Assembly: GCF_039519235.1 (NCBI RefSeq)
Contig: NZ_CP154351.1
Location: 248,001 to 312,000, forward strand
Source of the DNA: Micrococcus sp. 2A
Lineage (GTDB): Bacteria; Actinomycetota; Actinomycetes; Actinomycetales; Micrococcaceae
DNA length: 64,000 bases
Direction of reading: 5' to 3'
Below, piece by piece: positions 1 to 64,000 of the stretch (position 1 is its first letter; every line of letters begins with the position of its first letter). The notes under the pieces were generated by a model. It was given only the letters and a program-made list of their open reading frames with translations. It did no database searches and was not told the DNA's origin. Both the position numbers and the translations under genes were made by a program.

Positions 1-103
1 ACGTGTGCGCGGCGCCGAGATCCCCCACGGCCCTGGCGGCCGCGATGCGTCCTCGCCGGTCGGCCCGGCTGTGAGGCGCGGGGCCGGTGTGATGAAGTCA
101 TTG

Positions 104-195
104 CACCCATCCAGAGCGGCCGAGAGATCTGGCTCGACGACGCCGCAGCAGCCCGCCCGTACGGACCAGGGTGCTACCGCCAGAACCGATGGAGG
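104..195 (+). promoter_or_regulatory. SAM-I (S-box) riboswitch, translational type
   Basis: The stretch follows the S-box pattern in order: CCATCCAGAGCGG, GAGAGATCTGGC, CGACGACGCCGCAGCA, then GGTGCTACCGCC. A closing P1 helix can form between CCATC at 107-111 and GATGG at 188-192. The second P1 strand runs straight into the GGAGG ribosome binding site (191-195) of metN, so ligand-bound P1 would hide it. This fits shut-off of methionine uptake by S-adenosylmethionine at translation. The family assignment comes from pattern recall of the S-box core, not from a covariance search. Confidence 0.72.
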
Positions 196-201
196 AATGC
201 A

Positions 202-1155
202 TTGATCTCACTTCGCCATGTCTCGACCACCTTCACCCGGGAGGCCTCTCCGCGGCGGGCCCGGCCTGCCTCGCCGGCCGCTTGGCTGCGCCGACGGAAC
301 GCCGTGGTGGTGGACCCGCCGTCGTCGTCCGGTGCATCCTTCACCGCCGTGGACGACGTCTCACTGGACATCCCGGCCGGGGCTATCCACGGCATCATCG
401 GCTTCAGCGGCGCCGGGAAGTCCACCCTTCTGCGCAACATCAACCTCCTGCAACGTCCCACCGCCGGCGAGGTGTGGTTCGATTCCGAAGAGCTCACGGG
501 CCTCTCCGAGGCCGAGCTACGGATCCGCCGTCATGAGATCGGGATGATCTTCCAGGGCTTCAACCTCGTGCACAACCACACCGCCTTGGGCAACGTCGAG
601 CTGGGCCTGAAGTTCACCGGCGAGCGCAATGCCCGAAACCGACGGAAGCAGGCACTGGAGGCGCTCGACCTGGTGGACCTGGCGGACAAGGCGTCCTCCT
701 ACCCCGCGCAACTCTCCGGAGGGCAGAAGCAACGTGTGGCCATTGCCCGTGCGCTGGCGACGCGCCCGAAGCTCCTCCTGTGCGACGAGCCGACGTCCGC
801 CCTCGACCCCTTCACCACGGCCACGGTGCTCCAGTACCTGGCGGACATCAACCGTCAGCTGGGCATCACCGTGGTGATCGTGACCCACGAGATGGAGGTC
901 ATCAAGGCGTTGGCCGACGACGTGTCCGTCATGGAGGCCGGGCGCGTGGTGGAGAGTTTCAGCGTGGAGGACCTGTCTTCGGGACGGTTCATACCCACCA
1001 CCTCCATCGGCGCCTACCTGGTGTCTGAGGGCATCCACCTCGACCGGGCTGGACGCGGGCACACTCCACCCCCGGAGCCCCCGGCCGAGCGCCGAGACGG
1101 CCCCCTGGACGCCGCGCCGAGCCTGCCCCTCCTGGCCGGGGCGGAGGTGGCCTGA
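202..1155 (+). CDS. metN: Methionine ABC transporter ATP-binding protein MetN
   Basis: This is the cytoplasmic ATPase that powers methionine import with MetI and MetQ. Walker A (GFSGAGKST) is at residues 67-75, the ABC signature LSGGQKQR starts at 171, and Walker B with [10 protein letters not shown] is at 191-202. The start is TTG at 202, six bases after GGAGG; the upstream riboswitch supports it. MetN usually ends in a C-terminal NIL (ACT-like) methionine-sensing domain. Here the 317-residue protein ends in a Pro/Ala-rich tail without it, and about 30 extra residues are inserted near the N terminus. Feedback control may therefore rest on the riboswitch. metI follows one base after the stop. 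Confidence 0.9.
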
Positions 1156-1156
1156 G

Positions 1157-1822
1157 ATGGAGCGCATCGTCGAACTCCTGCCGGAGCTCACCGTCGCCCT
1201 GGGCCAGACGCTGCTGATGATCGCCGTGGCCATCCCAGCGGCCGTGGCCCTGGGCATTCCGCTCGGCGTGTGGCTCTTCACCCATGCGCCCGGCGGCATC
1301 TCCCCGTCGCCGCGGGCGCATCGCCTCGTCTCAGGCCTGGTGAACGTGTTCCGTTCCTTCCCGTTCCTGATCCTGCTCATCGCCATCATCCCGTTCACCC
1401 GCCTGGTGGTGGGGACAACCGTGGGAACCGCCGCGGCGATCGTGCCCCTCACCGTCAACGCGATCCCGTACTTTGCCCGGCTCGTGGAGCAGAACATGAC
1501 GCAGCTCGGCGGGGGAGCCGTCGAGGCGGCAAGCGCGATGGGGGCGACGCGCGGCCAGATCATCCGCAACGTCCTGCTGGTCGACGCACGCCCGGCACTC
1601 ATCGGATCGATCACCATCACCATGGTCAGCTTCATCTCGTTCTCCGCCATGGTCGGACTCGTCGGCGGCGGTGGCATCGGCGATTTCGCCATCCGATACG
1701 GCTATTACCGCTACGAGACGGAGGTCATGGCGGTGGCCATCCTCGCCATGCTCCTGCTGGTCACGGCGGTCCAGTTCGTCGGCGGCCGGCTGGTCCGCCG
1801 CACGGACAAGCGCCTGGCCTGA
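1157..1822 (+). CDS. metI: Methionine ABC transporter permease MetI
   Basis: This is the membrane channel subunit of the methionine importer, 221 residues with about five hydrophobic segments. The BPD_transp_1 coupling motif is seen as EAASAMGATRGQIIRNVLL, the EAA loop that contacts MetN. It starts one base after the metN stop, so the two are almost certainly one transcript. Length and order (ATPase, permease, binding protein) match standard metNIQ operons. Confidence 0.92.
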   Translation: MERIVELLPELTVALGQTLLMIAVAIPAAVALGIPLGVWLFTHAPGGISPSPRAHRLVSGLVNVFRSFPFLILLIAIIPFTRLVVGTTVGTAAAIVPLTVNAIPYFARLVEQNMTQLGGGAVEAASAMGATRGQIIRNVLLVDARPALIGSITITMVSFISFSAMVGLVGGGGIGDFAIRYGYYRYETEVMAVAILAMLLLVTAVQFVGGRLVRRTDKRLA

Positions 1823-1921
1823 TCTGTGTGCGCGGTGCACGCGCCCCTTTTCACGTACGCCACTCTCCCGCCCGAGATCGCCCCCCCCGTGCCCTTGCGG
1901 CCTCATCGAAAGGTAACCCCC

Positions 1922-2839
1922 ATGCTCCTGCACGCCCACTCACCGTCGTCCAGGCCCACCCGCCGCCGTGTCCTCCAGGGGCTGGCCTTGACGGCCTTCG
2001 CAGGTCTGTCCTCCACCGGTTGCGGATCGTCCCAGGAGGCCGGCGCCACTCCGGACAGGAAGATCTCCATGATCGTCACGGAGTCCGCCCCTTACCAAGA
2101 GCCCACGGAGCTTGTGAAGAAGAAGCTCGCGGGCCAGGGGTGGACGTTGCAGACGACGTACGTGACGGACATCATCCAGCCCAACAACACCGTCCAACAG
2201 GGCGAGTATGACGTGAACTTCTTCCAGCACCTGGCCTACCTGAAGCAGTTCAACAGGGACAACGGCACGGCCGTGGAGCCGCTGTTCTCCGTCTACTACG
2301 GACGCAGCGGCCTCTTCTCCCTCACCCTCGACTCCTTCGACGACCTGCCGCAGGGGGCCAAGATCTCCATCCCGGTGGACACCTCCAACAACGGCCGTGC
2401 GCTCCAGCTGTTGGCAGAGGCGGGTGTGATCGAGGTCGATCCCGACAAGCCGGTGACCCAGCTGTCCCAGCGCGACATCACGTCCAATCCGAAGAAGGTC
2501 GAGTTCGTCGAGGTGGACCAGCAGTCGCTCGCCCAGACTCTCCCTGACGTCGCCGCGGGCTTCGGGTTCGTCCGCCTCATCGCGGAGGCGGGGTACGACG
2601 TCGACGAGTCCACCTTGATCCTGGAGGACGACCCGGGGGTCCAGCTGCCGTTCTCCGTCGTCGTCGCTGCCAAGGCGGACTTCCGGGACACCGAGGCCGC
2701 ACGGGTCCTGCAGGAGGCCTACCACTCTCCGGAGGTCCAGCAGTGGTACGCCGACTACGAGGGAGGAGTGGTGGCCTACACCGGTGAGGTCACCCTGGAG
2801 AACTCCGCTCAGGTCTGGAAGGAGTTCTCGTCCGAGTGA
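1922..2839 (+). CDS. metQ: Methionine-binding lipoprotein MetQ (NlpA family)
   Basis: This extracytoplasmic lipoprotein captures methionine for MetNI. The start at ATG 1922 follows an AAAGG ribosome site; the longer frame from 1826 has no such site. The signal peptide has an arginine run (TRRRVLQG), a hydrophobic core and a lipobox ending STGC, so export could be by Tat. The mature part has the NlpA features: EPTELVKKKLAGQGW, QGEYDVNFFQHLAYL, and a periplasmic-binding type II fold over about 270 residues. A strong hairpin at 2898-2934 ends the operon. Confidence 0.92.
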   Translation: MLLHAHSPSSRPTRRRVLQGLALTAFAGLSSTGCGSSQEAGATPDRKISMIVTESAPYQEPTELVKKKLAGQGWTLQTTYVTDIIQPNNTVQQGEYDVNFFQHLAYLKQFNRDNGTAVEPLFSVYYGRSGLFSLTLDSFDDLPQGAKISIPVDTSNNGRALQLLAEAGVIEVDPDKPVTQLSQRDITSNPKKVEFVEVDQQSLAQTLPDVAAGFGFVRLIAEAGYDVDESTLILEDDPGVQLPFSVVVAAKADFRDTEAARVLQEAYHSPEVQQWYADYEGGVVAYTGEVTLENSAQVWKEFSSE

Positions 2840-2897
2840 TACGTGGCGGGCCTGGCACGGCGCGTCACATGGGGGCGGCCGGGCCGTGGCAGAGCCG

Positions 2898-2934
2898 GGC
2901 ACGACGGCGGCATGACGCCCGCCGCCGTCGTGCC
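2898..2934 (+). terminator. Hairpin terminator after metQ
   Basis: A perfect 14-bp stem (2898-2911 with 2921-2934) and a 9-base loop lie 58 bases after the metQ stop. There is no run of T. It probably ends the metNIQ transcript before the next gene. Confidence 0.6.
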
Positions 2935-2980
2935 GTCACACGATTTCCCACAGCGTCGGGGCACTGCATTGACTGGCGCC

Positions 2981-4393
2981 ATGACCACCGAGCATGCCCA
3001 CAGCGCACCGTCCGTCACCCCTCGTCAGATCCTCTTCAACGCCTTCGACATGAACTGCGTGGCCCACCAGTCGCCGGGCCTGTGGCGCCATCCGGACGAC
3101 CACGCCCGCGACTACAACACGCTGGGCTACTGGACGCACCTGGCCAAGACCCTTGAGCAGGGTCTCTTCGACGGCCTGTTCATCGCGGACGTGCTCGGCC
3201 CCTACTCCGTCTACGGGGGCACCTCCGAGGCCGCCATCCGCACTGGTGCGCAGACCCCGGTCAACGACCCGTTCCTGCTGGTCTCGGCGATGGCCGCCGT
3301 CACCGAGCACCTCGGCTTCGGGGTCACCGCCGGCACCGCCTACGAGCACCCGTACCCGTTCGCCCGCCGCCTGGCCACGCTGGACCACCTCACGGGCGGC
3401 CGCGTGGGCTGGAACGTCGTCACCGGCTACCTGCCCTCGGCGGCCCAGAACATGGGCCAGGACGACCAGATGGAGCACGACGAGCGCTACGAGCACGCGG
3501 ACGAGTACCTCGACGTCGTCTACAAGCTCCTCGAGGGCTCGTGGGAGGACGACGCGGTGGTCTACGACAATGAGACCGGCGTGTTCGCGGACCCGGCCAA
3601 GGTCCACGACATCGCCCACGAGGGGACGTGGTTCAAGGTGCCCGGCCATGCCGTGACCGAGCCCTCCGCGCAGCGCACCCCCGTGATCTACCAGGCCGGC
3701 GCCTCGACGCGCGGCCGCGCCTTCGCGGGCAAGCACGCCGAGGCGGTCTTCATCAACTCCCCCACGAAGGAGCTGGCCAAGGCCACCACCGCGAAGATCC
3801 GCCAGGCCCTCGTCGAGGCCGGCCGCGACCCCTACGACGTCAAGGTCTTCGCCATGCAGACCGTGGTCACCGGCGCCACCGACGACGACGCCCGCGCCAA
3901 GTACGACGACCTCGCCCAGTACGTGGACCCGCTCGGCGGTCTCGTGCTGATGTCCGGCGGGATGGGCATCGACCTCTCGCAGTACGAGCTGGACGAGCCG
4001 ATCGGCGACGTGCAGTCCAACGCCATCCAGTCCGCGGTGGAGACCTTCCAGAAGGCCTCTGGCACGGACGAGGAGTGGACGGTCCGCAAGCTGGCCGAGT
4101 GGGTGGGCATCGGCGGCTTCGGCCCGGTGATCGTGGGCGGCGGCGCATCGGCGGCGCGGCAGCTGGCCGACTGGGCCGACGAGACGGACGTGGACGGCTT
4201 CAACCTGGCCTACCACATCACCCCCGGGACGTTCGAGGACGTCGTGGAGCACGTGGTGCCCGAGCTCCAGCGTCTGGGCCGCTACAAGACCGCGTACACG
4301 GACGGCACGCTGCGCCACAAGCTCTTCGGCCGTGGCGACCACCTCCCGGAGGGCCACCACGGGGCGTCCTTCGCGCTGCGCCGTCGTCGGTAA
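2981..4393 (+). CDS. LLM-class flavin monooxygenase, NtaA/SnaA/DszA group
   Basis: This is a 470-residue reduced-flavin-dependent monooxygenase of the bacterial luciferase-like fold. The opening ILFNAFDMNCVAHQSPGLWR, the YWTHLAKTLEQGLFDGLFIAD segment and GWNVVTGYLPSAAQNMG are typical of the NtaA/SnaA/DszA group. Members oxidise dimethyl sulfone, dibenzothiophene sulfone or nitrilotriacetate and need a separate flavin reductase, which is not nearby. The start at ATG 2981 gives family length; the frame runs back to 2843 without conserved sequence. Location beside metNIQ suggests a role in sulfur scavenging, which is inference. The substrate cannot be read from sequence. Confidence 0.82.
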   Translation: MTTEHAHSAPSVTPRQILFNAFDMNCVAHQSPGLWRHPDDHARDYNTLGYWTHLAKTLEQGLFDGLFIADVLGPYSVYGGTSEAAIRTGAQTPVNDPFLLVSAMAAVTEHLGFGVTAGTAYEHPYPFARRLATLDHLTGGRVGWNVVTGYLPSAAQNMGQDDQMEHDERYEHADEYLDVVYKLLEGSWEDDAVVYDNETGVFADPAKVHDIAHEGTWFKVPGHAVTEPSAQRTPVIYQAGASTRGRAFAGKHAEAVFINSPTKELAKATTAKIRQALVEAGRDPYDVKVFAMQTVVTGATDDDARAKYDDLAQYVDPLGGLVLMSGGMGIDLSQYELDEPIGDVQSNAIQSAVETFQKASGTDEEWTVRKLAEWVGIGGFGPVIVGGGASAARQLADWADETDVDGFNLAYHITPGTFEDVVEHVVPELQRLGRYKTAYTDGTLRHKLFGRGDHLPEGHHGASFALRRRR

Positions 4394-4446
4394 GGTGAGG
4401 CGCGAGGACCGCGGGCCCACCCCGCGGCCGCACCGAGGAGGAGAAC

Positions 4447-5172
4447 ATGCAGCGCAGACGTGCCGTCCACGCGGCGGGACTGGGGCTCATCGGCGCCCTG
4501 GCCCTCGCCGGGTGCGCGTCGGATCCCCAGCCCGCGGGTGAGGCCTGGAAGCAGGCCCGCACCCAGCTCGACGAGGCGGACTCGGTCCGCCTCTCCACCG
4601 CGTACACCACGGGACGCCAGGGCCCCAGCGTGGTCACGTGGGACATCGCCGGCGCGCTCGACGGCGGCAACGCCACCTCGACCGCCACCATGGGCGTGGG
4701 GGAGGACTCCCGCATGCTCGTGGACACCCGAACCGTGGGCGAGGACGTCTACGCGCGCGTCAGCACGGAGGGCCAGGACGTCCCCGCGCAGGTCCGCGCC
4801 GCGTACGGCGACGACGGGTGGAAGCGCCTCCCCGCGGACCAGGCGCAGGCCCAGGCGAACCCGCTGCGCACCGAGCTGGACCGGATCGCCCTCCCCGCCG
4901 CGGACGCCCTCGAGGGTGCGGACGTGGAGCCGGAGGAGGTCGAGCTCCAGGACGGCCACGCCCAGCGGTACGCGGTGCCGGCCGACGTCGCGGGCGCGGC
5001 CCAGGCCGCCGCGGGCGAAGGCGAGCCCGTCCGCGTGCGCTCCTTCACGGTGGATGAGGACGGCTCCCTCGTGGGCCTGCAGGTGGAGGCCGCGAACGCC
5101 CTCCAGCAGTACGAGCTCAGCGACTGGAACGCGATCGACCCGGCCGAGGTGCCGGAGGAGGTGTCCGAGTGA
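4447..5172 (+). CDS. Secreted lipoprotein, LolA/LppX-like (first of a tandem pair)
   Basis: A 241-residue protein with an RRR N terminus, a hydrophobic core and lipobox LAGC, so a membrane-anchored lipoprotein. The start has a strong GAGGAGGAG ribosome site. The body (EAWKQARTQLDEADSVRLST, repeated beta-strand-like stretches, and a closing FTVDEDGSLVGLQVE) resembles the mycobacterial LppX/LprG lipid-carrier fold. The next gene is a clear paralogue that begins with nearly the same KARTQLEQADSVRM segment. The exact ligand is unknown. Confidence 0.75.
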   Translation: MQRRRAVHAAGLGLIGALALAGCASDPQPAGEAWKQARTQLDEADSVRLSTAYTTGRQGPSVVTWDIAGALDGGNATSTATMGVGEDSRMLVDTRTVGEDVYARVSTEGQDVPAQVRAAYGDDGWKRLPADQAQAQANPLRTELDRIALPAADALEGADVEPEEVELQDGHAQRYAVPADVAGAAQAAAGEGEPVRVRSFTVDEDGSLVGLQVEAANALQQYELSDWNAIDPAEVPEEVSE

Positions 5173-5939
5173 TGCGTGGCGACCTGATGAAGCGGCGCGG
5201 CGCGCGCCGGGCCCTCCCGCTGGCCGTCCTGGGGACGGGGGCGGCCCTGCTGCTCTCGGGGTGCGGGGCTGACGGCGGCGACGCCCCCGAGGCGTGGGCG
5301 AAGGCCCGCACCCAGCTCGAGCAGGCCGACTCGGTCCGCATGGTCACCGAGCTGCGCGCCGGCGCGCAGACGTCCGCCGGCGGCACCGTGCCGGACTCCA
5401 CGGACATCTCCGGGCCGACGTCGGGAGAGGACTTCCGCTACGTGAGCGAGTTCCGCGACGGCGCGTACACCACGCGCGACGAGAGCCGCACCGTGGACGG
5501 GCGCACCTTCTCCCGCTTCACGCTCGAGGAGCGCGGCGGCGTGGCCGGGGAGGACCCCGAGTACGCCGAGAAGTGGACCGCGGCCAAGGCCACGGGCGAC
5601 CCGTCCGCACAGGGCATGGGGGCCATGGTGGACTCGCTGCTGGCGGCGCTGCCCGCCGGCGACGGCCTGGACGGCAAGGAGGCGGACGCGGACACCCTGC
5701 GCCGCAGCGGCCAGGACGCCGTGCGCTACGTGCTCGACGTGCCGGCGAGCAGGGAGGGCGGCGGCGTCGCGCTGCGGGCCTTCACCGTGGCCCAGGACGA
5801 CGGCGAGCTGCTGACCGTGGAGACCGAGTCCGCGGGCACCGGGGCCGTCACCACGTTCTCCGAGTGGAACGCCGTGCCGCCCATCGAGGCGCCGGCCGAG
5901 GATGCGATCGCCGAGCCCGCCGCGGCACCCGCGACCTGA
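5172..5939 (+). CDS. Secreted lipoprotein, paralogue of preceding gene
   Basis: A 255-residue lipoprotein with signal core LPLAVLGTGAALLL and lipobox SGC. The start is taken as ATG 5172, overlapping the previous stop (TGATG), with GGAGGAGG at 5153-5161 inside the upstream gene; ATG 5187 is an alternative with a poor ribosome site. It shares AWAKARTQLEQADSVRM and a C-terminal LRAFTVAQDDGELLTVETE strand pair with its neighbour. The pair probably arose by tandem duplication and is cotranslated. LppX/LprG-like function in lipid or glycolipid handling is inferred. Confidence 0.72.
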   Translation: MRGDLMKRRGARRALPLAVLGTGAALLLSGCGADGGDAPEAWAKARTQLEQADSVRMVTELRAGAQTSAGGTVPDSTDISGPTSGEDFRYVSEFRDGAYTTRDESRTVDGRTFSRFTLEERGGVAGEDPEYAEKWTAAKATGDPSAQGMGAMVDSLLAALPAGDGLDGKEADADTLRRSGQDAVRYVLDVPASREGGGVALRAFTVAQDDGELLTVETESAGTGAVTTFSEWNAVPPIEAPAEDAIAEPAAAPAT

Positions 5940-5952
5940 CCCTCGACGGACG

Positions 5953-5994
5953 CGACGCGGCCCGCCGCCCCGGAGGGGGAGGCGGGCCGCGTCG
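5953..5994. terminator. Bidirectional hairpin between convergent genes
   Basis: A perfect 14-bp GC stem (5953-5966 with 5981-5994) and a 14-base loop lie between the plus-strand lipoprotein and the minus-strand YtxH-like gene, both of which end here. Confidence 0.7.
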
Positions 5995-6013
5995 TCGGTC
6001 CGGGGTGCGCGGG

Positions 6014-6418
6014 TCAGCGGGCCGTGGGGCCCTCGTCGCCGAGCGGGGTGGAGGGATCCGAGATGAAGTCCGGATCGGCGCCGGTCGCGTTGGCCGCCTG
6101 CACGTTGTCGTTGTTGGACTCGGTCACGCGCTGGTCGGCGAAGGAGTCCTCCGAGCGGCTCGCGCGGTCATCGCCCTTGAGCGCGTCCTTCTCACCCGCG
6201 CCGACCTTGGCGGCGAGGTCCTGGACCTTGTCCGAGTTCTTCACCTCGGCGAACTTCTGCTGAGCGGTCTCCTGCACGTGTCCCACCTTCTCCTGGGTCT
6301 TGGGGTCGTTCCAGAGCTTCTGCGCGTTCTGGGACATCTTGTCGAGGTTCTGGCGGCCCTCGCCGGAGGCGAGGAAGTAGCCGAGGGCGGCACCGAGGCC
6401 GAGAGTGAGCCAACGCAT
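6014..6418 (-). CDS. YtxH-like small membrane-anchored protein
   Basis: A 134-residue protein. The start MRWLTLGLGAALGYFLASG, preceded by AAGGAGAACACC, gives one short N-terminal membrane segment. The rest is hydrophilic and helical (KMSQNAQKLWNDPKTQEKVG), then a polar tail rich in D, N and S. This is the YtxH layout seen in general-stress proteins of Gram-positive bacteria. No enzyme motif is present. The longer frame from 6493 lacks a ribosome site. Confidence 0.7.
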   Translation of the reverse strand: MRWLTLGLGAALGYFLASGEGRQNLDKMSQNAQKLWNDPKTQEKVGHVQETAQQKFAEVKNSDKVQDLAAKVGAGEKDALKGDDRASRSEDSFADQRVTESNNDNVQAANATGADPDFISDPSTPLGDEGPTAR

Positions 6419-6535
6419 GGTGTTCTCCTTCTGTGTCTGACGGTCAGATCTGCCCCGCTGCGGAGGGCCCACCCGGAGGAGGTGCCGTTCCACAGTGGAA
6501 TCACGCCCTACTCTCGCCCCGCCGAGGGCACAGCG

Positions 6536-9025
6536 TCAACGTCTCAGGGGCACCGTGCGCTCCCCATGACGCCGGTGCACCCGGTGGATCGCCTCGATGC
6601 CTGCGCACGCGAGCCCGGCGATCATCAGGGACGCGGTGAGCACGTCCGGGGCAGGGACCTCGAGGACGTGGTACCAGCGGGAGGCCGGCACGAGCACCAC
6701 GAGGGCGAGCACCGCGTACATCGCGGCGATCAGCACCGCCGTGCCGCGGGTGAGCGGCCGCGCCATGGTGCTGAGGACCCAGAGGCCCGCGAGCGTCAGG
6801 GTGATCATGGCGGCGGTCTGCAGCTGCGCCGTGCCCACCTCGCCCGCGGCCCGGTTCCGCACGTACCAGCCCAGGGCCAGCATGGCCGCGAGGATCACCG
6901 CGCCGCTGGGCAGGGCGAACCGCAGCGCACGCCCGAGGAACCCCGGCACGTAGCGCCGGGCGTTGGGCAGCAGCGCGAGGAAGAACGTGGGCGCGCCGAT
7001 CATGATGAGGTCCACCGTGGAGGCCTGCCGGGGCAGCAGCGGGAACGGCCAGGCCAGGAGGGAGAACACCACGCCGAGCAGCAGCGCATACGTGGTCTTC
7101 GTGAGGTAGATGTGCGCCAGGCGCTCCATGTTGGCGATCACCTGGCGCCCCTCCGCGAGCACAGCCGGCAGGCGGTCGAAGCGCCCGTCGAGCAGCACCA
7201 TCCGGGAGACGGCCTTGGTGGCGGATGCGGCGTTGCCCATCGCGATCCCGAGGTCGGCGGTCTTCAGCGCGAGGGCGTCGTTGACGCCGTCGCCCGTCAT
7301 GGCCACCACGTGGCCGCGGCTCTGCAGGGCCGCGACCATGGCCCGCTTCTGCTCCGGGGCGACGCGGCCGAACACGCTGTGGGCCTGCATGACCTCCGCG
7401 AGCTCCTCCGGATCCGAGGGCAGGGTGCGCCCGTCCACGGCGTCGCCGGGCACGTCCACACCCACGGTGCGGGCGACGGCGGCCACCGTGCGCGGACTGT
7501 CCCCCGAGATCACGGCGATCCGCACCCCCTGATCCCGGAAGTACCCCAGGGTCTGCGCGGCGTCCGGGCGCACGTTCTCCTGGAACGTGAGCACGGCGGC
7601 CGGATCCCGGCCCGCGGGGAGCTCCTCGCCGACGGGCGCGGCGTCCGCGCGGCACAGCAGCATGGTGCGCAGCCCGCGGTCCGCGCTGTGCGCGCAGCCC
7701 GCCCCGACGGCGTCGGTGCGCTCCGGGCCCAGGTGCGCGGCGTCCAGCAGCGCCTCGGGGGCGCCCAGCAGCCACGTCCCGGCGAGGCCTGGGGCCTGGG
7801 CGTCGGCGTCTGGACCGAAGACGACGGCGGACCAGCGCCGGGCACTGGAGAACGGGACCGCGGCGATCGGGATGGGCACGGGCGCGGCGGCGAACGGCTC
7901 TCGGAGGGCGGCCGCCGTCGGGTTGGCGTCCGGGTCCGCACCGAACCAGGCCAGCGCCGCCCGGGTGGCCGGGGAGATCTCAGCCCTGATGCCAGGCGCG
8001 GCACCGGCGTCCCCGGCGTGCGGCGGGCTGGCGCCGTGGAAGCTCACGCCGCCCTCCGTGAGCGTGCCGGTCTTGTCCAGGCACACGGTGTCCACGCGGG
8101 CCAGGACCTCCACGGCGGGCTGCTCCTGGATGAGGACCTCGCGCCGGGCCAGCTTCAGGGCGGCCACGGCGAACGAGATGGTGGTCATGAGCGCCAGGCC
8201 CTGCGGGATCATGCTGGTCACGGCGGCCACGGACGCGATCAGCGCGGGCTCGAGCGTCTCCTCGCGCGGGGCGGAGAGCGCGCGTCCCCAGCCGCCGGCC
8301 GCGGTGACCTGGCCGTTCACGATCACGGCGATGATCGGCACCAGGGCGATCGTGAGCCAGCGGGCCACCTTCTCGAGGCCCTCGCGCAGCTCCGAGTGGA
8401 TCGCCCGGTACTTCCTGGCCTCGGCGCCGAGGCGGGCGGCGTGCGAGTCGGGGCCCACGGCGGTCGCGCGGACCAGCCCGGTGCCCGCGACCACGGAGGA
8501 GCCGGAGAGCACGGCGTCGCCGGGGCGCTTGGGGACGGGGTCGTTCTCCCCGGTGAGGAGGGCCTCGTCGAGGTCCAGGCCCTCCGAGGCGAGCACCTCG
8601 GCGTCCACGGGCACCTGGTCGCCGCGGCGCAGCACCACGACGTCGTCGAGCACGATCTGGACGATCCGCACGGGGACGCGCTCCCCGTCGCGGACGACGA
8701 GGGCGTCGTCCTGGTTCAGCAGGGCGATCCGGTCCAGGGTGCGCTTGGCGGAGTACTCCTGCACCACGCCGATGACCACGTTGGCCACGGCCGCGAGGCT
8801 GAAGAGGAGGTCGAACCAGCGGCCCAGCAGGACCACCACGAGCGCGCACAGGCCGATGGCCAGGTTGAACAGCGTGAGCACGTGCACGCGCAGGATGGTG
8901 GCGAGGCTGCGGGAGGTGTCCCGCGGCTGCGCGTTCGTGAGACCGGCCGCCTCCCGCTCGGCCACCTCGGCGTGGGTCAGCCCACAGATCGGATCGGCCC
9001 GCAGGCGCACGCTCGCATCGGTCAC
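6536..9025 (-). CDS. Cation-translocating P-type ATPase, CtpE-like
   Basis: A full-length 829-residue P-type ATPase. The phosphorylated Asp is D317 in DKTGT, the hinge motif GDGVND is at 578-583, and the actuator-domain loop reads LLTGEND instead of the usual TGES. The N terminus (GLTHAEVAEREAAGLTN, then two membrane segments) and the QEYSAKRTLDRIALL stretch resemble mycobacterial CtpE, a calcium-uptake pump. There is no N-terminal heavy-metal-binding domain or CPC motif, which argues against copper or zinc. It starts at GTG 9025, six bases after TAGTTT with no ribosome site, so it is probably leaderless. Confidence 0.82.
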   Translation of the reverse strand: MTDASVRLRADPICGLTHAEVAEREAAGLTNAQPRDTSRSLATILRVHVLTLFNLAIGLCALVVVLLGRWFDLLFSLAAVANVVIGVVQEYSAKRTLDRIALLNQDDALVVRDGERVPVRIVQIVLDDVVVLRRGDQVPVDAEVLASEGLDLDEALLTGENDPVPKRPGDAVLSGSSVVAGTGLVRATAVGPDSHAARLGAEARKYRAIHSELREGLEKVARWLTIALVPIIAVIVNGQVTAAGGWGRALSAPREETLEPALIASVAAVTSMIPQGLALMTTISFAVAALKLARREVLIQEQPAVEVLARVDTVCLDKTGTLTEGGVSFHGASPPHAGDAGAAPGIRAEISPATRAALAWFGADPDANPTAAALREPFAAAPVPIPIAAVPFSSARRWSAVVFGPDADAQAPGLAGTWLLGAPEALLDAAHLGPERTDAVGAGCAHSADRGLRTMLLCRADAAPVGEELPAGRDPAAVLTFQENVRPDAAQTLGYFRDQGVRIAVISGDSPRTVAAVARTVGVDVPGDAVDGRTLPSDPEELAEVMQAHSVFGRVAPEQKRAMVAALQSRGHVVAMTGDGVNDALALKTADLGIAMGNAASATKAVSRMVLLDGRFDRLPAVLAEGRQVIANMERLAHIYLTKTTYALLLGVVFSLLAWPFPLLPRQASTVDLIMIGAPTFFLALLPNARRYVPGFLGRALRFALPSGAVILAAMLALGWYVRNRAAGEVGTAQLQTAAMITLTLAGLWVLSTMARPLTRGTAVLIAAMYAVLALVVLVPASRWYHVLEVPAPDVLTASLMIAGLACAGIEAIHRVHRRHGERTVPLRR

Positions 9026-9031
9026 CCCATG

Positions 9032-9037
9032 AAACTA
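9032..9037 (-). promoter_or_regulatory. -10 box (TAGTTT) of leaderless P-type ATPase gene
   Basis: On the minus strand TAGTTT ends six bases before GTG 9025, the spacing expected when transcription begins at the start codon. Confidence 0.5.
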
Positions 9038-9139
9038 GGGGGACGGGCCGGGGGGCACATCCGCCCCAGGGTGGATCTCGGCCCCTGCCCACCCCACCCT
9101 GAGTCCCCCGCGCCGCCGCCTCGCTCAGCCCCCCCACGC

Positions 9140-9200
9140 GACGAGCCCTGCGTCGTCGCTGCCATCCGGGGCGGATGACGGCGACGACGCAGGGCTCGTC
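9140..9200 (-). terminator. Long hairpin after purL
   Basis: Arms 9140-9168 and 9172-9200 pair over 29 bp with one G-U pair and one mismatch around a 3-base loop. It lies 20 bases after the purL stop and before the leaderless ATPase promoter. Confidence 0.68.
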
Positions 9201-9219
9201 ACAGGGGTGGGGCGCCCGC

Positions 9220-11526
9220 TCAGCCGAAGTGCTTCGGCAGGGTGGCCTCCCAGGCCTCGCGCAGCTCGGCGATCGGCAGCTCGAACCCGCCCTGCACCTC
9301 GAGGGCGCCGGACTCCACGTCCACGACGCCGATCCGGGTCACGGTGTAGCCGCGCGCGGTGGTCATGTCATTGAAGCGGACCTCCTCGGTGCGCGGCACG
9401 GACACGACGGCGCGGCCCTGCGTCTCGGAGAACAGCGCGGTGAACAGGTCCACGCCGTCGCGGCGGAGGACCTCGTCCAGCACGATCCGCGCGCCGACGC
9501 CGAAGCGCAGCACCATGTCCGCCAGGGTCGCCGCGAGGCCGCCCTTGGAGACGTCGTGCGCGGCGTCGATCATGCCGTCGCGCGAGGCGTTGACCAGCAG
9601 CTCGCCGAGCAGGCGCTCCTGCTCGAGGTCCACCTTCGGGGGCGTGCCGCCCAGGTGGCCGCGCAGGTTCGCGAACTCGGAGCCGTCCAGCTCATCGCGG
9701 GTGACGCCGAGCAGGTAGACCGCCTGCCCGTCCGCGTCCCGGCCGAAGCCCGAGGGCGTGCGGCGCGCGACGTCGTCGAGCTGGCCCAGCACGCCCACGG
9801 TGGGGGTGGGATGGATGGCGACGCCGCCGGTCTGGTTGTAGAGCGAGACGTTGCCGCCGGTGACGGGCACGCCGAGCACCTGGCACGCATCGGCGAGGCC
9901 GCGGACGGCCTCGGCGAACTGCCACATCACCTCGGGGTCCTCGGGGGAGCCGAAGTTGAGGCAGTCGGTGACGGCGAGCGGCACGGCGCCCACGGTGGCC
10001 ACGTTGCGGTAGGCCTCCGCGAGGGACAGCTGCGCGCCCGCATACGGGTCGAGGTACGCGTAGCGGTCGTTGCAGTCCGTGGCCAGGGCCACGCCCATGC
10101 CCGTCTCCTCGTCCACGCGGACCACGCCGGCGTCGTCGGGGGAGGCGAGCGCGGTGTTGCCGCGCACGTACCGGTCGTACTGCCGGGTGATCCAGGAGAC
10201 GTCCGCCATGTTGGGGGAGGCCATCAGCTCGACGACGGCGGCCTTGAGCGCGTCGCCGTCCTGCGGCAGGTCCTGGCCGGCCGCGGAGGCACGGAACGTG
10301 TCCGCCTGGAGCGCATCCTGGAAGGAGGGGCGGTGGTACGGGCGCTCGTACACGGGGCCGTCATGGGCCACGGTGCGCGGGTCGACGTCGACGATGACCT
10401 CGCCGTCCCACGTGATGACGAGGCGGCCGTCGCCGGTGACCTCGCCGAGCCACGAGTACTCCACGTCCCACTTGGCCATGACGGCCTCGAACGCCGCGAC
10501 GTTCTCCGGCGTCACGACGGCCATCATGCGCTCCTGCGACTCGGACATGAGGATCTCGCCCGGGGTCAGCGTGGAGTCGCGCAGCAGCACGTCGGTCAGC
10601 TCGACGCGCATGCCGCCCTCGCCGTTGGAGGCGAGCTCGGAGGTGGCGCAGGAGATGCCCGCGGCACCGAGGTCCTGGATGCCCTCCACGAGGGAGCCGT
10701 GGAACAGCTCGAGACAGCACTCGATGAGCACCTTCTCCGCGAACGGGTCGCCCACCTGGACGGAGGGGCGCTTGGCGGGCTTGCCGCCGGCGTCGAAGGA
10801 CTCCGAGGCCAGCACGGACGCGCCGCCGATGCCGTCGCCACCGGTGCGGGCGCCGAAGAGCACCACCTTGTTGCCGACCCCGGACGCGTTCGCCAGGCGC
10901 AGGTCCTCGTGCTTGAGCACGCCCACGGCGAGCGCGTTCACGAGCGGGTTGCCCTGGTAGGAGGCGTCGAAGGAGACCTCGCCGCCGATGTTCGGCAGGC
11001 CGAGGCAGTTGCCGTAGCCGCCGATGCCGGAGACGACGCCGTGCACCACGCGGGCGGTGTCCGGGTGGTCGATCGCGCCGAAGCGCAGCGGGTCCATGAC
11101 GGCCACGGGGCGGGCGCCCATCGAGATGATGTCGCGCACGATGCCGCCGATGCCGGTGGCCGCGCCCTGGTAGGGCTCCACGAAGGAGGGGTGGTTGTGC
11201 GACTCCACCTTGAAGGTCACGGCCCAGCCGTCGCCGAGGTCGGTGACGCCGGCGTTCTCGCCGATCCCCACCATGAGGTTCTTCTTCATCTCCTCGGTGA
11301 GCTTGTCCCCGAACTGGCGCAGGTGCACCTTCGAGGACTTGTAGGAGCAGTGCTCCGACCACATCACGGAGTACATCGCGAGCTCCGCCGCGGTGGGGCG
11401 GCGGCCCAGGATCTCGCGGATCCGCGCGTACTCGTCCTCCTTGAGGCCGAGCTCCGCCCACGGCTGGGCGACGTCCGGGTTCGCCGCGGCGTGCTCCACG
11501 GTCTCGATGGTGAACTGCTGGCTCAT
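9220..11526 (-). CDS. purL: Phosphoribosylformylglycinamidine synthase, large subunit PurL
   Basis: The synthetase subunit of the fourth step of purine synthesis; it uses ATP and the ammonia delivered by PurQ. At 768 residues it is the small-PurL form that works with separate PurS and PurQ. Visible marks are [16 protein letters not shown], a PurM-like ATP site with [15 protein letters not shown], and [20 protein letters not shown]. The start [14 protein letters not shown] overlaps the purQ stop by four bases (ATGA), so translation is coupled. Frames continuing upstream are a shadow of purQ. Confidence 0.96.
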
Positions 11527-12320
11527 GCGGCGCCTCCCCGGCTCGCGAGGGTGGTCAGGACGGAGGTGAAGAAGCCCAGGCCGTCGGTGCCGGCGCGCAC
11601 GCCGTCCGCGGTGTCCGGGCCGAAGCCGGCCTCGACGGCGTGCTCCGGGTGCGGCATCAGGCCCACCACGTTGCCCGCCGGGTTGGCCACGCCCGCGATG
11701 TCGCGGCGCGAGCCGTTGGGGTTCCAGCCCTTGTAGCGGAACACCACGCGGCCCTCGGCCTCGAGGGCGTCGAGGGTGGCGTCGTCGGCCACGTACTGGC
11801 CGTCCTGGTTCTTCAGGGGCACGGTGATGGTCTGGCCCGGCGCGAAGTCGCGGGTCCACGCGGTGTCCGTGGACTCGACCGTGAGCTCCTGGTCGCGGCA
11901 GATGAAGTGCAGGTGGTCGTTCTTGATCATCGAGCCCGGCAGCAGGTGGGACTCCGTGAGGATCTGGAAGCCGTTGCAGATGCCGAGCACCGGGAGCGCG
12001 TCCGCGCCGCCCTGCGGGCCGCCGGCCGCCTCCGCGATGGCGTCCATCATGGGGGCGAAGCGGGAGATCGCGCCGGCGCGCAGGTAGTCGCCGTAGGAGA
12101 AGCCGCCGGGGACGACGACGGCGTCCAGGCCGGACAGCGCGGCGTGCGGGTCCGCGTCGGCGTGCCACAGGGCCACGGCCTCCGCACCGGCGAGGCGGAT
12201 CGCGCGGGCGGCGTCGACGTCGTCGAGGGTGCCCGGGAAGGTGACGACGCCGATGCGGGCGCCGGACAGGGGAGTGGCGGGCGTCGAGTAGTCGCCGATG
12301 AGGGGGAGGTCCGCGGCCAT
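11523..12320 (-). CDS. purQ: Phosphoribosylformylglycinamidine synthase, glutaminase subunit PurQ
   Basis: A class I glutamine amidotransferase of 265 residues that supplies ammonia to PurL. The nucleophile elbow is GICNGFQIL with the catalytic Cys; the His-Glu pair is in [10 protein letters not shown] near the C terminus. [13 protein letters not shown] forms the oxyanion region. It starts at ATG 12320, sharing one base with the purS stop (TGATG), and ends overlapping purL by four bases. About ten extra residues precede the usual family start. Confidence 0.95.
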
Positions 12321-12598
12321 CAGGCGTGGGCCTCGTCGTCGGTCCCCGCCTCGTCGACGAGCTCGACGTTCACGACGTCCTCGATCACCGGGTTGGAGAG
12401 CATCTCCTCGGCGGCCTTGCGGGCGGCGGTCAGGATCTCGTCCGTGACCTCGCCGTCCACGGTGAGCTCGAAGCGCTTGCCCTGGCGGACCTGGCTGAAC
12501 TGGGTGAACCCGAGGCGGGGCAGGGCCCCGTTGATGGCCTTGCCCTGCGGGTCGAGGATCTCGGGCTTGGGCATGACGTCGACGACGATGATGGGCAT
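12320..12598 (-). CDS. purS: Phosphoribosylformylglycinamidine synthase subunit PurS
   Basis: A 92-residue structural subunit that bridges PurL and Pur[21 protein letters not shown] and [16 protein letters not shown] are the family signature, followed by an acidic tail. It starts at ATG 12598 after AGGAG; the extra in-frame residues up to 12676 are not conserved. It is the first gene of the purSQL operon, with a likely promoter at 12714-12719. Confidence 0.94.
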
Positions 12599-12713
12599 CC
12601 AACGCTCCTGGTGTCTGAGGGGGCCGTGCGGGTGGCGCTCCGGGGCGGCCAGAGGAGAGCGGTGGTGCCGTCTCACGCCGGGGCCGCCGGACGCTCCGCG
12701 AGCTTGCCCGGCC

Positions 12714-12719
12714 AGTCTA
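12714..12719 (-). promoter_or_regulatory. Probable -10 box (TAGACT) of purSQL
   Basis: TAGACT on the minus strand lies about 115 bases upstream of purS, leaving an untranslated leader of roughly 110 bases. No -35 consensus and no known riboswitch core were seen in the leader. Confidence 0.35.
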
Positions 12720-12794
12720 CCGAGGGGGCGCGCGGCCCAGTCCGGGGCCGTCCTGCCCCGCCCGCTCCATCTCCGTCCCGCCCCGCCCCGCCCC

Positions 12795-12855
12795 GACCTC
12801 CGGCTGTGCTCAGGACCGCGTCCTCATGACGAGGTCCTGAGCACAGCCGGAGGTC
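12795..12855. terminator. 23-bp perfect inverted repeat between the AbiEi-like gene and purS
   Basis: Arms 12795-12817 and 12833-12855 are exact reverse complements, with a 15-base spacer. A further copy of GGTCCTGAG follows at 12852-12860. It sits 40 bases after the stop of the minus-strand AbiEi-like gene and about 75 bases upstream of the purSQL -10 box. It is most simply a terminator that insulates purSQL. Otherwise nothing coding is seen in 12599-12894. Confidence 0.55.
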
Positions 12856-12894
12856 CTGAGTCGGAGCACGCACCGACCCGCCGGCCCCGACCCC

Positions 12895-13941
12895 TCACCC
12901 GCGACGCCGGGGCACGCCGTGGCGCGCCAGCTCGGCCTCCAGTCGGGCGGGGGAACGCAGGTCCTCCCACGTCCAGCGGGCGAGACCGGACAGCAGCCGG
13001 CGCAGGCGGACCTCCCGCTCCTTCTCCGCCCGGATCGCCCGGCGTCGGTCCGCCTCGGAGGCGTGCAGCCCGACGTCGTACTTGGTGATCCCGTCGAACT
13101 CGCCGCCCACACGGAGCTGCGGCCACCAGAAGTCCACCCGGTCCTCGTGCGCGGCGCCCGGGGTGCGGACGCGGTGCTGCAGCACGGGAGGGGCGAACCC
13201 CAGCTCATGGACGAGGACGCGGCTCAGCGACTCCCCGGGCGACTCGGACGCGCCGTCGGCGAATGCGCAGGCCCGGGAGAACCGCTCGCGGGCCGCCCGG
13301 GAGGCGGGGAGCTCGGCGTGGGCGGCGGCCCATGCGGCGCACTCCCGGGGCCGGTCGCGCAGCAGACGGTCCAGCGGGGCCACGCTCTCCCGCAGGGGCA
13401 GGCCGGCCGCCAGCTGCAGGTGCACGGTGGAGAGCGACTCCGCCCGGGCCGTGCCGAGGAGGACTCCGCCCGCCGTCCGCAGCAGGATCTCCACGGGCTC
13501 GTGGCCGGGCGCGGAGACCGGGTTCCACACGGGGGAGAGGGTCGGCAGCGGAGGGAGCGGGGCGGCGCCGGGGGCGAGAGCCTGGCGGACGAGGGTCGAC
13601 CGACCGTGGTGGTGCGGCGTCGTGGCGCGCACGTGCAGCGTCCGGGGCGTCTCGATCAGGGGCAGCCCGTGGAGGTGGGCGGCGGTCGCGCCAGTGAACA
13701 CCGCGTCCGGGCGGGCGAGCACCACCGCCGACGCCGCCAGGGTGAACCGGTCCCAGGGTGCGGCCCCGAGCCAGTCGGCCACGGGGCAGTAGACGCCGCG
13801 CACGAGGCGCAGCAGCTTCCCGGCATCCCAGGCCCGCGCCACCCGGCGGCGCGTGGTCGCGTCCGTGCGGGCGGTCACTCGCAGCAACGGGCCGCGGCCG
13901 GTGCGGAGACCGGGGTCCTCGGGCAGGGGTGCGGGGTCCAT
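12895..13941 (-). CDS. AbiEi-like protein with PD-(D/E)XK-type C-terminal region
   Basis: A 348-residue protein starting at ATG 13941. The N-terminal half (RVARAWDAGKLLRLVRGVYC, TLAASAVVLARPDAVFTGAT, AHLHGLPL) is the winged-helix and adjacent region found in AbiEi-type antitoxins and in many lone actinobacterial proteins. The C-terminal part has HEDRVDFWWPQLRVGGEFDG followed by KY, which fits a restriction-endonuclease-like fold of the DUF559/Vsr type. No AbiEii nucleotidyltransferase toxin lies next to it, so a toxin-antitoxin role is not supported here. Function unknown. Confidence 0.6.
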   Translation of the reverse strand: MDPAPLPEDPGLRTGRGPLLRVTARTDATTRRRVARAWDAGKLLRLVRGVYCPVADWLGAAPWDRFTLAASAVVLARPDAVFTGATAAHLHGLPLIETPRTLHVRATTPHHHGRSTLVRQALAPGAAPLPPLPTLSPVWNPVSAPGHEPVEILLRTAGGVLLGTARAESLSTVHLQLAAGLPLRESVAPLDRLLRDRPRECAAWAAAHAELPASRAARERFSRACAFADGASESPGESLSRVLVHELGFAPPVLQHRVRTPGAAHEDRVDFWWPQLRVGGEFDGITKYDVGLHASEADRRRAIRAEKEREVRLRRLLSGLARWTWEDLRSPARLEAELARHGVPRRRG

Positions 13942-14054
13942 GCGCTCAGGATCGGCCGCGCGGGAGAGGCTGGGCGCGGGGAGGGCGGCCGCCTGGGGAG
14001 GGCGAGGGTTCTGTGGAGGCCTGTGCAGGAGCGGCGGGGCCGCGCGTCGGCGAC

Positions 14055-14060
14055 TAGCCT
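14055..14060 (+). promoter_or_regulatory. -10 box (TAGCCT) before a leaderless small ORF
   Basis: TAGCCT is followed by six bases and then ATG 14067. Confidence 0.4.
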
Positions 14061-14066
14061 GGGCGC

Positions 14067-14141
14067 ATGATCCTGGCCCGCATCCCCCGCCGTCGCGACG
14101 ACCGCGCCGCCGCCCCTCGTCCCGTCCGCCTGAGCCGGTGA
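14067..14141 (+). CDS. Possible 24-codon leaderless leader ORF coupled to ychJ
   Basis: ATG 14067 lies six bases after TAGCCT and opens a 24-residue arginine-rich frame (MILARIPRRRDDRAAA). Its TGA at 14139-14141 overlaps the GTG start of the YchJ gene (GTGA). The YchJ start has no Shine-Dalgarno sequence, so ribosomes finishing this ORF could supply translation of YchJ. The small size makes the call tentative. Confidence 0.35.
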   Translation: MILARIPRRRDDRAAAPRPVRLSR

Positions 14142-14614
14142 CAGCCGACCAGCCGGGAGCCGAGCCCTGCCCGTGCGGCCGGGGCCTGCCGTACCCCGAC
14201 TGCTGCGGCCGCTGGCACGCGCGCCACGCCGCGGACGGGACCCTCGCCGCGCCCACGGCCGAGGACCTCATGCGCTCGCGGTACACGGCGTTCGCCCTCC
14301 TGGTCGCCACGGATCACGACGACGCCGCCCGCACCGCGGCCGCGATGGTCGCCTACCTGCGCGCCACCTGGGCGGCCGAGACGCGTCCCGCCGCGGCGGA
14401 CCTGACCCCGGGGCCGGGGGAGACGCCCACCGCGTTCACCCGCCTGGCGGTGACGGACACGACCGGCGGCGGCCCCTTCGACACGGTCGGGACCGTGACG
14501 TTCACGGCGCTCGGCCGGGACGCCTCCGGGGCGCGCGTGCGCCTGACCGAGCACAGCCGGTTCCGCCGCGAGGACGGCGTCTGGCGCTACGTGGACGGGG
14601 ACGTCGCCGGCTGA
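14138..14614 (+). CDS. YchJ-family protein (UPF0225) with SEC-C-like cysteine motif
   Basis: A 158-residue protein. EPCPCGRGLPYPDCCGRWH near the N terminus is the metal-binding SEC-C-like motif, and LMRSRYTAFALL is the YchJ signature. The C-terminal part (FDTVGTVTFTAL, EHSRFRREDGVWRYVDGDV) is an NTF2-like fold. It starts at GTG 14138, overlapping a possible upstream small ORF. The cellular role of YchJ is not established. Confidence 0.85.
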   Translation: MTADQPGAEPCPCGRGLPYPDCCGRWHARHAADGTLAAPTAEDLMRSRYTAFALLVATDHDDAARTAAAMVAYLRATWAAETRPAAADLTPGPGETPTAFTRLAVTDTTGGGPFDTVGTVTFTALGRDASGARVRLTEHSRFRREDGVWRYVDGDVAG

Positions 14615-14651
14615 GCCGGCCGCGCGGCGTCGTCGGGGCCGGAGGGAGGGG

Positions 14652-14801
14652 TCAGAAGGCGGAGAGGAACGCGGTGGCCACGCTGAGGATCAGACCCGCG
14701 ATGCACAGCAGTGCCACGATCGTGACCACCGGCCGGGTGTGGCGCGGGGAGTCGTCCGGGGCGAGGTCGGCGTCGCGCAGCTCGGGGGGAAGGCCGGTCA
14801 T
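14652..14801 (-). CDS. 49-residue single-span membrane protein, copy 1
   Basis: Too short for most gene callers. The product begins MTGLPPELRDADLAPDDSPR, then has one membrane span (VVTIVALLCIAGLILSVATA) and ends FLSAF. A second gene at 17654-17803 has the same length and plan. Conservation of LPPELR, an acidic stretch, an RPxV entry and LCIxGLxxSVA between copies shows both are real genes. Function unknown. Confidence 0.7.
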   Translation of the reverse strand: MTGLPPELRDADLAPDDSPRHTRPVVTIVALLCIAGLILSVATAFLSAF

Positions 14802-14850
14802 GGTGCTCTTGGGGCGGGGCCGGTCGGGGGTCGCGCCAGTCTACGGGCGT

Positions 14851-15048
14851 TCAGTCCGCGTCTGGGGTGAACAGGTCCTCGATGCGCCGGCCGAACACGG
14901 CGGCCAGGCGGAAGGCGAGGGGGAGGGAGGGGTCGTATCGGCCCTTCTCGAGGGAGATGACCGTCTGGCGCGAGACGCCGAGCTCGTCGGCGAGGCGCTG
15001 CTGCGACCAGCCCAGGCGGGTGCGCTCGGCGGGGAGCGAGTTCTCCAC
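14851..15048 (-). CDS. XRE-family helix-turn-helix regulator
   Basis: A 65-residue single-domain DNA-binding protein. RLGWSQQRLADELGVSRQTV is a clean Cro/cI-type helix-turn-helix, followed by ISLEKGRYDPSLPLAFRLA and FGRRIEDLF, the usual closing helix. It starts at GTG 15048, three bases after the stop of the membrane protein upstream, so the two form one operon. It probably binds the CTTGAC/GTCAAG sites at 15650-15688 ahead of the operon. Confidence 0.85.
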   Translation of the reverse strand: MENSLPAERTRLGWSQQRLADELGVSRQTVISLEKGRYDPSLPLAFRLAAVFGRRIEDLFTPDAD

Positions 15049-15051
15049 GGC

Positions 15052-15597
15052 TCAGCCCCGCCGCTTCAGCAGGAGGTAGCGGACGGCGGCGGAGGCCGCG
15101 GCGACGACGATCAGGGTGGCACCCGTCAGGGACGGCGACGGCTGCCACCCGGTCATGCCGATCACGAACGTGCCCAGCCCGATCACCACGAGCAGGTCAC
15201 CGAACGCCCCGGACTGCGCCTTCTCCAGCCAGCGGCCCTCGACGGTCTCCTCGGTGTCCCGGATCGCGCCGCGGACGGTCGTGCGATCCACGAACAAGAA
15301 CCAGGCGACGCCGGTGCCGATCGGCAGGGACGTGGCCGCCATGATGAGGCCCATGATCCAGGGGTAGCGAGCGTCCGGCTGCTCGCGCAGGGTGGCCAGG
15401 CCGTAGGCGGCGGCGCCGATCAGCAGGGCGATGAGCAGGCCCAGCACCAGGCTCACGAGGAGGAGCCGGCCCGTGCCACCGCCCAGCCGGGCGGACCGGC
15501 CCCAGAACGATCGCGTGTCCCGGCGGGGGTCGGTGGTGGCGCGGGGCGCCTCGGCGGTGGGGGCGGTGACGTCGTCGGTGCCGTGGTCGGAGGTCAT
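15052..15597 (-). CDS. Four-span membrane protein paired with XRE regulator
   Basis: A 181-residue protein starting at ATG 15597 after AAGGAG. A polar N-terminal tail of about 45 residues is followed by four hydrophobic segments: LLLVSLVLGLLIALLIGAAA, WIMGLIMAATSLPIGTGVAW, LLVVIGLGTFVIG and ATLIVVAAASAAVRYLLL. XRE regulator plus small membrane protein is a common two-gene unit (DUF2178-like), thought to act in envelope homeostasis, but the role is not defined. First gene of the operon. Confidence 0.7.
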   Translation of the reverse strand: MTSDHGTDDVTAPTAEAPRATTDPRRDTRSFWGRSARLGGGTGRLLLVSLVLGLLIALLIGAAAYGLATLREQPDARYPWIMGLIMAATSLPIGTGVAWFLFVDRTTVRGAIRDTEETVEGRWLEKAQSGAFGDLLVVIGLGTFVIGMTGWQPSPSLTGATLIVVAAASAAVRYLLLKRRG

Positions 15598-15649
15598 GGC
15601 CTGCTCCTTCGTGCGGTGCCGGGGCCCGTCCCCGGCGGTGTGAAGCAAA

Positions 15650-15688
15650 CTTGACAGTCAAGGACGCTGGACGTCAAGGGAGCTTGAC
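15650..15688 (-). promoter_or_regulatory. Operator region with repeated CTTGAC/GTCAAG half-sites
   Basis: Two inverted pairs lie just upstream of the membrane-protein/XRE operon: CTTGAC-A-GTCAAG (15650-15662) and GTCAAG-GGAG-CTTGAC (15673-15688). The minus-strand reading also gives TTGAC elements that could be the -35 box. Overlap of half-sites with a promoter suggests autoregulation by the XRE protein. Confidence 0.55.
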
Positions 15689-15712
15689 CCTTTCACCCCC
15701 CTGCTTGAACAT

Positions 15713-15763
15713 CGGTTGAGTTCTCGGGGGTGCCGGGCCGGAACACGCCCGAGAACTCAACCG
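15713..15763 (-). terminator. Hairpin overlapping the stop codon of the DUF952-GNAT gene
   Basis: Perfect 16-bp arms at 15713-15728 and 15748-15763. The stop codon (TCA at 15757-15759 on the plus strand) lies inside the right arm, so translation reaches into the terminator. Confidence 0.6.
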
Positions 15764-16728
15764 GCGTTGGTGGGGGCGGGGGTCGGCGGCACGAGGGCCA
15801 GCCACAGCGGCTCGAGCGCGAACCCGAGCGCCTCGTTCATCCGCAGGGACGCCGCGTTCACCTCGGCGCCGCCCGTGCCCCAGATCCGCCCGCCCCGGGC
15901 GTGCGTGGCCAGCACCGACGCCGCCTTCACCGCCTTCCCCAGACCCCGCTCCTCGTGCCCCTGCCGCACCGCCGTCCGGTCGACGTCCCACCGGACGTCC
16001 CCGTCCGCTCCGTGCGTGCGGAACAGCAGGGTGACACCGATCAGCTCCGCGCCCGCGAACGCCCCGACGGCGACCCCGTCCTCGCCGTCCAGCCGCGCCT
16101 CGAGATCGTCGGACAGGGGCGTGTGGAACGAGCCGTCGGTGCGCGGGAAGCGCGGGGCGGCCTCGGCGTCGAGTGCGCGCAGGGCAAGCGAGTCCGCAGC
16201 CTCCAGCACCCGCACCTCGACCCCCTGCGCCTCCGCCGCGGCCACCAGGTCCCGGTACGGGGCGAGGTCGGCGTCGTCGGCCAGGTGCAGGCGTGCGCCC
16301 CAGGACCGCGAGCGCACCGTCCACCCGGCGTCCTGCAGTGCGGCGGCCTCGGCGGTGTCCTGCCGGAGGACGCGGGCCTCAGCGCCGGGCATGGCGACGG
16401 GCGTCATCAGCGGCACGGGGATGTGGTCCCGGGCCTGCGTGCCCGGGTGGACGTGCGGAAAGCGTTCGGAGGCGGGGTCGGCCGGGTCGCCGGGCTCGCG
16501 GCGCACCGCGAAGCCGGACCCGGCGAGCGTCTCCTCGTCCAGGGCGACGAGGAACGCGTCTGGCCGGTCCGCGTAGAACGCCGCCGCCACCGCGGCTGCC
16601 TGTCGGGCGTCCTCGGAGGCGTGCAGGAAGCCGACCTCGAAGAAGGTGGCGCCCCGCGTGGACGCCGTGTAGCGGCCCGTGCGGCGGGCCCCGGCCCAGT
16701 CCTCGGGCAGGGTGATGTGCAGGATCAT
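15757..16728 (-). CDS. DUF952-GNAT acetyltransferase fusion
   Basis: A 323-residue protein. Residues 1 to about 105 (MILHITLPEDWAGARRTGRY, GATFFEVGFLHASEDARQAA, FYADRPDAFLVALDE) are a DUF952 domain. The remainder, from about 120, is a GNAT-type acyltransferase with RGLGKAVKAASVLATHARGG as the acetyl-CoA loop and the NEALGFALEPLW closing strand. The substrate is unknown. It starts at ATG 16728, six bases after TACGGT, and is probably leaderless. Confidence 0.72.
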   Translation of the reverse strand: MILHITLPEDWAGARRTGRYTASTRGATFFEVGFLHASEDARQAAAVAAAFYADRPDAFLVALDEETLAGSGFAVRREPGDPADPASERFPHVHPGTQARDHIPVPLMTPVAMPGAEARVLRQDTAEAAALQDAGWTVRSRSWGARLHLADDADLAPYRDLVAAAEAQGVEVRVLEAADSLALRALDAEAAPRFPRTDGSFHTPLSDDLEARLDGEDGVAVGAFAGAELIGVTLLFRTHGADGDVRWDVDRTAVRQGHEERGLGKAVKAASVLATHARGGRIWGTGGAEVNAASLRMNEALGFALEPLWLALVPPTPAPTNAG

Positions 16729-16734
16729 GGCGTC

Positions 16735-16740
16735 ACCGTA
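16735..16740 (-). promoter_or_regulatory. -10 box (TACGGT) of leaderless DUF952-GNAT gene
   Basis: TACGGT on the minus strand ends six bases before ATG 16728; no ribosome site is present. Confidence 0.45.
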
Positions 16741-16860
16741 TCGGCCCGACCGTCCCTGTCCCCGCTGACCTGGAATGTTCCGTCCCGGCGGGGCGTTGGG
16801 CCCCGGAGACGACATGCCGCCGACCCGCGACGGCTGCGTCCCCAGAGAGGTCGGATCCCC

Positions 16861-17553
16861 ATGAAGATCGACGTGTGGTCGGATGTCATCTGCCCGTTCT
16901 GCTACATCGGCAAGCGCCGCCTCGAGCTCGCCCTCGAGCAGACCGGCGTGGACGCCGAGATCGTGTGGCACAGCTTCGAGCTCAACCCGCAGGCGCCGGC
17001 GTCGTACGGCATGACGCTGCCCGAGGTCATGAGCACGGCCTACGGCGCGAGCACGCCCCAGGCGCTTGCGGTCCTCTCCCACGAGGAGGAGCAGGCCCGC
17101 AGCGTGGGCCTGGACTTCCAGTGGCGCACCGCGAAGCCGGGGAACACGTTCATCGCCCACCGCGTGCTGCAGCTCGCCGCGTCCCGCGGGCTCGGCGCCG
17201 AGGCGGAGGAGCGCCTCTTCCGCGGCTACTTCTCCGAGGGGGAGGAGATCGGCTCGGCCGACGTCGTCCGCAGGCTCGCCCTGGACGTCGGACTCGAGGC
17301 GGCCGAGGTGGACGAGGTCCTCGCGGGCGACCGCTATGCGCGCGAGGTGCGCGCGGACGAGCAGCGTGCCGCGGACCTCGGGGTGCGCGGCGTCCCGTTC
17401 TTCGTGGTGAACGACTCCGCCACGGTCTCCGGGGCCCAGAGCGTGGAGCACTTCGCGGCAGTCCTGCGCGACGAGGCCGCCCGGGTCCAGTCCCCGCCGT
17501 CCGACGGCGGCGCCGTCTGCCACGACGGGGTGTGCGAGTTCCCCTCGGCCTGA
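16861..17553 (+). CDS. DsbA-family oxidoreductase, FrnE-like
   Basis: A 230-residue cytoplasmic protein without signal peptide. The thioredoxin-fold active site is CPFC at residues 11-14 (SDVICPFCYIGKRRLE), with the cis-proline in GVRGVPFFVV near residue 180. KPGNTFIAHRVLQLA and LFRGYFSEGEEI are typical of the FrnE group, which handles disulfide and oxidative stress. Two more cysteines in VCHDGVCEF form a possible second redox pair at the C terminus. Confidence 0.85.
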   Translation: MKIDVWSDVICPFCYIGKRRLELALEQTGVDAEIVWHSFELNPQAPASYGMTLPEVMSTAYGASTPQALAVLSHEEEQARSVGLDFQWRTAKPGNTFIAHRVLQLAASRGLGAEAEERLFRGYFSEGEEIGSADVVRRLALDVGLEAAEVDEVLAGDRYAREVRADEQRAADLGVRGVPFFVVNDSATVSGAQSVEHFAAVLRDEAARVQSPPSDGGAVCHDGVCEFPSA

Positions 17554-17653
17554 GGAGGCGCCGCCACCGCGGGTCCGCGGCCCCTCGGCCTCGGGGCCGG
17601 CCGGCGGGCGTGAGGGGGAATCGAGGCGCCCCTCCCGGGCCTCCGACGCGCCC

Positions 17654-17803
17654 TCAGAACGAGCTGAAGATCCCCGCCGCCACACTCATCACGAGGCCGA
17701 TGATGCACAGCCACGTCACGATCAGCACGATCGGGCGCGGGCGGCGGGGCGCGTCGTCGTCGTCGAAGCGCACGCCGCGCAGTTCCGGGGGCAGCTCACT
17801 CAT
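17654..17803 (-). CDS. 49-residue single-span membrane protein, copy 2
   Basis: Product begins MSELPPELRGVRFDDDDAPR, then the span PIVLIVTWLCIIGLVMSVAA and the end GIFSSF. It aligns end to end with the protein at 14652-14801. GGAGG lies nine bases upstream of ATG 17803; an alternative ATG at 17812 overlaps the stop of the upstream gene (ATGA) and would add three residues. Coupling to the preceding gene is likely. Function unknown. Confidence 0.72.
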   Translation of the reverse strand: MSELPPELRGVRFDDDDAPRRPRPIVLIVTWLCIIGLVMSVAAGIFSSF

Positions 17804-17808
17804 GCCGC

Positions 17809-18921
17809 TCATCCTCCCAGGCCACGGCGCGTCTGCGGCACCCCGATGCCTGCTGACGCCTCCAGGCCTTCCGACCCACCGTGCCCCTCCAGCGCCTCCA
17901 TCGCCTCCAGCAGCCGCCTCCGCAGCGCCTGGCCCCGCTCCGCGAACCCGCGCTGCGCCCGCGCGTACTCGGCCCGGCCCTCGGGCGTCTCGATCCGCAC
18001 GGGCGGGTAGTCTCCGCCGGCCAGGTCGGTCACGCCGGTGAGGTCGTACGGCGAGGCCCGCATGTCCAGGGCCCGGATGTCCCACGCGAGGTCGAAGCAG
18101 TCCGCCACGATCTCCGAGCTCACCCACGGCACGAGCTTGTACGCCCACTTGTAGAGGTCCATGCCCGCGTGCAGGCATCCCGGCTGCTCCATGTCCCGCA
18201 TGCCCTCCCGCGTGGGGAGCGCGCCGTCGTCGCCCTCGTTGAGCCCTCGCGCCTCGGGCGCGAAGAAGCGGAAGGCGTCGAAGTGCGTGCACCGGATCCT
18301 CTGGGACTCGACCACCGCGTCCGTCCCCGCCGCGCCCAGGCGCAGAGGCAGCTGGGAGTGGCGCACGCCGTGCACGTCCGCGCGGTACGCCATGGCCCAC
18401 TCGTGCAGTCCGAAGCACCCCAGCCGGGGCGCTCGAGCGGAGGTCCGGGCGAGAAGGTCGCGCGTGAAGGCGACGCCGGTCGCCCGGTCGCGCGCGAAGG
18501 CCGTCTCGTCCACGGTCCAGCCCGCGGCCGGCGACGGCGGCCCGCCCGGCGCGAGCGCCTCTCCCGCGCGCACGCGGCGCACGTGCTTCCACGTCCCTCG
18601 GGCCGGGGCGCCGGACTCCTCGGCCTCAGCGGCGGCGTTCGACCCGGCGTCGTCGTCGGCGAGGAGCATGCCCGCCCCGGGATGCCAGCGCGCCAGCGCC
18701 GCGGGGGAGTGGGCGTAGTAGCCGAACAGGAAGTCCTGCACGGGATGCTTCTCGCCGCGCATGTGCAGCGCCACCAGCGGCGCGGTCCGCGCGGAGATCC
18801 GCTCCCGGTGCGCGCGGGCGCGCGCCCGCCACTCCTCGGCGGGGAGCACGACGACGGCGGGGCGCGCGTCCCCGGACGGCGCGGCGACAGGAGTGGGCGG
18901 GTCGGTCTGGATCTGGAGCAT
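17809..18921 (-). CDS. Conserved actinobacterial protein (often labelled 3-methyladenine DNA glycosylase)
   Basis: A 370-residue protein that I recognise as an actinobacterial family by HPVQDFLFGYYAHSPAALAR, WHPGAGMLL, APRLGCFGLHEWAMAYR, QPGCLHAGMDLYKWAYKL and LDMRASPYDL. Databases often call it 3-methyladenine DNA glycosylase, but neither the AlkA helix-hairpin-helix nor the AAG fold is evident, so that name is doubtful. Many invariant Cys, His and Trp residues suggest an enzyme or metal protein. The 49-residue membrane protein follows with overlap or close spacing. Confidence 0.7.
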   Translation of the reverse strand: MLQIQTDPPTPVAAPSGDARPAVVVLPAEEWRARARAHRERISARTAPLVALHMRGEKHPVQDFLFGYYAHSPAALARWHPGAGMLLADDDAGSNAAAEAEESGAPARGTWKHVRRVRAGEALAPGGPPSPAAGWTVDETAFARDRATGVAFTRDLLARTSARAPRLGCFGLHEWAMAYRADVHGVRHSQLPLRLGAAGTDAVVESQRIRCTHFDAFRFFAPEARGLNEGDDGALPTREGMRDMEQPGCLHAGMDLYKWAYKLVPWVSSEIVADCFDLAWDIRALDMRASPYDLTGVTDLAGGDYPPVRIETPEGRAEYARAQRGFAERGQALRRRLLEAMEALEGHGGSEGLEASAGIGVPQTRRGLGG

Positions 18922-19198
18922 GGCGCATCCATTCTCCCGCGCCGCGCCACCCTCCCGGGCCCGACGACGTCCACGCGGCCGCCGGCCGGACCGTGCCCCG
19001 CGCCCGGCGGGCCCTCTGTGTCGCTCCTGGGGGGGAGGGCTGACGATCGTCTGGCCAAACCGGACGCTGTGAGCTACATTGCATCCATCCGACTGTGGTG
19101 CGAGTCACACAGGCTCTCCGGCCTCGACTGCCCCCGCTCCCACCGCCTCAGCGACGAAGCGGCACCCGGACCTGTCCTTGATGAGAAAGGCGGAGGCC

Positions 19199-22100
19199 AT
19201 GCCCCGTTCCCACACCCCTGCCCGGCGTCGTCTCGCCGCCGCCGTCCTCGGCGCCAGCCTGCTCGGCGCTCCCGCGCTGGCCGCTCCGGCCTCGGCTGTC
19301 CAGCCGCCTTCCGGCGCCGCCGCCTCCAGCCCCCAGGGCAAGCTCAGCGTGGACCAGCAGTTCGAGGACGGCCGCTACTTCGTGATCCTCGCGGATCAGC
19401 CCTCGGTGACCGCCGAGGAGGCCGGAGCCCCGGCCCCGGGCGCCGCGCCCAAGGAGAAGTTCGATCCGTCGCACCCCCGCGTGAAGAACTACGAGGCCAA
19501 GCTCAAGCGCCAGCAGGAGAAGGTCGCGCAGGCCCACGGCGTCGCGCCGGCCATGACCTTCCAGCGCGCCGTGAACGCGTTCGTCGCGGAGCTCACCGCG
19601 GAGGAGGCGCTCCAGCTGAGCAAGGACCGCAGCGTCCTCGCTGTGACTCCGGACGAGCAGGTCGCCCCCGACTACACCTCCACCGAGTTCCTCGGCCTTC
19701 CCGGCAGCAAAGGCACCTGGAAGACCACGTACGGCTCCGCGAAGAACGCCGGCAAGGGCGTCGTGGTCGGCGTCATCGACTCCGGCATCCACCCGGACAA
19801 CCCGTTCATCGACGGCGAGCCGGTCGGCCCGCTCAAGGGCAAGCCGAAGGTGGGCGAGCCGTACCGCACCGCGGACGGCCAGATCGCCATGCTCAAGGCG
19901 GACGGCACCACCGCCGTCGCCGAGTGCGAGACCGGCCCCGACTTCCCGGCCTCCTCGTGCGACAGCAAGCTGCTGGGCGCCTACGCCTTCTCCGAGGACT
20001 TCGAGCGCTTCGTCCCGATCGACGAGCGCGACCCCAACGAGCGCATCTCCCCTCTCGGTGTCGCCTCCCACGGCACCCACGTGGCCACCACGATCCTGGG
20101 CAACACCGGCGTGGCGCAGGACATCAACGGCGACTCGTTCGGCGAGGGCGCCGGCGTGGCCCCCGCCGCGAAGCTGATCTCCTACAAGATCTGCTGGGAG
20201 GACACCGATCCGGACACCGGCGGCTGCTACACCTCCGCCTCCGTGGCCGCCGTCGAGCAGGCCATCGAGAACAACGTGGACGTGCTCAACTACTCGATCT
20301 CCGGCAACAACACCTCCGTCGTGGACCCGGTGGCCATGGCCTTCCGCTCCGCCGCCGAGGCTGGCATCTTCGTCTCCGCCTCCGGCGGCAACTCCGGCCC
20401 CACCGCCAACACCGTGAACCACTCCTCCCCGTGGGTCACCACCGTGGCCGCGGAGACCTTCTCCAACGAGCTCACCGGCACCGTGGAGTTCTCGGACGGC
20501 ACCAAGGTCCGCGGCGCCTCCTCGTCCCGCACCGGCGTCGGCCCGGCGGAGGTCGTGCACGCGTCCCAGGTGGCCGCCGCCGGCGCCACCGCCGACCAGG
20601 CCCGCCTGTGCCTGCCCGGCTCCCTGGACCCGGCCAAGACCGCCGGCAAGATCGTGCTCTGCGAGCGCGGCCAGAACGCCCGCGTCGAGAAGTCCCAGGT
20701 GGTGGCCGAGGCCGGCGGCGTCGGCATGATCCTCGTGAACGTCACACCCAGCTCCCTGGACGCGGACATCCACTCGGTCCCCACCGTGCACACGAACGAC
20801 GCCTCGATCATCGAGAAGGTCAAGGCCGGCGGCCTCACCGCCACGCTCGTGCCGCAGGACACCACGGGCCTGCCCGAGGACCCGCTGCCCCAGATCGCCG
20901 GATTCTCCTCGCGCGGCCCGTCCAACGCCGTGAACCAGGAGTTCCTCAAGCCCGACGTCGCCGCCCCCGGCGTGAACGTGATCGCCGGCGTCTCCCCCCT
21001 GGACCCGTCCTACGAGGGCAACGAGTTCGGGCTCATGTCCGGCACGTCCATGGCGGCCCCGAACCTCGCCGGCATGGCGTCCCTGCTGATCGGCAAGCAC
21101 CCGGAGTGGTCGCCCATGGCGGTCAAGTCGGCGCTCATGACCACCGCCGGCGACGTGTTCACCGCGGACGGCTCCGTCAACGAGGACAACTTCGCCACCG
21201 GTGCCGGCTCCGCGGACCCGAAGGCCGCCGACCGCCCGGGTCTGGTCTACGAGTCCGACGCCACCCAGTGGGACGCCCTGATCATGGGTGACATCGCCGG
21301 GCGCGAGGTCAACATCCCCTCCGTGGCCATCCCCGATGTGGTGGGCTCCACCTCCGTGACGCGCACCGTGACCGCCCTCGAGAACGGCCGCTGGCAGTTC
21401 TCCGGCTCGGTGCCCGGCTTCGAGGTGACCGCCTCGCCGTCGTACCTGGACCTCAAGAAGGGCCAGTCCGCCGAGGTCACCCTGACCTTCACCCGCACGG
21501 ACGCCCCGACGAACGAGTGGACCCACGGCTCCTTCACCTGGAGCACCGCCAAGGGCAAGGCCGTCCCGGAGGTCACCTCCCCCGTGACCCTCAAGGCCCT
21601 GGCGGCCACCGCGACGTCGTCGGTCACCGGCTCCGGCGCCTCCGGCTCCGCCACGGTGGAGATCAACCCCGGCATGACCGGTGAGCTGACCCCGCAGATC
21701 CTGGGCCTCGGCAAGGTGGACGCCACCCCCGTGACCAAGACCCCGGGCGAGTCCATCTCCGTCAACGAGAACACCTCCACCGCGGTGAAGACCGTGACCG
21801 TGGGCGAGGGTGCCAAGTCCTTCGTGGCCAGCATCAACGCCGGCGCCTCGGACGCCGACTGGGATCTCGCCGTGGTCACCCCCGAGGGCAAGGTCGTGCA
21901 GATGGCGACCGAGTCGGCGAGCGAGACCATCACCCTCGACAACCCGGTGGCCGGTGAGTACCTCGTGATCGCCAACCTCTACGCCACCGCCGACGGCGGC
22001 GCGGACGACGCGTCCCTGGACACGCTCGAGCTGCGCGAGGACGCGGGCAACCTCACCGTGACCCCGAACCCCGTGCCCGTCACCAACGGTGAGCTCACCG

Positions 22101-22201
22101 AGGCTGAGCTGTCCTGGTCCGGCCTCACCGACGGCACGTGGCGCGGACAGGTCATCTGGGCCGACGGCGCTGCGACCGACGTGACCGTCACGGTCCCGTG
22201 A
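19199..22201 (+). CDS. Secreted subtilisin-like serine protease (S8) with PA insert
   Basis: A 1000-residue secreted protease starting at ATG 19199 after AAAGGCGGAGG. Signal peptide RRRLAAAVLGASLLGAPALA; an inhibitor-I9-like propeptide follows (YFVILADQPSV to VLAVTPDEQV). The catalytic triad is D194 (VIDSGIHPDN), H291 (SHGTHVATTILG) and S617 (GTSMAAPNLAG), with oxyanion Asn about N398 (SGGNSGP). A protease-associated domain is inserted between N398 and S617. The C-terminal third has an Fn3-like subtilase domain and beta-rich repeats. There is no LPXTG anchor, so it is probably released. A hairpin follows at 22251-22289. Confidence 0.92.
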   Translation: MPRSHTPARRRLAAAVLGASLLGAPALAAPASAVQPPSGAAASSPQGKLSVDQQFEDGRYFVILADQPSVTAEEAGAPAPGAAPKEKFDPSHPRVKNYEAKLKRQQEKVAQAHGVAPAMTFQRAVNAFVAELTAEEALQLSKDRSVLAVTPDEQVAPDYTSTEFLGLPGSKGTWKTTYGSAKNAGKGVVVGVIDSGIHPDNPFIDGEPVGPLKGKPKVGEPYRTADGQIAMLKADGTTAVAECETGPDFPASSCDSKLLGAYAFSEDFERFVPIDERDPNERISPLGVASHGTHVATTILGNTGVAQDINGDSFGEGAGVAPAAKLISYKICWEDTDPDTGGCYTSASVAAVEQAIENNVDVLNYSISGNNTSVVDPVAMAFRSAAEAGIFVSASGGNSGPTANTVNHSSPWVTTVAAETFSNELTGTVEFSDGTKVRGASSSRTGVGPAEVVHASQVAAAGATADQARLCLPGSLDPAKTAGKIVLCERGQNARVEKSQVVAEAGGVGMILVNVTPSSLDADIHSVPTVHTNDASIIEKVKAGGLTATLVPQDTTGLPEDPLPQIAGFSSRGPSNAVNQEFLKPDVAAPGVNVIAGVSPLDPSYEGNEFGLMSGTSMAAPNLAGMASLLIGKHPEWSPMAVKSALMTTAGDVFTADGSVNEDNFATGAGSADPKAADRPGLVYESDATQWDALIMGDIAGREVNIPSVAIPDVVGSTSVTRTVTALENGRWQFSGSVPGFEVTASPSYLDLKKGQSAEVTLTFTRTDAPTNEWTHGSFTWSTAKGKAVPEVTSPVTLKALAATATSSVTGSGASGSATVEINPGMTGELTPQILGLGKVDATPVTKTPGESISVNENTSTAVKTVTVGEGAKSFVASINAGASDADWDLAVVTPEGKVVQMATESASETITLDNPVAGEYLVIANLYATADGGADDASLDTLELREDAGNLTVTPNPVPVTNGELTEAELSWSGLTDGTWRGQVIWADGAATDVTVTVP

Positions 22202-22250
22202 CCGGAGCCTGACCCCCATCGTCCTCGTTGACGAGACGGGCGCTCACGAC

Positions 22251-22289
22251 GCCGCCCCCGCACCTTCTCCGTGACGGTGCGGGGGCGGC
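22251..22289 (+). terminator. Hairpin terminator after subtilase
   Basis: 14-bp GC stem (22251-22264 with 22276-22289) 50 bases after the protease stop. The rest of 22202-22438 holds no convincing gene. Confidence 0.65.
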
Positions 22290-22438
22290 GGCGTCCATGT
22301 GCGCGAGGGAGGGCGACGGCGGCGCGTGCGCCGCTCAGTCCTCCTGGCCCAGGCGCGGGGAGAGCAGCGCTGCGAAGCCGGTCCATCCGGCGTCGGGCTC
22401 GAGCAGGGCGCCCGGGCCCCCGGGGCCGGCGTCAGGGC

Positions 22439-22957
22439 TCAGCGTCCGGTGCCCCCGTAGACGGTGGCCTGCTCGTCGGCGTCCAGGTCGAACGCGGTGT
22501 GGATGGCGCGCACGGCGTCGTCGAGCTTGTCCTCCGCGGTGACCACGGAGATGCGGATCTCCGAGGTGGAGATCATGTCCACGTTCACGCCGGCGTCCGA
22601 GAGGGCCTTGAAGAAGGTGGCCGAGACGCCCGGGTTGGAGCGCATGCCCGCGCCCACGAGAGAGAGCTTGCCGATCTCCTTGTCCGACTCGATGTCCTCG
22701 AAGCCGATGCGCTCCTGCGCCGCGCGCAGGGCGGCCAGGGCGTCCTTGCCCTCCACGATCGGGAGGGTGAAGGAGATGTCCGTGCGGCCGGAGCCCGCGC
22801 GCGAGACGTTCTGCACGATCATGTCGATGTTCACGTTGGACTCGGCGATCACGCGGAAGATCTCGGCGGCCTTGCCGGGGACGTCCGGGACGCCGACGAT
22901 CGTGACCTTGCCCTCGGAGCGGTCGTGCGCCACGCCGGCGACGATGGGCTGTTCCAT
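22439..22957 (-). CDS. Possible internal start: LysC beta subunit
   Basis: In frame with lysC, ATG 22957 (MEQPIVAGVAHDRSEGKVTI) is preceded by GCAGGAAGGCGCTCCC, a good ribosome site. The product would be 172 residues covering both ACT domains. Corynebacterium and Bacillus aspartate kinases are alpha2-beta2 enzymes whose beta subunit starts this way, so the arrangement is plausible. Confidence 0.6.
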   Translation of the reverse strand: MEQPIVAGVAHDRSEGKVTIVGVPDVPGKAAEIFRVIAESNVNIDMIVQNVSRAGSGRTDISFTLPIVEGKDALAALRAAQERIGFEDIESDKEIGKLSLVGAGMRSNPGVSATFFKALSDAGVNVDMISTSEIRISVVTAEDKLDDAVRAIHTAFDLDADEQATVYGGTGR

Positions 22958-23725
22958 GGGAGCGCCTTCCTGCAGGGTGATGGTGTCGTTCGGGTCGGGC
23001 ATGATCCACGTGCCCTCGTGGTCGGAGAAGGAGGAGCGCACGTGGATCGGCACGCCGAAGCGGCGCGCGTACTCGACGGAGCGCAGGTGGAGCACCTTGG
23101 CGCCGGAGGCGGCCAGCTCGAGGGTCTCCTCGGAGGAGAGCTCGCCGAGCTTGCGGGCGGTGGGCACGACGCGCGGGTCGGCCGAGTACACGCCGTCCAC
23201 GTCCGTGTAGATCTCGCACACGTCCGCCTTGAGCGCCGCGGCGAGGGCGACGGCGGTGGTGTCCGAGCCGCCGCGGCCCATCGTGGTGATGTCCTGGGAC
23301 TCGGGGCTCATGCCCTGGAAGCCGGCCACGATGGCGACGGCGCCGTCGTCGAGAGCGCCCTGCACGCGGTGCGGGCTGACCTTCACGATCCGGGCGCGGC
23401 CGTACGACGTGTCCGTCATCATGCCGGCCTGCGATCCCGTGAAGGAGCAGGCCTGCACGCCCTCGGCGTGGATGGCCATGGCCAGCAGGGACATGGAGAT
23501 GCGCTCGCCCGCGGAGAGGAGGATGTCCATCTCGCGGGCGGGGGCGGCGTCGGTGAGCTCGGCGGCGAGGTCGAGCAGCTCGTCCGTCGTGTCGCCCATG
23601 GCCGAGACGACCACGCACACACGGTGGCCCGCGGCGACGGTGGCGGTGACGCGGCGGGCGACGCGTTGGATGCCGGCGGCGTCGGCCACCGAGGAGCCGC
23701 CGAACTTCTGCACGATCAGGCTCAT
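22439..23725 (-). CDS. lysC: Aspartate kinase LysC
   Basis: First enzyme of the aspartate pathway (lysine, threonine, methionine, diaminopimelate). 428 residues: amino-acid kinase domain with VQKFGGSSVADAAGI at the N terminus and GRGGSDTTAVALAAAL, then two ACT domains that bind lysine and threonine. Start ATG 23725 after GAAGGGAG; a -10 box TACACT lies at 23776-23781. An internal ATG at 22957 has its own AGGAAGG site and would give a 172-residue ACT-only beta subunit, as in Corynebacterium. asd, the usual next gene, is absent here. Confidence 0.95.
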   Translation of the reverse strand: MSLIVQKFGGSSVADAAGIQRVARRVTATVAAGHRVCVVVSAMGDTTDELLDLAAELTDAAPAREMDILLSAGERISMSLLAMAIHAEGVQACSFTGSQAGMMTDTSYGRARIVKVSPHRVQGALDDGAVAIVAGFQGMSPESQDITTMGRGGSDTTAVALAAALKADVCEIYTDVDGVYSADPRVVPTARKLGELSSEETLELAASGAKVLHLRSVEYARRFGVPIHVRSSFSDHEGTWIMPDPNDTITLQEGAPMEQPIVAGVAHDRSEGKVTIVGVPDVPGKAAEIFRVIAESNVNIDMIVQNVSRAGSGRTDISFTLPIVEGKDALAALRAAQERIGFEDIESDKEIGKLSLVGAGMRSNPGVSATFFKALSDAGVNVDMISTSEIRISVVTAEDKLDDAVRAIHTAFDLDADEQATVYGGTGR

Positions 23726-23775
23726 GGAGCTCCCTTCGGGCGGGGTCGAGACGAGGTGTCCCCACGGACCGCTCC

Positions 23776-23781
23776 AGTGTA
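23776..23781 (-). promoter_or_regulatory. Probable -10 box (TACACT) of lysC
   Basis: TACACT on the minus strand lies about 50 bases upstream of the lysC start. Confidence 0.4.
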
Positions 23782-23900
23782 GGGGCGCACCGCCTCCGGT
23801 CCCGCAGTGTGATCCGGGACGTCCGCATCGTGAGCTGCCGGGGCTGCGGGGACCGTGGGGTCGGCCCGGGCCACCCGGAACCGCCCGGAACCGCCCGTGA

Positions 23901-23929
23901 GGATGACCCCGCGCCGCGCGGGATCATCC
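23901..23929 (+). promoter_or_regulatory. 29-bp imperfect palindrome upstream of ABC exporter
   Basis: Arms 23901-23914 and 23916-23929 pair with one mismatch around a single central base. It lies 45 bases before the ABC ATPase start, where an operator for a dimeric repressor would sit. Tandem copies of CCCGGAACCG lie just upstream. Apart from these and the lysC promoter, 23726-23974 holds nothing recognisable. Confidence 0.4.
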
Positions 23930-23974
23930 TCTGGGCGGACGACGTCGTCGCCCCGCCCCGGTCAGCATGGAGGC

Positions 23975-24976
23975 ATGACCCTCTCCTCGGTGCTCGACGT
24001 CTCCCCACCTCCGCCCGCCGCGGGCAGCGGGATCGTGGCCCACGGCCTGGCCCGCTCCTTCGGTCCCGTCCACGCCGTGCGGGACGTCTCCCTCACCGCG
24101 CCCGCCGGGACCGTGACCGCCCTCGTGGGGCCCAACGGCTCCGGCAAGACCACGCTCATGCTCCTGCTCGCCACGCTCCTGCGTCCCGACGCCGGCTCCG
24201 TCGCCGTGGCCGGCGTGGACGCGACGGCCGACCCGCAGGAGGCCCGCCGGCATCTGGGCTGGATGCCGGACACCCTCGGCGTGTGGGAGTCGCTGACCTG
24301 CCACGACATCCTCACGAGCCTGGGACGGCTCTACGGGATGGGCCGCGTCGCCGCCGCCGCAAGGGCGGACGAGCAGCTGGAGTGGGTGGAGCTCACCGAG
24401 TTCGCCCGCCGCCCCGCGCGCGTCCTCTCCCGCGGCCAGCAGCAGCGCCTCTCCCTGGCCCGCGCCACCGTGCACCGCCCCGCCGTGCTCCTGCTGGACG
24501 AGCCGGCCAACGGGCTCGATCCCACCTCCCGCATCCGCCTGCGGGACGACCTGCGCGCCATGGCCGCCGCGGGGACCGCCGTGCTCGTGTCCTCCCACGT
24601 GCTCGCCGAGCTCGAGGAGATGTCCGACCGCGCGGTGTTCGTGCGCGAGGGCGCCACCGTCTCCACGCAGGACTTCGCCGCGGCCGGCGCGCAGACCCGT
24701 CCCTACCGGATCGCAGGGCCGGACCCCGCGCGTCGGGACGAGCTGGTCCACGCCCTGGCCGCGCACGGTCTGGTCCCCGGCGCCGATGCCGGGAACCGCC
24801 GGGACGGCGTCGTGGTGCAGGTGCGCGGCGAGCAGGCCGCCGCCGAGCTGCTCGCGGACCTCGTGCGCGACGGCGTGCCCGTGAGCCACTTCGCCCCGGA
24901 GGGCTCCCGCCTGGAGAACGCCTACCTGGACCTCGACCTGGACCACCGCCGTCACACCGAAGGAGAACGCCCGTGA
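23975..24976 (+). CDS. ABC exporter ATP-binding protein
   Basis: A 333-residue ATPase starting at ATG 23975. Walker A GPNGSGKTT, signature LSRGQQQRLS and Walker B LLLDEPANGLD are all intact; the signature has R where SGG is usual. The C-terminal 90 residues form the regulatory tail seen in CcmA/NatA-type exporters. The permease gene overlaps by four bases (GTGA). The exported substrate cannot be told from sequence. Confidence 0.87.
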   Translation: MTLSSVLDVSPPPPAAGSGIVAHGLARSFGPVHAVRDVSLTAPAGTVTALVGPNGSGKTTLMLLLATLLRPDAGSVAVAGVDATADPQEARRHLGWMPDTLGVWESLTCHDILTSLGRLYGMGRVAAAARADEQLEWVELTEFARRPARVLSRGQQQRLSLARATVHRPAVLLLDEPANGLDPTSRIRLRDDLRAMAAAGTAVLVSSHVLAELEEMSDRAVFVREGATVSTQDFAAAGAQTRPYRIAGPDPARRDELVHALAAHGLVPGADAGNRRDGVVVQVRGEQAAAELLADLVRDGVPVSHFAPEGSRLENAYLDLDLDHRRHTEGERP

Positions 24977-26199
24977 GCCACGTCCTCGCCCCCTCGAGCG
25001 CGACGCCGGGCGCGCCGACTCCCGGCATCGTCCCCCCGCGCCTGGGCGCGGGGGCGGCGGTGCGCACCGTCGTCGGGATGGAGCTGCGCCAGCGGCTGCG
25101 CTCCCGCGGCTGGTTCGCGCTGCTCGGCGTGTTCTTCCTCGTGGTCGGCGCCGTGACGCTCGGCGCTCTCGGCCTGCACGCCTCCACCCTCGGCGAGATG
25201 CAGGGGGTGTCCGACGCTCAGCGTGAGACCTCCCTGCGCATGGCAGGCCAGTGGCTGTTCGACGGCGTCCTGATGTTCGTCCTGACCCTCTCGCTGCTGG
25301 TGTCCCCGGCGCTCGCGGCCAACGCGATCTCCGGCGACCGGGCGGGCGGGACGCTGGCCATCACGCAGGTGACCCTGCTGAAGACGTGGCACCTCATGGC
25401 GGGCAAGTGGCTCGCGGCATGGGTGGCCTCGGCGGCCTTCCTCGTGGCGGCCCTGCCGTGGCTCGTGGTGGCCGCGCTGGTGGGACGGGTCTCTCCGCTG
25501 TTCGTCCTCGTGGGCCTCGCGATGATCCTGGTGGAGTTCGCCGTGATCACGGGGATCGGCGTGGCGGTCTCGGCCATCACGGGGCGCACCCTGTTCGCCG
25601 TCGTCGTCACCTATCTGCTCGTGGCGCTGCTGACGCTGGGCACCCTGATCGGCTTCCTGCTCTCCCTCTCCGTCATCAACATCACCGTGCAGGCCAGCCA
25701 GCCCCGGTACGGCTACGAGACGGCCACGATGGACGAGGCCACCACGCCGGAGGAGATGGACGCGCAGGCGGCCGAGGACCCGGCAGCGTGGGACCTCGTC
25801 GCCGACCAGTGCGGGGGCCCTGTGACGGACCAGGTGGTCCCGGACCCGCGTCGGACGGGGTGGATGCTCGCGCCGAACCCGTTCGTGGTGCTCGCGGACG
25901 CCACGCCGTGGTCGCCGGTGCCCCAGTCGGAGCCGTACATGGGCCAGATCGGCGCGCTGAACCTCATCTCGGGCGGGGTGCGGTGGACCCAGAGGGACCC
26001 TCTGCAGTCCGTGGAGTGCCTCAACGGGGAGCTGCGCGGGATCGACCAGGCGGGTGAGCCGAACCGCGAGGGCACATGGCCCGTGTGGCCGCTCGGCCTG
26101 GCCATGCAGGGCGCGCTCACGGCGGGCCTGCTGTGGTGGGGACACCGCCGCCTCGACACGCCGGCCGGGAAGCTGGCCGCGGGCACGCGCGTGGCCTGA
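24973..26199 (+). CDS. ABC exporter permease (ABC-2 type)
   Basis: A 408-residue membrane protein starting at GTG 24973 after GAAGGAG. It has about six spans, with five between residues 35 and 245 (GWFALLGVFFLVVGAVTLGA, LMFVLTLSLLVSPALAANAI, TLFAVVVTYLLVALLTLGTL) and one near the C terminus. SGDRAGGTLAITQVTLLKTW is the ABC-2 coupling region. A hydrophilic region of about 140 residues precedes the last span, probably outside the cell. It works with the ATPase just upstream. Confidence 0.82.
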   Translation: MSHVLAPSSATPGAPTPGIVPPRLGAGAAVRTVVGMELRQRLRSRGWFALLGVFFLVVGAVTLGALGLHASTLGEMQGVSDAQRETSLRMAGQWLFDGVLMFVLTLSLLVSPALAANAISGDRAGGTLAITQVTLLKTWHLMAGKWLAAWVASAAFLVAALPWLVVAALVGRVSPLFVLVGLAMILVEFAVITGIGVAVSAITGRTLFAVVVTYLLVALLTLGTLIGFLLSLSVINITVQASQPRYGYETATMDEATTPEEMDAQAAEDPAAWDLVADQCGGPVTDQVVPDPRRTGWMLAPNPFVVLADATPWSPVPQSEPYMGQIGALNLISGGVRWTQRDPLQSVECLNGELRGIDQAGEPNREGTWPVWPLGLAMQGALTAGLLWWGHRRLDTPAGKLAAGTRVA

Positions 26200-26235
26200 G
26201 CGGTCCCCCGGAGGCTCCCTCCCCCGCGGGCGGCC

Positions 26236-26264
26236 ACGGCGGCACCGACCTCCGGTGCCGCCGT
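26236..26264. terminator. Hairpin between convergent ABC permease and recR
   Basis: Perfect 12-bp stem (26236-26247 with 26253-26264) and 5-base loop, between two genes that both end here. Confidence 0.65.
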
Positions 26265-26280
26265 CGCCGTGGGTGCCCGG

Positions 26281-26880
26281 TCAGCCGCTGATGAGGCGGC
26301 GGCCCTCGAAGGCGCGGCCGAGGGTGACCTCGTCCGCGTACTCGAGGTCGCCGCCCACGGGAAGGCCGGAGGCCAGGCGGGTGACGCGGATGCCGGTGGC
26401 GCCGAGCAGACGCCCGAGGTAGGTGGCCGTGGCCTCCCCCTCGAGGTTGGGATCCGTGGCGAGGATGACCTCCTGCACGGTCTCGTCCTGCAGGCGGGTG
26501 AGCAGCTCGCGCACGTGCAGCTGCTCCGGGCCGATGCCCGCGATCGGATTGATGGAGCCACCGAGCACGTGGTACTTGCCCTGGAACGCGCGGGTGCGCT
26601 CCATGGCCATCACGTCCTGGGACTCCTCCACCACGCAGATCTGGGCGGCGTCCCGGCGAGCGTCGCGGCACAGCGCGCACACGTCCTGCTCGGAGACGTT
26701 GAAGCACACCGAGCAGAGCCGCACCTTGTCCTTGACGGTGCGGATCGCGTCCGCGAGGCGCGTCATGTCCTGCGCGTCCGCCTCCAAGATGTGGAACGCG
26801 ATCCGCTGGGCGGACTTCGGCCCGATGCCCGGCAGCCGCCCGAGCTCGTCGATCAGGTCCTGAACCGCTCCCTCGTACAC
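26281..26880 (-). CDS. recR: Recombination mediator protein RecR
   Basis: A 199-residue protein that helps RecO load RecA at gaps. The helix-hairpin-helix is [18 protein letters not shown], the four-cysteine zinc finger is [16 protein letters not shown], and the Toprim domain begins [16 protein letters not shown]. All family parts are present. It lies downstream of dnaX on the same strand, the classic order, but the ybaB/ebfC gene that usually sits between them is missing. Confidence 0.96.
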
Positions 26881-27003
26881 GTCGTCCCTTCGTCTTGCGT
26901 GGGCCCGGCCGGCTCCGTCCGGTCCGTCCGCGCGGGGTCACCGCGCTGACGCGAGTCTGCCACGACCACCGGACATGACAAGGGCGCGGGTCGGCCGTGT
27001 GGG

Positions 27004-30000
27004 TCAGCGCACGGGCTCGTGCGGCCGCTCCTCGAGGAGCCGGCCGCCGAGCACGCGTTCGACGACGGCCCGGCCCACGAGCCCGGAGTCCTCCAGCGCC
27101 ACATCGTCGTCGCTGGCCACCTCGTCCGTCCACGCGACGGCGGGGGAGGACGCGGTGGCCGGCGCGGCGGGCCGAGCCGGCGCGCGGCCCTGTGCGGCCT
27201 CGCGGGCCGCCCGGATCGCGGCGGCACGCGGGTCCATCGCGGGAGGTGCGGGAGGCTCCCCACCGGCGGCGGCACGGCCGTCTCCCGTTGGGCGGGCGCC
27301 CAGGGCGGTGGGGCTCGGCCGACCCGACGGCGGAGCGGTGCTCCCCGACGGCCCGGAGGAGGCGGAGGGGCCGTTCGAGGAGGGCCCGACCGTCCCGTCT
27401 CCGCCGGCGTCGCGGGCGTTGACGGGCGGCTCCAGGGGCCCGCCCGCCTCGAGACGCTCCATGAGGCGCGGGAACATGCTGGCGGGATGCCCCGAACCGC
27501 GCGGCGCGGTCCCCGCGGCGGGGGCTCCACCCCCGTCGTGCGCGGGCACGCCGGGGGCCGGCGTCCCGTCCGAGGAGGGCTCGCCGGTGGCGTCGGGGTG
27601 GGCGTCGCTCGAGACCGCGGCCGTCGAAGCGGCCGGGTGGGGGTCCTCTCGTTCCGAGGCGGCGGGGTCATCGCCCTGGCCCGGGGGGACGCCGTCGCCG
27701 CCGGCCCGTCCCGTGCGCGTCTGGTCCGAGGCGGCCGGCGGTGCCGTGTGCTCCGCCCCGCGTGCGTCGGAGGCGCCGCCGCGGGAGCCGCCGTCGAAGC
27801 CGGCGGGCCGCGTGGTGCCGAAGCGGGCCTCGAACTCGGCACGCAGCTCCGCCTCGGGCCGGGCGAACACAGGAATGGTGGGGGCGGGCTCGCGGACGAG
27901 GGGTCCGGGATCGTAGGCACGCTCCGCCGCGTCAGGGGTCACGTCCTGGAGCCGCTGCGCGGCGTCCGCGGTCGGGGCGGGCCCGGCGGGGGCCCAGGGC
28001 TCGGCCCCGGGCGAGGCCGCCTCGTCCGGCCGGGGGGCCGGGGCGGGCTGGTCGGCCTGCGGCGGCGTGCCCCAGTCCGACGGGCTGGGCACCGGCCCGT
28101 CCCACCCGGGCGTGCCGCTCGAGGCGTTCTCCTGCGGTCCGCCGTCCTCCTGGGCACCCTGCGGCGGCACCCATCCCTCGGGACCGGGGGAGTCCTCCAT
28201 GTCCGAGTCCGGGTCGAACTCGGGGAGGGTGTCCCACGGGTCCTCCTCGCTCGGCGGGGCGTCCTCCCACGCGGGGGGCGCCTCGCCGGCATGGCCCCAG
28301 CTGTCCGCGGTCGGAGCCGAGGGAGCGGGGGAAGCAGACGCGGGCGCGGACGGAGGAGCGGGCGCGGCCGCAGGTGGCGCGGACGCGGCGGACGTGGGGC
28401 GCCCTGGCTCGGGAGAGGTCCGTGTGTCGGCGGGCGCGGGCCACGCGGTCGCTGGCTGGGCCGGAGGGCGCGGGAGGCCGCGGGTGTCCGATGCGTCCGG
28501 CGGGGGCTGCTGCTGGGGGTGCGGCGACCCCGATGCGGGCCGGCCGGAGGCCTGGCGGGCGTCGGCGGGCGCGCGGTGCTCGGGGCGGGGAGCATCCCCG
28601 CCGAGGATGAGGTCGAGCTCCGGGCGGATGCCGAGCACACGGTGGACGGCCTCGGCCAGCACCCGGTCACCGCCGCGGCCCAGCAGCGACTGCCGCGGGC
28701 CGTCCTGCTGGAATCCGATCGTGAGCAGTGAGCCGTCGTATCCGGTGACCGACGCGTTGTCCTTCACCAGCATCCACACCAGCCGCGAGGAGTCCTCGAG
28801 GGCGGCCAGGATGTCCGGCCAGGCGCGGCGCACCATCTCCACGGGGTTCGCGGAGGAGGGGCCCGTGCCGGAGGTGCTCGGGGCCGCGGCCCGGCCCTCG
28901 GCCTCGCCGGAGCGCTGGGACGACGGGGGCGCGGAGGCCGGCTCCGCGCCGGTGTTCTCCGGGACCGGCTTCTCCGGGCCCTTGCCCTCCGCGTCCGCCC
29001 TGCCGGCGGCCTCGTCCGGCGTGGGGGATCCGCCCTGCTGCGGCGGGGACCACTGCTCGGGGGCGCTCGGCGGCGTCGGCGCGGTCGGCGCTGCGGGGGC
29101 GGCCGACGACGGCGGGGTCTCGGGCGCGGCGGGCGCCTGCGTGGGGACGGCCGGGCGCTGCTCCTGGCGGGCCGGCGCGTCCTGCTGCCGGGCGCTGGGG
29201 GTGGTCTCCTCGGCCTCGGGTCGGCGCATGGCTGCGCGGGCCAGGGCGGCACCGGAGAGGCCGGCCGCCTCCCCGACGGCCCCCGTGTGCGGGGTGCCCT
29301 CGGCGGCCTCGGCGGCCTGGGCCGGTGCAGAGGCCGCGGGCGAGCCCCCGTACTCGAGCCGCCGCTCGAGCGCCTCGAGGCGGGCGGAGAGGCCGCGGTG
29401 CGTGTCGTCCGTGGCGGGCAGCACGAGGCGCGCCATCAGCAGCTCGAGGTGCAGGCGGGGGCTCGTGGCGCCCACCATGTCCGTCAGCGCGAGGTTGGTG
29501 ACGTCCGCCAGCCGGGAGAGCTCCGCACGGGAGAGCTGGGCGGCCTGCGCGGACAGGCGCCGCACCTGGTCCTCCGGCATGCCGTGCAGGATGGCACCGG
29601 CCTCCTCCGGCAGCGCGCGCGCGATCACGAGGTCGCGGAACCGGTCCAGCAGGTCCTCCACGAATCGGCGTGGGTCCTGGCCGGACTGCACCACGCGGTC
29701 CACCACGCGGAACACGGTGGGGGTGTCGTCCGCGGCCACGGCGTCGATCACGTCGTCCAGCAGGGCCTCCGGCGTGAAGCCGAGCAGGCTCACCGCGAGG
29801 TCGTAGGACACCGCGCCCTGCTCGGCGCCGGCGATGAGCTGGTCCAGCACGGAGAGGGTGTCGCGCACCGAGCCCGTGCCGGCCCGCACCACGAGGGGAA
29901 GGACGCCGGGCTCCACGCGCACCTGCTCCTCGGCGCACAGCTGCTCGAGGTACGCGATGAGCGGCTCCGGGGGCACGAGGCGGAACGGGTAGTGGTGGGT

Positions 30001-30510
30001 GCGGGAGCGGATGGTCCCGATGACCTTCTCCGGCTCCGTGGTGGCGAAGATGAACTTGAGGTGCTCCGGCGGCTCCTCCACGATCTTCAGCAGCGCGTTG
30101 AAGCCTGCCGCGGTGACCATGTGGGCCTCGTCGATGATCAGGATCTTGTACCGGTCCCGCACCGGGGCGAAGGTGGCCCGCTCCCGCAGGCCGCGGGCGT
30201 CCTCCACGCCGCCGTGGGAGGCGGCGTCGATCTCCATGACGTCCAGAGAGCCGGGCCCGCCCGTGGCCAGGTCGCGGCACGAGTCGCACTCGCCGCACGG
30301 CGTGGGCGTGGGGCCCTTCGCGCAGTTCAGGCAGCGCGCGAGGATGCGGGCGGAGGTGGTCTTGCCGCAGCCGCGCGGGCCTGAGAAGAGGTAGGCGTGG
30401 CTCACCCGGTCCTTGGACAGCGCGGTGCGCAGCGGGACCGTGACGTGATCCTGCCCGATGACCTCCTCGAACCGGTCCGGGCGATAGCGTCGATACAGGG
30501 CGGTGCTCAC
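27004..30510 (-). CDS. dnaX: DNA polymerase III subunit gamma/tau, extended
   Basis: Clamp-loader ATPase. Walker A GPRGCGKT is at residues 44-51, the zinc module is CLNCAKGPTPTPCGECDSC, and the DEAH-type Walker B is ILIIDEAH. Domain III ends near residue 380. The rest, to residue 1168, is a Pro/Ala/Ser/Asp-rich low-complexity region interrupted by one ordered part around 560-650 (RRAWPDILAALEDSSRLVWM) that matches tau domain V. Most DnaX are 600-900 residues, so this tail is long. Start is taken as GTG 30510, seven bases after TAGGGT; GTG 30519 lies within that box. Confidence 0.93.
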   Translation of the reverse strand: MSTALYRRYRPDRFEEVIGQDHVTVPLRTALSKDRVSHAYLFSGPRGCGKTTSARILARCLNCAKGPTPTPCGECDSCRDLATGGPGSLDVMEIDAASHGGVEDARGLRERATFAPVRDRYKILIIDEAHMVTAAGFNALLKIVEEPPEHLKFIFATTEPEKVIGTIRSRTHHYPFRLVPPEPLIAYLEQLCAEEQVRVEPGVLPLVVRAGTGSVRDTLSVLDQLIAGAEQGAVSYDLAVSLLGFTPEALLDDVIDAVAADDTPTVFRVVDRVVQSGQDPRRFVEDLLDRFRDLVIARALPEEAGAILHGMPEDQVRRLSAQAAQLSRAELSRLADVTNLALTDMVGATSPRLHLELLMARLVLPATDDTHRGLSARLEALERRLEYGGSPAASAPAQAAEAAEGTPHTGAVGEAAGLSGAALARAAMRRPEAEETTPSARQQDAPARQEQRPAVPTQAPAAPETPPSSAAPAAPTAPTPPSAPEQWSPPQQGGSPTPDEAAGRADAEGKGPEKPVPENTGAEPASAPPSSQRSGEAEGRAAAPSTSGTGPSSANPVEMVRRAWPDILAALEDSSRLVWMLVKDNASVTGYDGSLLTIGFQQDGPRQSLLGRGGDRVLAEAVHRVLGIRPELDLILGGDAPRPEHRAPADARQASGRPASGSPHPQQQPPPDASDTRGLPRPPAQPATAWPAPADTRTSPEPGRPTSAASAPPAAAPAPPSAPASASPAPSAPTADSWGHAGEAPPAWEDAPPSEEDPWDTLPEFDPDSDMEDSPGPEGWVPPQGAQEDGGPQENASSGTPGWDGPVPSPSDWGTPPQADQPAPAPRPDEAASPGAEPWAPAGPAPTADAAQRLQDVTPDAAERAYDPGPLVREPAPTIPVFARPEAELRAEFEARFGTTRPAGFDGGSRGGASDARGAEHTAPPAASDQTRTGRAGGDGVPPGQGDDPAASEREDPHPAASTAAVSSDAHPDATGEPSSDGTPAPGVPAHDGGGAPAAGTAPRGSGHPASMFPRLMERLEAGGPLEPPVNARDAGGDGTVGPSSNGPSASSGPSGSTAPPSGRPSPTALGARPTGDGRAAAGGEPPAPPAMDPRAAAIRAAREAAQGRAPARPAAPATASSPAVAWTDEVASDDDVALEDSGLVGRAVVERVLGGRLLEERPHEPVR

Positions 30511-30517
30511 CTGGCTC

Positions 30518-30523
30518 ACCCTA
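30518..30523 (-). promoter_or_regulatory. -10 box (TAGGGT) of leaderless dnaX
   Basis: TAGGGT on the minus strand is seven bases from GTG 30510 and overlaps the alternative GTG 30519, which supports the downstream start. Confidence 0.5.
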
Positions 30524-30642
30524 GCGGCTCACCCGGACGCCGTACGGCCCGCCGGCCGCCGTCGTCGGCCCCTGCCGCCCGCTGCGACGCCTGTGCAGGA
30601 GCGGCGGGAATGGCGTGCGTCCGCGCGGGCGTTGAGGCCGTC

Positions 30643-31245
30643 ATGACCCGGATCGACCACGCCTCCGTCCTGCCCGCCCTCTTCGAGGACCGCCACACCA
30701 CGAACCACTTCACGGACCAGCCCGTGGACACCGCCCTCGTCCGCGAGGCCTACGAGCACGTGCGCTGGGCGCCGACCGCCATGAACAGCCAGCCGCTGCG
30801 CCTGACCGTGATCGAGTCGCGCGAGTCCCGCGAGCGGCTGGCCCCGCACATGGCCGGGTTCAACGCGGACAAGACCCTCGCGGCGCCGCTCACCCTGATC
30901 GCCGCCTACGACCCGCGCTGGCACGAGCACATGCCCCACCTCGCCCCCTTCCGCGAGGGCTTCCGGGAGCAGTGGGAGAACAAAGCCGAGCTGCGCGACG
31001 GCATGGGCCGCGCCAACGCGCTCCTCCAGATCGGCTACCTCACCGTGGCCCTGCGCGCCCTCGGCCTCGAGGTGGGCCCCATGGCCGGCTTCAGCACCGA
31101 CGGCGTCGACGCCGCTTTCCATGCCGAGAGCGGCTGGCGCTCGCTCGTGGTGATCAACGTGGGCCACGCGGCCTCCGACCACGAGAAGGCCGTCAGCCCG
31201 CGCCAGGGCCGCCTCGAGTTCGACCAGGCCGCGCAGGTCCTCTGA
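30643..31245 (+). CDS. Nitroreductase-family protein, RutE/HadB-like
   Basis: A 200-residue FMN-dependent oxidoreductase. RHTTNHFTDQPVDTALVREA, HVRWAPTAMNSQPLRLTVIE and a C-terminal VVINVGH segment match the malonic-semialdehyde-reductase/nitroreductase group (RutE). ATG 30643 follows TTGAGG; the longer frame upstream is not conserved. No rut genes lie nearby, so the substrate is open: malonic semialdehyde, quinones or nitro compounds. Confidence 0.8.
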   Translation: MTRIDHASVLPALFEDRHTTNHFTDQPVDTALVREAYEHVRWAPTAMNSQPLRLTVIESRESRERLAPHMAGFNADKTLAAPLTLIAAYDPRWHEHMPHLAPFREGFREQWENKAELRDGMGRANALLQIGYLTVALRALGLEVGPMAGFSTDGVDAAFHAESGWRSLVVINVGHAASDHEKAVSPRQGRLEFDQAAQVL

Positions 31246-31298
31246 GCCGCGGTCGCGGTCGCGGTCGGCGCCTCGGGTGCCGGCCGCCGCCAGCCGGG

Positions 31299-32321
31299 TC
31301 AGACCACGAAGCCCGCCGGGTCGAACACCCACGGCTCGCGTGGCAGCCCCCGCGGGTCGAACGCCGCCACCGCGCCCTCGAGGGGGCCGGCCGGCAGGCC
31401 GAGCGACTCCAGGAGGCGGTCCCGGACGCGCTCCGGCGTCCAGCGGGGGTCCTGCGCCGCGAGGTCGGCGAGGGTGACGGCGCCGTCCCGCTTGGCCAGT
31501 CGCCTCCCCCCAGCGTTGAGCACGAGGGGAACGTGCAGGTACTCGGTGGGCGGCGCCGTCTCGCCGCGCGCCGCGCTGAGCAGCTCAGCCAGCCAGCGCT
31601 GGCGTGGCGTGGAGTCGAGCAGGTCGTCGCCGCGCACCACCTGGTCCACGCCCTGGGCCAGGTCGTCGACGACGACGGACAGGTTGTACGCGTAGGCACC
31701 GTCGTTGCGGCGCAGGACGAGGTCGTCCACGAGGCCCGTGACCTCGCCGTGGAGGACGTCGCGGGCGTGGGCCCGCGGCACGGTGCCCGCCGGCAGGCCG
31801 GCCGCCCGTGCCGCGTCGATCCGCAGCGCCGCCGGCCGCGTCCGACGACGCTCGGCCCGCTCGTCCTCCGTCAGGCCGCGGCACGTGCCCGGGTAGAAGC
31901 CCGGAGGCCGCCGTGCGGCGCCCGAGGCGAGGGAAGCGTCGGGTGCCGCGCCGCCGTCGTCGCCCCTGGGCTCCGCGGTGGGGTGCGGTGCGGACGTGGC
32001 CTCCGCGATGTCCTTGCGGGAGCAGAAGCACTCGTACGCCACGTCCGCGCCGTGGGCGGCGCGCAAGGCGGCGACGGACGCGTCGTAGCGGGGAGTGCGC
32101 TCGGACTGGCGCACGGGCGGGGCGTCCCACGTGATCCCGACGGCGGCGAGGTCGGCGAGCTGTTCGGCCTCGGCCCCGGAGCGGACGCGGTCCAGGTCCT
32201 CGACGCGCAGCAGGAAGGGCCGGCCCGACGCGCGGGCCGCCAGCCACGAGACCAGTGCGGTGCGCAGGTTGCCCAGGTGCAGGGTCCCCGTGGGCGAGGG
32301 TGCATAGCGGCCAGCGGACAT
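31299..32321 (-). CDS. gluQRS: Glutamyl-Q tRNA(Asp) synthetase
   Basis: A 340-residue truncated glutamyl-tRNA synthetase without the anticodon-binding domain; it attaches glutamate to queuosine in tRNA-Asp. The HIGH-type motif is GTLHLGN, the KMSKS-type motif is LAKRDGA, and the zinc site is ECFCSRKDI with FYPGTCRG. A run of about 30 residues between the two zinc halves is longer than usual. Start ATG 32321 after CAGGAGG. The SRP RNA gene lies directly upstream on the same strand. Confidence 0.9.
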   Translation of the reverse strand: MSAGRYAPSPTGTLHLGNLRTALVSWLAARASGRPFLLRVEDLDRVRSGAEAEQLADLAAVGITWDAPPVRQSERTPRYDASVAALRAAHGADVAYECFCSRKDIAEATSAPHPTAEPRGDDGGAAPDASLASGAARRPPGFYPGTCRGLTEDERAERRRTRPAALRIDAARAAGLPAGTVPRAHARDVLHGEVTGLVDDLVLRRNDGAYAYNLSVVVDDLAQGVDQVVRGDDLLDSTPRQRWLAELLSAARGETAPPTEYLHVPLVLNAGGRRLAKRDGAVTLADLAAQDPRWTPERVRDRLLESLGLPAGPLEGAVAAFDPRGLPREPWVFDPAGFVV

Positions 32322-32343
32322 GGGACCTCCTGACGACGTGAAA

Positions 32344-32431
32344 GACCCCTCACGCACCTGCCAGAGCCCACCTACCCTTGCTACCTTCCGGTCCTGGGGG
32401 AGTTCAGCGAGATGACACCACGTGAGGGGCC
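32344..32431 (-). ncRNA. ffs: Signal recognition particle RNA (small bacterial type)
   Basis: On the minus strand the sequence holds the SRP Alu-less core GGACCGGAAGGTAGCAAGGG (helix 8 with its apical loop). The ends CCCCTCACG and CGTGAGGGG pair to close a hairpin of about 88 nt. A TTT run follows the 3' end at 32341-32343. A -10 box TAGACT lies at 32439-32444. The RNA binds Ffh for membrane targeting. Confidence 0.93.
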
Positions 32432-32438
32432 GTCCACG

Positions 32439-32444
32439 AGTCTA
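32439..32444 (-). promoter_or_regulatory. -10 box (TAGACT) of SRP RNA
   Basis: TAGACT on the minus strand lies seven bases before the predicted 5' end of the RNA. Confidence 0.5.
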
Positions 32445-32504
32445 CCAGCGCTCGGACGCAGGGCCAGTCGGGCGGGCGATTGGCGTCCCGGCGCGCCACC
32501 TGGT

Positions 32505-32510
32505 TATGAT
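32505..32510 (+). promoter_or_regulatory. -10 box (TATGAT) of tRNA-Ser
   Basis: TATGAT is close to consensus; TTGGCG at 32480-32485 is a possible -35 with a long 19-base spacer. The tRNA begins 42 bases later. Confidence 0.5.
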
Positions 32511-32551
32511 GGAGCCTGCCCTTGTGCGGTCTTCCGCATCGGGGCAGCCAA

Positions 32552-32636
32552 GGAGGATTCGCCTAGCGGCCTATGGCGCACGCCTGGAACGCGTGTTGGG
32601 TTAACGCCCTCGGGGGTTCAAATCCCCCATCCTCCG
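32552..32636 (+). tRNA. tRNA-Ser (anticodon GGA)
   Basis: An 85-nt class II tRNA. Acceptor strands GGAGGAT and ATCCTCC pair; the anticodon stem CACGC/GCGTG encloses CTGGAAC with anticodon GGA at 32586-32588. The long variable arm and the GGGGGTTCAAATCCCCC T-arm fit serine. CCA is not encoded. Confidence 0.95.
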
Positions 32637-32641
32637 CGGGT

Positions 32642-32674
32642 AAGCCCCGTCACCCCCGTGGTGACGGGGCTTTT
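32642..32674 (+). terminator. Rho-independent terminator after tRNA-Ser
   Basis: 13-bp perfect stem (32642-32654 with 32660-32672), 5-base loop and a TTTT run; the only classical T-tailed terminator I see here. Confidence 0.85.
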
Positions 32675-32899
32675 CGCATGACTGGAGGATCTGGGCGACC
32701 CGTCCGGAGGATCTGGACGAGCGCGGGTGTGGGTGCGGCGGCGGGCGCACGGGCTCAGGGAGTCACGCGTCGACCAATGATGAGACGGGCATCACAGAGT
32801 GGCGTACTGTTCCCCTCAGCAGATTCCCTTCCTGCCGCGGGGCGCCTTCCCTGATCCCGCTCCGTCTCGGTGCTCGCACCCCGACTTCGGAGACTCACC

Positions 32900-34507
32900 A
32901 TGACCTTCGCCGAATTCATCGATGAGGCCAACGGCTACATCTGGTCGTTGCCCCTGATCGGACTCTGCCTCCTCGCAGGCGTCTACTTCTCTCTCCGCAC
33001 GGCCTTCCTCCAGGTCCGGGGCATCCCCGACATGCTCGCCCAGCTCAAGAACGGCGAGAAGTCCGCGGACGGCACCTCGTCCTTCCAGTCCCTCATGATG
33101 TCCCTCGCCGGCCGTGTCGGCATGGGCAACATCGGCGGCGTGGCCACGGCCATCGCCTTCGGCGGTCCGGGCGCTGTCTTCTGGATGTGGATGGTCGCCT
33201 TCCTGGGCGCCGCCACCTCCTTCATCGAGTGCACGCTCGGCCAGATCTACAAGGAGAAGGACAAGGACACCGGCGAGTACCGCGGCGGTCCGGCGTACTA
33301 CTTCGACAAGGCCTACAAGCACACGGCGTTCGGCCCGGTCCTGAAGGTCTACGCCGTGATCTTCGCGATCGTGACGGTCTTCGCCACCAGCTTCTTCCTC
33401 CCGGGCGTGCAGGCCAACGGCATGGCGTCGTCCATCAACGAGGCCTGGGGTGCGCCCGCGTGGGCCGTGGCCATCGGCATCGTCATCATCCTCGCGTTCA
33501 TCGTGGTGGGCGGCGTGAAGCGCATCGCGACGTTCGCCGTGTACGTCGTCCCGGTGATGGCGGTCCTGTACATCATCCTGGCGCTGATCGTCTTCTTCCT
33601 GAACTTCTCTCAGATCCCCGCCGTGTTCGGAGCGATCTTCTCCAGCGCCTTCGGCACGCACGCGATCTTCGGCTCCATCCTCGGCCTCGCCGTGCAGTGG
33701 GGCGTCAAGCGCGGCGTCTACTCGAACGAGGCCGGTCAGGGCACCGGCCCCCACGCGGCCGCCGCTGCGGAGGTCTCCCACCCGGCCAAGCAGGGCTATG
33801 CGCAGGCCTTCGCCGTCTACATCGACACCCTGTTCGTCTGCACGGCCACGGCGTTCATCATCCTGTCCACCGGCATGTACCGCGTGTACCAGGGCGAGGC
33901 CGTGACCACCCCGGTCCTCTTCGAGGGGAACCTCCCCGCCGACTCCAAGGTGGGCCCCGCCTTCGTGCAGAACGGCTTCGACACCGTCTTCACCGGCTTC
34001 GGCCCCTCCTTCGTGGCGGTGGCCCTCGCGTTCTTCGCGTTCACCACGATCGTGGCGTACTACTACATGGCGGAGGTCAACGTCGCGTACCTGTTCCGCG
34101 GCGCCAAGAACTCGACCGTCCGCCGCGTGGTCATCCGCCTGCTGCAGGGCCTGATCCTCGTGTCCGTGGCCTACGGCGCCGTCACCACCACCGGTGCGGC
34201 CTGGGGCCTCGGCGACATCGGCGTGGGTTCCATGGCGTGGATGAACATCATCGGCATCCTGTTCCTGCAGGGCCCCGCCCTGAAGGCCCTCAAGGACTAC
34301 CACGCCCAGAAGAAGCAGGGCCTGGACCCGCAGTTCGACCCGCGCCCGCTCGGCATCCGCAACGCCGACTTCTGGGAGCTGCGCTCGGACGGGCTCGTCC
34401 GCGAGGGCATGACCGGCGAGGAGCTCGAGCGCCACGCGGCCGGCACCCCGGGTGCCACGTCCGTGCGCGACGGCGGCGTGGACGAGGCCGGCTCGCACCG
34501 CGCCTGA
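32900..34507 (+). CDS. Alanine/glycine:cation symporter (AGCS family)
   Basis: A 535-residue sodium-coupled amino-acid carrier with about ten spans. Family marks are SLAGRVGMGNIGGVATAIAF, GAVFWMWMVAFLGAATSFIE, YRGGPAYYFDKA and YSNEAGQGTGPHAAAAA. Start ATG 32900; the in-frame extension to 32870 is not conserved. The cytoplasmic tail of about 60 residues (DPRPLGIRNADFWELRSDGL) is polar. A -10 box TACTGT at 32805-32810 leaves a leader of about 85 bases with no glycine-riboswitch core. A hairpin follows at 34550-34593. Confidence 0.92.
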   Translation: MTFAEFIDEANGYIWSLPLIGLCLLAGVYFSLRTAFLQVRGIPDMLAQLKNGEKSADGTSSFQSLMMSLAGRVGMGNIGGVATAIAFGGPGAVFWMWMVAFLGAATSFIECTLGQIYKEKDKDTGEYRGGPAYYFDKAYKHTAFGPVLKVYAVIFAIVTVFATSFFLPGVQANGMASSINEAWGAPAWAVAIGIVIILAFIVVGGVKRIATFAVYVVPVMAVLYIILALIVFFLNFSQIPAVFGAIFSSAFGTHAIFGSILGLAVQWGVKRGVYSNEAGQGTGPHAAAAAEVSHPAKQGYAQAFAVYIDTLFVCTATAFIILSTGMYRVYQGEAVTTPVLFEGNLPADSKVGPAFVQNGFDTVFTGFGPSFVAVALAFFAFTTIVAYYYMAEVNVAYLFRGAKNSTVRRVVIRLLQGLILVSVAYGAVTTTGAAWGLGDIGVGSMAWMNIIGILFLQGPALKALKDYHAQKKQGLDPQFDPRPLGIRNADFWELRSDGLVREGMTGEELERHAAGTPGATSVRDGGVDEAGSHRA

Positions 34508-34549
34508 CGCGTCGTCCGCCGACACGACGGGCGCCGGCCCGGTCGGCAG

Positions 34550-34593
34550 AAAGGGGCAGGATCTGCGTCCTCGACGCAGATCCTGTCCCTTTT
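34550..34593. terminator. Hairpin between convergent symporter and PoxB-like gene
   Basis: About 20 paired bases (34550-34569 with 34573-34592), one G-U pair, 3-base loop. It has A runs on one side and TTTT on the other, so it can work on both strands. Confidence 0.75.
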
Positions 34594-34685
34594 CGCAGGT
34601 CCGACCGGAGGGACGGTCCGACCGGGGGGGCGGGCTGTCCGGCTCCGGTGATGACGGGCCGCCGCCGTCGGCCGCCAGGGTCCGC

Positions 34686-36401
34686 TCAGAACAGCTGGCG
34701 GATGTTCGCCTTGGCGAGGTCGATGAGCTCGGTGCCCTTGCCGTCCAGCACGGTGCGGATCGCGTAGAGGGCGAAGCCCTTGGCCTGCTCGGCCTCCACG
34801 CTCGGCGGGATCGTCAGCTCCTGGCGCTCGGTCGTGACGTCGAGGATCGCGGGGCCCTCGTGGGCCAGGAAGGCGTCCACGGCGTCCGGCAGCTCCTTCG
34901 ACGTCTCCGCGTGGAAGCCGCGCAGGCCCACCGCCTCGCCCACCACGGAGAAGTCCGGGCTCTTCAGGTCCGTGGCGAACGTGACGAAGCCCGCCGCCTT
35001 CATCTCGAGCTCCACGAAGTTCAGCGAGGAGTTGTTGAACACCACCACCTTGACGGGCAGGCCGTTCTGCACGAGGGTGAGCAGCTCGCCGAGCATCATG
35101 GAGAGGCCGCCGTCGCCGGCGAGCGCGATCACCTGCCGCCCGGGGTACGCGGCCTGTGCGCCGATCGACTGCATGATGGCGTTGGCCATGGAGCCATGGT
35201 TCATGGACCCGATGAGCCGGCGGCGCCCGTTCATGGTGAGGTAGCGCGCTGCCCAGATCACGGGCGAGCCCACGTCCGGGATGAAGACGGCGTCGTCGGC
35301 GGCGCGCTCGTCGATCAGGCGGGCCAGGTACTGCGGATGGATCGTGGAGCGGGACGGCGTGGCCAGCTCGTCCAGGTCCTTCCGCGTCGTGCGGTACTCC
35401 TTCAGGATCTCCTCGAGGAACGCCGACGACGCGTTGCCGCGCAGCCGCAGCAGCAGGGCCTCCGCGGTCTCCTTCACCCCGCCCACGAGGGGCACGTCCA
35501 CCGCGATGCGCCGGCCGATCTGCTCGCCCCGGATGTCCACCTGGATGACCGTCGCGTCCTCGGGGTAGAACTGGCGGTAGGGGAGCGAGGAGCCGAGGAT
35601 GAGCAGCGTCTCCGCTCCCTTGAGCGCCTTGTAGCCGGAGGAGAAGCCGAGCAGCCCGGTGAGGCCGACGTCGTACGGGTTGTCGTACTCCAGGTGCTCC
35701 TTGCCGCGCATCGCGTGGACGATGGGCGCCTGGAGCCGCTCGGCGAGGGCCACCACCTCGCGGTGGGCGCCCGCCGCGCCGGCGCCGGCGAGGATCGTGA
35801 TCCGCTGGGCGGCGTTGAGCGCCTGGGCCGCCTCCGCGAGCAGCGTGTCCGCGGGGACCACGGTGGAGGGCGTGTGCCGGACGGCCTCGGCGGGGGCGTC
35901 GAGCTCCGTCAGCGCCACGTCGCCGGAGATCACCAGCACGGCCACACCGCGCTGCTCGACGGCGGCGCGCATCGCCGTGCGCAGCAGGCGGGGCATCTGG
36001 TCCGCGGAGGAGACGTGCTCCACGTACACGGAGCACTCGCGGAAGAGCTCCTGCGGGTGGGTCTCCTGGAAGTAGCCGGAGCCGATCTCCTCGGAGGGGA
36101 TGTGCGCGGCGATCGCCAGGACGGGCGTGCGGGTGCGCTGCGCGTCGAACAGGCCGTTGACGAGGTGCAGGTTGCCCGGGCCGCACGAGCCGGCGCACAC
36201 CGCGAGCTCGCCGGTCAGCTGGGACTCGGCCGAGGCCGCGAACGCCGCCGACTCCTCGTGTCGGACCGGCACCCACTCCACGCCGCCGTGGTCGCGCAGC
36301 GCGTCCGTGAGGCCGTTGAGGGAGTCTCCGGAGACGCCGTACATCCGGCGGACCCCGGATGCGTGGAGGCTCTCGACGATGTTGCGGGCGACGGTGGCCA
36401 T
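34686..36401 (-). CDS. poxB: Thiamine-diphosphate enzyme, pyruvate:quinone oxidoreductase PoxB-like
   Basis: A 571-residue ThDP enzyme. The ThDP glutamate is in VRHEESAAFAASAESQLTG, followed by CAGSCGPGNLHLVNGLFDA; the ThDP/Mg motif is GDGGLSMMLGELLTLVQNGL with VFNNSS. A FAD-type central domain carries ILAGAGAAGAHREV. PoxB converts pyruvate to acetate and CO2 and passes electrons to quinone; acetolactate synthase is the main alternative, less likely because of the PoxB-like C terminus (EQAKGFALYAIRTVLDGKG). Start ATG 36401 after AGAGAGG. Confidence 0.85.
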   Translation of the reverse strand: MATVARNIVESLHASGVRRMYGVSGDSLNGLTDALRDHGGVEWVPVRHEESAAFAASAESQLTGELAVCAGSCGPGNLHLVNGLFDAQRTRTPVLAIAAHIPSEEIGSGYFQETHPQELFRECSVYVEHVSSADQMPRLLRTAMRAAVEQRGVAVLVISGDVALTELDAPAEAVRHTPSTVVPADTLLAEAAQALNAAQRITILAGAGAAGAHREVVALAERLQAPIVHAMRGKEHLEYDNPYDVGLTGLLGFSSGYKALKGAETLLILGSSLPYRQFYPEDATVIQVDIRGEQIGRRIAVDVPLVGGVKETAEALLLRLRGNASSAFLEEILKEYRTTRKDLDELATPSRSTIHPQYLARLIDERAADDAVFIPDVGSPVIWAARYLTMNGRRRLIGSMNHGSMANAIMQSIGAQAAYPGRQVIALAGDGGLSMMLGELLTLVQNGLPVKVVVFNNSSLNFVELEMKAAGFVTFATDLKSPDFSVVGEAVGLRGFHAETSKELPDAVDAFLAHEGPAILDVTTERQELTIPPSVEAEQAKGFALYAIRTVLDGKGTELIDLAKANIRQLF

Positions 36402-36555
36402 GGTGCGCACCTCTCTGGGTCGGGGGAGGCGCCCCGCTCGGGAGGGGATGCGCCGCTTCCCGGTCCACGCTAGGACGGAGCCGTGCGGAAGGACAGGGCC
36501 CGGGGTCCACTCGGGCCATGTCCTCCTGCTCACACCTCCGCTCCCGCGGGGTGGC

Positions 36556-37626
36556 TCAGCGGTTCAGCAGCCCCGGGTGGAACCGCTCGGTCACCCGCGG
36601 ATGGGCGCGCGCGAAGCCCTTGAGCATGTTGGAGCCGAAGGAGGCGAGCATCGGGTTGGTCGGGTCGTCGGAGACCCCGCGGGCGTCCGCGGCCAGCTCG
36701 GCCGGGAGCTCCACCTTCTCGATCACCGCGTCCAGGCGGGGGGAGTAGAAGAACGGCACGGAGTAGCGGTCCACGCCCGGCGGCGGGGACTGCACGCGGT
36801 GGATCGTGGCCATGAGGTAGCCGTCCGTGGCCACCTCGAGCATCTCGCCGAGGTTCACCACGAGCGCGCCCGGGATCGGCTCCACCGGCAGCCACGCGTC
36901 CTGGCCGTAGGGGCGCACCTCGAGGCCGCCGACCTCGTCCTGCAGCAGGAGGGTGATGAACCCGTAGTCGGCGTGCAGCCCCACCCCCTGCGTCCCGGCC
37001 TCGGCCACGCCGCCGACGTAGTGCGCCAGCTTGGCCATCCACGCGCGGTCGCCGTCGAACGCCGCGGAGAAGTGGTCCTCGTCCAGGCCGATGGCCACGC
37101 AGAGCGCCTTGAGGAGGTCCTCGCCCACGCGGTCCATCAGCGCCGTCCACGCCATGGCGGTGCGCTCGAGCTCGGGCATGCCGGCGGGCCACTGGTTGCG
37201 GCCCTGCAGGTGCCAGAACTCCTCCCCCTCACCGATCCGCTCGGCCGGGACCGGCTCGCGGTCCGCGGAGAAGTCCAGCTGCTCGCGGGAGTCGGGGCGG
37301 CCCTGCGTCCGCTCGGCGGCGATCGCCGAGTAGCCCCGGTAGTGCGGGGACTCCTGGTTGTGCTGCGCCAGCTTCTCCGCCTCGGGGCGGGCGAAGAACT
37401 CGGCGGTCACGCGGAACAGCGCGTCCACCTGGCCGGGCTCCGCGCCGTAGCCCACGATCTGGAAGAAGCCCACGTTGTGCGCCGCGAAGCGCAGGCGCTC
37501 CAGGAACGCGGGGTCGAAGGAGCCGTCGGGCCGACGCATGGTCGACAGGTCGAGGACGGGAACCTCGAGCGGGGCGGTGCCCCGCGCATCGGCGGGGGAG
37601 GGGGTGTCGGTTGCGTGCGCGGTCAT
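36556..37626 (-). CDS. 2-oxoglutarate/Fe(II) oxygenase, isopenicillin N synthase-like
   Basis: A 356-residue non-haem iron oxygenase. Iron ligands H218 and D220 lie in GLHADYGF and the distal H276 in ATIHRVQSP; the following RYSVPFF holds the Arg-x-Ser that binds 2-oxoglutarate. The N-terminal DIOX_N domain (VPVLDLSTM, VGFFQIVGYG, FFARPEAEK) is intact. Start ATG 37626. Bacterial members often act in catabolism of small molecules; there are no biosynthetic genes around it and its substrate is unknown. Confidence 0.85.
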   Translation of the reverse strand: MTAHATDTPSPADARGTAPLEVPVLDLSTMRRPDGSFDPAFLERLRFAAHNVGFFQIVGYGAEPGQVDALFRVTAEFFARPEAEKLAQHNQESPHYRGYSAIAAERTQGRPDSREQLDFSADREPVPAERIGEGEEFWHLQGRNQWPAGMPELERTAMAWTALMDRVGEDLLKALCVAIGLDEDHFSAAFDGDRAWMAKLAHYVGGVAEAGTQGVGLHADYGFITLLLQDEVGGLEVRPYGQDAWLPVEPIPGALVVNLGEMLEVATDGYLMATIHRVQSPPPGVDRYSVPFFYSPRLDAVIEKVELPAELAADARGVSDDPTNPMLASFGSNMLKGFARAHPRVTERFHPGLLNR

Positions 37627-37712
37627 GGGCCCAGTGCACTCTCGACGCCGGCCGGCCGCCACTTCCGGTGTCGCCGTGTTGACGCCGGTGACGCCCCGTG
37701 ACGCGGACCCGC

Positions 37713-38609
37713 TCAGCCGAGGAGGTCCCGCTCCGCCCACCGCAGGAGGGACTCGCCGGCGCGCTCGTGCACGTCCTCCGCCTGGCCGACGCCGCGCTCC
37801 GCGAGGTCGGCGGCGGTGAGGACGCCGTACGCCTTCTCCGGGATCCCGTCCTCCGGGCGGACGTCCATGTGCTCCACGCGCGCGCCCATGGCGTGCAGGG
37901 CGTCCGCCATGGCGTAGTCGGAGCGGGAGTCGCCCGCGGTGATCCAGCGCTCGGGGACGGCGACGCCGTCGTCGGCCATCAAGCCCAGGCACCGCTCGAC
38001 GCCGAGGTCCTTGCCGGAGGAGGCGTGCTCCACGTCGATCGAGATGATGGTGGGGTCCACCTCGAACTCCTCGGCGAGGCCCCGCCTCTCCAGCAGGTCC
38101 TCGATCGCCTCGACGACCTCGTCGCGCACCCGGGTGAACTCGGCGTCGTCCGCGCCCACCTCCTCCTCGAGGGAGACCATGACCAGCTTCGTCCGGTCGG
38201 CGAACATGACGTCCTCGTCCCGCTCCTCGTTCACGGCCCACATCGCCTCGCGCAGCTCGGGGTCGATCGCCATGTCCGGATCGGTGCGGACCCAGTTCGG
38301 GACGGGGGCGTCGACGCTCACCTCGGGCAGCTCGCGCTCGGGGACGGCGGAGAAGGGGAACCACACGGCGCCCTTCTCGCAGACGGCGTAGAACGGCGCG
38401 TCGTCGGGAAGCCCCGCCGCCCGCAGCGGGGCGATCACGCTGTGCAGGAGGAAGTCGGCGGAGCGGCCCGTGTTGAAGCCGATCGGCACGCGCCGCTGGG
38501 CGAGCCGTGCGAGGGTGGTGATGATCCCCTCCGGCACGGTGCGGGTCTCGGTGGAGGCCAGGGGACCGTCCACGTCCAGCAGGAGTCCGAGGGGGGAGGG
38601 GGCGCTCAT
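37713..38609 (-). CDS. HAD-superfamily hydrolase
   Basis: A 298-residue phosphatase-like protein. Motif I is LLLDVDGPLAST, motif II is GFNTGRSADFL, a central cap follows, and motif IV is ITAGDSRSDYAMADALHAMG. The fold is closest to the Cof/SPP-like HAD type. A lysine for motif III is in SSGKDLGVERCLGL. The substrate is unknown. It starts at ATG 38609, six bases after TAGGCT, so probably leaderless. Confidence 0.78.
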   Translation of the reverse strand: MSAPSPLGLLLDVDGPLASTETRTVPEGIITTLARLAQRRVPIGFNTGRSADFLLHSVIAPLRAAGLPDDAPFYAVCEKGAVWFPFSAVPERELPEVSVDAPVPNWVRTDPDMAIDPELREAMWAVNEERDEDVMFADRTKLVMVSLEEEVGADDAEFTRVRDEVVEAIEDLLERRGLAEEFEVDPTIISIDVEHASSGKDLGVERCLGLMADDGVAVPERWITAGDSRSDYAMADALHAMGARVEHMDVRPEDGIPEKAYGVLTAADLAERGVGQAEDVHERAGESLLRWAERDLLG

Positions 38610-38615
38610 GCCCCC

Positions 38616-38621
38616 AGCCTA
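38616..38621 (-). promoter_or_regulatory. -10 box (TAGGCT) of leaderless HAD gene
   Basis: TAGGCT on the minus strand ends six bases before ATG 38609; there is no purine-rich ribosome site. Confidence 0.5.
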
Positions 38622-38753
38622 GGCGGGGCGCGGGGGTGGGAGGCCAGACGGCGTGGGAGAGGCACCTGACGGAGGCCGCTCCGGGTTGGCTACGCTGACC
38701 ACGAACGGCATCCGCATGCGCGGGCGCCATCCGACCCCGACCTGGGAGAGACC

Positions 38754-39671
38754 ATGAGCACCGCCGCCCCCGGCCAGCCCCCCGCCCCGCACTCCGCCCA
38801 CGCGGCCACCGCCCGCGCCGACCGGAGCGTCGACCTGGGCCGGACCTCCCGCGGCCGTCAGGCGGTCATGCTGCTGGTCGTCCTCGCCTCCCTCGTGGCC
38901 GCCTTCCTCGGCTCCGGGGCGTTCCTCCGCGACGCGACCGGCGGCTGGTTCACCGACGACGGCTCCTGGCTCTCCCCGTCCCGCCCCGCCCTGTGGCTGT
39001 GGGCCCTGGTGGGACTGGGGCTGCTCGCCTCTGCGCTGTGGCAGTTCCTGCCCGCCGCGCAGACCGTGCGCCACGACCGCCTGCGCCCGTGGATCATGGC
39101 GAGCGCCGTGCTCGGCGCCGCGTGGATCTGGACGATCCACGCCGCCTGGCTCCTGGTGAGCGTCGTCGTCGCGCTGCTCCTCGTGGCCGTGCTGTTCCGG
39201 GTCCTCACGCTCCTGGAGTCGGGCCATCCCCGCACCGTGGCCGAGCGCGTCCTCGTGGACGGCGTGCAGGGGCTGCACCTCGGCTGGGCCACGTTCCTCC
39301 TCGTCGCGAGCCTCGCGGCGTGGCTCACCTCCGCCGGCTGGGCCGCGGGGCTCATGCCCACCACGTGGGCGCAGACCCTGATCGTGGTCGCCGCGATCGT
39401 GGGCCTCTTCACCGCCGTGTACGACGGCGGCCGGCTGACCCCGGCGCTCGCCCTCGCCTGGGGGCTCCTGTGGGTGGGCGTGGGCCGCTCGGACGGCGCC
39501 GGCCTGTTCTCCGGCGCGGTGGCGGTGACGGCGTGGGGCGCGGCCGTGATCGTCCTGCTCGGGTGGGTCGCCTCCCTCCTGCTGTCCCACGTGTCCGCGA
39601 CGGGTGAGGCGCGCGACCTCGTCCTCGACGCCATCGACGGCGGCGACGACCCGATCGATGGCCGCCGCTGA
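38754..39671 (+). CDS. Multi-span membrane protein of unknown function
   Basis: A 305-residue protein with a GGGAGAG ribosome site. About eight hydrophobic segments, among them VMLLVVLASLVAAFLGSGAF, LWLWALVGLGLLASALW, AWLLVSVVVALLLVAVLF and GAAVIVLLGWVASLLLS. The N terminus is Ala/Pro-rich. I recognise no transporter or enzyme motif. A -10 box TACGCT precedes it. Ends shortly before the thermonuclease gene. Confidence 0.65.
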   Translation: MSTAAPGQPPAPHSAHAATARADRSVDLGRTSRGRQAVMLLVVLASLVAAFLGSGAFLRDATGGWFTDDGSWLSPSRPALWLWALVGLGLLASALWQFLPAAQTVRHDRLRPWIMASAVLGAAWIWTIHAAWLLVSVVVALLLVAVLFRVLTLLESGHPRTVAERVLVDGVQGLHLGWATFLLVASLAAWLTSAGWAAGLMPTTWAQTLIVVAAIVGLFTAVYDGGRLTPALALAWGLLWVGVGRSDGAGLFSGAVAVTAWGAAVIVLLGWVASLLLSHVSATGEARDLVLDAIDGGDDPIDGRR

Positions 39672-39806
39672 CTCTGGACCCGACCGGAGACGGCAGGGGC
39701 GTGCCACACGAGAATCCGGTGCAATGACCGTGGGAGGATGACTCCGACGGAGGGCCCCGCCGCACGGCGGGGCCCTCGCCCGTCCCCACCACCGTCAGGA
39801 GCCCCC

Positions 39807-41270
39807 GTGACCCCTCTCCGTCCTCTGCGCACCGGACTCGCCGCCGCCTCCGCAGCCCTCGCCCTCGTCGGCTGCACCGCCTCCGATCCGTCGCCCGCGA
39901 GCGGTCCGCCGTCCGCCGCGGGCACCAGCGGCGCCGCCGTCCATCCCGCGGCGGAGGTGTCGCCCTCCACCGCGCCCTCCGATGCCGTGGAGGGCGACGC
40001 GGCGGTGGTCGTCCGGGTGGTCGACGGCGACACCGTCGACGTGCGCAAGGACGGCGAGGCCGCCGTCACCCGGGTCCGCCTCCTGAACATCGACACCCCC
40101 GAGACGAAGCACCCGAGCAAGGCGGTGCAGTGCAGGGGCCCGGAGGCCGCCGCGCTCCTCGAGTCCCTCCTGGAGGAGGGGGACCACGTCACCCTCCAGT
40201 ACGACGAGGAGCGCTACGACAGGTTCCACCGCACGCTGGCCGGCGTGTTCGAGGGCGCCACGCTCGTGAACGCGGAGATCGCGCGAGCCGGCCTGGGCGT
40301 GCCCGTGGTGTTCGAGCCGAACCGTCGCTTCTACGACGAGGTGCTCGCCGCCTGGAACGAGGCGGAGGAGGACGGCGCCGGGCTGAACCAGCCGGGCCTG
40401 GACTGCTCCCTGCCGGTCATGGCCGAGCAGGCACCGGCGGGAGCGGAGCCCGCGGAGGGCGTGCTCGAGGAGCTCGCACTGGCGTACGTGGGCGCCGCGT
40501 CCGGTGAGCAGGCCTGGATGAGCGCCCTCTACCCGGACGTGCTCTCCCGTGTGAAGCACCTCGTCTCCACCGGCACGTCGAGCGCTGGGGAGGGCGCCGG
40601 CCGGGACGAGGCGCCGACGGCGAGCGCGGCTCCGGAGCAGCGGGCCGAGGGTCAGCGTGCCGCGGAGGGCCGTGCCGCCGAGCAGCGGGCCGAGGAGGAG
40701 CGGGCAGCCGAGCAGCGGGCGGCACAGCAGCGCGAGGCCGAGCAGCGGGAGGCTGCCCGGAAGCGCGAGGCGGCCGCAGCGTCGGCCCGGGCTGCTGAGG
40801 CCGAGGCCGAGGAGAGGGCCGCTGCCGCGCGTCGCGCCGCAGAGGAGAAGGCGGCCGAGACCGCGCCCCGGAACGTCGCGGGCACGTCCGGCGGATCCAG
40901 CTCGGGGTCCTCGTCCTCCGGCCGGCCCTCCGGCGGGACGTCCAGCAAAGCGCCGAACCGCTGCTACGCCCCGGGCGGCGAGACCTTCGTCTACTGCGAC
41001 GAGGAGGGGTCCTCGGGTTCAGGCGGTTCAGGCGGTTCAGGCGGCTCGGGATCGGGGTCGGGGTCGGGGTCGTCGGGCTCCGCAGCGGGCGCCGGCGGTC
41101 CGGTGGCCGGCAGCGGCGGCGTCTGCCCGGACGGCTACCCGGTCAAGGTGAGCAGCTCGGGCAAGTACCACGTGCCCGGCGGAGAGCACTACGACCAGAC
41201 GAGCGCGAAGAACTGCTACGTGTCGACCTCGGCCGCAGCGGCGGCCGGCTTCATCGCCTCCCAGCGCTGA
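39807..41270 (+). CDS. Thermonuclease-family lipoprotein with coiled coil and sunset domain
   Basis: A 487-residue lipoprotein (lipobox LVGC) starting at GTG 39807 after CAGGAG. Residues about 65-200 are a staphylococcal-nuclease-like domain: VVDGDTVDV, VRLLNIDTPETKHPSKAVQC and DRFHRTLAGVFEG. Residues about 280-355 form an E/A/R coiled coil of AEQRAAEE-type repeats; a Gly/Ser linker follows. The end (about 436-487, CPDGYPVKVSSSGKYHVPGG and TSAKNCYVSTSAAAAAGF) is a sunset domain. It probably cuts extracellular nucleic acid at the cell surface. Confidence 0.82.
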   Translation: MTPLRPLRTGLAAASAALALVGCTASDPSPASGPPSAAGTSGAAVHPAAEVSPSTAPSDAVEGDAAVVVRVVDGDTVDVRKDGEAAVTRVRLLNIDTPETKHPSKAVQCRGPEAAALLESLLEEGDHVTLQYDEERYDRFHRTLAGVFEGATLVNAEIARAGLGVPVVFEPNRRFYDEVLAAWNEAEEDGAGLNQPGLDCSLPVMAEQAPAGAEPAEGVLEELALAYVGAASGEQAWMSALYPDVLSRVKHLVSTGTSSAGEGAGRDEAPTASAAPEQRAEGQRAAEGRAAEQRAEEERAAEQRAAQQREAEQREAARKREAAAASARAAEAEAEERAAAARRAAEEKAAETAPRNVAGTSGGSSSGSSSSGRPSGGTSSKAPNRCYAPGGETFVYCDEEGSSGSGGSGGSGGSGSGSGSGSSGSAAGAGGPVAGSGGVCPDGYPVKVSSSGKYHVPGGEHYDQTSAKNCYVSTSAAAAAGFIASQR

Positions 41271-41319
41271 GGCCGTGAGCCTCCTCGCAGAGGAGGCCCC
41301 CCGGCCTCGGCCGCGAGGA

Positions 41320-41362
41320 GACGAACGGGCGCCCACCTCGATGAGGTGGGCGCCCGTTCGTC
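41320..41362. terminator. 20-bp perfect hairpin between convergent genes
   Basis: Arms 41320-41339 and 41343-41362 are exact complements around a 3-base loop, between the thermonuclease and the YihY/BrkB gene. Confidence 0.75.
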
Positions 41363-41380
41363 GTGCCGGGGACGTGAGGC

Positions 41381-42517
41381 TCAGGACGTGGCGTGGCGGG
41401 GGCCGGAGCCGCCGTCAGAGGTGTCCGGGGCGTCCTCGTGGGCGGCCCGCAGCTCGTAGCCCTTCTCCTCCAGCTCCTCCTGCTTCTCCACCTTCTTCAC
41501 CAGGGCGTCGGTGTCCTTGGGGGGCAGGCGCACGGCCTTCTCGGCGGGCATGCCGGCGGTCAGCTGCTTGGCGCGCTCCACCTCGGTGTCGATCTCCGCG
41601 CCGAGCAGCAGCACGATGTTGAAGATCCACAGCGCGAAGAGCAGGGCCATGATGCCGCCGATCGCGCCGTAGGCGCTGTAGCCGGCGAACTGCGTGAGGT
41701 ACACGGACAGCGCGACGGCGGCGAGGGCCAAGCCGACGAGCGCGAAGACGTTGCCCGGGCCGAACATGTGGAAGCTCGGCTTCTTCACGTTCGGGGTGGT
41801 GTAGTACAGGGTCGCGATGAGCAGGAGCAGCAGCACGATGACCACGGGCCACTTCACCCAGGCCCAGATCGGCAGGAAGGTGTCGAGCAGGAAGTCCACC
41901 ACGCCGCCCAGGCCGAGCGGCTGGGCGATCGGGGCGAGGAAGCCCTCGACGAGCGACTTGTTGAGGGCCAGGGAGATCAGCACGAGCACGATGCCCACGA
42001 TCAGGATGAGCGTGGTGAGGAGGTTGGTGAGGGTCAGCTTGACGAAGCCGCGCCCCTCCTCGTAGTTGTAGACCTGGTTCATGCTGCGGTTGAACGCCTT
42101 CACGTACGCGGAGGCGGACCACAGGGCGGTCAGGATGCCGATCACCAGGGCGATGATGCCGCCGGTCGCCTGGTTGCTCATGGTGGTGATCATGTCCGTC
42201 ACCATGGGCTCGTACTCGACGGGCACCGCGCCGGCGATCTGGTTGATCAGGTCGTCCACGGACTGGCGGTTGTTGGAGAGGACGAGGCTGAGGATGGAGA
42301 AGATCGCGAGCAGGGACGGGGCCAGCGAGAGCACCATGAAGTAGGTGAGCTTCGCGGCGAGGTCTGTGCCGCCGTCGTTGCCGAACTCCTTGAGGGCACG
42401 GGTGAGGGCGTACTTCCAGCCCTTGCCGTCCAGCTTGACGTCCTTCAGGCGCTCCGTGCGCTCCTCCGGGTCGATCCTCGCGCCCTCGAGGGTCGCGTCG
42501 ACGGGGTGAATGGCCAC
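41381..42517 (-). CDS. YihY/virulence factor BrkB family membrane protein
   Basis: A 378-residue inner-membrane protein with six spans. LTYFMVLSLAPSLLAIFSIL, GILTALWSASAYVKAFNRSMN, YNYEEGRGFVKLTLTNLLTT and GAIGGIMALLFALWIFNIVL are family marks. These proteins were once called ribonuclease BN in error; their function is still unsettled. Charged cytoplasmic tails at both ends. Start ATG 42517 with GGAAGGACC upstream and a -10 box TACTGT at 42556-42561. Confidence 0.9.
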   Translation of the reverse strand: MAIHPVDATLEGARIDPEERTERLKDVKLDGKGWKYALTRALKEFGNDGGTDLAAKLTYFMVLSLAPSLLAIFSILSLVLSNNRQSVDDLINQIAGAVPVEYEPMVTDMITTMSNQATGGIIALVIGILTALWSASAYVKAFNRSMNQVYNYEEGRGFVKLTLTNLLTTLILIVGIVLVLISLALNKSLVEGFLAPIAQPLGLGGVVDFLLDTFLPIWAWVKWPVVIVLLLLLIATLYYTTPNVKKPSFHMFGPGNVFALVGLALAAVALSVYLTQFAGYSAYGAIGGIMALLFALWIFNIVLLLGAEIDTEVERAKQLTAGMPAEKAVRLPPKDTDALVKKVEKQEELEEKGYELRAAHEDAPDTSDGGSGPRHATS

Positions 42518-42598
42518 GGTGGGTCCTTCCGCATGACAGGTCAGGGGTCGCGCCCACAGTAGCCGACCCGGGCCGTCAGAGCCCGGGCCGGGGACCCG

Positions 42599-44020
<1,422 letters not shown>

Positions 44021-44164
44021 GCCGGGGACTCCTTGGTTGCCGGGACGGGGCCCGGGATGTGGGGCGCTCCGCGGGAGGCGTCCGGCGCGTCGGTCCGGGC
44101 TCACCGGAGGACGGGCGCCGTGGTCGACCCTCCTGTGCCGTCCAGCGTAGGGGCAGACCGGGCC

Positions 44165-45088
44165 TCAGAGCACGTTGTCGGGGCTCTCCTCCACGGTGGC
44201 GGCGGCCCGGAAGGCGGCCAGGTCGCGCAGGTAGTCGGCGGCGCCCGTGAAGTCGGGGCGGGGGGCGTTCGCCCTCAGCATGACGGCCCGCAGCGGCTCG
44301 AGGCTCCGGCTCAGGGGCACCACGTCCTCGCACCCCTCGGCGTCGGCGAGGGCGCGCAGCTGCCACCACGTCGGGGCCATGAGGTTCACCGCTCCCGCCC
44401 GGAAGCGCTCGAGCAGCGCCGCGGGGGTGGCCCAGCAGTGATGGGCGGCCTCGGTCGAGACCCGCTCGGGGGACTGGCCCGCGGGCAGGCGGACCACGAA
44501 GAAGAAGGTGTCGTAGCGCCGCGCGCCGCCGGGCGGCGTGATCCAGCGCGACCACGGGACGAGCGCCCCGACGTCGGGGGCGAGGCCCTCGTGCGCCAGG
44601 AACGCGCCGAAGTCCACCTCGTGGCGCTCCACCTGCGCGCGCAGCTCAGCAGGGAGCGCGGCCACGCGCTGCGCGTCCACCGGGACGCCGGTGGCCGCGT
44701 CCCGGGCCAGGAGCACGCCCACCTCCTCGAAGGTCTCCCGCACGACGGCGGCCAGCAGGCGCCCGGCGGCGCGCTCCGGGGCGAGGTCCCAGAGGGTGCT
44801 CCGCGCGCCCTCCGGCTCCCCGGGCAGGCCGAGCCTGTCCGCCCACCCCGCGAGGTCGACCCCGTCCCACAGGGCGGGCGGCAGCTCGTCGGCCGGGTCC
44901 ACCCGTCCGCCGGGGAAGGCCGTGGCGTGCGCGCTGAAGGCCATGGTGGCGGCGCGCTGGAGGGCGAACACCTCGAGGCCGCCCTCCTCGCCCGGGCGCA
45001 CCAGGAGGAGGGAGGACGCCGGGCGGGCGGGCGCATCGAGGGGCGGAGTGCCCTCGTGGGGGGTGCGGGGCGGGTGGGAGGCTGTCAC
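44165..45088 (-). CDS. NUDIX hydrolase, NUDT19-like
   Basis: A 307-residue protein. The region MAFSAHATAFPGGRVDPADE opens the NUDIX fold, and RETFEEVGVLLA is the core of the NUDIX helix (RExxEExG) with an insertion of about 50 residues between the G and RE parts, as in NUDT19-type coenzyme-A hydrolases. The substrate may be CoA or acyl-CoA. Start is taken as GTG 45088, seven bases after TAGTGT; GTG 45091 is an alternative. Divergent from etfB. Confidence 0.78.
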   Translation of the reverse strand: MTASHPPRTPHEGTPPLDAPARPASSLLLVRPGEEGGLEVFALQRAATMAFSAHATAFPGGRVDPADELPPALWDGVDLAGWADRLGLPGEPEGARSTLWDLAPERAAGRLLAAVVRETFEEVGVLLARDAATGVPVDAQRVAALPAELRAQVERHEVDFGAFLAHEGLAPDVGALVPWSRWITPPGGARRYDTFFFVVRLPAGQSPERVSTEAAHHCWATPAALLERFRAGAVNLMAPTWWQLRALADAEGCEDVVPLSRSLEPLRAVMLRANAPRPDFTGAADYLRDLAAFRAAATVEESPDNVL

Positions 45089-45095
45089 CACCGTC

Positions 45096-45101
45096 ACACT
45101 A
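45096..45101 (-). promoter_or_regulatory. -10 box (TAGTGT) of leaderless NUDIX gene
   Basis: TAGTGT on the minus strand ends seven bases before GTG 45088. The opposite-strand TAGCGT at 45118-45123 probably serves etfB. Confidence 0.45.
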
Positions 45102-45212
45102 GTCAACCGGGGTTGTGTAGCGTGAGCCCTGCATGCCGTGCGCGCCACGAGCAGGGCCTCATCCCGCTCGGCGTCACGCGGCCCCGAGCGGAGATTCGAG
45201 GAGGAGTCACCC

Positions 45213-45995
45213 GTGAAGATCGTGGTGCTGGTCAAGCAGGTGCCGGACACGTGGCAGGAGCGTGAGCTGAGCCTGGAGACTGGTTGGGTGGTGCGCGACG
45301 GCGCGGCCGAGCCCGTGCCGGACGAGATCAGCGAGCGCGTCATGGAGGTCGCCCTGGGCTGGCGGGACGCCGGAGCTGACGTCGAGATCGTGGCCTTGAC
45401 GGTGGGCCCCGAGGACTCCTCGAAGACGCTGCGCAAGATGCTGGCCATGGGGGCGGACTCCGCCGTGCAGATCACCGACGACGCCCTCGTCGGCTCGGAC
45501 GCCGTGGAGACGGCCCGCGTGATCGCCGCGGCCGTCGAGAAGGAAGGCGCCGACCTCGTGCTCGCCGGCACGCTGTCCACGGACGGCGGCACCGGCGTGG
45601 TGCCGGCCATGGTCGCCGAGCTCCTGGACCGGCCCTACCTGCCGCATGCTGAGGCCCCCGAGTTGGTCGACGGCGAGCTGACCGGCACCGTGGCGACCTC
45701 GGACGCGGACGTGCGCGCCGCCGTCGCCCTGCCCGCCGTGGCGAGCCTGACGGAGAAGACCGCGGAGCCACGGTTCCCGAACTTCAAGAACATCATGGCG
45801 GCCAAGAAGAAGCCGCTCACCGTGCTGTCCCTGGCCGACCTCGGCATCGCCGCGGGCCCGGCCCAGGCCGCCTACCGCTCCGTGATGGTCTCGGCGGACA
45901 CGCGCCCCGAGCGTGCCGCGGGCGAGAAGATCACCGACGACGGCACCGCCGCCGAGCGGCTGGTGGAGTTCCTCGCGGGTCGGGGGCTCGTGTGA
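45213..45995 (+). CDS. etfB: Electron transfer flavoprotein subunit beta
   Basis: A 260-residue subunit that binds AMP and pairs with EtfA to carry electrons from acyl-CoA dehydrogenases to the quinone pool. [19 protein letters not shown] opens the protein; [20 protein letters not shown] and [18 protein letters not shown] are family marks. GTG 45213 has a strong GAGGAGGAG site. etfA follows with a short gap. Confidence 0.94.
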
Positions 45996-46018
45996 GCGCG
46001 AACGTGGAGGAGACCGAG

Positions 46019-47029
46019 ATGACGACGCAGACCGATGCCGCGAACAGCGGTCAGACCGTGCTGGTGCACGCCGAGATCGGCGCGGACGGCGCGCTCCGCC
46101 CGGTCGTGGCCGAGCTGCTCGGCGCCGCCGCCACCGTGGGCGTGCCCGAGGCCGTCCTCGTGACCGGCGCGGAGGGCAGGGACGCCGCCGTCGCCCGTCT
46201 GGGGGAGTACGGCGCCACACGCGTCCACGTCCTTGTGGCCGACGACGCCGCCACCACCCTGGGTGACGCGGCCGTGCAGGCCCTGACGGCCGTGACCGCC
46301 CGCACCGCGCCCGTGGCCGTGCTGCTCTCCGGCAGCCCGGAGTCCCGCGCGGTGGCCGGCCGTCTGTCCGTTCGGGCCCGCGGCCCCGTGTGCGCGGACG
46401 CCGTGGGGCTGCGGTGGGCCGACGATGAGGTCATCGCCCGCCACTCCGTGTTCGGCGGCGACTACCTCAGCGAGTCCACCGGCGAGGGCGGCCCCCGGAT
46501 CATCACCATGCGCCCCGGCGCCGTCGCGGACCGGGCCCCGGCCGTCGAGGCGCCCGAGGTCGTGGAGCTGGCCGCCGCCGAGCTGGGCCCGGTGACCGCC
46601 GGCGCCCGGGTGCTCGAGGTGAGCGCCCGGACGCAGAACTCCGCCCGCCCGCCCCTGCGCGGTGCGAAGACCGTCGTTGCCGGCGGCCGCGGTGTGGGAT
46701 CCGAGGAGGGCTTCGCGATCATCGAGCAGCTCGCCGACGAGCTCGGCGCCGCCGTGGGCGCCTCACGCGCCGCCGTGGACTCCGGCTACACCGCGGCCGA
46801 CCGCCAGGTGGGTCAGACCGGCGTGATCGTGTCCCCGAACCTGTACATCGCCCTGGGCATCTCCGGAGCCATCCAGCACCTGGCCGGCATGAAGACCGCC
46901 AAGACCATCGTGGCGATCGACAAGAACGAGGACGCCGAGATCTTCGAGCACGCCGACTTCGGTGTGGTCGGGGACATCTTCCAGGTGGTCCCGCAGGTCA
47001 TCGAGCAGCTGCGCACCCGCCGCGGCTGA
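46019..47029 (+). CDS. etfA: Electron transfer flavoprotein subunit alpha
   Basis: The FAD-binding subunit, 336 residues. The C-terminal domain shows [40 protein letters not shown] and [14 protein letters not shown], the FAD site. Start is ATG 46019 after GGAGGAG; GTG 45992 overlaps the etfB stop but lacks a ribosome site. It would serve the valine and fatty-acid pathways. A 12-bp hairpin separates it from the next gene. Confidence 0.94.
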
Positions 47030-47037
47030 ACCGGTGC

Positions 47038-47064
47038 GGGCGCGGTCCGCCTCGGACCGCGCCC
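47038..47064 (+). terminator. Hairpin between etfA and cytochrome-b-like gene
   Basis: Perfect 12-bp stem (47038-47049 with 47053-47064), 3-base loop, within a 52-base gap. It may lower rather than abolish read-through. Confidence 0.55.
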
Positions 47065-47081
47065 CTCGGACGAGGAGAAGC

Positions 47082-48824
47082 ATGCCCAAGCAGCGAATGG
47101 CCGGATACGTCCCCCTGAAGGGCGCCCCGACCGAGCCCGCCCCCGCCCTGGCGCAGGACACCACGACGGCGGCCCCGGCCCCGGTGGTGGCGCCCGCCGC
47201 ACCGGTGGCGCCGACCGCACCGGTGGCCGCGGCCGCCGCCCCGGTGGCGCCGACCGCACCGGCGTCGGCTCTGACCCCCCTGTCCACGCGACGCCGCATG
47301 GCCGGATACGTCCCGTTCGCCCGCGAGGCCGAGTGGCTCGGCGGGGCCCCCGCCCCGGCCGCCGGCTCGACCCCGGCCGCGGCTTCGGCGCGGCCTGCCG
47401 CCCCCGAGCCGATCGCCGCCTCGGCGTCTCCGACGCAGGCCCCCGCACCCGTGGTGACCGAGCCCGTCGTGCCGGACGTGGCGGCCGCCGTCGCCGCCTC
47501 CTCGTCCGGTGCGTCGGCCGCCGCCGGGGCTGGCACGCCCGTGGAGTCCGACCTCGTGCCACTCGCAGAGCGGCGGCGCATGGCCGGGTACGTGCCGTTC
47601 GCCCGGGAGGGGGAGTGGTTCACCGAGCTGGCCGCCGTGGGCGCCCCCACCGCGCCGGAGACGGTGGCGCAGGAGGTCGTCCCACCGGAGCCGGCCACCG
47701 CCGAGCCCGCCGCCGCGGCGCCGGCCCGGCCGGTCGTCGCCGAGCCGGCCGATGCGGAACCGGCCCTCGCCGCCCCCGTGGCCGCGGCGCCGGCCGCGGA
47801 GCCAACCCCCACCGCGCCGGACACCCGTTCGGCCCCGCCGGCCTCCGCCGCGCAGCCGCCCCGGGCCGCCCCCGGTGCCGCCCCCGGCACGCCCGCCCGC
47901 GCCGCTGACGCTGCCGCCCCGTCCCGTCTGCGCAAGGCGCTGCCGGCGGTGGCCGGCGTCGTGGTGCTGGCGCTGCTCGCGGTCCTGGCCGGGCGCTGGC
48001 TGCGGAGCCTGGACCCGGTGGCGGACTTCATCGCCGCCTACGACGGGCACCCCGTGCTGCCCGAGGGCACCCCCGAGGGGATGCCCTGGTGGATGGGCTG
48101 GCAGCACTTCCTGAACATGTTCCTGATGGTGCTGATCATCCGGACGGGCCTGCAGATCCGCCACGAGACGCGGCCTCCGGCCAACTTCACGCCGACGAAG
48201 GACGGCCTGTTCTCCGCACGGGGCAACACCCCGAAGAAGTTCTCGCTCACCATCTGGATGCACCAGGCACTCGACGCGCTGTGGCTGCTCAACGGCGCGA
48301 TCTTCGTGGTGCTGCTGATCGTCACCGGCCACTGGGCGCGGATCGTGCCCACGGACCCGCACGTGTTCCAGCACGCCCTGTCCGCCGGCATTCAGTACCT
48401 GTCCCTGGACTGGCCCACGGAGAACGGCTGGGTGCACTACAACGCGCTGCAGATGCTCTCCTACGCGCTGGTGGTGTTCGTGGCTGCCCCGCTCGCCGCC
48501 CTCACGGGCTGGCGCATGTCCTCGTGGTTCCCCACGGAGGCCAAGGGGCTGAACAAGGCGTTCCCCATGGAGGCGGCCCGCAAGGTGCACTTCCCGGTGA
48601 TGGTCTTCTTCGTGGCGTTCATCCTGGTGCACGTGTTCCTCGTGGCCTTCACGGGCCTGCTGACGAACCTGAACCACATGTACACCTCGCGCGGCGGGGC
48701 GACCGACGCGTGGGGCCTCGTGGTCTTCCTCGTGAGCGTGGCGGTCACCGCCGCCGCGTGGTTCTTCCTGAAGCCCGCCTTCACGGCCCCCGTGGCCTCC
48801 CGGTTCGGCACCGTGGGCCGCTGA
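47082..48824 (+). CDS. Cytochrome b561-like membrane protein with triplicated RMAGYVP motif
   Basis: A 580-residue protein, ATG 47082 after GAGGAGAAG. Residues 1 to about 285 are a Pro/Ala-rich, probably unfolded cytoplasmic tail with three copies of RMAGYVP: residues 5-11, 72-78 and 166-172. Copies 2 and 3 are extended to [13 protein letters not shown] followed by AEW or GEW. The membrane part has five or six spans with candidate haem histidines in [31 protein letters not shown] and [14 protein letters not shown]. It resembles the di-haem cytochrome b561/DUF4405 type. Position after etfBA suggests it may take part in electron transfer to quinone. The tail motif is not one I know. Confidence 0.7.
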
Positions 48825-48861
48825 GTCGTCGTGTGGTCCACCAGATGGTCGTGGCGAAGAA

Positions 48862-48895
48862 AATAGTTGCACGTCCGACTATTGCCCCTTAGTGT
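48862..48895 (+). promoter_or_regulatory. Promoter with MarR-like operator, cut off from its gene
   Basis: TTGCAC (48867-48872) and TAGTGT (48890-48895) are spaced by 17 bases. The inverted repeat AATAGT-N10-ACTATT (48862-48883) overlaps the -35 and spacer, the usual place for a MarR-type repressor. Downstream sequence runs only to 48943, where IS481 begins. The restored target is the MFS gene at 56983. Confidence 0.6.
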
Positions 48896-48943
48896 GATCC
48901 GGAACACAGCGACGTCGCCCGTCGCGGTGCCCCCGCACCCTAG

Positions 48944-50034
48944 GTGTACCCGGTCAGGACGTTGGTGGCACGAGGGAGCTTGAACAAAGGAGAACCTCCG
49001 GGTGGGATGTGGCTTGTCTAAGGCCCACATCACAAACCCAGAGGTTCTCATGTCCCACGGTAGCGCCCGCCTGACCGTTCACGGCCGTCGACTCATCGTC
49101 CAACGCCACCAAGCCGGATGGGCTCAAGCCCACATCGCCGCCGCGATGGGGGTCTCACGAAAATGCGTGAAGACCTGGATCGACCGGTACGCGTGCGAGG
49201 GCGATGCAGGCCTGGCCACGCGTTCCTCCCGCCCCCACACCAGCCCCACGAGATCTTCTGCAGCCACGGAGCAGGCGGTGCTCGCCGCTCGCGCCGAGCA
49301 CCGGTACGGGCAGGACCGTCTTGCCCCGCTCACCGGGGTTCCAGCACGCACGATCGGCAGGATCCTGCGTCGTCATCACGTGCCCCGCCTGGCCGCATGC
49401 GACCCGATCACCGGGGAGGTGATCCGTTCTTCGAAGACGACCACGCGCCGGTACGAACGAGACCGGCCCGGGGAACTGGTCCACGTGGACGTGAAGAAGC
49501 TGGGCAAGATCCCCGAGGGCGGGGGCTGGAGAGCACGAGGACGCGCGGCGACCGAGGCTGAGAAAGGCCGGCGCCCCAAGATCGGATACGACTACGTGCA
49601 CGCGATGGTCGATGACCATTCCCGCCTGGCCTACGCCGAGGTCCTGGCCGACGAGACCGGGCAGACGTGCGCGGGATTCCTGCAGCGGGCCGCGGCGTAC
49701 TTCGCCTCTCGGGGGATCACGAGGATCGAGCGTGTCATCACGGACAACGCGTTCGCGTATCGCCATAGTGCAGCGTTCCGGGCCGCGGTGGCCGGGCTCG
49801 GGGCCAGGCAGAAGTTCATCCGCCCGCACTGCCCGTGGCAGAACGGCAAGGTCGAGCGGTTCAACCGGACGCTGGCGATCGAGTGGGCCTACCGGCAGGT
49901 GTTCACCTCCAGTGCTCACCGACAGGACGCGCTTGCCCCGTGGTTGGAGTACTACAACACTGAGCGGGGTCACGCCGCGCTCGGAGGACACCCGCCCATG
50001 AACCGGGTGCCACCAACCTCATGACCGGGTACAC
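48944..50034 (+). mobile_element. IS481-family insertion sequence
   Basis: 1091 bp. The ends GTGTACCCGGTCA are inverted repeats of about 27 bp with two mismatches. CTAG flanks both sides (48940-48943 and 50035-50038), a 4-bp target duplication later split by the IS5 copy. One intact transposase gene. Confidence 0.88.
49050..50024 (+). CDS. IS481-family transposase
   Basis: A 324-residue transposase, apparently intact. The N-terminal helix-turn-helix is AQAHIAAAMGVSRKCVKTWI. The rve-type DDE core has the first Asp in ELVHVDVKKLG, the second in VITDNAFAY and the Glu in NGKVERFNRT. Start ATG 49050; the in-frame extension to 49002 overlaps the terminal repeat region. It ends ten bases before the right end of the element. 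Confidence 0.9.
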   Translation: MSHGSARLTVHGRRLIVQRHQAGWAQAHIAAAMGVSRKCVKTWIDRYACEGDAGLATRSSRPHTSPTRSSAATEQAVLAARAEHRYGQDRLAPLTGVPARTIGRILRRHHVPRLAACDPITGEVIRSSKTTTRRYERDRPGELVHVDVKKLGKIPEGGGWRARGRAATEAEKGRRPKIGYDYVHAMVDDHSRLAYAEVLADETGQTCAGFLQRAAAYFASRGITRIERVITDNAFAYRHSAAFRAAVAGLGARQKFIRPHCPWQNGKVERFNRTLAIEWAYRQVFTSSAHRQDALAPWLEYYNTERGHAALGGHPPMNRVPPTS

Positions 50035-50418
50035 CTAGGGCGTGTCTGACAATGCCTTCGACCACGCGAGCACAGCATTCAGGACCACAGCGGCCCTGTA
50101 GATGATCGCGTACTTGTCATACCGGGTCGCCAGACCCCGCCACTGCTTCAGGTGAGCGTACTGACGCTCGATGACGTTGCGGCCCTTGTAGGCGTCCGCG
50201 TCGAGGCCGACGGGGCGCCCGCCGCGGGCACCGCGCCGTCTGCGGTGGCCCTGCTGGTCGGCTGGTTCGGGGATGACCGCTTTGATCCCACGGGCGCGTA
50301 GGTGGGTGCGGATCGCCCGGGAGGAGTACGCCTTGTCGCCCAGCACGGCCTCGGGGCGGGTCCGGGGCCGCCCTACTGGCCGGGTCACGCGCAGCTGCTC
50401 CAAAAGAGGAAGCAGCAT
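50035..50418 (-). CDS. IS5-family transposase orfB (copy 1)
   Basis: C-terminal part of the DDE transposase: VLGDKAYSSRAIRTHLRARG holds the second Asp region and NVIERQYAHLKQWRGLATRY the Glu. The frame continues upstream of ATG 50418 to about 50572 without a start, so the real product is a fusion with orfA by slippage at a GGGGG run. The stop codon TAG lies in the CTAG target, outside the element ends. Confidence 0.85.
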   Translation of the reverse strand: MLLPLLEQLRVTRPVGRPRTRPEAVLGDKAYSSRAIRTHLRARGIKAVIPEPADQQGHRRRRGARGGRPVGLDADAYKGRNVIERQYAHLKQWRGLATRYDKYAIIYRAAVVLNAVLAWSKALSDTP

Positions 50419-50976
50419 CGGGGAGTCCCCTGCCTGGCCGGGGGTGATCAGGCTGACCAGCGGCAGCCCGGTCCCATCGACGAGCTGATGGATCTTCGTG
50501 CTCAGCCCGCCACGGGAGCGCCCGATGCCGTGATCGGCCGGCTCCTCACGCGGATTCTTGTAGTTCGATCCATCCCCCTGTGTGGCGGGTGATGTTCGTC
50601 GCGTGCTGGTGGGCGCGGGCGATCGTGGAGTCCACCGAGACCGACCAATCGATCAGGCCTTCGGCGTCAGCGGCGGCGGTCAGCGTGGCCAGCACCGTGT
50701 CCCAGGTGCCTTTTTCGGCCAAGCGCCGATGCCAGGTCCACACGGTCTGCCAGGGCCCGTAGACCTCGGGCAGATCCCTCCAAGCGATTCCGCACCGGTA
50801 CCGGTAGATGATCGCCTCCACCATGGTGCGGGCGTCGGCGAACGGCCTGCCGGCGCGGCCGGTCCGGGTCGGGAGCATCGGGGCGATCAACTCCCATTGG
50901 GTGTCAGAGAGCATCTGGAACCGGGACATGTCCCCAGGGTCTCAGCTGACTCGTGCATCTATTCTCAGACACGCCC
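50038..50976 (-). mobile_element. IS5-family (IS427-like) element, copy 1
   Basis: 939 bp with inverted ends GGGCGTGTCTGA. TA at 50036-50037 and 50977-50978 is the duplicated target within CTAG. It carries two overlapping frames joined by frameshift. It sits in the right-hand CTAG of the IS481 target duplication. Confidence 0.88.
50546..50929 (-). CDS. IS5-family transposase orfA (copy 1)
   Basis: 127 residues: MLSDTQWELIAPMLPTRTGR, then the DUF4096-type domain YRCGIAWRDLPEVYGPWQTV, and the first catalytic Asp in WSVSVDSTIARAHQHA. The ribosome must shift at GGGGG near 50572 to continue into orfB as QGDGSNYKNPREEP. Confidence 0.87.
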   Translation of the reverse strand: MSRFQMLSDTQWELIAPMLPTRTGRAGRPFADARTMVEAIIYRYRCGIAWRDLPEVYGPWQTVWTWHRRLAEKGTWDTVLATLTAAADAEGLIDWSVSVDSTIARAHQHATNITRHTGGWIELQESA

Positions 50977-51042
50977 TAGTTGCGCGGACCTCCTGGGATC
51001 GGGCCATGGTGCCGGCCGCTTGCCGGGCGGCACCCCGACAAG

Positions 51043-51062
51043 GGTACACGTTATGCTGTACC
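51043..51062 (+). promoter_or_regulatory. Operator of the CmtR-like regulator
   Basis: Perfect inverted repeat GGTACA-N8-TGTACC, covering a -10-like TATGCT at 51053-51058 and lying ten bases before the regulator start. Position fits autorepression. Confidence 0.6.
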
Positions 51063-51071
51063 GTTCTAGGC

Positions 51072-51404
51072 ATGAGCACCACGACCCTCACTCATGTCTC
51101 GGCGTTGTCCCGACTGGGCCATGCCCTCTCTGATGACACCCGGACCCGGATCCTGCTGGCCCTGCGTGATGGGCCGGCCCGCCCGTCGGCGCTGGCCGGG
51201 GAGCTGGGGGTGTCCAAGCAGGTGATGTCCAACCAGTTGGCCTGCCTGCGCGGCTGCGGGCTGGTGACCACTACCGCCGAGGGCCGCAACGTCTGGTACG
51301 CCCTGGCCGACCCCCGGCTGGGCCAGACCCTTGGGGAGCTGCTGGAGTTGACGCTGACCATCGACCCGGATTGCTGCTCCGCTGCGGGATGCACCTGCGC
51401 ATGA
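51072..51404 (+). CDS. cmtR: ArsR/SmtB-family metal sensor, CmtR-like
   Basis: A 110-residue repressor. LAGELGVSKQVMSNQLACLR is the winged helix, and C58 and C62 (LACLRGCGLV) match the cadmium/lead-binding cysteines C57 and C61 of mycobacterial CmtR. The C-terminal DPDCCSAAGCTCA supplies further thiols. It should release DNA on binding Cd(II) or Pb(II). It overlaps the first CDF exporter gene by four bases (ATGA), and a palindrome at 51043-51062 is its likely site. Confidence 0.85.
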   Translation: MSTTTLTHVSALSRLGHALSDDTRTRILLALRDGPARPSALAGELGVSKQVMSNQLACLRGCGLVTTTAEGRNVWYALADPRLGQTLGELLELTLTIDPDCCSAAGCTCA

Positions 51405-52147
51405 GCACCCTCACGCTGAGCTCCAAGCCCCTCACGGACGACCGCCGTGCGGTCCTGCACCGCCGGATCCGCTGGATCGTGGCCGGAACCATCACCTACA
51501 ACGTGATCGAGGCGGCCATCGCCCTGGCCGCCGGCACCGTGGCCTCGTCCTCCGCGTTGATCGGCTTCGGCTTGGACTCCATCGTGGAGGTCCTCTCCGC
51601 CGCCGCGGTGGCCTGGCAGTTCGCCACCCCGGACCCGCACCGCCGGGAGAAGGTGGCGCTGCGCCTGATCGCCTTCTCCTTCTTCGGCTTGGCCGCCTTC
51701 ATCACCGTCGACGCCGTGCGCACCCTGTTCGGGGCCGGGCAACCGGAGCATTCCACGGTGGGGATCGTGCTGGCCGCCGTGAGCTTGGCCATCATGCCGT
51801 TCGTGTCCTGGTTCGAGCGGCGCACTGGCCGCGAACTCGGGTCCGCCTCCGCGGTGGCCGACTCCAAACAGACCCTGATCTGCACCTACCTCTCGGCGGT
51901 CCTGCTGGTGGGCCTGGTCCTCAACAGCACCCTGGGCTGGACCTGGGCCGACCCAGTCGCGGCCCTGGTGATCGCCGCCGTCGCCCTCAAGGAAGGGGTG
52001 GAGGCCTGGCGCGGGGATGCCTGCTGCACCCCCGCCTCCGCGCTGATCGCCGGGGACCAGAACGAGAAGGACGGCGATGGCTGCGGGGCGGATTGCGCCT
52101 GCTGTGCGCATTCAGCGTGCCTTCAGTATCGCCGGACAGGATGGTGA
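51401..52147 (+). CDS. CDF-family metal exporter with cysteine-rich tail
   Basis: A 248-residue cation-diffusion facilitator with six spans. GTITYNVIEAAIALAAGTVA, SSALIGFGLDSIVEVLSAAA and WADPVAALVIAAVALKEGVE are typical, with metal-site Asp residues at both positions. The tail DGCGADCACCAHSACLQ is rich in cysteine and could bind Cd or Pb. It lacks the usual C-terminal cytoplasmic dimer domain. Start ATG 51401 overlaps the cmtR-like stop. Confidence 0.83.
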   Translation: MSTLTLSSKPLTDDRRAVLHRRIRWIVAGTITYNVIEAAIALAAGTVASSSALIGFGLDSIVEVLSAAAVAWQFATPDPHRREKVALRLIAFSFFGLAAFITVDAVRTLFGAGQPEHSTVGIVLAAVSLAIMPFVSWFERRTGRELGSASAVADSKQTLICTYLSAVLLVGLVLNSTLGWTWADPVAALVIAAVALKEGVEAWRGDACCTPASALIAGDQNEKDGDGCGADCACCAHSACLQYRRTGW

Positions 52148-52186
52148 CGTTCAGCTGATGATTCATCGAGTGGAAGAGACCCTGGT

Positions 52187-53104
52187 ATGAGCGGACACGA
52201 TCATTCCCATGCTCTTCCGGCGGCGGGCCGGCGGGGCCGGCTGGCCGTGGTCTTCTCCATCACCGCGACGATCATGGTCGCCGAGGTCATCGGCGCGCTG
52301 GCTTCGGGCAGTCTGGCCCTGCTGGCCGACGCCGGGCACATGTTTACTGACTCAGCCGGGTTGCTGATCGCCCTGACCGCCACGACCCTGGCGCTGCGCC
52401 CGGCCACGGACAAGCGCACCTGGGGGTACAAGCGCGCCGAGATCATCGCCGCGGCCGCGCAGGCCGCGGTGCTGCTGGCCGTGGGCGGCTTCGTAGCCGT
52501 GGAGGGCGTACGCCGGCTCATCGAACCCCCCGAGGTCGAATCCACCGCGATGCTCTGGTTCGGGGTGATCGGTTTGGCTGGCAACCTCATCGGTCTGGCG
52601 ATCCTGGCCTCTTCCCGAGGTGAGAACCTGAACATGAAGGCCGCGTTCCTGGAGGTACTCAACGACGCCCTGGGATCGGTCGCAGTGATCGTTTCGGCGA
52701 TCGTGATCGCCACCACCGGCTGGAATCGCGCCGATGCGGTGGTGTCCCTGTTGATCGCCGCACTGATCGTGCCCAGAGCCCTGATCCTGCTTCGCGACAC
52801 CATCGACGTACTCATGGAGACCACCCCCAAGGGCTTGGACCTGGAGGCGGTCCGCATCCGGCTATCGGAGCTGCCGCACGTGCTGGAGGTCCATGACCTG
52901 CACGCTTCACGCATCGACTCCGACACCCCCGTGCTCTCCGCGCACGTCACCGTGCACAACGGCTGCCTGACCGCCGCGCACCTGGGCACTGTGCTGACCG
53001 ACCTGCAACGGTGCGTGGCCCAGGATTTCCAAGTACCCATCGAACACTCCACCTTCCAAATCGAACCGGCCACCCACCCCCACACTGAGACCCTCCACCC
53101 CTGA
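52187..53104 (+). CDS. CDF-family zinc/cadmium exporter, CzcD/ZitB-like
   Basis: A 305-residue exporter. A short His-rich start (SGHDHSHA) is followed by six spans. The metal site is HMFTDSAGL and EVLNDALGS (first HxxxD, second NxxxD), and the cytoplasmic domain carries LPHVLEVHDLHASRIDSDTP. It removes Zn(II), Cd(II) or Co(II) by proton exchange. It follows the first CDF gene by 39 bases and is of the longer, classical type. Confidence 0.9.
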   Translation: MSGHDHSHALPAAGRRGRLAVVFSITATIMVAEVIGALASGSLALLADAGHMFTDSAGLLIALTATTLALRPATDKRTWGYKRAEIIAAAAQAAVLLAVGGFVAVEGVRRLIEPPEVESTAMLWFGVIGLAGNLIGLAILASSRGENLNMKAAFLEVLNDALGSVAVIVSAIVIATTGWNRADAVVSLLIAALIVPRALILLRDTIDVLMETTPKGLDLEAVRIRLSELPHVLEVHDLHASRIDSDTPVLSAHVTVHNGCLTAAHLGTVLTDLQRCVAQDFQVPIEHSTFQIEPATHPHTETLHP

Positions 53105-53184
53105 CCCACCCCTGCATCCCAGCCCCAGCTCATTCCCACCCCGACGGCACGGTGCCGTCGCCACCGACCGAAACGGATCCCTTC

Positions 53185-53937
53185 GTGAGCACACCGACCC
53201 GCAATCCGACCCCCTCTGATCCGTCAACACCGGGCACCACATCCCGCAAGGCCAAGACCATCGTCTGGGTCGTACTGGCCGCTGTGGTGCTGGCCGGGCT
53301 GATCGTCGGAGTGGTGGCCGCCAGCGGCCCCCGCGACGCCGCCCCCCAGGGCTCCGGGCAAACTGCCTCCTCCGAGACCGGGCAGAGCGCCCCCTCGGAG
53401 GCCACGCCGGTGATGCGCCCAGACAGCCGGGTACTGTCCAAGGCCCCGAACGAGCAGGCCGTGCTGGTGGAGTTCCTGGACTTCGAGTGCGAGGGCTGCA
53501 AGGCCGCCTACCCGGTCGTGGAAGAACTGCGCGCCGAGTACGCCGACACGGTGACCTTTGTGCACCGCTACTTCCCGCTGCCCGGACATCCCAACTCGAT
53601 GACCGCCGCCGTAGCCGTGGAAGCCGCCGGCCAGCAGGGACAGTACGAGGCGATGTATCAGCAGATGTTCGACACCCAGGAGCAGTGGAGCCATACCACT
53701 GAGGACCGGAGCCCGGTGTTCCGCGGTTACGCCGAGGATCTCGGCCTGGACATGGCCGCCTACGATGCCGCGGTGGCTGACCCGGCCACCCGCGACCGCA
53801 TCGAGGCCGACGTGGCCGACGGGACCGCGCTGGGCGTGCAGGGCACCCCGACCTTCTTCCTGGACGGACAGATGCTCACTCTGAACACCCTCGAGCAGTT
53901 CCGCGCCGAGGTCGACGCCGCCGCCACGACGGACTGA
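53185..53937 (+). CDS. Membrane-anchored DsbA-like thiol oxidoreductase
   Basis: A 250-residue protein from GTG 53185 (GTG 53152 is an alternative; neither has a strong ribosome site). One N-terminal span (TIVWVVLAAVVLAGLIVGVV) anchors a thioredoxin-fold domain outside the membrane. The active site is C102-E-G-C105 (FLDFECEGCKAAYPVV), with cis-proline in GVQGTPTFFL. It forms disulfide bonds and is probably reoxidised by the VKOR protein encoded next. Confidence 0.87.
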   Translation: MSTPTRNPTPSDPSTPGTTSRKAKTIVWVVLAAVVLAGLIVGVVAASGPRDAAPQGSGQTASSETGQSAPSEATPVMRPDSRVLSKAPNEQAVLVEFLDFECEGCKAAYPVVEELRAEYADTVTFVHRYFPLPGHPNSMTAAVAVEAAGQQGQYEAMYQQMFDTQEQWSHTTEDRSPVFRGYAEDLGLDMAAYDAAVADPATRDRIEADVADGTALGVQGTPTFFLDGQMLTLNTLEQFRAEVDAAATTD

Positions 53938-53945
53938 CCGGGCCC

Positions 53946-54629
53946 ATGAGTGTCCCCGACACCGACACCAATTCACCCGTGACGATCCCCACGACCACCA
54001 CCGACCGCCCTGCCGGTACCGGGCAGGCCTCCGACGTAGCGGGGATACCGACTGTCGCCCGGCACCGTCCGTTCGGCCTGGTGCTGTTGATCACCGGGGT
54101 GGTCGGCTGGGTGGCCTCGGCGATCCTGGTGCTCGAACGCCTGGAGCTGTACGAGGATGCCGGGTACATCACCAGCTGTGACATCAACCCCTGGGTGTCT
54201 TGCGGGAAGGTGATGGGGACCTGGCAGTCCGAGCTGTTCGGCTTCCCCAACCCGTTGATCGGCATCGTGGCGTTCGCCGTGGTCATCACCACCGCCATGG
54301 TGACCCTCTCCGGGGCGAGCCCCGGGCGCTGGTACTGGGCCGGCCTGCAGGCCGGGGTCACCGCCGGCACGGTGTTCACCATCTGGCTGTGGTCCCAGGC
54401 GTTGTTCGAGATCCACATCCTGTGCCTGTACTGCATGATCGTGTGGGCGGCGATGATCCCGCTGTTCATCCTGCTCACCGTGCGCAACCTCGCCCACGGC
54501 GTGATCCCCGCGCACGCCGCGGTGGTGCGGTTCTCCGCCGGCTGGGCCGGAACCCTGGTGGCCATCGCCTATGTGGCCGTGGCCGCCTCGGTGTTCTGGA
54601 CCTTCTTCCCGGCCCTCACCGGTTACTGA
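53946..54629 (+). CDS. Vitamin K epoxide reductase-family protein (VKOR)
   Basis: A 227-residue membrane protein. The CxxC site is C160-L-Y-C163 (EIHILCLYCMIVWAAM); the loop cysteines are C78 and C86 (SCDINPWVSCGKVM). It passes electrons from the DsbA-like partner to quinone, replacing DsbB in actinobacteria. It follows the DsbA-like gene by eight bases. Extra-cytoplasmic disulfide formation may protect cells under metal stress, hence its place in this cargo. Confidence 0.9.
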   Translation: MSVPDTDTNSPVTIPTTTTDRPAGTGQASDVAGIPTVARHRPFGLVLLITGVVGWVASAILVLERLELYEDAGYITSCDINPWVSCGKVMGTWQSELFGFPNPLIGIVAFAVVITTAMVTLSGASPGRWYWAGLQAGVTAGTVFTIWLWSQALFEIHILCLYCMIVWAAMIPLFILLTVRNLAHGVIPAHAAVVRFSAGWAGTLVAIAYVAVAASVFWTFFPALTGY

Positions 54630-54684
54630 CACACCAGCCGCACTACGGCCCGCCCACGCGCCCGCAACGAGGAGAAACCACACC

Positions 54685-54771
54685 ATGGCCGAGACCGACG
54701 TGCTAGTGATCGGCGCCCGCCAAGCAGGGCTGGCGCTCGGGCACTACCTGAGGCGTGAGGAGCCGAGCTGT
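54685..54771 (+). pseudogene. 5' stub of FAD-dependent oxidoreductase
   Basis: A good ribosome site (GAGGAGAAA) and ATG 54685 open MAETDVLVIGARQAGLALGH, the FAD-binding start of CzcO/ArsO-type monooxygenases, with R where the second Gly of GxGxxG is expected. Similarity stops after about 28 residues. The body of the gene (over 300 residues) is gone. Confidence 0.65.
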
Positions 54772-55126
54772 CGGCAAAGCCGGACACAGGTTGGGAAACC
54801 GAGAAGGGCAGGCAGTAGGTTCCTTGTCCAACAGGCCCTCTACCGCCACGTCGCGACAACCGGGCAGCTCCGTGAGGATGGAGGCAAGGTCCTCGCCCGG
54901 AAAGGAAGTACATGATCGGCTGGCTGGAGCGGTGGCAGATTCCCTTGTACCTGGTTGCCCTGGGAGCCGGTGCCGCTTGCGGAAGCGGCATAACCGAACC
55001 GACACCGTGTCCACGATCAAGGGCCAAGGCCCCACTCCTACTCCGGCCTCATCTGACCCCGCTCCGGCACCACCACCGCGGCCGAAGTCGCCGACGTTTG
55101 ATCGCCTCGATGAAGGGAAATTCGCT
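54772..55126 (+). other. Deletion scar with no intact gene
   Basis: About 355 bases between the FAD stub and the CtaG-like gene. It holds the 5' stub described at 54912 and otherwise no frame that I can place in a family. Composition is less GC-biased than the chromosome. Confidence 0.5.
54912..54986 (+). pseudogene. 5' stub of bile-acid:Na+ symporter/arsenite efflux-like gene
   Basis: AAAGGAAGTAC precedes ATG 54912 and MIGWLERWQIPLYLVALGAG, the opening of the arsenic-type bile acid:sodium symporter family. The match ends after about 24 residues, then the frame becomes Pro/Arg-rich shadow of the next gene. It appears to be a second broken cargo gene. Confidence 0.5.
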
Positions 55127-56029
55127 ATGCCGCCGATCGACCAGTGGGTCACGTTCGAACCCCTCACCGGCTCACCCGTCGGCATCGCCGCTCTGCTGTT
55201 CGCGGCACTGTATCTGCGAGGAGCGATCTGGATGTGGCGAAACAGGCGCCGTTGGGCGATCGCCCGCACAGCATCGTTCCTGATCGGGTGCGCCCTGATC
55301 TTCGCTATCACGATGTTCGGTGTGAACCGTCTCGCGACGGAATCCATCACAGCGCTGGTGTTCCAGCAGATCACCCTGCTGACCGTCGTTCCGCCGCTCC
55401 TCATCGCAGGGTCACCCGGGCTGCTGCTCCTGCGCAGCACACCGCACACCGGCCTCGGGCGTCTCGTGCTCCGTGCCGCGCACGGGGGACTGCGCTCACG
55501 ATTCTGGAGCGCCGCACTGCACCCTGTGGTCGCCATCGTCATTGCGATACTGCTGTACCCGGTCCTCTACCTGACCGACGCGATCAGCGTCATCATGCGC
55601 ATCCCCTTCGGCCAGGACGCCTTGCTCTTCGTCATCCTCGTCCTCGGCATCGTCTCGGCAACACCGCTATGGTCCTCCGATCCGCTACCGCGCCAACCCT
55701 CCTTCGCCGCACGATTCGTCGATATCGCCGTCGAGATCCAGATCCACGCCATTTTCGGCCTGATCCTGCTCCGTACCGCCACACCGCTGTTCAGCGCATA
55801 CGCCACCCCCACAGGCAGCCATGACCCCGTCATCGACCAGGCGATCGCCGGCACGCTGGTATGGACCTACGCGGAGCTGCCGATGTTCGTAGTGCTCATC
55901 GTCTGCCTGTCCCGCTGGCGAGCCCGCGACGTGCGCACCTCGAGACAGCGACAGAAAGCCGAGGACGCCGAACTCGACTCTTACAACGAGTACCTCGCCA
56001 GCCTCTCCCGAAGACGGAACGAGAGCTAG
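55127..56029 (+). CDS. Cytochrome c oxidase assembly protein, CtaG (caa3) type
   Basis: A 300-residue membrane protein with seven spans: VGIAALLFAALYLRGAIWMW, FLIGCALIFAITMFGVNRLA, QQITLLTVVPPLLIAGSPGL and LHPVVAIVIAILLYPVLYLT among them. It fits the CtaG_caa3 family linked to copper insertion into oxidases and often found with copper genes. ATG 55127 has AAGGGA eight bases upstream; an earlier in-frame GTG is possible. Its TAG stop lies in the CTAG used as target by the second IS5 copy. Confidence 0.78.
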   Translation: MPPIDQWVTFEPLTGSPVGIAALLFAALYLRGAIWMWRNRRRWAIARTASFLIGCALIFAITMFGVNRLATESITALVFQQITLLTVVPPLLIAGSPGLLLLRSTPHTGLGRLVLRAAHGGLRSRFWSAALHPVVAIVIAILLYPVLYLTDAISVIMRIPFGQDALLFVILVLGIVSATPLWSSDPLPRQPSFAARFVDIAVEIQIHAIFGLILLRTATPLFSAYATPTGSHDPVIDQAIAGTLVWTYAELPMFVVLIVCLSRWRARDVRTSRQRQKAEDAELDSYNEYLASLSRRRNES

Positions 56030-56409
56030 GGCATGTCTGACAATCGTTTGGACCACGCGAGCACAGCGTTCAACACCACGGCGGCCCGGTAGACGATCGC
56101 GTACTTGTCGTACCGGGTCGCCAGGCCCCGCCATTGCTTCAGGTGCGCGTACTGGCGCTCGATCACGTTCCGGCCCTTGTAAGCCTGCGAGTCCAGGCCC
56201 ACGGGACGGCCACCGGCCGAGCCGCGGCGCCTGCGGTGGCCCTGCTGATCCGCCGGCTCGGGGATCACGGCTTTGATCCGGCGGGCACGCAGGTGGGTGC
56301 GGATCGCCCGGGAGGAGTACGCCTTGTCGCCCAGCACCGCCTCGGGGCGGGTCCGGGGCCGCCCTACCGGCCGTGCCACGCGCAGCCGCCCCAGCAGCGG
56401 CAGCAGCAT
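56026..56409 (-). CDS. IS5-family transposase orfB (copy 2)
   Basis: Same layout as copy 1 but with several substitutions: GRLRVARP for EQLRVTRP, RGSAGGRP for RGARGGRP, LDSQAYKG for LDADAYKG and KRLSDMP for KALSDTP. DKAYSSRAIR and NVIERQYAHLKQW are kept. The stop TAG is supplied by the CTAG target. Confidence 0.85.
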   Translation of the reverse strand: MLLPLLGRLRVARPVGRPRTRPEAVLGDKAYSSRAIRTHLRARRIKAVIPEPADQQGHRRRRGSAGGRPVGLDSQAYKGRNVIERQYAHLKQWRGLATRYDKYAIVYRAAVVLNAVLAWSKRLSDMP

Positions 56410-56969
56410 CGGGGAGTCCCCGGCTTGGCCGGGGGTGATCAGGCTGACCAGCGGCAGCCCGGTCCCATCGACGAGCTGATGGATCTTCGTGCTCAGCCCG
56501 CCACGGGAGCGCCCGATGCCGTGATCGGCCGGCTCCTCACGCGGATTCTTGTAGTTCGATCCATCCCCCTGTGTGGCGGGTGATGTTCGTCGCGTGCTGA
56601 TGCGCGCGGGCGATCGTGGAGTCCACCGAGACCGACCAATCGATCAGGCCTTCGGCGTCAGCGGCGGCGGTCAGCGTGGCCAGCACCGTGTCCCAGGTGC
56701 CTTCTTCAGCCAAGCGCCGATGCCAGGTCCACACGGTCTGCCAGGGCCCGTAGACCTCGGGCAGATCCCTCCAAGCGATTCCGCACCTGTATCGGTAGAT
56801 GATCGCCTCCACCATGGTGCGGGCGTCGGCGAACGGCCTGCCGGCGCGGCCGGTCCGGGTCGGGAGCATCGGGGCGATCAACTCCCATTGGGCATCGGAG
56901 AGCATCTGGAAGCGGGACATGCCTTCCAGGGTGTCAGCTGGCCCCCTGGATCCATTCTCAGACACGCCC
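56029..56969 (-). mobile_element. IS5-family (IS427-like) element, copy 2
   Basis: 941 bp, same orientation as copy 1. Left end GGGCATGTCTGA, right end GGGCGTGTCTGA (inverted), TA duplicated at 56027-56028 and 56970-56971. With copy 1 it brackets the metal cargo like a composite transposon. Confidence 0.88.
56537..56920 (-). CDS. IS5-family transposase orfA (copy 2)
   Basis: 127 residues from ATG 56920, nearly identical to copy 1 (A for T in LSDAQWEL, E for K in RRLAEEGTW). A longer frame from 56965 runs into the element end and is not the likely start. Continues into orfB by slippage at GGGGG. Confidence 0.87.
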   Translation of the reverse strand: MSRFQMLSDAQWELIAPMLPTRTGRAGRPFADARTMVEAIIYRYRCGIAWRDLPEVYGPWQTVWTWHRRLAEEGTWDTVLATLTAAADAEGLIDWSVSVDSTIARAHQHATNITRHTGGWIELQESA

Positions 56970-56982
56970 TAGGAGCGTCCCC

Positions 56983-58374
56983 ATGGCCGAGTCTCTCGCC
57001 CCGCCCGCGGCCCCCGTCGCCGAAGCCCCCGTCACCCCCGTCCAGCGCCGCCGAGCGTTCGTCGGCGCCATCGCTGGCCACCTCATCGAGTGGTACGACT
57101 ACGGCGTCTACGGCTTCCTCGCCGTCTACGTGGCCGCCAACTTCTTCAAGAGTGAGGACCCAACGGTCGGCATCCTGGCCGCCTTCGCCGTCTTCGCGCT
57201 CAGCTTCTTCGTCCGTCCGCTCGGCGGCCTGTTCTTCGGGCCCCTCGCGGACCGGATCGGCCGCCGCAAGACCCTCATGCTCGTGCTCGGGCTGATGTGC
57301 AGCGCCACGGCCGTGATCGGCATGCTGCCCACCTACGCGACCATCGGCGTCGCGGCCCCGGCCCTGCTCATGCGCCTGGTCCAGGGCTTCTCCGCCGGCG
57401 GCGAGGTGTCCACCATCTCGGCGTTCGTGGCCGAGTACGCCGTCAAGGGCCGGCGCGGCTTCGCGACCTCCTTCCTCATGGTCACCGCCGCCGTGGGCCT
57501 GCTGCTGGGCGGCGTCGTCGCCAACGGCCTGGGCGCGATCATCGGCACCGAGGCCATGGCCGCGTGGGGCTGGCGCCTGCCGTTCCTGCTGGCCGGCGTG
57601 CTGGGCGCGGTGGCGGTGTTCATCCGCATGAAGCTCGAGGACAGCCCTGAGTTCCAGCGCCTGCACACCGAGGGCCGCACCTCGAAGGCCCCGCTGCGCG
57701 AGACCCTGCGTCACCAGCGGCAGCTCTTCCTCATGGGCGCGGTCATCACACTGCTGGGTTCCACGTTCTACCTCGTGCTGACCTACCTGACCACCTACAT
57801 GAAGACCATCCTGGAGGTCGAGCCGGGCGCCATCTTCTGGCTGGTCCTGCTGACGGGCGTCACCGCCGCGGCGTTCATGCCGGTCGGCGGCGCGATCTCG
57901 GACCGCATGGGCGACCGCCGCCCCATGCTCGCGATCGGCGCCCTGCTGGTCTCCGGCGCCGTGGTCTGGTTCTTCCTCACCGCGCCCGGCACAGAGGGCT
58001 CCCTGCCCCTCGTCCCCTCGCTGCTGGCCCTCGGCGTCACCACCGGCCTGTACTGCGGCATCCCGTACGCCACCATGACCGAGCTCATGCCGGCCCACGT
58101 CCGCTCCACCGGCGTCGCCCTGGGATACAACGTGCCGGTGGCCCTCTTCGGCGGCTCGGCCCCGTTCATCGCCACCTGGCTGATCAAGCAGACCGGAGAC
58201 GTCGCCTCCCCGATGTACTTCTTCCTCGCCACCGCGGCCGTGTCCCTGCTCGGCGTGGCGATGCTGCGCCCGGCCGACCTGCTCGGCCACGAGGACGTAC
58301 CGGTGACCGGCTCGCTGGACGCGGTGGGCGCCCCCGTGCGCCCGGTACTTTCGAACGTGACTTCGGGGGAATGA
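56983..58374 (+). CDS. MFS transporter, metabolite:H+ symporter (MHS) type
   Basis: A 463-residue carrier with twelve spans. GHLIEWYDYGVYGFLAVYVA and LADRIGRRKTLML are the MHS signatures; RLVQGFSAGGEVSTISAFVA and the ISDRMGDRRPML loop are also typical. Relatives carry dicarboxylates, alpha-ketoglutarate, proline or shikimate. ATG 56983 follows AGGAG at 56971-56975, whose first A belongs to the IS5 target duplication. Only 13 bases separate it from the IS5 end, so its native promoter is no longer adjacent. Confidence 0.88.
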   Translation: MAESLAPPAAPVAEAPVTPVQRRRAFVGAIAGHLIEWYDYGVYGFLAVYVAANFFKSEDPTVGILAAFAVFALSFFVRPLGGLFFGPLADRIGRRKTLMLVLGLMCSATAVIGMLPTYATIGVAAPALLMRLVQGFSAGGEVSTISAFVAEYAVKGRRGFATSFLMVTAAVGLLLGGVVANGLGAIIGTEAMAAWGWRLPFLLAGVLGAVAVFIRMKLEDSPEFQRLHTEGRTSKAPLRETLRHQRQLFLMGAVITLLGSTFYLVLTYLTTYMKTILEVEPGAIFWLVLLTGVTAAAFMPVGGAISDRMGDRRPMLAIGALLVSGAVVWFFLTAPGTEGSLPLVPSLLALGVTTGLYCGIPYATMTELMPAHVRSTGVALGYNVPVALFGGSAPFIATWLIKQTGDVASPMYFFLATAAVSLLGVAMLRPADLLGHEDVPVTGSLDAVGAPVRPVLSNVTSGE

Positions 58375-58421
58375 GCGCTTTCGAACGTGAGATAGGCCCT
58401 ATCTCACGTTCGAAAGCGCTC
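58373..58421. terminator. 24-bp perfect palindrome overlapping the MFS stop codon
   Basis: Arms 58373-58396 and 58398-58421 are exact complements with a single central base. The left arm shares two bases with the TGA stop at 58372-58374. The unit TTTCGAACGTGA within it also occurs at 58349-58360. It ends both the MFS gene and the convergent thioesterase gene. Confidence 0.7.
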
Positions 58422-58435
58422 GGGCGTGCGGGGCG

Positions 58436-59383
58436 TCAGCCCCGGGCCGCGCGGAAGGTGACCTGCACCTGGACCATCGGCTTGTCCGCCACGGGGCCGC
58501 CGTCGGCGCCGACCGGCACGAGGTCCACGTCCACGAGGCGCAACGACCGGCCGGCGTGCCGCACCCGCGTGAGGGCGACCATCTCGCCGTGGCCCGGGCG
58601 GACGAACACCACGCGCACGCCCTGGACGTCGTAGCGCTCGCGGTCCGGCATGGCCGCCTGCGCGGCCGTGACCGCCCGCAGGGTCATGGCCCCGCCGTGC
58701 ACCGCACCGGAGGGGTTGGCCAGTTCGGGCTTGGGGGCGAAGCGGGCGCCCGGGGTCGCCGCGGCGGCGACCCCGGGGCGCACGTCCCGCTCGGCCGGAG
58801 CCAACGACGCCGGGCGGGCGGCCAGCAGCACCGGCAAGGGCACGCGGGTCTCGGCTCCGCGGGGCAGCCGTCCGGCCGCAACGAACTCGGCCATCCGCTC
58901 CGGTGCTCCGGCGGGCACCGACTGGAACCAGCCGGTCGCCTCGACCACGCGCCGTCCGTCGGCGTCCTCGAGCCAGGCCCGGGCCACGCCACCCCCCGCA
59001 TCCCAGCTCAGCGGGCGGGTCCAGCACTCCAGCAGCGGGCCGTCGTCGTCCCCGGCCGTGACGGCCGCGGCGTCGAAGGCGGGCAGCGGGCCGAGCACGT
59101 TGACCTGCAGCTCGGTGGTGACCACGGCCTCGATGTCCCGGGCCGCGTGGTGCACGGCCACCGCGGTGGCGTTGTCCATGATCACGGTGGCCGCCGCGCC
59201 AGTGGGCCGCCCGTCCAGGTCGAGGCACCAGGGTCCGACCTCGAACGCTGCCGGGTTGAGGGCGCCGTCCCGCGCGCTCATCATGGCATGACGACGGATG
59301 CCGAACAGCTGCTCCGCGCGTCCGGAGGCGTGGGAGCGGGGGCCGGTGGGCGAGTCCGCGGTGGGGCTGGTGGTGGTCTGCAC
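58436..59383 (-). CDS. Double-hotdog acyl-CoA thioesterase-like protein
   Basis: A 315-residue protein with two hotdog domains. The first has PAAFEVGPWCLDLDGRPTGA and NATAVAVHHAARD; the second has KPELANPSGAVHGGAMTLRA (the HGG PaaI-type active loop) and VRVVFVRPGHGEMVALTRV. It should hydrolyse acyl-CoA thioesters. GTG 59383 lies seven bases after TAGCGT, so probably leaderless; the frame upstream to 59461 is not conserved. Confidence 0.77.
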   Translation of the reverse strand: MQTTTSPTADSPTGPRSHASGRAEQLFGIRRHAMMSARDGALNPAAFEVGPWCLDLDGRPTGAAATVIMDNATAVAVHHAARDIEAVVTTELQVNVLGPLPAFDAAAVTAGDDDGPLLECWTRPLSWDAGGGVARAWLEDADGRRVVEATGWFQSVPAGAPERMAEFVAAGRLPRGAETRVPLPVLLAARPASLAPAERDVRPGVAAAATPGARFAPKPELANPSGAVHGGAMTLRAVTAAQAAMPDRERYDVQGVRVVFVRPGHGEMVALTRVRHAGRSLRLVDVDLVPVGADGGPVADKPMVQVQVTFRAARG

Positions 59384-59390
59384 GGGCAGA

Positions 59391-59396
59391 ACGCTA
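59391..59396 (-). promoter_or_regulatory. -10 box (TAGCGT) of leaderless thioesterase gene
   Basis: TAGCGT on the minus strand ends seven bases before GTG 59383. Confidence 0.45.
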
Positions 59397-59458
59397 GCCC
59401 ACGGCCCGGCGGTGACACGGCAGATCATTGGATGTCCTATTATCGTGGTGACGACAGT

Positions 59459-59682
59459 CACACCATGACCCGGACACCGTGCGCCTGTGCGCCATGGCCA
59501 AGCTCGTGGCCACCGAGTCCGGCTACGAGGCCGCCGACACCGCCCTGCAGCTGCACGGCGGCTACGGCTACCTGCACGAGTACGGCGTGGAGAAGCTCGT
59601 CCGGGACCTGCGTGTGCACCGGATCCTCGAGGGCTCGAACGAGATCATGCGCCTGATCGTGGGCCGCGGCCTGATCGGCTGA
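59459..59682 (+). pseudogene. 3' remnant of acyl-CoA dehydrogenase
   Basis: About 70 residues of the C-terminal helical domain remain: MAKLVATESGYEAADTALQL, HGGYGYLHEYGVEKLVRDLR and RILEGSNEIMRLIVGRGLIG. Intact members are about 380-400 residues, so more than 80% of the gene is missing, including the catalytic Glu region. The reading continues upstream of ATG 59479 into DTVRLC. It is convergent with the valine operon and might be what is left of an isobutyryl-CoA dehydrogenase. Confidence 0.85.
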
Positions 59683-59714
59683 GACCGGGGGCCCGCCCGG
59701 TCGCCCCCCACAGC

Positions 59715-59755
59715 ACGGCGCCCCGCGGTCACCACACGTGACCACGGGGCGCCGT
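59715..59755. terminator. Hairpin between acyl-CoA dehydrogenase remnant and valine operon
   Basis: 17-bp stem (59715-59731 with 59739-59755) with one mismatch and a 7-base loop, 15 bases beyond the hydrolase stop. Confidence 0.65.
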
Positions 59756-59769
59756 CCGTCGGGGCGGGC

Positions 59770-60957
59770 TCAGCCGAGCTGCAGCGGGTCCACCCCGGAC
59801 ACGGGCTCGAAGTGCCTGGCCACGTCCTCGGCCGAGACGTCCTCGAGCCGGGCCGGACTCCACGTCGGTTCCTTGTCCTTGTCCACGAGCAGCGCGCGGA
59901 TGCCCTCGGCCATGTCCGGCTCGCGCATCAGGTGGGTGCCGATCGTGAACTCCTGGCGCAGCGCGTCGGCCACGGTCAGGTCCGCCCCGCGCGCGGCCAA
60001 CCGGCGCTGGGCCTCATGGGCCACGGCGACGGCGGTCGGCGACTTGGTGCGGATGGCCTCGGCGGCCTTCCCCGCGGCCTCGGCGTGCTCCCCGCCCGCG
60101 GCGGCGCGCTCGTCCAGGGTGGCGAGGACCTCGGCGGCCGTCTCCCGGCCGTAGGCGTCCTCGATCCACTCGCGGCCGGCCACGAGGGCGGAGGCGGGCC
60201 GCTCGCCCTCGGCCACGGCGAAGCGAGCGAGCACCTCATCGGCGGCGGCGAAGGCGGCCTCATCGCGCGTGCCCGCGCCCTCGGCCGGGGCGAGGGCACC
60301 GAGTGCCCCGGCGAGCGCCTGCTCGAGCTCGTCCAGCCGGGCGGACTCCACGAAGACGTCCGCCAGGCCCAGGGCCACCGCGTCGGACCCGGAGGCGTGC
60401 GCCGAGGTCGCGGCCAGGTGCCGGCCGGCCTGGAAGGGGGAGCGGGCCAGGTGGAACGAGCCGCCGACGTCGGGGGTGAACCCGATCGCCGTCTCGGGCA
60501 TGCCGGCGCGGGTGCGCTCGGTGGCCACGCGGTGGGAGCCGTGCACGGACACGCCCATGCCGCCGCCCAGGACGATGCCGTCCATGAAGGCCACGTACGG
60601 CTTGGGGTAGGTGGCGATGCGCTCGTTCATCGCGTACTCGTCGCGGAAGAACTGCTCGGCCTCCGCGAACCGCCCGGCCAGGAGGGAGGCGCGCAGGGAG
60701 ACGACGTCGCCGCCGGCGCACAGCCCCTTCTCGCCGGCACCGCGGATCAGCACGCCGCGCACGGCGGGGTCCGCGGCCCAGTCGGTCAGGGCTGCGTCGA
60801 TCGTCTGGACCATGTCCTGCGTCAGCGCGTTCAGGGCGCGCGGACGGTTCAGCGTGATGCGGCCGAGGCCGTCGCGGACCTCGAGGAGCACATCGCCCGC
60901 CGCGCCCTCCCGTGCGGCCGCGGGGGCCGTCGTCGCGGTGGTCTGCGCGTCGCTCAT
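59770..60957 (-). CDS. 3-hydroxyisobutyryl-CoA hydrolase
   Basis: A 395-residue crotonase-fold enzyme of the HIBYL-CoA hydrolase type, longer than enoyl-CoA hydratase. [35 protein letters not shown] and [20 protein letters not shown] form the active site; [20 protein letters not shown] is diagnostic. It releases 3-hydroxyisobutyrate in valine breakdown. It overlaps the enoyl-CoA hydratase gene upstream by four bases (ATGA) and is last in the operon. Confidence 0.88.
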
Positions 60958-61751
60958 CGGTGCTGCCACCCCGCCTCGCGCTTGGACACGAACGCGTCCA
61001 TGCCCTCCTTCTGGTCCGCGGTGGAGAAGCCGGCGTGAAACACGCGACGCTCGAACGCGATGCCCTGGGCGAGCGTGGTCTCGAAGGCCGCGTTGACGGC
61101 CTCCTTGGCCATCTGCGCGGTGGGCTTGGACTTGGACGCGATGGTCGCGGCGACCTCGAGGGCCTCGGCGACGACCGCGTCGTCGGCCACCACGCGGCTG
61201 ACGAGGCCGATCCGTTCCGCCTCCTCCGCCCCGACCATGCGGCCGGTGAGGATCATGTCCATCGCCTTGGCCTTCCCGACGGCGCGGGTCAGGCGCTGCG
61301 AGCCGCCCATGCCGGGGATGACGCCGAGATTGATCTCCGGCTGGCCGAACTTCGCGCCCTCGCCGGCGATCAGCACGTCCGCCATCATCGCGAGCTCGCA
61401 GCCGCCGCCGAGCGCGTAGCCGGTCACGGCCGCGACGATCGGCGTGCGCGCCCGGGTCAGGCCCTCCCACCCGGCGAACCAGTCGGCCGCGTACATCTCC
61501 GAGAAGTCCTTGGCGGCCATCTCCTTGATGTCCGCGCCGGCCGCGAAGGCCTTGGGCGATCCGGAGAGGACGATCGCGCCCACCGCGGGGTCGACGTCGG
61601 CCTCCTGCACGGCCGCGACGACGGCCTTCATGGTGGCCTCGTCCAACGCGTTGAGCGCCTTCGGCCGGTTGAGGCGCACATGCGCCACGCGGCCCTCGCG
61701 CTCGACGACGATCGGCGACGCGGCGCCGTCGGGGGTGGTCTGCTCGGTCAT
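60954..61751 (-). CDS. Enoyl-CoA hydratase
   Basis: A 265-residue crotonase. The oxyanion loop is [12 protein letters not shown]; the catalytic glutamates lie in [16 protein letters not shown] and [15 protein letters not shown]. In this operon it should hydrate methacrylyl-CoA to 3-hydroxyisobutyryl-CoA. It overlaps both neighbours by four bases, so it is translated with mmsB and the hydrolase. Confidence 0.92.
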
Positions 61752-62665
61752 GCCTGATTCTCCTCGGTGTGTGCTGCCCGGATGTCCTCGATGATGCCGG
61801 AGAAGTCGCGCCCGGCTCCATCCCCGGCCGCGTACTCGGCGTACTTGGCCTGCGCGAGGCGGCCCATGTCCGCCGCCACGCCCTGCTGGTCCAGGGCCTG
61901 CAGGGCGAGGCCGAGGTCCTTGGACATGAGGGCGCCGGCGAAGCCCGGCCGGTAGTCGCGGTTCGCGGGGGAGCCCGGCACCGGGCCGGGCACGGGGCAG
62001 TTGGTGGTGAGCGCCCAGCACTGCCCGGAGGCCTGGCTCATCACGTCGTAGAGGGCCTGGTGGTCCAGGCCGAGGCGCTCGCCGAGCACGAAGGCCTCGG
62101 CCACGGCGATCTGCGTGACGCCCAGGACCATGTTGTTGCAGATCTTCGCCGCCTGGCCCAGCCCGGACCCGCCGCAGTGCACGATCCGCCCGCCCATCAC
62201 CTCGAGCAGCGGCAGCACCTCGGCGTACACGTCGTCGTCGGCGCCGACCATGAACGCGAGCGTCCCGGCCTCGGCGCCCACCTGGCCGCCCGAGACGGGC
62301 GCGTCGGCGGCCCGCATGCCCGCGGCCACGGCCGCCTCGGCGGCCTCGCGGGCCTCCGCCACGTCGATCGTGGAGCAGTCCAGGAACACGGTGCCCGGGC
62401 GGGCGGCGCCGAGCAGCCCCGGCGCGTCGCCCCGGCCCCGGTACACGTCCAGCACGAGGCGCCCGTGGGGCAGCATGGTGAGCACGACGTCGGCCTCGGC
62501 GGCCGCCGCGGCGGTGTCCGAGACGGTCTCGACGCCGGCCGCGCGGGCCTTCTCGAGCGCTGCGGGGACGAGGTCGAAGCCGAGCACGCGGTGGCCCGCG
62601 GCGGCGAGGTTGGCGGCCATGGGGCCGCCCATGTGGCCGAGGCCGAGGAACAGGACGGTGGTCAT
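61748..62665 (-). CDS. mmsB: 3-hydroxyisobutyrate dehydrogenase
   Basis: A 305-residue NAD(P)-dependent enzyme that oxidises 3-hydroxyisobutyrate to methylmalonate semialdehyde. [20 protein letters not shown] is the Rossmann motif; [20 protein letters not shown] is the substrate-binding signature, and the catalytic lysine lies in [13 protein letters not shown]. Start ATG 62665; its stop overlaps the next gene. Confidence 0.93.
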
Positions 62666-62704
62666 GGGGATCCTCCGGGTCGGGGTGGGTGCGTGAGGGG
62701 CGGG

Positions 62705-64000
62705 TCAGGACCCGGCGGGCATCACGAAGCTGGCGCCCTCGCGGTTGCCCGAGGGCCAGCGCGTGGTGATCGTCTTGGTCTTGGTGTAGAACTTCAGCCC
62801 GTCCGTGCCGTGCTGGTTGAGGTCGCCGAAGCCGGACGCCTTCCAGCCGCCGAACGTGTAGTACGCGATCGGCACGGGGATCGGCACGTTCACGCCGACC
62901 ATGCCGACCTCCACGCGGGTGGTGAAGTCGCGGGCCGTGTCTCCGTCGCGGGTGAAGATGGCCACGCCGTTGCCGTACTCGTGCTCGTTCGGCAGGGCGA
63001 GGGCGTCCTCGTAGTCCTTCGCGCGGACCACGCAGAGCACGGGGCCGAAGATCTCCTCGCGGTAGATCCGCATGTCCGGGCTCACGCGGTCGAACAGGGT
63101 GGCGCCCACGTAGAAGCCGTCCTCGTGGCCCTCGACGACGACGCCGCGGCCGTCCTCGACCAGCTCGGCGCCCTCCTCGACACCCGAGGCGATGCACTCC
63201 TCGATGCGGCGCTGCGCGTCCTTCGAGACGACGGGCCCGAAGTCCGAGGACTCCTCCAGCGACGGACCGACCCTCAGGCCCTCCATGCGCTCGCGGAGCA
63301 GGGCCACGAGGCGGTCGGCGGTCTCCTCCCCGACGGGGACGGCCACGGACAGGGCCATGCAGCGCTCGCCGGCGGAGCCGAACGCGGCGCCGATCAGGGC
63401 GTCCGCGGCCATCTCGAGGTCCGCGTCCGGCATGATCACGGCATGGTTCTTGGCCCCGCCGAAGCACTGGGCGCGCTTGCCCATGCGGGCGGCGTGCTCG
63501 TAGATGGACTGGGCGATCGGGGTGGAGCCCACGAAGCCCACGGCCTTCACGCGCGGCTCCTCGATGAGGGTGTCCACCGCGAGCTTGTCCCCGTGCACCA
63601 CGTTGAGGGTGCCCTCGGGCATGCCGGCCTCGAGGGCCAGCTCGGCCAGGCGCACCGGCACGGAGGGGTCGCGCTCGGAGGGCTTGAGGATGAACGCGTT
63701 GCCCGCGGCCAGCGCGATGCCGGCCTTCCACAGGGGGATCATCGCGGGGAAGTTGAAGGGGGTGATGCCCACGACCACGCCGAGGGGCTGGCGGATGGAG
63801 TGCACGTCCACGCCGCGGCCGACCTCGGAGGAGAACTCGCCCTTGAGCAGGTGCGGCGCGCCGGCGGCGAACTCGACCACCTCGACGCCGCGCTGGATGT
63901 CGCCGCGGGCGTCCGGGACGGTCTTGCCGTGCTCCTGGGCCAGGGTCTGGGCCAGCTCGTCCGCGTGCGCGTTGATCAGGTCCACCCAGCGCAGCAGGAT
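62705..64000 (-). CDS. mmsA: Methylmalonate-semialdehyde dehydrogenase (5' end outside window)
   Basis: The last 432 codons of a CoA-acylating aldehyde dehydrogenase that makes propionyl-CoA from methylmalonate semialdehyde. The NAD site shows [14 protein letters not shown] and [20 protein letters not shown]; the catalytic Cys is in [17 protein letters not shown], and [20 protein letters not shown] follows. The frame is open to the window edge, so the N terminus lies beyond. mmsB starts 40 bases after its stop. Confidence 0.93.

Follow-up and report, generated by a model that had tools for sequence, protein, structure and literature searches.

How an MFS transporter gene of Micrococcus sp. 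2A came to be separated from the promoter region found ahead of it in relatives, and whether one insertion or several were involved, is the question raised by this locus. In the window (the whole stretch of 64,000 nucleotides that was analysed), 8.03 kb of inserted DNA (48944-56972) lie between the two. The locus is a clean, checkable case of a resistance-type unit parked in the chromosome at a site that the elements make reusable; the host gene has been severed from its predicted promoter, yet its coding sequence and ribosome site are intact.

Junctions and empty sites

The original prediction had the IS481 element starting directly after the CTAG at 48940-48943 and the second IS5 copy (IS5b) ending at 56969. 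Both junctions were borne out: the element end reads GTGTACCCGGTCA, and on the right the duplicated TA (56970-56971) lies within a CTAG at 56969-56972 that joins IS5b to host sequence. The ribosome site of the MFS gene begins inside the TA duplication as described (AGGAG, 56971-56975), but stands 7 bases from the ATG at 56983 and not eight. A further CTAG, at 50035-50038, is common to the right end of the IS481 element and the left end of the first IS5 copy (IS5a); this site and the right junction were read directly from the sequence.

Relatives were sampled as one genome per species, with the addition of G008, which belongs to the same species as the window. The proposed alignment of the flanks with island-free relatives was carried out, and in both G008 and G002 the flanks are joined through one junction CTAG. 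In G008 (locus L098), window positions 44000-48944 and 56967-59467 map to adjoining stretches at 97.0% and 97.4% identity, respectively, with a 7-base overlap around the CTAG. The empty site reads CACCCTAGGAGCGTCCCCCATG in G008 and CACCCTAGGAGCGTCACCTTG in G002. Because the flanks are contiguous in these two genomes, the MFS gene of the window has been cut off from its promoter region by the inserted DNA. The expected adjacency of promoter flank and MFS gene thus holds in G008 and G002, whereas five of 10 relatives have no MFS gene closer than about 1.5 kb to the left-flank gene.

The IS481 element, the IS5 copies and the cargo

The IS481-family element (48944-50034, + strand) contains a transposase ORF running from 49002 or 49050 to 50024 that matched the profile NF033577 at 305.1 bits (cut-off 224), and its terminal inverted repeat measures 34 nt (94%, CTAG counted in). 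Three near-identical full-length copies are present in the genome, all with CTAG on both sides. A CTAG or NCTAGN target has been described for this family (PMC6794481, PMC2516522, PMC3053399). IS481 of Bordetella, ISLxc2 and TnRErm46 of Rhodococcus equi resemble the window element in transposase family and in having CTAG at both ends; TnRErm46 has cargo of its own, whereas the window element has none and only adjoins the IS5-flanked cargo unit.

The two IS5-family copies, IS5a (50038-50976) and IS5b (56029-56969), are both on the - strand and share 91.9% identity. Their transposase is split over two ORFs (50546-50929 and 50035-50418 in IS5a, both on the - strand); the N-terminal ORF of IS5a scored 113.5 bits against NF033580 (IS5; cut-off 110), and the C-terminal ORF alone fell below at 81.1 bits. 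CTAG-type targets are on record for IS5 of E. coli (PMC11894529). G002 carries an IS5-cargo-IS5 unit without IS481 at another site, 98.7% identical over 6937 bp; the target letters are CTAG...CTAG around the window copies and C-TA...TA-A around the G002 unit. As in an IS5-family composite transposon, the cargo lies between two IS5 copies of the same orientation and the unit recurs at a different site in a second species. The window departs from such a composite in that its two copies represent two subtypes, while those of G002 are one and the same hybrid.

The cargo (50980-56025, + strand) comprises 5046 bp, of which 5041 are identical in G002, and parts of it occur in G003 and G004. All of its genes lie on the + strand. 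An ArsR/SmtB-family metalloregulator (51072-51404; NF033788, 69.6 bits, cut-off 55) is CmtR-like, although below threshold for that profile (NF047906, 110.4 bits, cut-off 150). It is followed by a cation efflux (CDF-type) protein (51371-52147; PF01545, 57.6 bits, cut-off 26.6), which scored 52.3 bits against TIGR01297, under the cut-off of 82.35, and by a ZitB/CzcD-like CDF cation transporter (52187-53104) that exceeded the same cut-off at 241.7 bits. The remaining genes encode a DsbA/thioredoxin-like protein (53152-53937; PF13462, PF01323), a VKOR-family protein (53946-54629; PF07884) and a CtaG-like membrane protein (54755-56029, ORF start uncertain; PF09678, 155.8 bits, residues 151-389). 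The 5' remnant of a transporter gene (54912-54982) has an uninterrupted counterpart in G004, which gave a weak ACR3-like match far below cut-off. A 60-bp stretch (54974-55033) is a probable IS30-type element end, as 59 of its bases recur in G004 (L101) downstream of an IS30-family transposase ORF. In plasmid records, part of this stretch carries the annotation of an IS3 family transposase. When the cargo was compared with plasmids by megablast, 21 records matched, none of them with a single location covering more than 80% of the query. The Kocuria rosea plasmid NZ_CP126484 carries an actinobacterial cluster of metal-resistance type, with annotated genes for an ArsR-type regulator, a CDF transporter, a thioredoxin-domain protein, VKOR and a CtaG-type protein, as in the cargo, but aligns at 84.1% identity over 38% of the query.

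Two elements at one CTAG

Ancestrally, the locus very probably had the order promoter, one CTAG, ribosome site and MFS gene, and two separate CTAG-targeting elements later nested there. The IS481 element would have inserted with duplication of the CTAG and the IS5-flanked metal-resistance unit with duplication of the TA within it. Each insertion leaves CTAG on both sides, one of which could then have been the target of the second element. The order of the two events is unreadable, since entry of IS481 first or of the IS5 unit first gives identical final letters. The presence of an IS481 copy and an IS5-flanked unit at the same four-letter site is mostly ordinary mobile-DNA behaviour.

According to the original prediction the whole 8-kb island had entered a single CTAG. 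Entry at one CTAG and the separation of promoter region from MFS gene stand; a single entering unit is not supported. One insertion would account for the lone CTAG at the empty junction and for the outer CTAG at either end of the block, yet the outer ends of the block come from two different IS families, the IS5 unit is found without IS481 in G002, and IS481 is found without the IS5 unit elsewhere in the window genome. A second IS481-CTAG-IS5 junction occurs in G003, where the IS5 lies in the reverse orientation; the two elements are thus not inherited as a fixed pair. With the two parts occurring separately and the G003 junction reversed, entry of the block as one mobile unit was rejected as very improbable. 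Both elements might conceivably have arrived in one event, for instance through homologous recombination with DNA of a different strain. Among one genome per species and G008, no relative was found to have just one of the two elements, IS481 or the IS5 unit, at the CTAG of the window, and stepwise entry was therefore not seen directly.

Both IS5 copies of G002 are hybrids that match the cargo-facing halves of IS5b (left) and IS5a (right). In each copy, 56 of 56 discriminating sites on the left match IS5b and 17 of 20 on the right match IS5a, and the two copies differ from each other at one position. The right half shows 6-8 differences from several IS5a-type copies and 7 from IS5a, to which it is not specifically closest; since these distances are similar, the donor need not have been the window strain. 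Alignment of 26 IS5 copies (16 of 20 fetched regions were usable; L217-L220 were omitted because no full element could be delimited) revealed subtypes elsewhere in the genus that match IS5a and IS5b almost throughout. The hybrid nature is more likely to lie on the G002 side than in the window copies, and the pattern looks as if a circle of cargo and one IS5 had moved between species. In IS26, cargo circularised with a single IS copy inserts while the IS is duplicated. The hybrid pair of G002 is the expected result of such a translocatable unit, although the transposase here is of the IS5 and not the IS6 family and the circle is a putative intermediate.

A circle of this kind might also have delivered the IS5 unit to the window, by homologous recombination with a resident IS5 beside IS481. 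The limited identity of IS5a and IS5b, each matched in its cargo-facing half by the G002 hybrids, would agree with this, and a resident IS5 adjoining IS481 exists in G003. Arrival in this manner is nevertheless unlikely: IS5a and IS5b each have similar subtypes in other members of the genus and do not need recombination to explain them, and none of the 26 aligned copies has the required composition throughout, with one (own2340k) fitting over part of its length. Given these subtypes, the interpretation of the window copies as recombinants with a resident copy was dropped.

Among 87 end sites in six near-complete Micrococcus genomes, 11 have a CTAG that serves both an IS481-type and an IS5-type end, against 1-3 expected from a crude random-site simulation. 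Assuming 200, 410 or 600 CTAG sites per genome, the simulated means were 2.96, 1.39 and 1.10, and the largest shared counts in 200 runs were 10, 4 and 4, respectively. The count used 98 of 131 end matches, and insertions at CTAA went uncounted because the end patterns include CTAG; the 33 omitted matches were in draft genomes or a small contig (G003:C2, G004, G006, G008, G010), and no shared pairs were seen among them by eye. G007 accounts for five of the 11 shared sites, some of which may stem from the copying of a single event. We tentatively propose that in CTAG-poor Micrococcus the IS481 and IS5 families may serve as mutual landing pads, with the CTAG renewed at both ends and unrelated elements stacking end to end, and that the metal-resistance cargo may travel between species as a circle containing a single hybrid IS5; this would be a cycle of translocatable units in a family other than IS6/IS26. 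Should both the sharing of CTAG and the hybrid-IS5 pattern be borne out in a broader range of strains, they would suggest a route by which IS clusters and islands of metal resistance expand in actinobacteria of high G+C content.

The MFS gene, its promoter region and putative regulators

The uninterrupted MFS gene (56983-58374, + strand) encodes a protein of MHS (metabolite:H+ symporter) type, which matched PF07690 and scored 370.7 bits against TIGR00883, below the cut-off of 443.45. Its counterpart in G008 is 98% identical. Outside Micrococcus, a sole match (52%) was obtained among 120 family genomes at E 1e-100, and further loci gave 50-58% identity; because these relatives are too distant, the promoter comparison could not be extended beyond the genus. 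The core promoter predicted originally, TTGCAC and TAGTGT separated by 17 bases, is present on the + strand at 48867-48895 (48867-48872 and 48890-48895). In the alignment with G008, G009 and G002, TAGTGT is kept in all three and TTGCAC in two, G002 having TTTGAT instead. Where the island is missing, this putative promoter precedes the MFS gene; in the window it precedes IS481.

MFS expression had been thought to depend on read-through from IS5. The transposase ORFs of IS5b run on the - strand and point away from the MFS gene, which rules out transposase read-through; the only read-through that could reach the gene is from the metal genes of the cargo on the + strand. The native promoter would now fire into IS481, leaving the MFS gene with a ribosome site and without a promoter. 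The MFS gene is probably either weakly expressed through cargo read-through across the antisense IS5b, or silent. Alternatively, the gene may have been rewired and its expression kept, by a new promoter at the right end of IS5b or by read-through from the cargo, which we consider possible though doubtful. The intact ribosome site and the shared strand of cargo and MFS gene would suit such rewiring, and fusion promoters at IS ends have been documented (PMC11894529), but the IS5b transposase points the opposite way. Scans of 54600-57100 reported no terminator-like site, an absence that would favour rewiring, and no promoter-like site, an absence that would count against it; these scans decide nothing, because the consensus promoter scan did not report the conserved native promoter at 48867-48895 either.

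An inverted repeat over the promoter, proposed as a MarR-type operator, does exist (AATAGT-N10-ACTATT, 48862-48883, with arms at 48862-48867 and 48878-48883), but its arms are conserved in none of the three alignable relatives (G008, G009, G002). Within the surrounding 119-bp stretch there are two inverted repeats with perfect 6-bp arms and a spacer of 4-16, this one and GCGACG-N5-CGTCGC. At least one such repeat occurred in 22.2% and at least two in 7.7% of 5000 shuffles of the stretch; among 537 window tiles the corresponding numbers were 241 and 133. For its lack of conservation and near-chance frequency, the repeat was rejected as a MarR operator. That the lost control was exerted by a MarR-type repressor at this repeat is accordingly most improbable, even though in G006 the MFS gene is directly preceded by a divergent MarR-type gene and a MarR homologue lies near the locus in the window genome, about 7.3 kb past the end of the MFS gene; MarR homologues are also present in G003, G004, G005 and G007, all of which have no MFS gene at the locus.

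A palindrome over the -10 box, TGTGATCCGGAACACA (48893-48908), is conserved in the form TGTGA-N6-ACACA/TCAC. The CRP/GlxR-type consensus is TGTGA-N6-TCACA, and from this resemblance we take the palindrome to be CRP/GlxR-like. Matches of 8-9 of the 10 letters were found in all six sequences scanned (the window, G008, G009, G002, G006 and G010), in stretches of 111-221 bp that are longer than the 110-bp control tiles; six of 580 such tiles from the window scored at least 8 letters, one of which (start 48840) contains the site itself. Two matches to cNMP-binding domains are present in the window genome. G008, G002 and G009 carry an extra CTAG within the -10 box, where the window reads TTAG, and in G008 and G002 the junction CTAG is consequently not the sole nearby target.

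Insertion site and island-free relatives

The island at 48944-56972 is a well-documented fresh example of mobile-DNA behaviour already known, with two modest extensions beyond that behaviour which are worth testing. The original prediction, that the island separates a promoter from the MFS transporter gene (56983-58374, + strand), was borne out by empty sites in two other Micrococcus genomes, G008 and G002, in which the flanks are joined through one junction CTAG, CACCCTAGGAGCGTC. In the window, CACCCTAG closes the left flank and CTAGGAGCGTCCCCATG opens the right one. Matches in G008 to window positions 44000-48944 (97.0%) and 56967-59467 (97.4% identity) are contiguous. The sequence features on which the prediction drew were all found in place, save that AGGAG and ATG are 7 bases apart, not 8.

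Comparison was made with 10 other Micrococcus genomes (11 counting the window's own). The left-flank gene, whose product contains a cytochrome b561-type domain, was matched in all 10 and is followed by the MFS gene in five (G008, G002, G009, G010 and G006), with a MarR-type gene lying between the two in G006. In G005, G001, G003, G004 and G007, the approximately 1.5 kb downstream of the left-flank gene yielded no MFS match, and elsewhere in these genomes the MFS DNA was matched weakly at best; a thioesterase-type gene resembling the one at window positions 58436-59461 directly follows the left-flank gene in G005. At the -10 box, G008, G002 and G009 carry a second CTAG, whereas the window reads TTAG (48889-48892) and therefore lacks this second possible target for IS481 or IS5 elements. 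CTAG was absent from the stretches of G010 and G006 that were examined.

Relative to G008 and G002, approximately 1 kb is missing from the window at 59464-59467; in G008 this stretch holds an uninterrupted ORF that by eye appears acyl-CoA dehydrogenase-like. A perfect 24-bp inverted repeat with a 1-nt loop (58373-58421) is situated at the MFS stop codon, and related sequence occurs in the corresponding gap of G005, where there is no MFS gene.

Composition of the island

The left 1.1 kb of the island is an IS481-family element (48944-50034, + strand), represented in the window genome by three full-length, near-identical copies with CTAG on both sides of each. The remainder consists of a cargo (50980-56025) flanked by two IS5 copies on the - strand, IS5a (50038-50976) and IS5b (56029-56969). 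G002 carries IS5-cargo-IS5 without IS481 at a different place, with 98.7% identity over 6937 bp, differences at 5 of 5046 cargo positions and flanks of C-TA on the left and TA-A on the right. Parts of the cargo also occur in other surroundings in G003 and G004 (99.8-99.9% identity over 3957 and 2855 bp). Since IS481 and IS5-cargo-IS5 are also found apart, the block comprises two pieces, and the proposal that the whole 8 kb entered as one unit was discarded. IS481 may have inserted into the host CTAG first, with its right-hand CTAG then receiving the IS5 unit; alternatively, the IS5 unit may have come first, with IS481 entering the left-hand CTAG. Both orders would yield identical letters, so the order of insertion is unreadable from the sequence. 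At a G003 locus (C1:2082000-2100000, L095), approximately 2.9 kb splits the cargo between positions 54936 and 54974 of the window, and an inverted copy resembling IS5b is located approximately 970 bp from the cargo's other end.

IS5a and IS5b differ at 76 positions. Both IS5 copies of G002, which differ from one another at a single position, agree with IS5b at all 56 positions on the left and with IS5a at 17 of the 20 on the right; the halves kept in this way lie, in the window, on the cargo side of each copy. IS5 copies following IS5a or IS5b nearly throughout are found in other genomes, e.g. G7_1917k and G7_2367k. Crossing-over between the flanking copies would produce a circle of cargo plus one hybrid IS5, which could then insert with its IS5 being copied; the G002 pattern would fit the expected product of this route. 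Gene conversion would also account for the hybrids, as would a tandem duplication with subsequent transposition. The donor need not have been the window strain, because the right half of the hybrid shows no particular closeness to IS5a (7 differences, as against 6-8 to several IS5a-type copies).

By gene family the cargo looks like a heavy-metal resistance cluster, encoding an ArsR/SmtB-type regulator (CmtR-like, under the cut-off of the CmtR model), two cation-efflux proteins, a DsbA/thioredoxin-type protein, a VKOR-type protein, a truncated transporter remnant and a CtaG-type membrane protein. A Kocuria rosea plasmid has a similar gene set. The transporter gene is cut at approximately 54982, in 54912-55033, beside a 60-bp stretch that is probably from an IS30-type end. 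Its counterpart in G004 (L101) is uninterrupted; there, the 60-bp stretch follows an IS30-family transposase ORF and directly adjoins cargo position 52128.

Sharing of CTAG sites by insertion sequences

IS481-family elements, including actinobacterial examples, are described as targeting CTAG/NCTAGN (PMC6794481, PMC2516522, PMC3053399), and the reported target of E. coli IS5 is C(A/T)A(G/A), with CTAG (PMC11894529). In a genomic survey of M. luteus published in 2026, IS5 and IS481 are listed with the most abundant transposase families, and IS481 function is reported not to have been studied there in detail (PMC13189705). A search of titles and abstract openings, with subscription journals mostly outside its reach, returned no mention of the island, of CTAG sharing between IS481 and IS5, or of an IS5-family translocatable unit.

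The window contains 15 CTAGs, where base composition would predict 159 and trinucleotides 39, and the IS junctions of the island account for 5 of the 15. The genus was searched for the ends of the IS5 type, the window's IS481 and a second IS481-family element that adjoins IS481 in G003. From 131 end matches, 98 in six near-complete genomes were used; these fell at 87 CTAG sites, 11 of them shared by two elements, compared with simulated means of 1.1-3.0 and a largest single run of 10 under a crude model. G003 possesses a second IS481-CTAG-IS5 junction with IS5 in the orientation opposite to the window's, and this pairing thus arose independently.

Elsewhere in the window genome, two tandem IS5 copies have one CTAG in common (L097 10183-10207; C1:2340182-2340207), the left copy being a fragment of approximately 410 bp. 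A second IS-rich region (L096, C1:712000-728000) contains, by eye, two opposed IS5 copies around a resolvase-like ORF and others, and two of its ORFs resemble the second IS481-family transposase.

The MFS gene and its native promoter

By its position, the native promoter (TTGCAC-17-TAGTGT, 48867-48895) is now directed into IS481, whose transposase gene lies about 100-150 bp farther downstream in the same orientation. The MFS gene retains both an uninterrupted ORF and its own ribosome site. The IS5b transposase ORFs occupy the opposite strand and read away from the MFS gene, so read-through would be possible only from + strand cargo across antisense IS5b. Consensus scans of 54600-57100 found neither promoter nor terminator; the scans also miss the conserved native promoter and therefore decide nothing.

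When the joined window flank was aligned with G008, G009 and G002, the -10 box TAGTGT was conserved in all three relatives and TTGCAC in two, G002 having TTTGAT. The MarR operator that had been proposed, AATAGT-N10-ACTATT (48862-48883), did not withstand this comparison: its arms are conserved in none of the three, and repeats of this kind are frequent. Two occur in the 119-bp stretch; of 5000 shuffled versions, 22.2% had at least one and 7.7% at least two, the corresponding counts among 537 window tiles being 241 and 133. A TGTGA-N6-ACACA/TCAC palindrome over the -10 box is conserved: each of the six sequences that have the MFS gene downstream (window, G008, G009, G002, G006 and G010) agrees with the consensus at 8-9 of 10 letters. 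At least 8 letters were reached in 6 of 580 window tiles, one being the tile that holds the site itself, the six test sequences being longer than the tiles. The palindrome is a candidate site resembling those of CRP/GlxR, and the window genome yielded two cNMP-binding domain matches.

In G006 the MarR-type gene and the MFS gene are divergent. The window genome has the MarR-type homologue (C1:313695-314195) outside the window, approximately 7.3 kb past the end of the MFS gene; homologues with E values of 1e-20 or better were found in 9 of the 11 genomes, four of which have no MFS gene at the locus.
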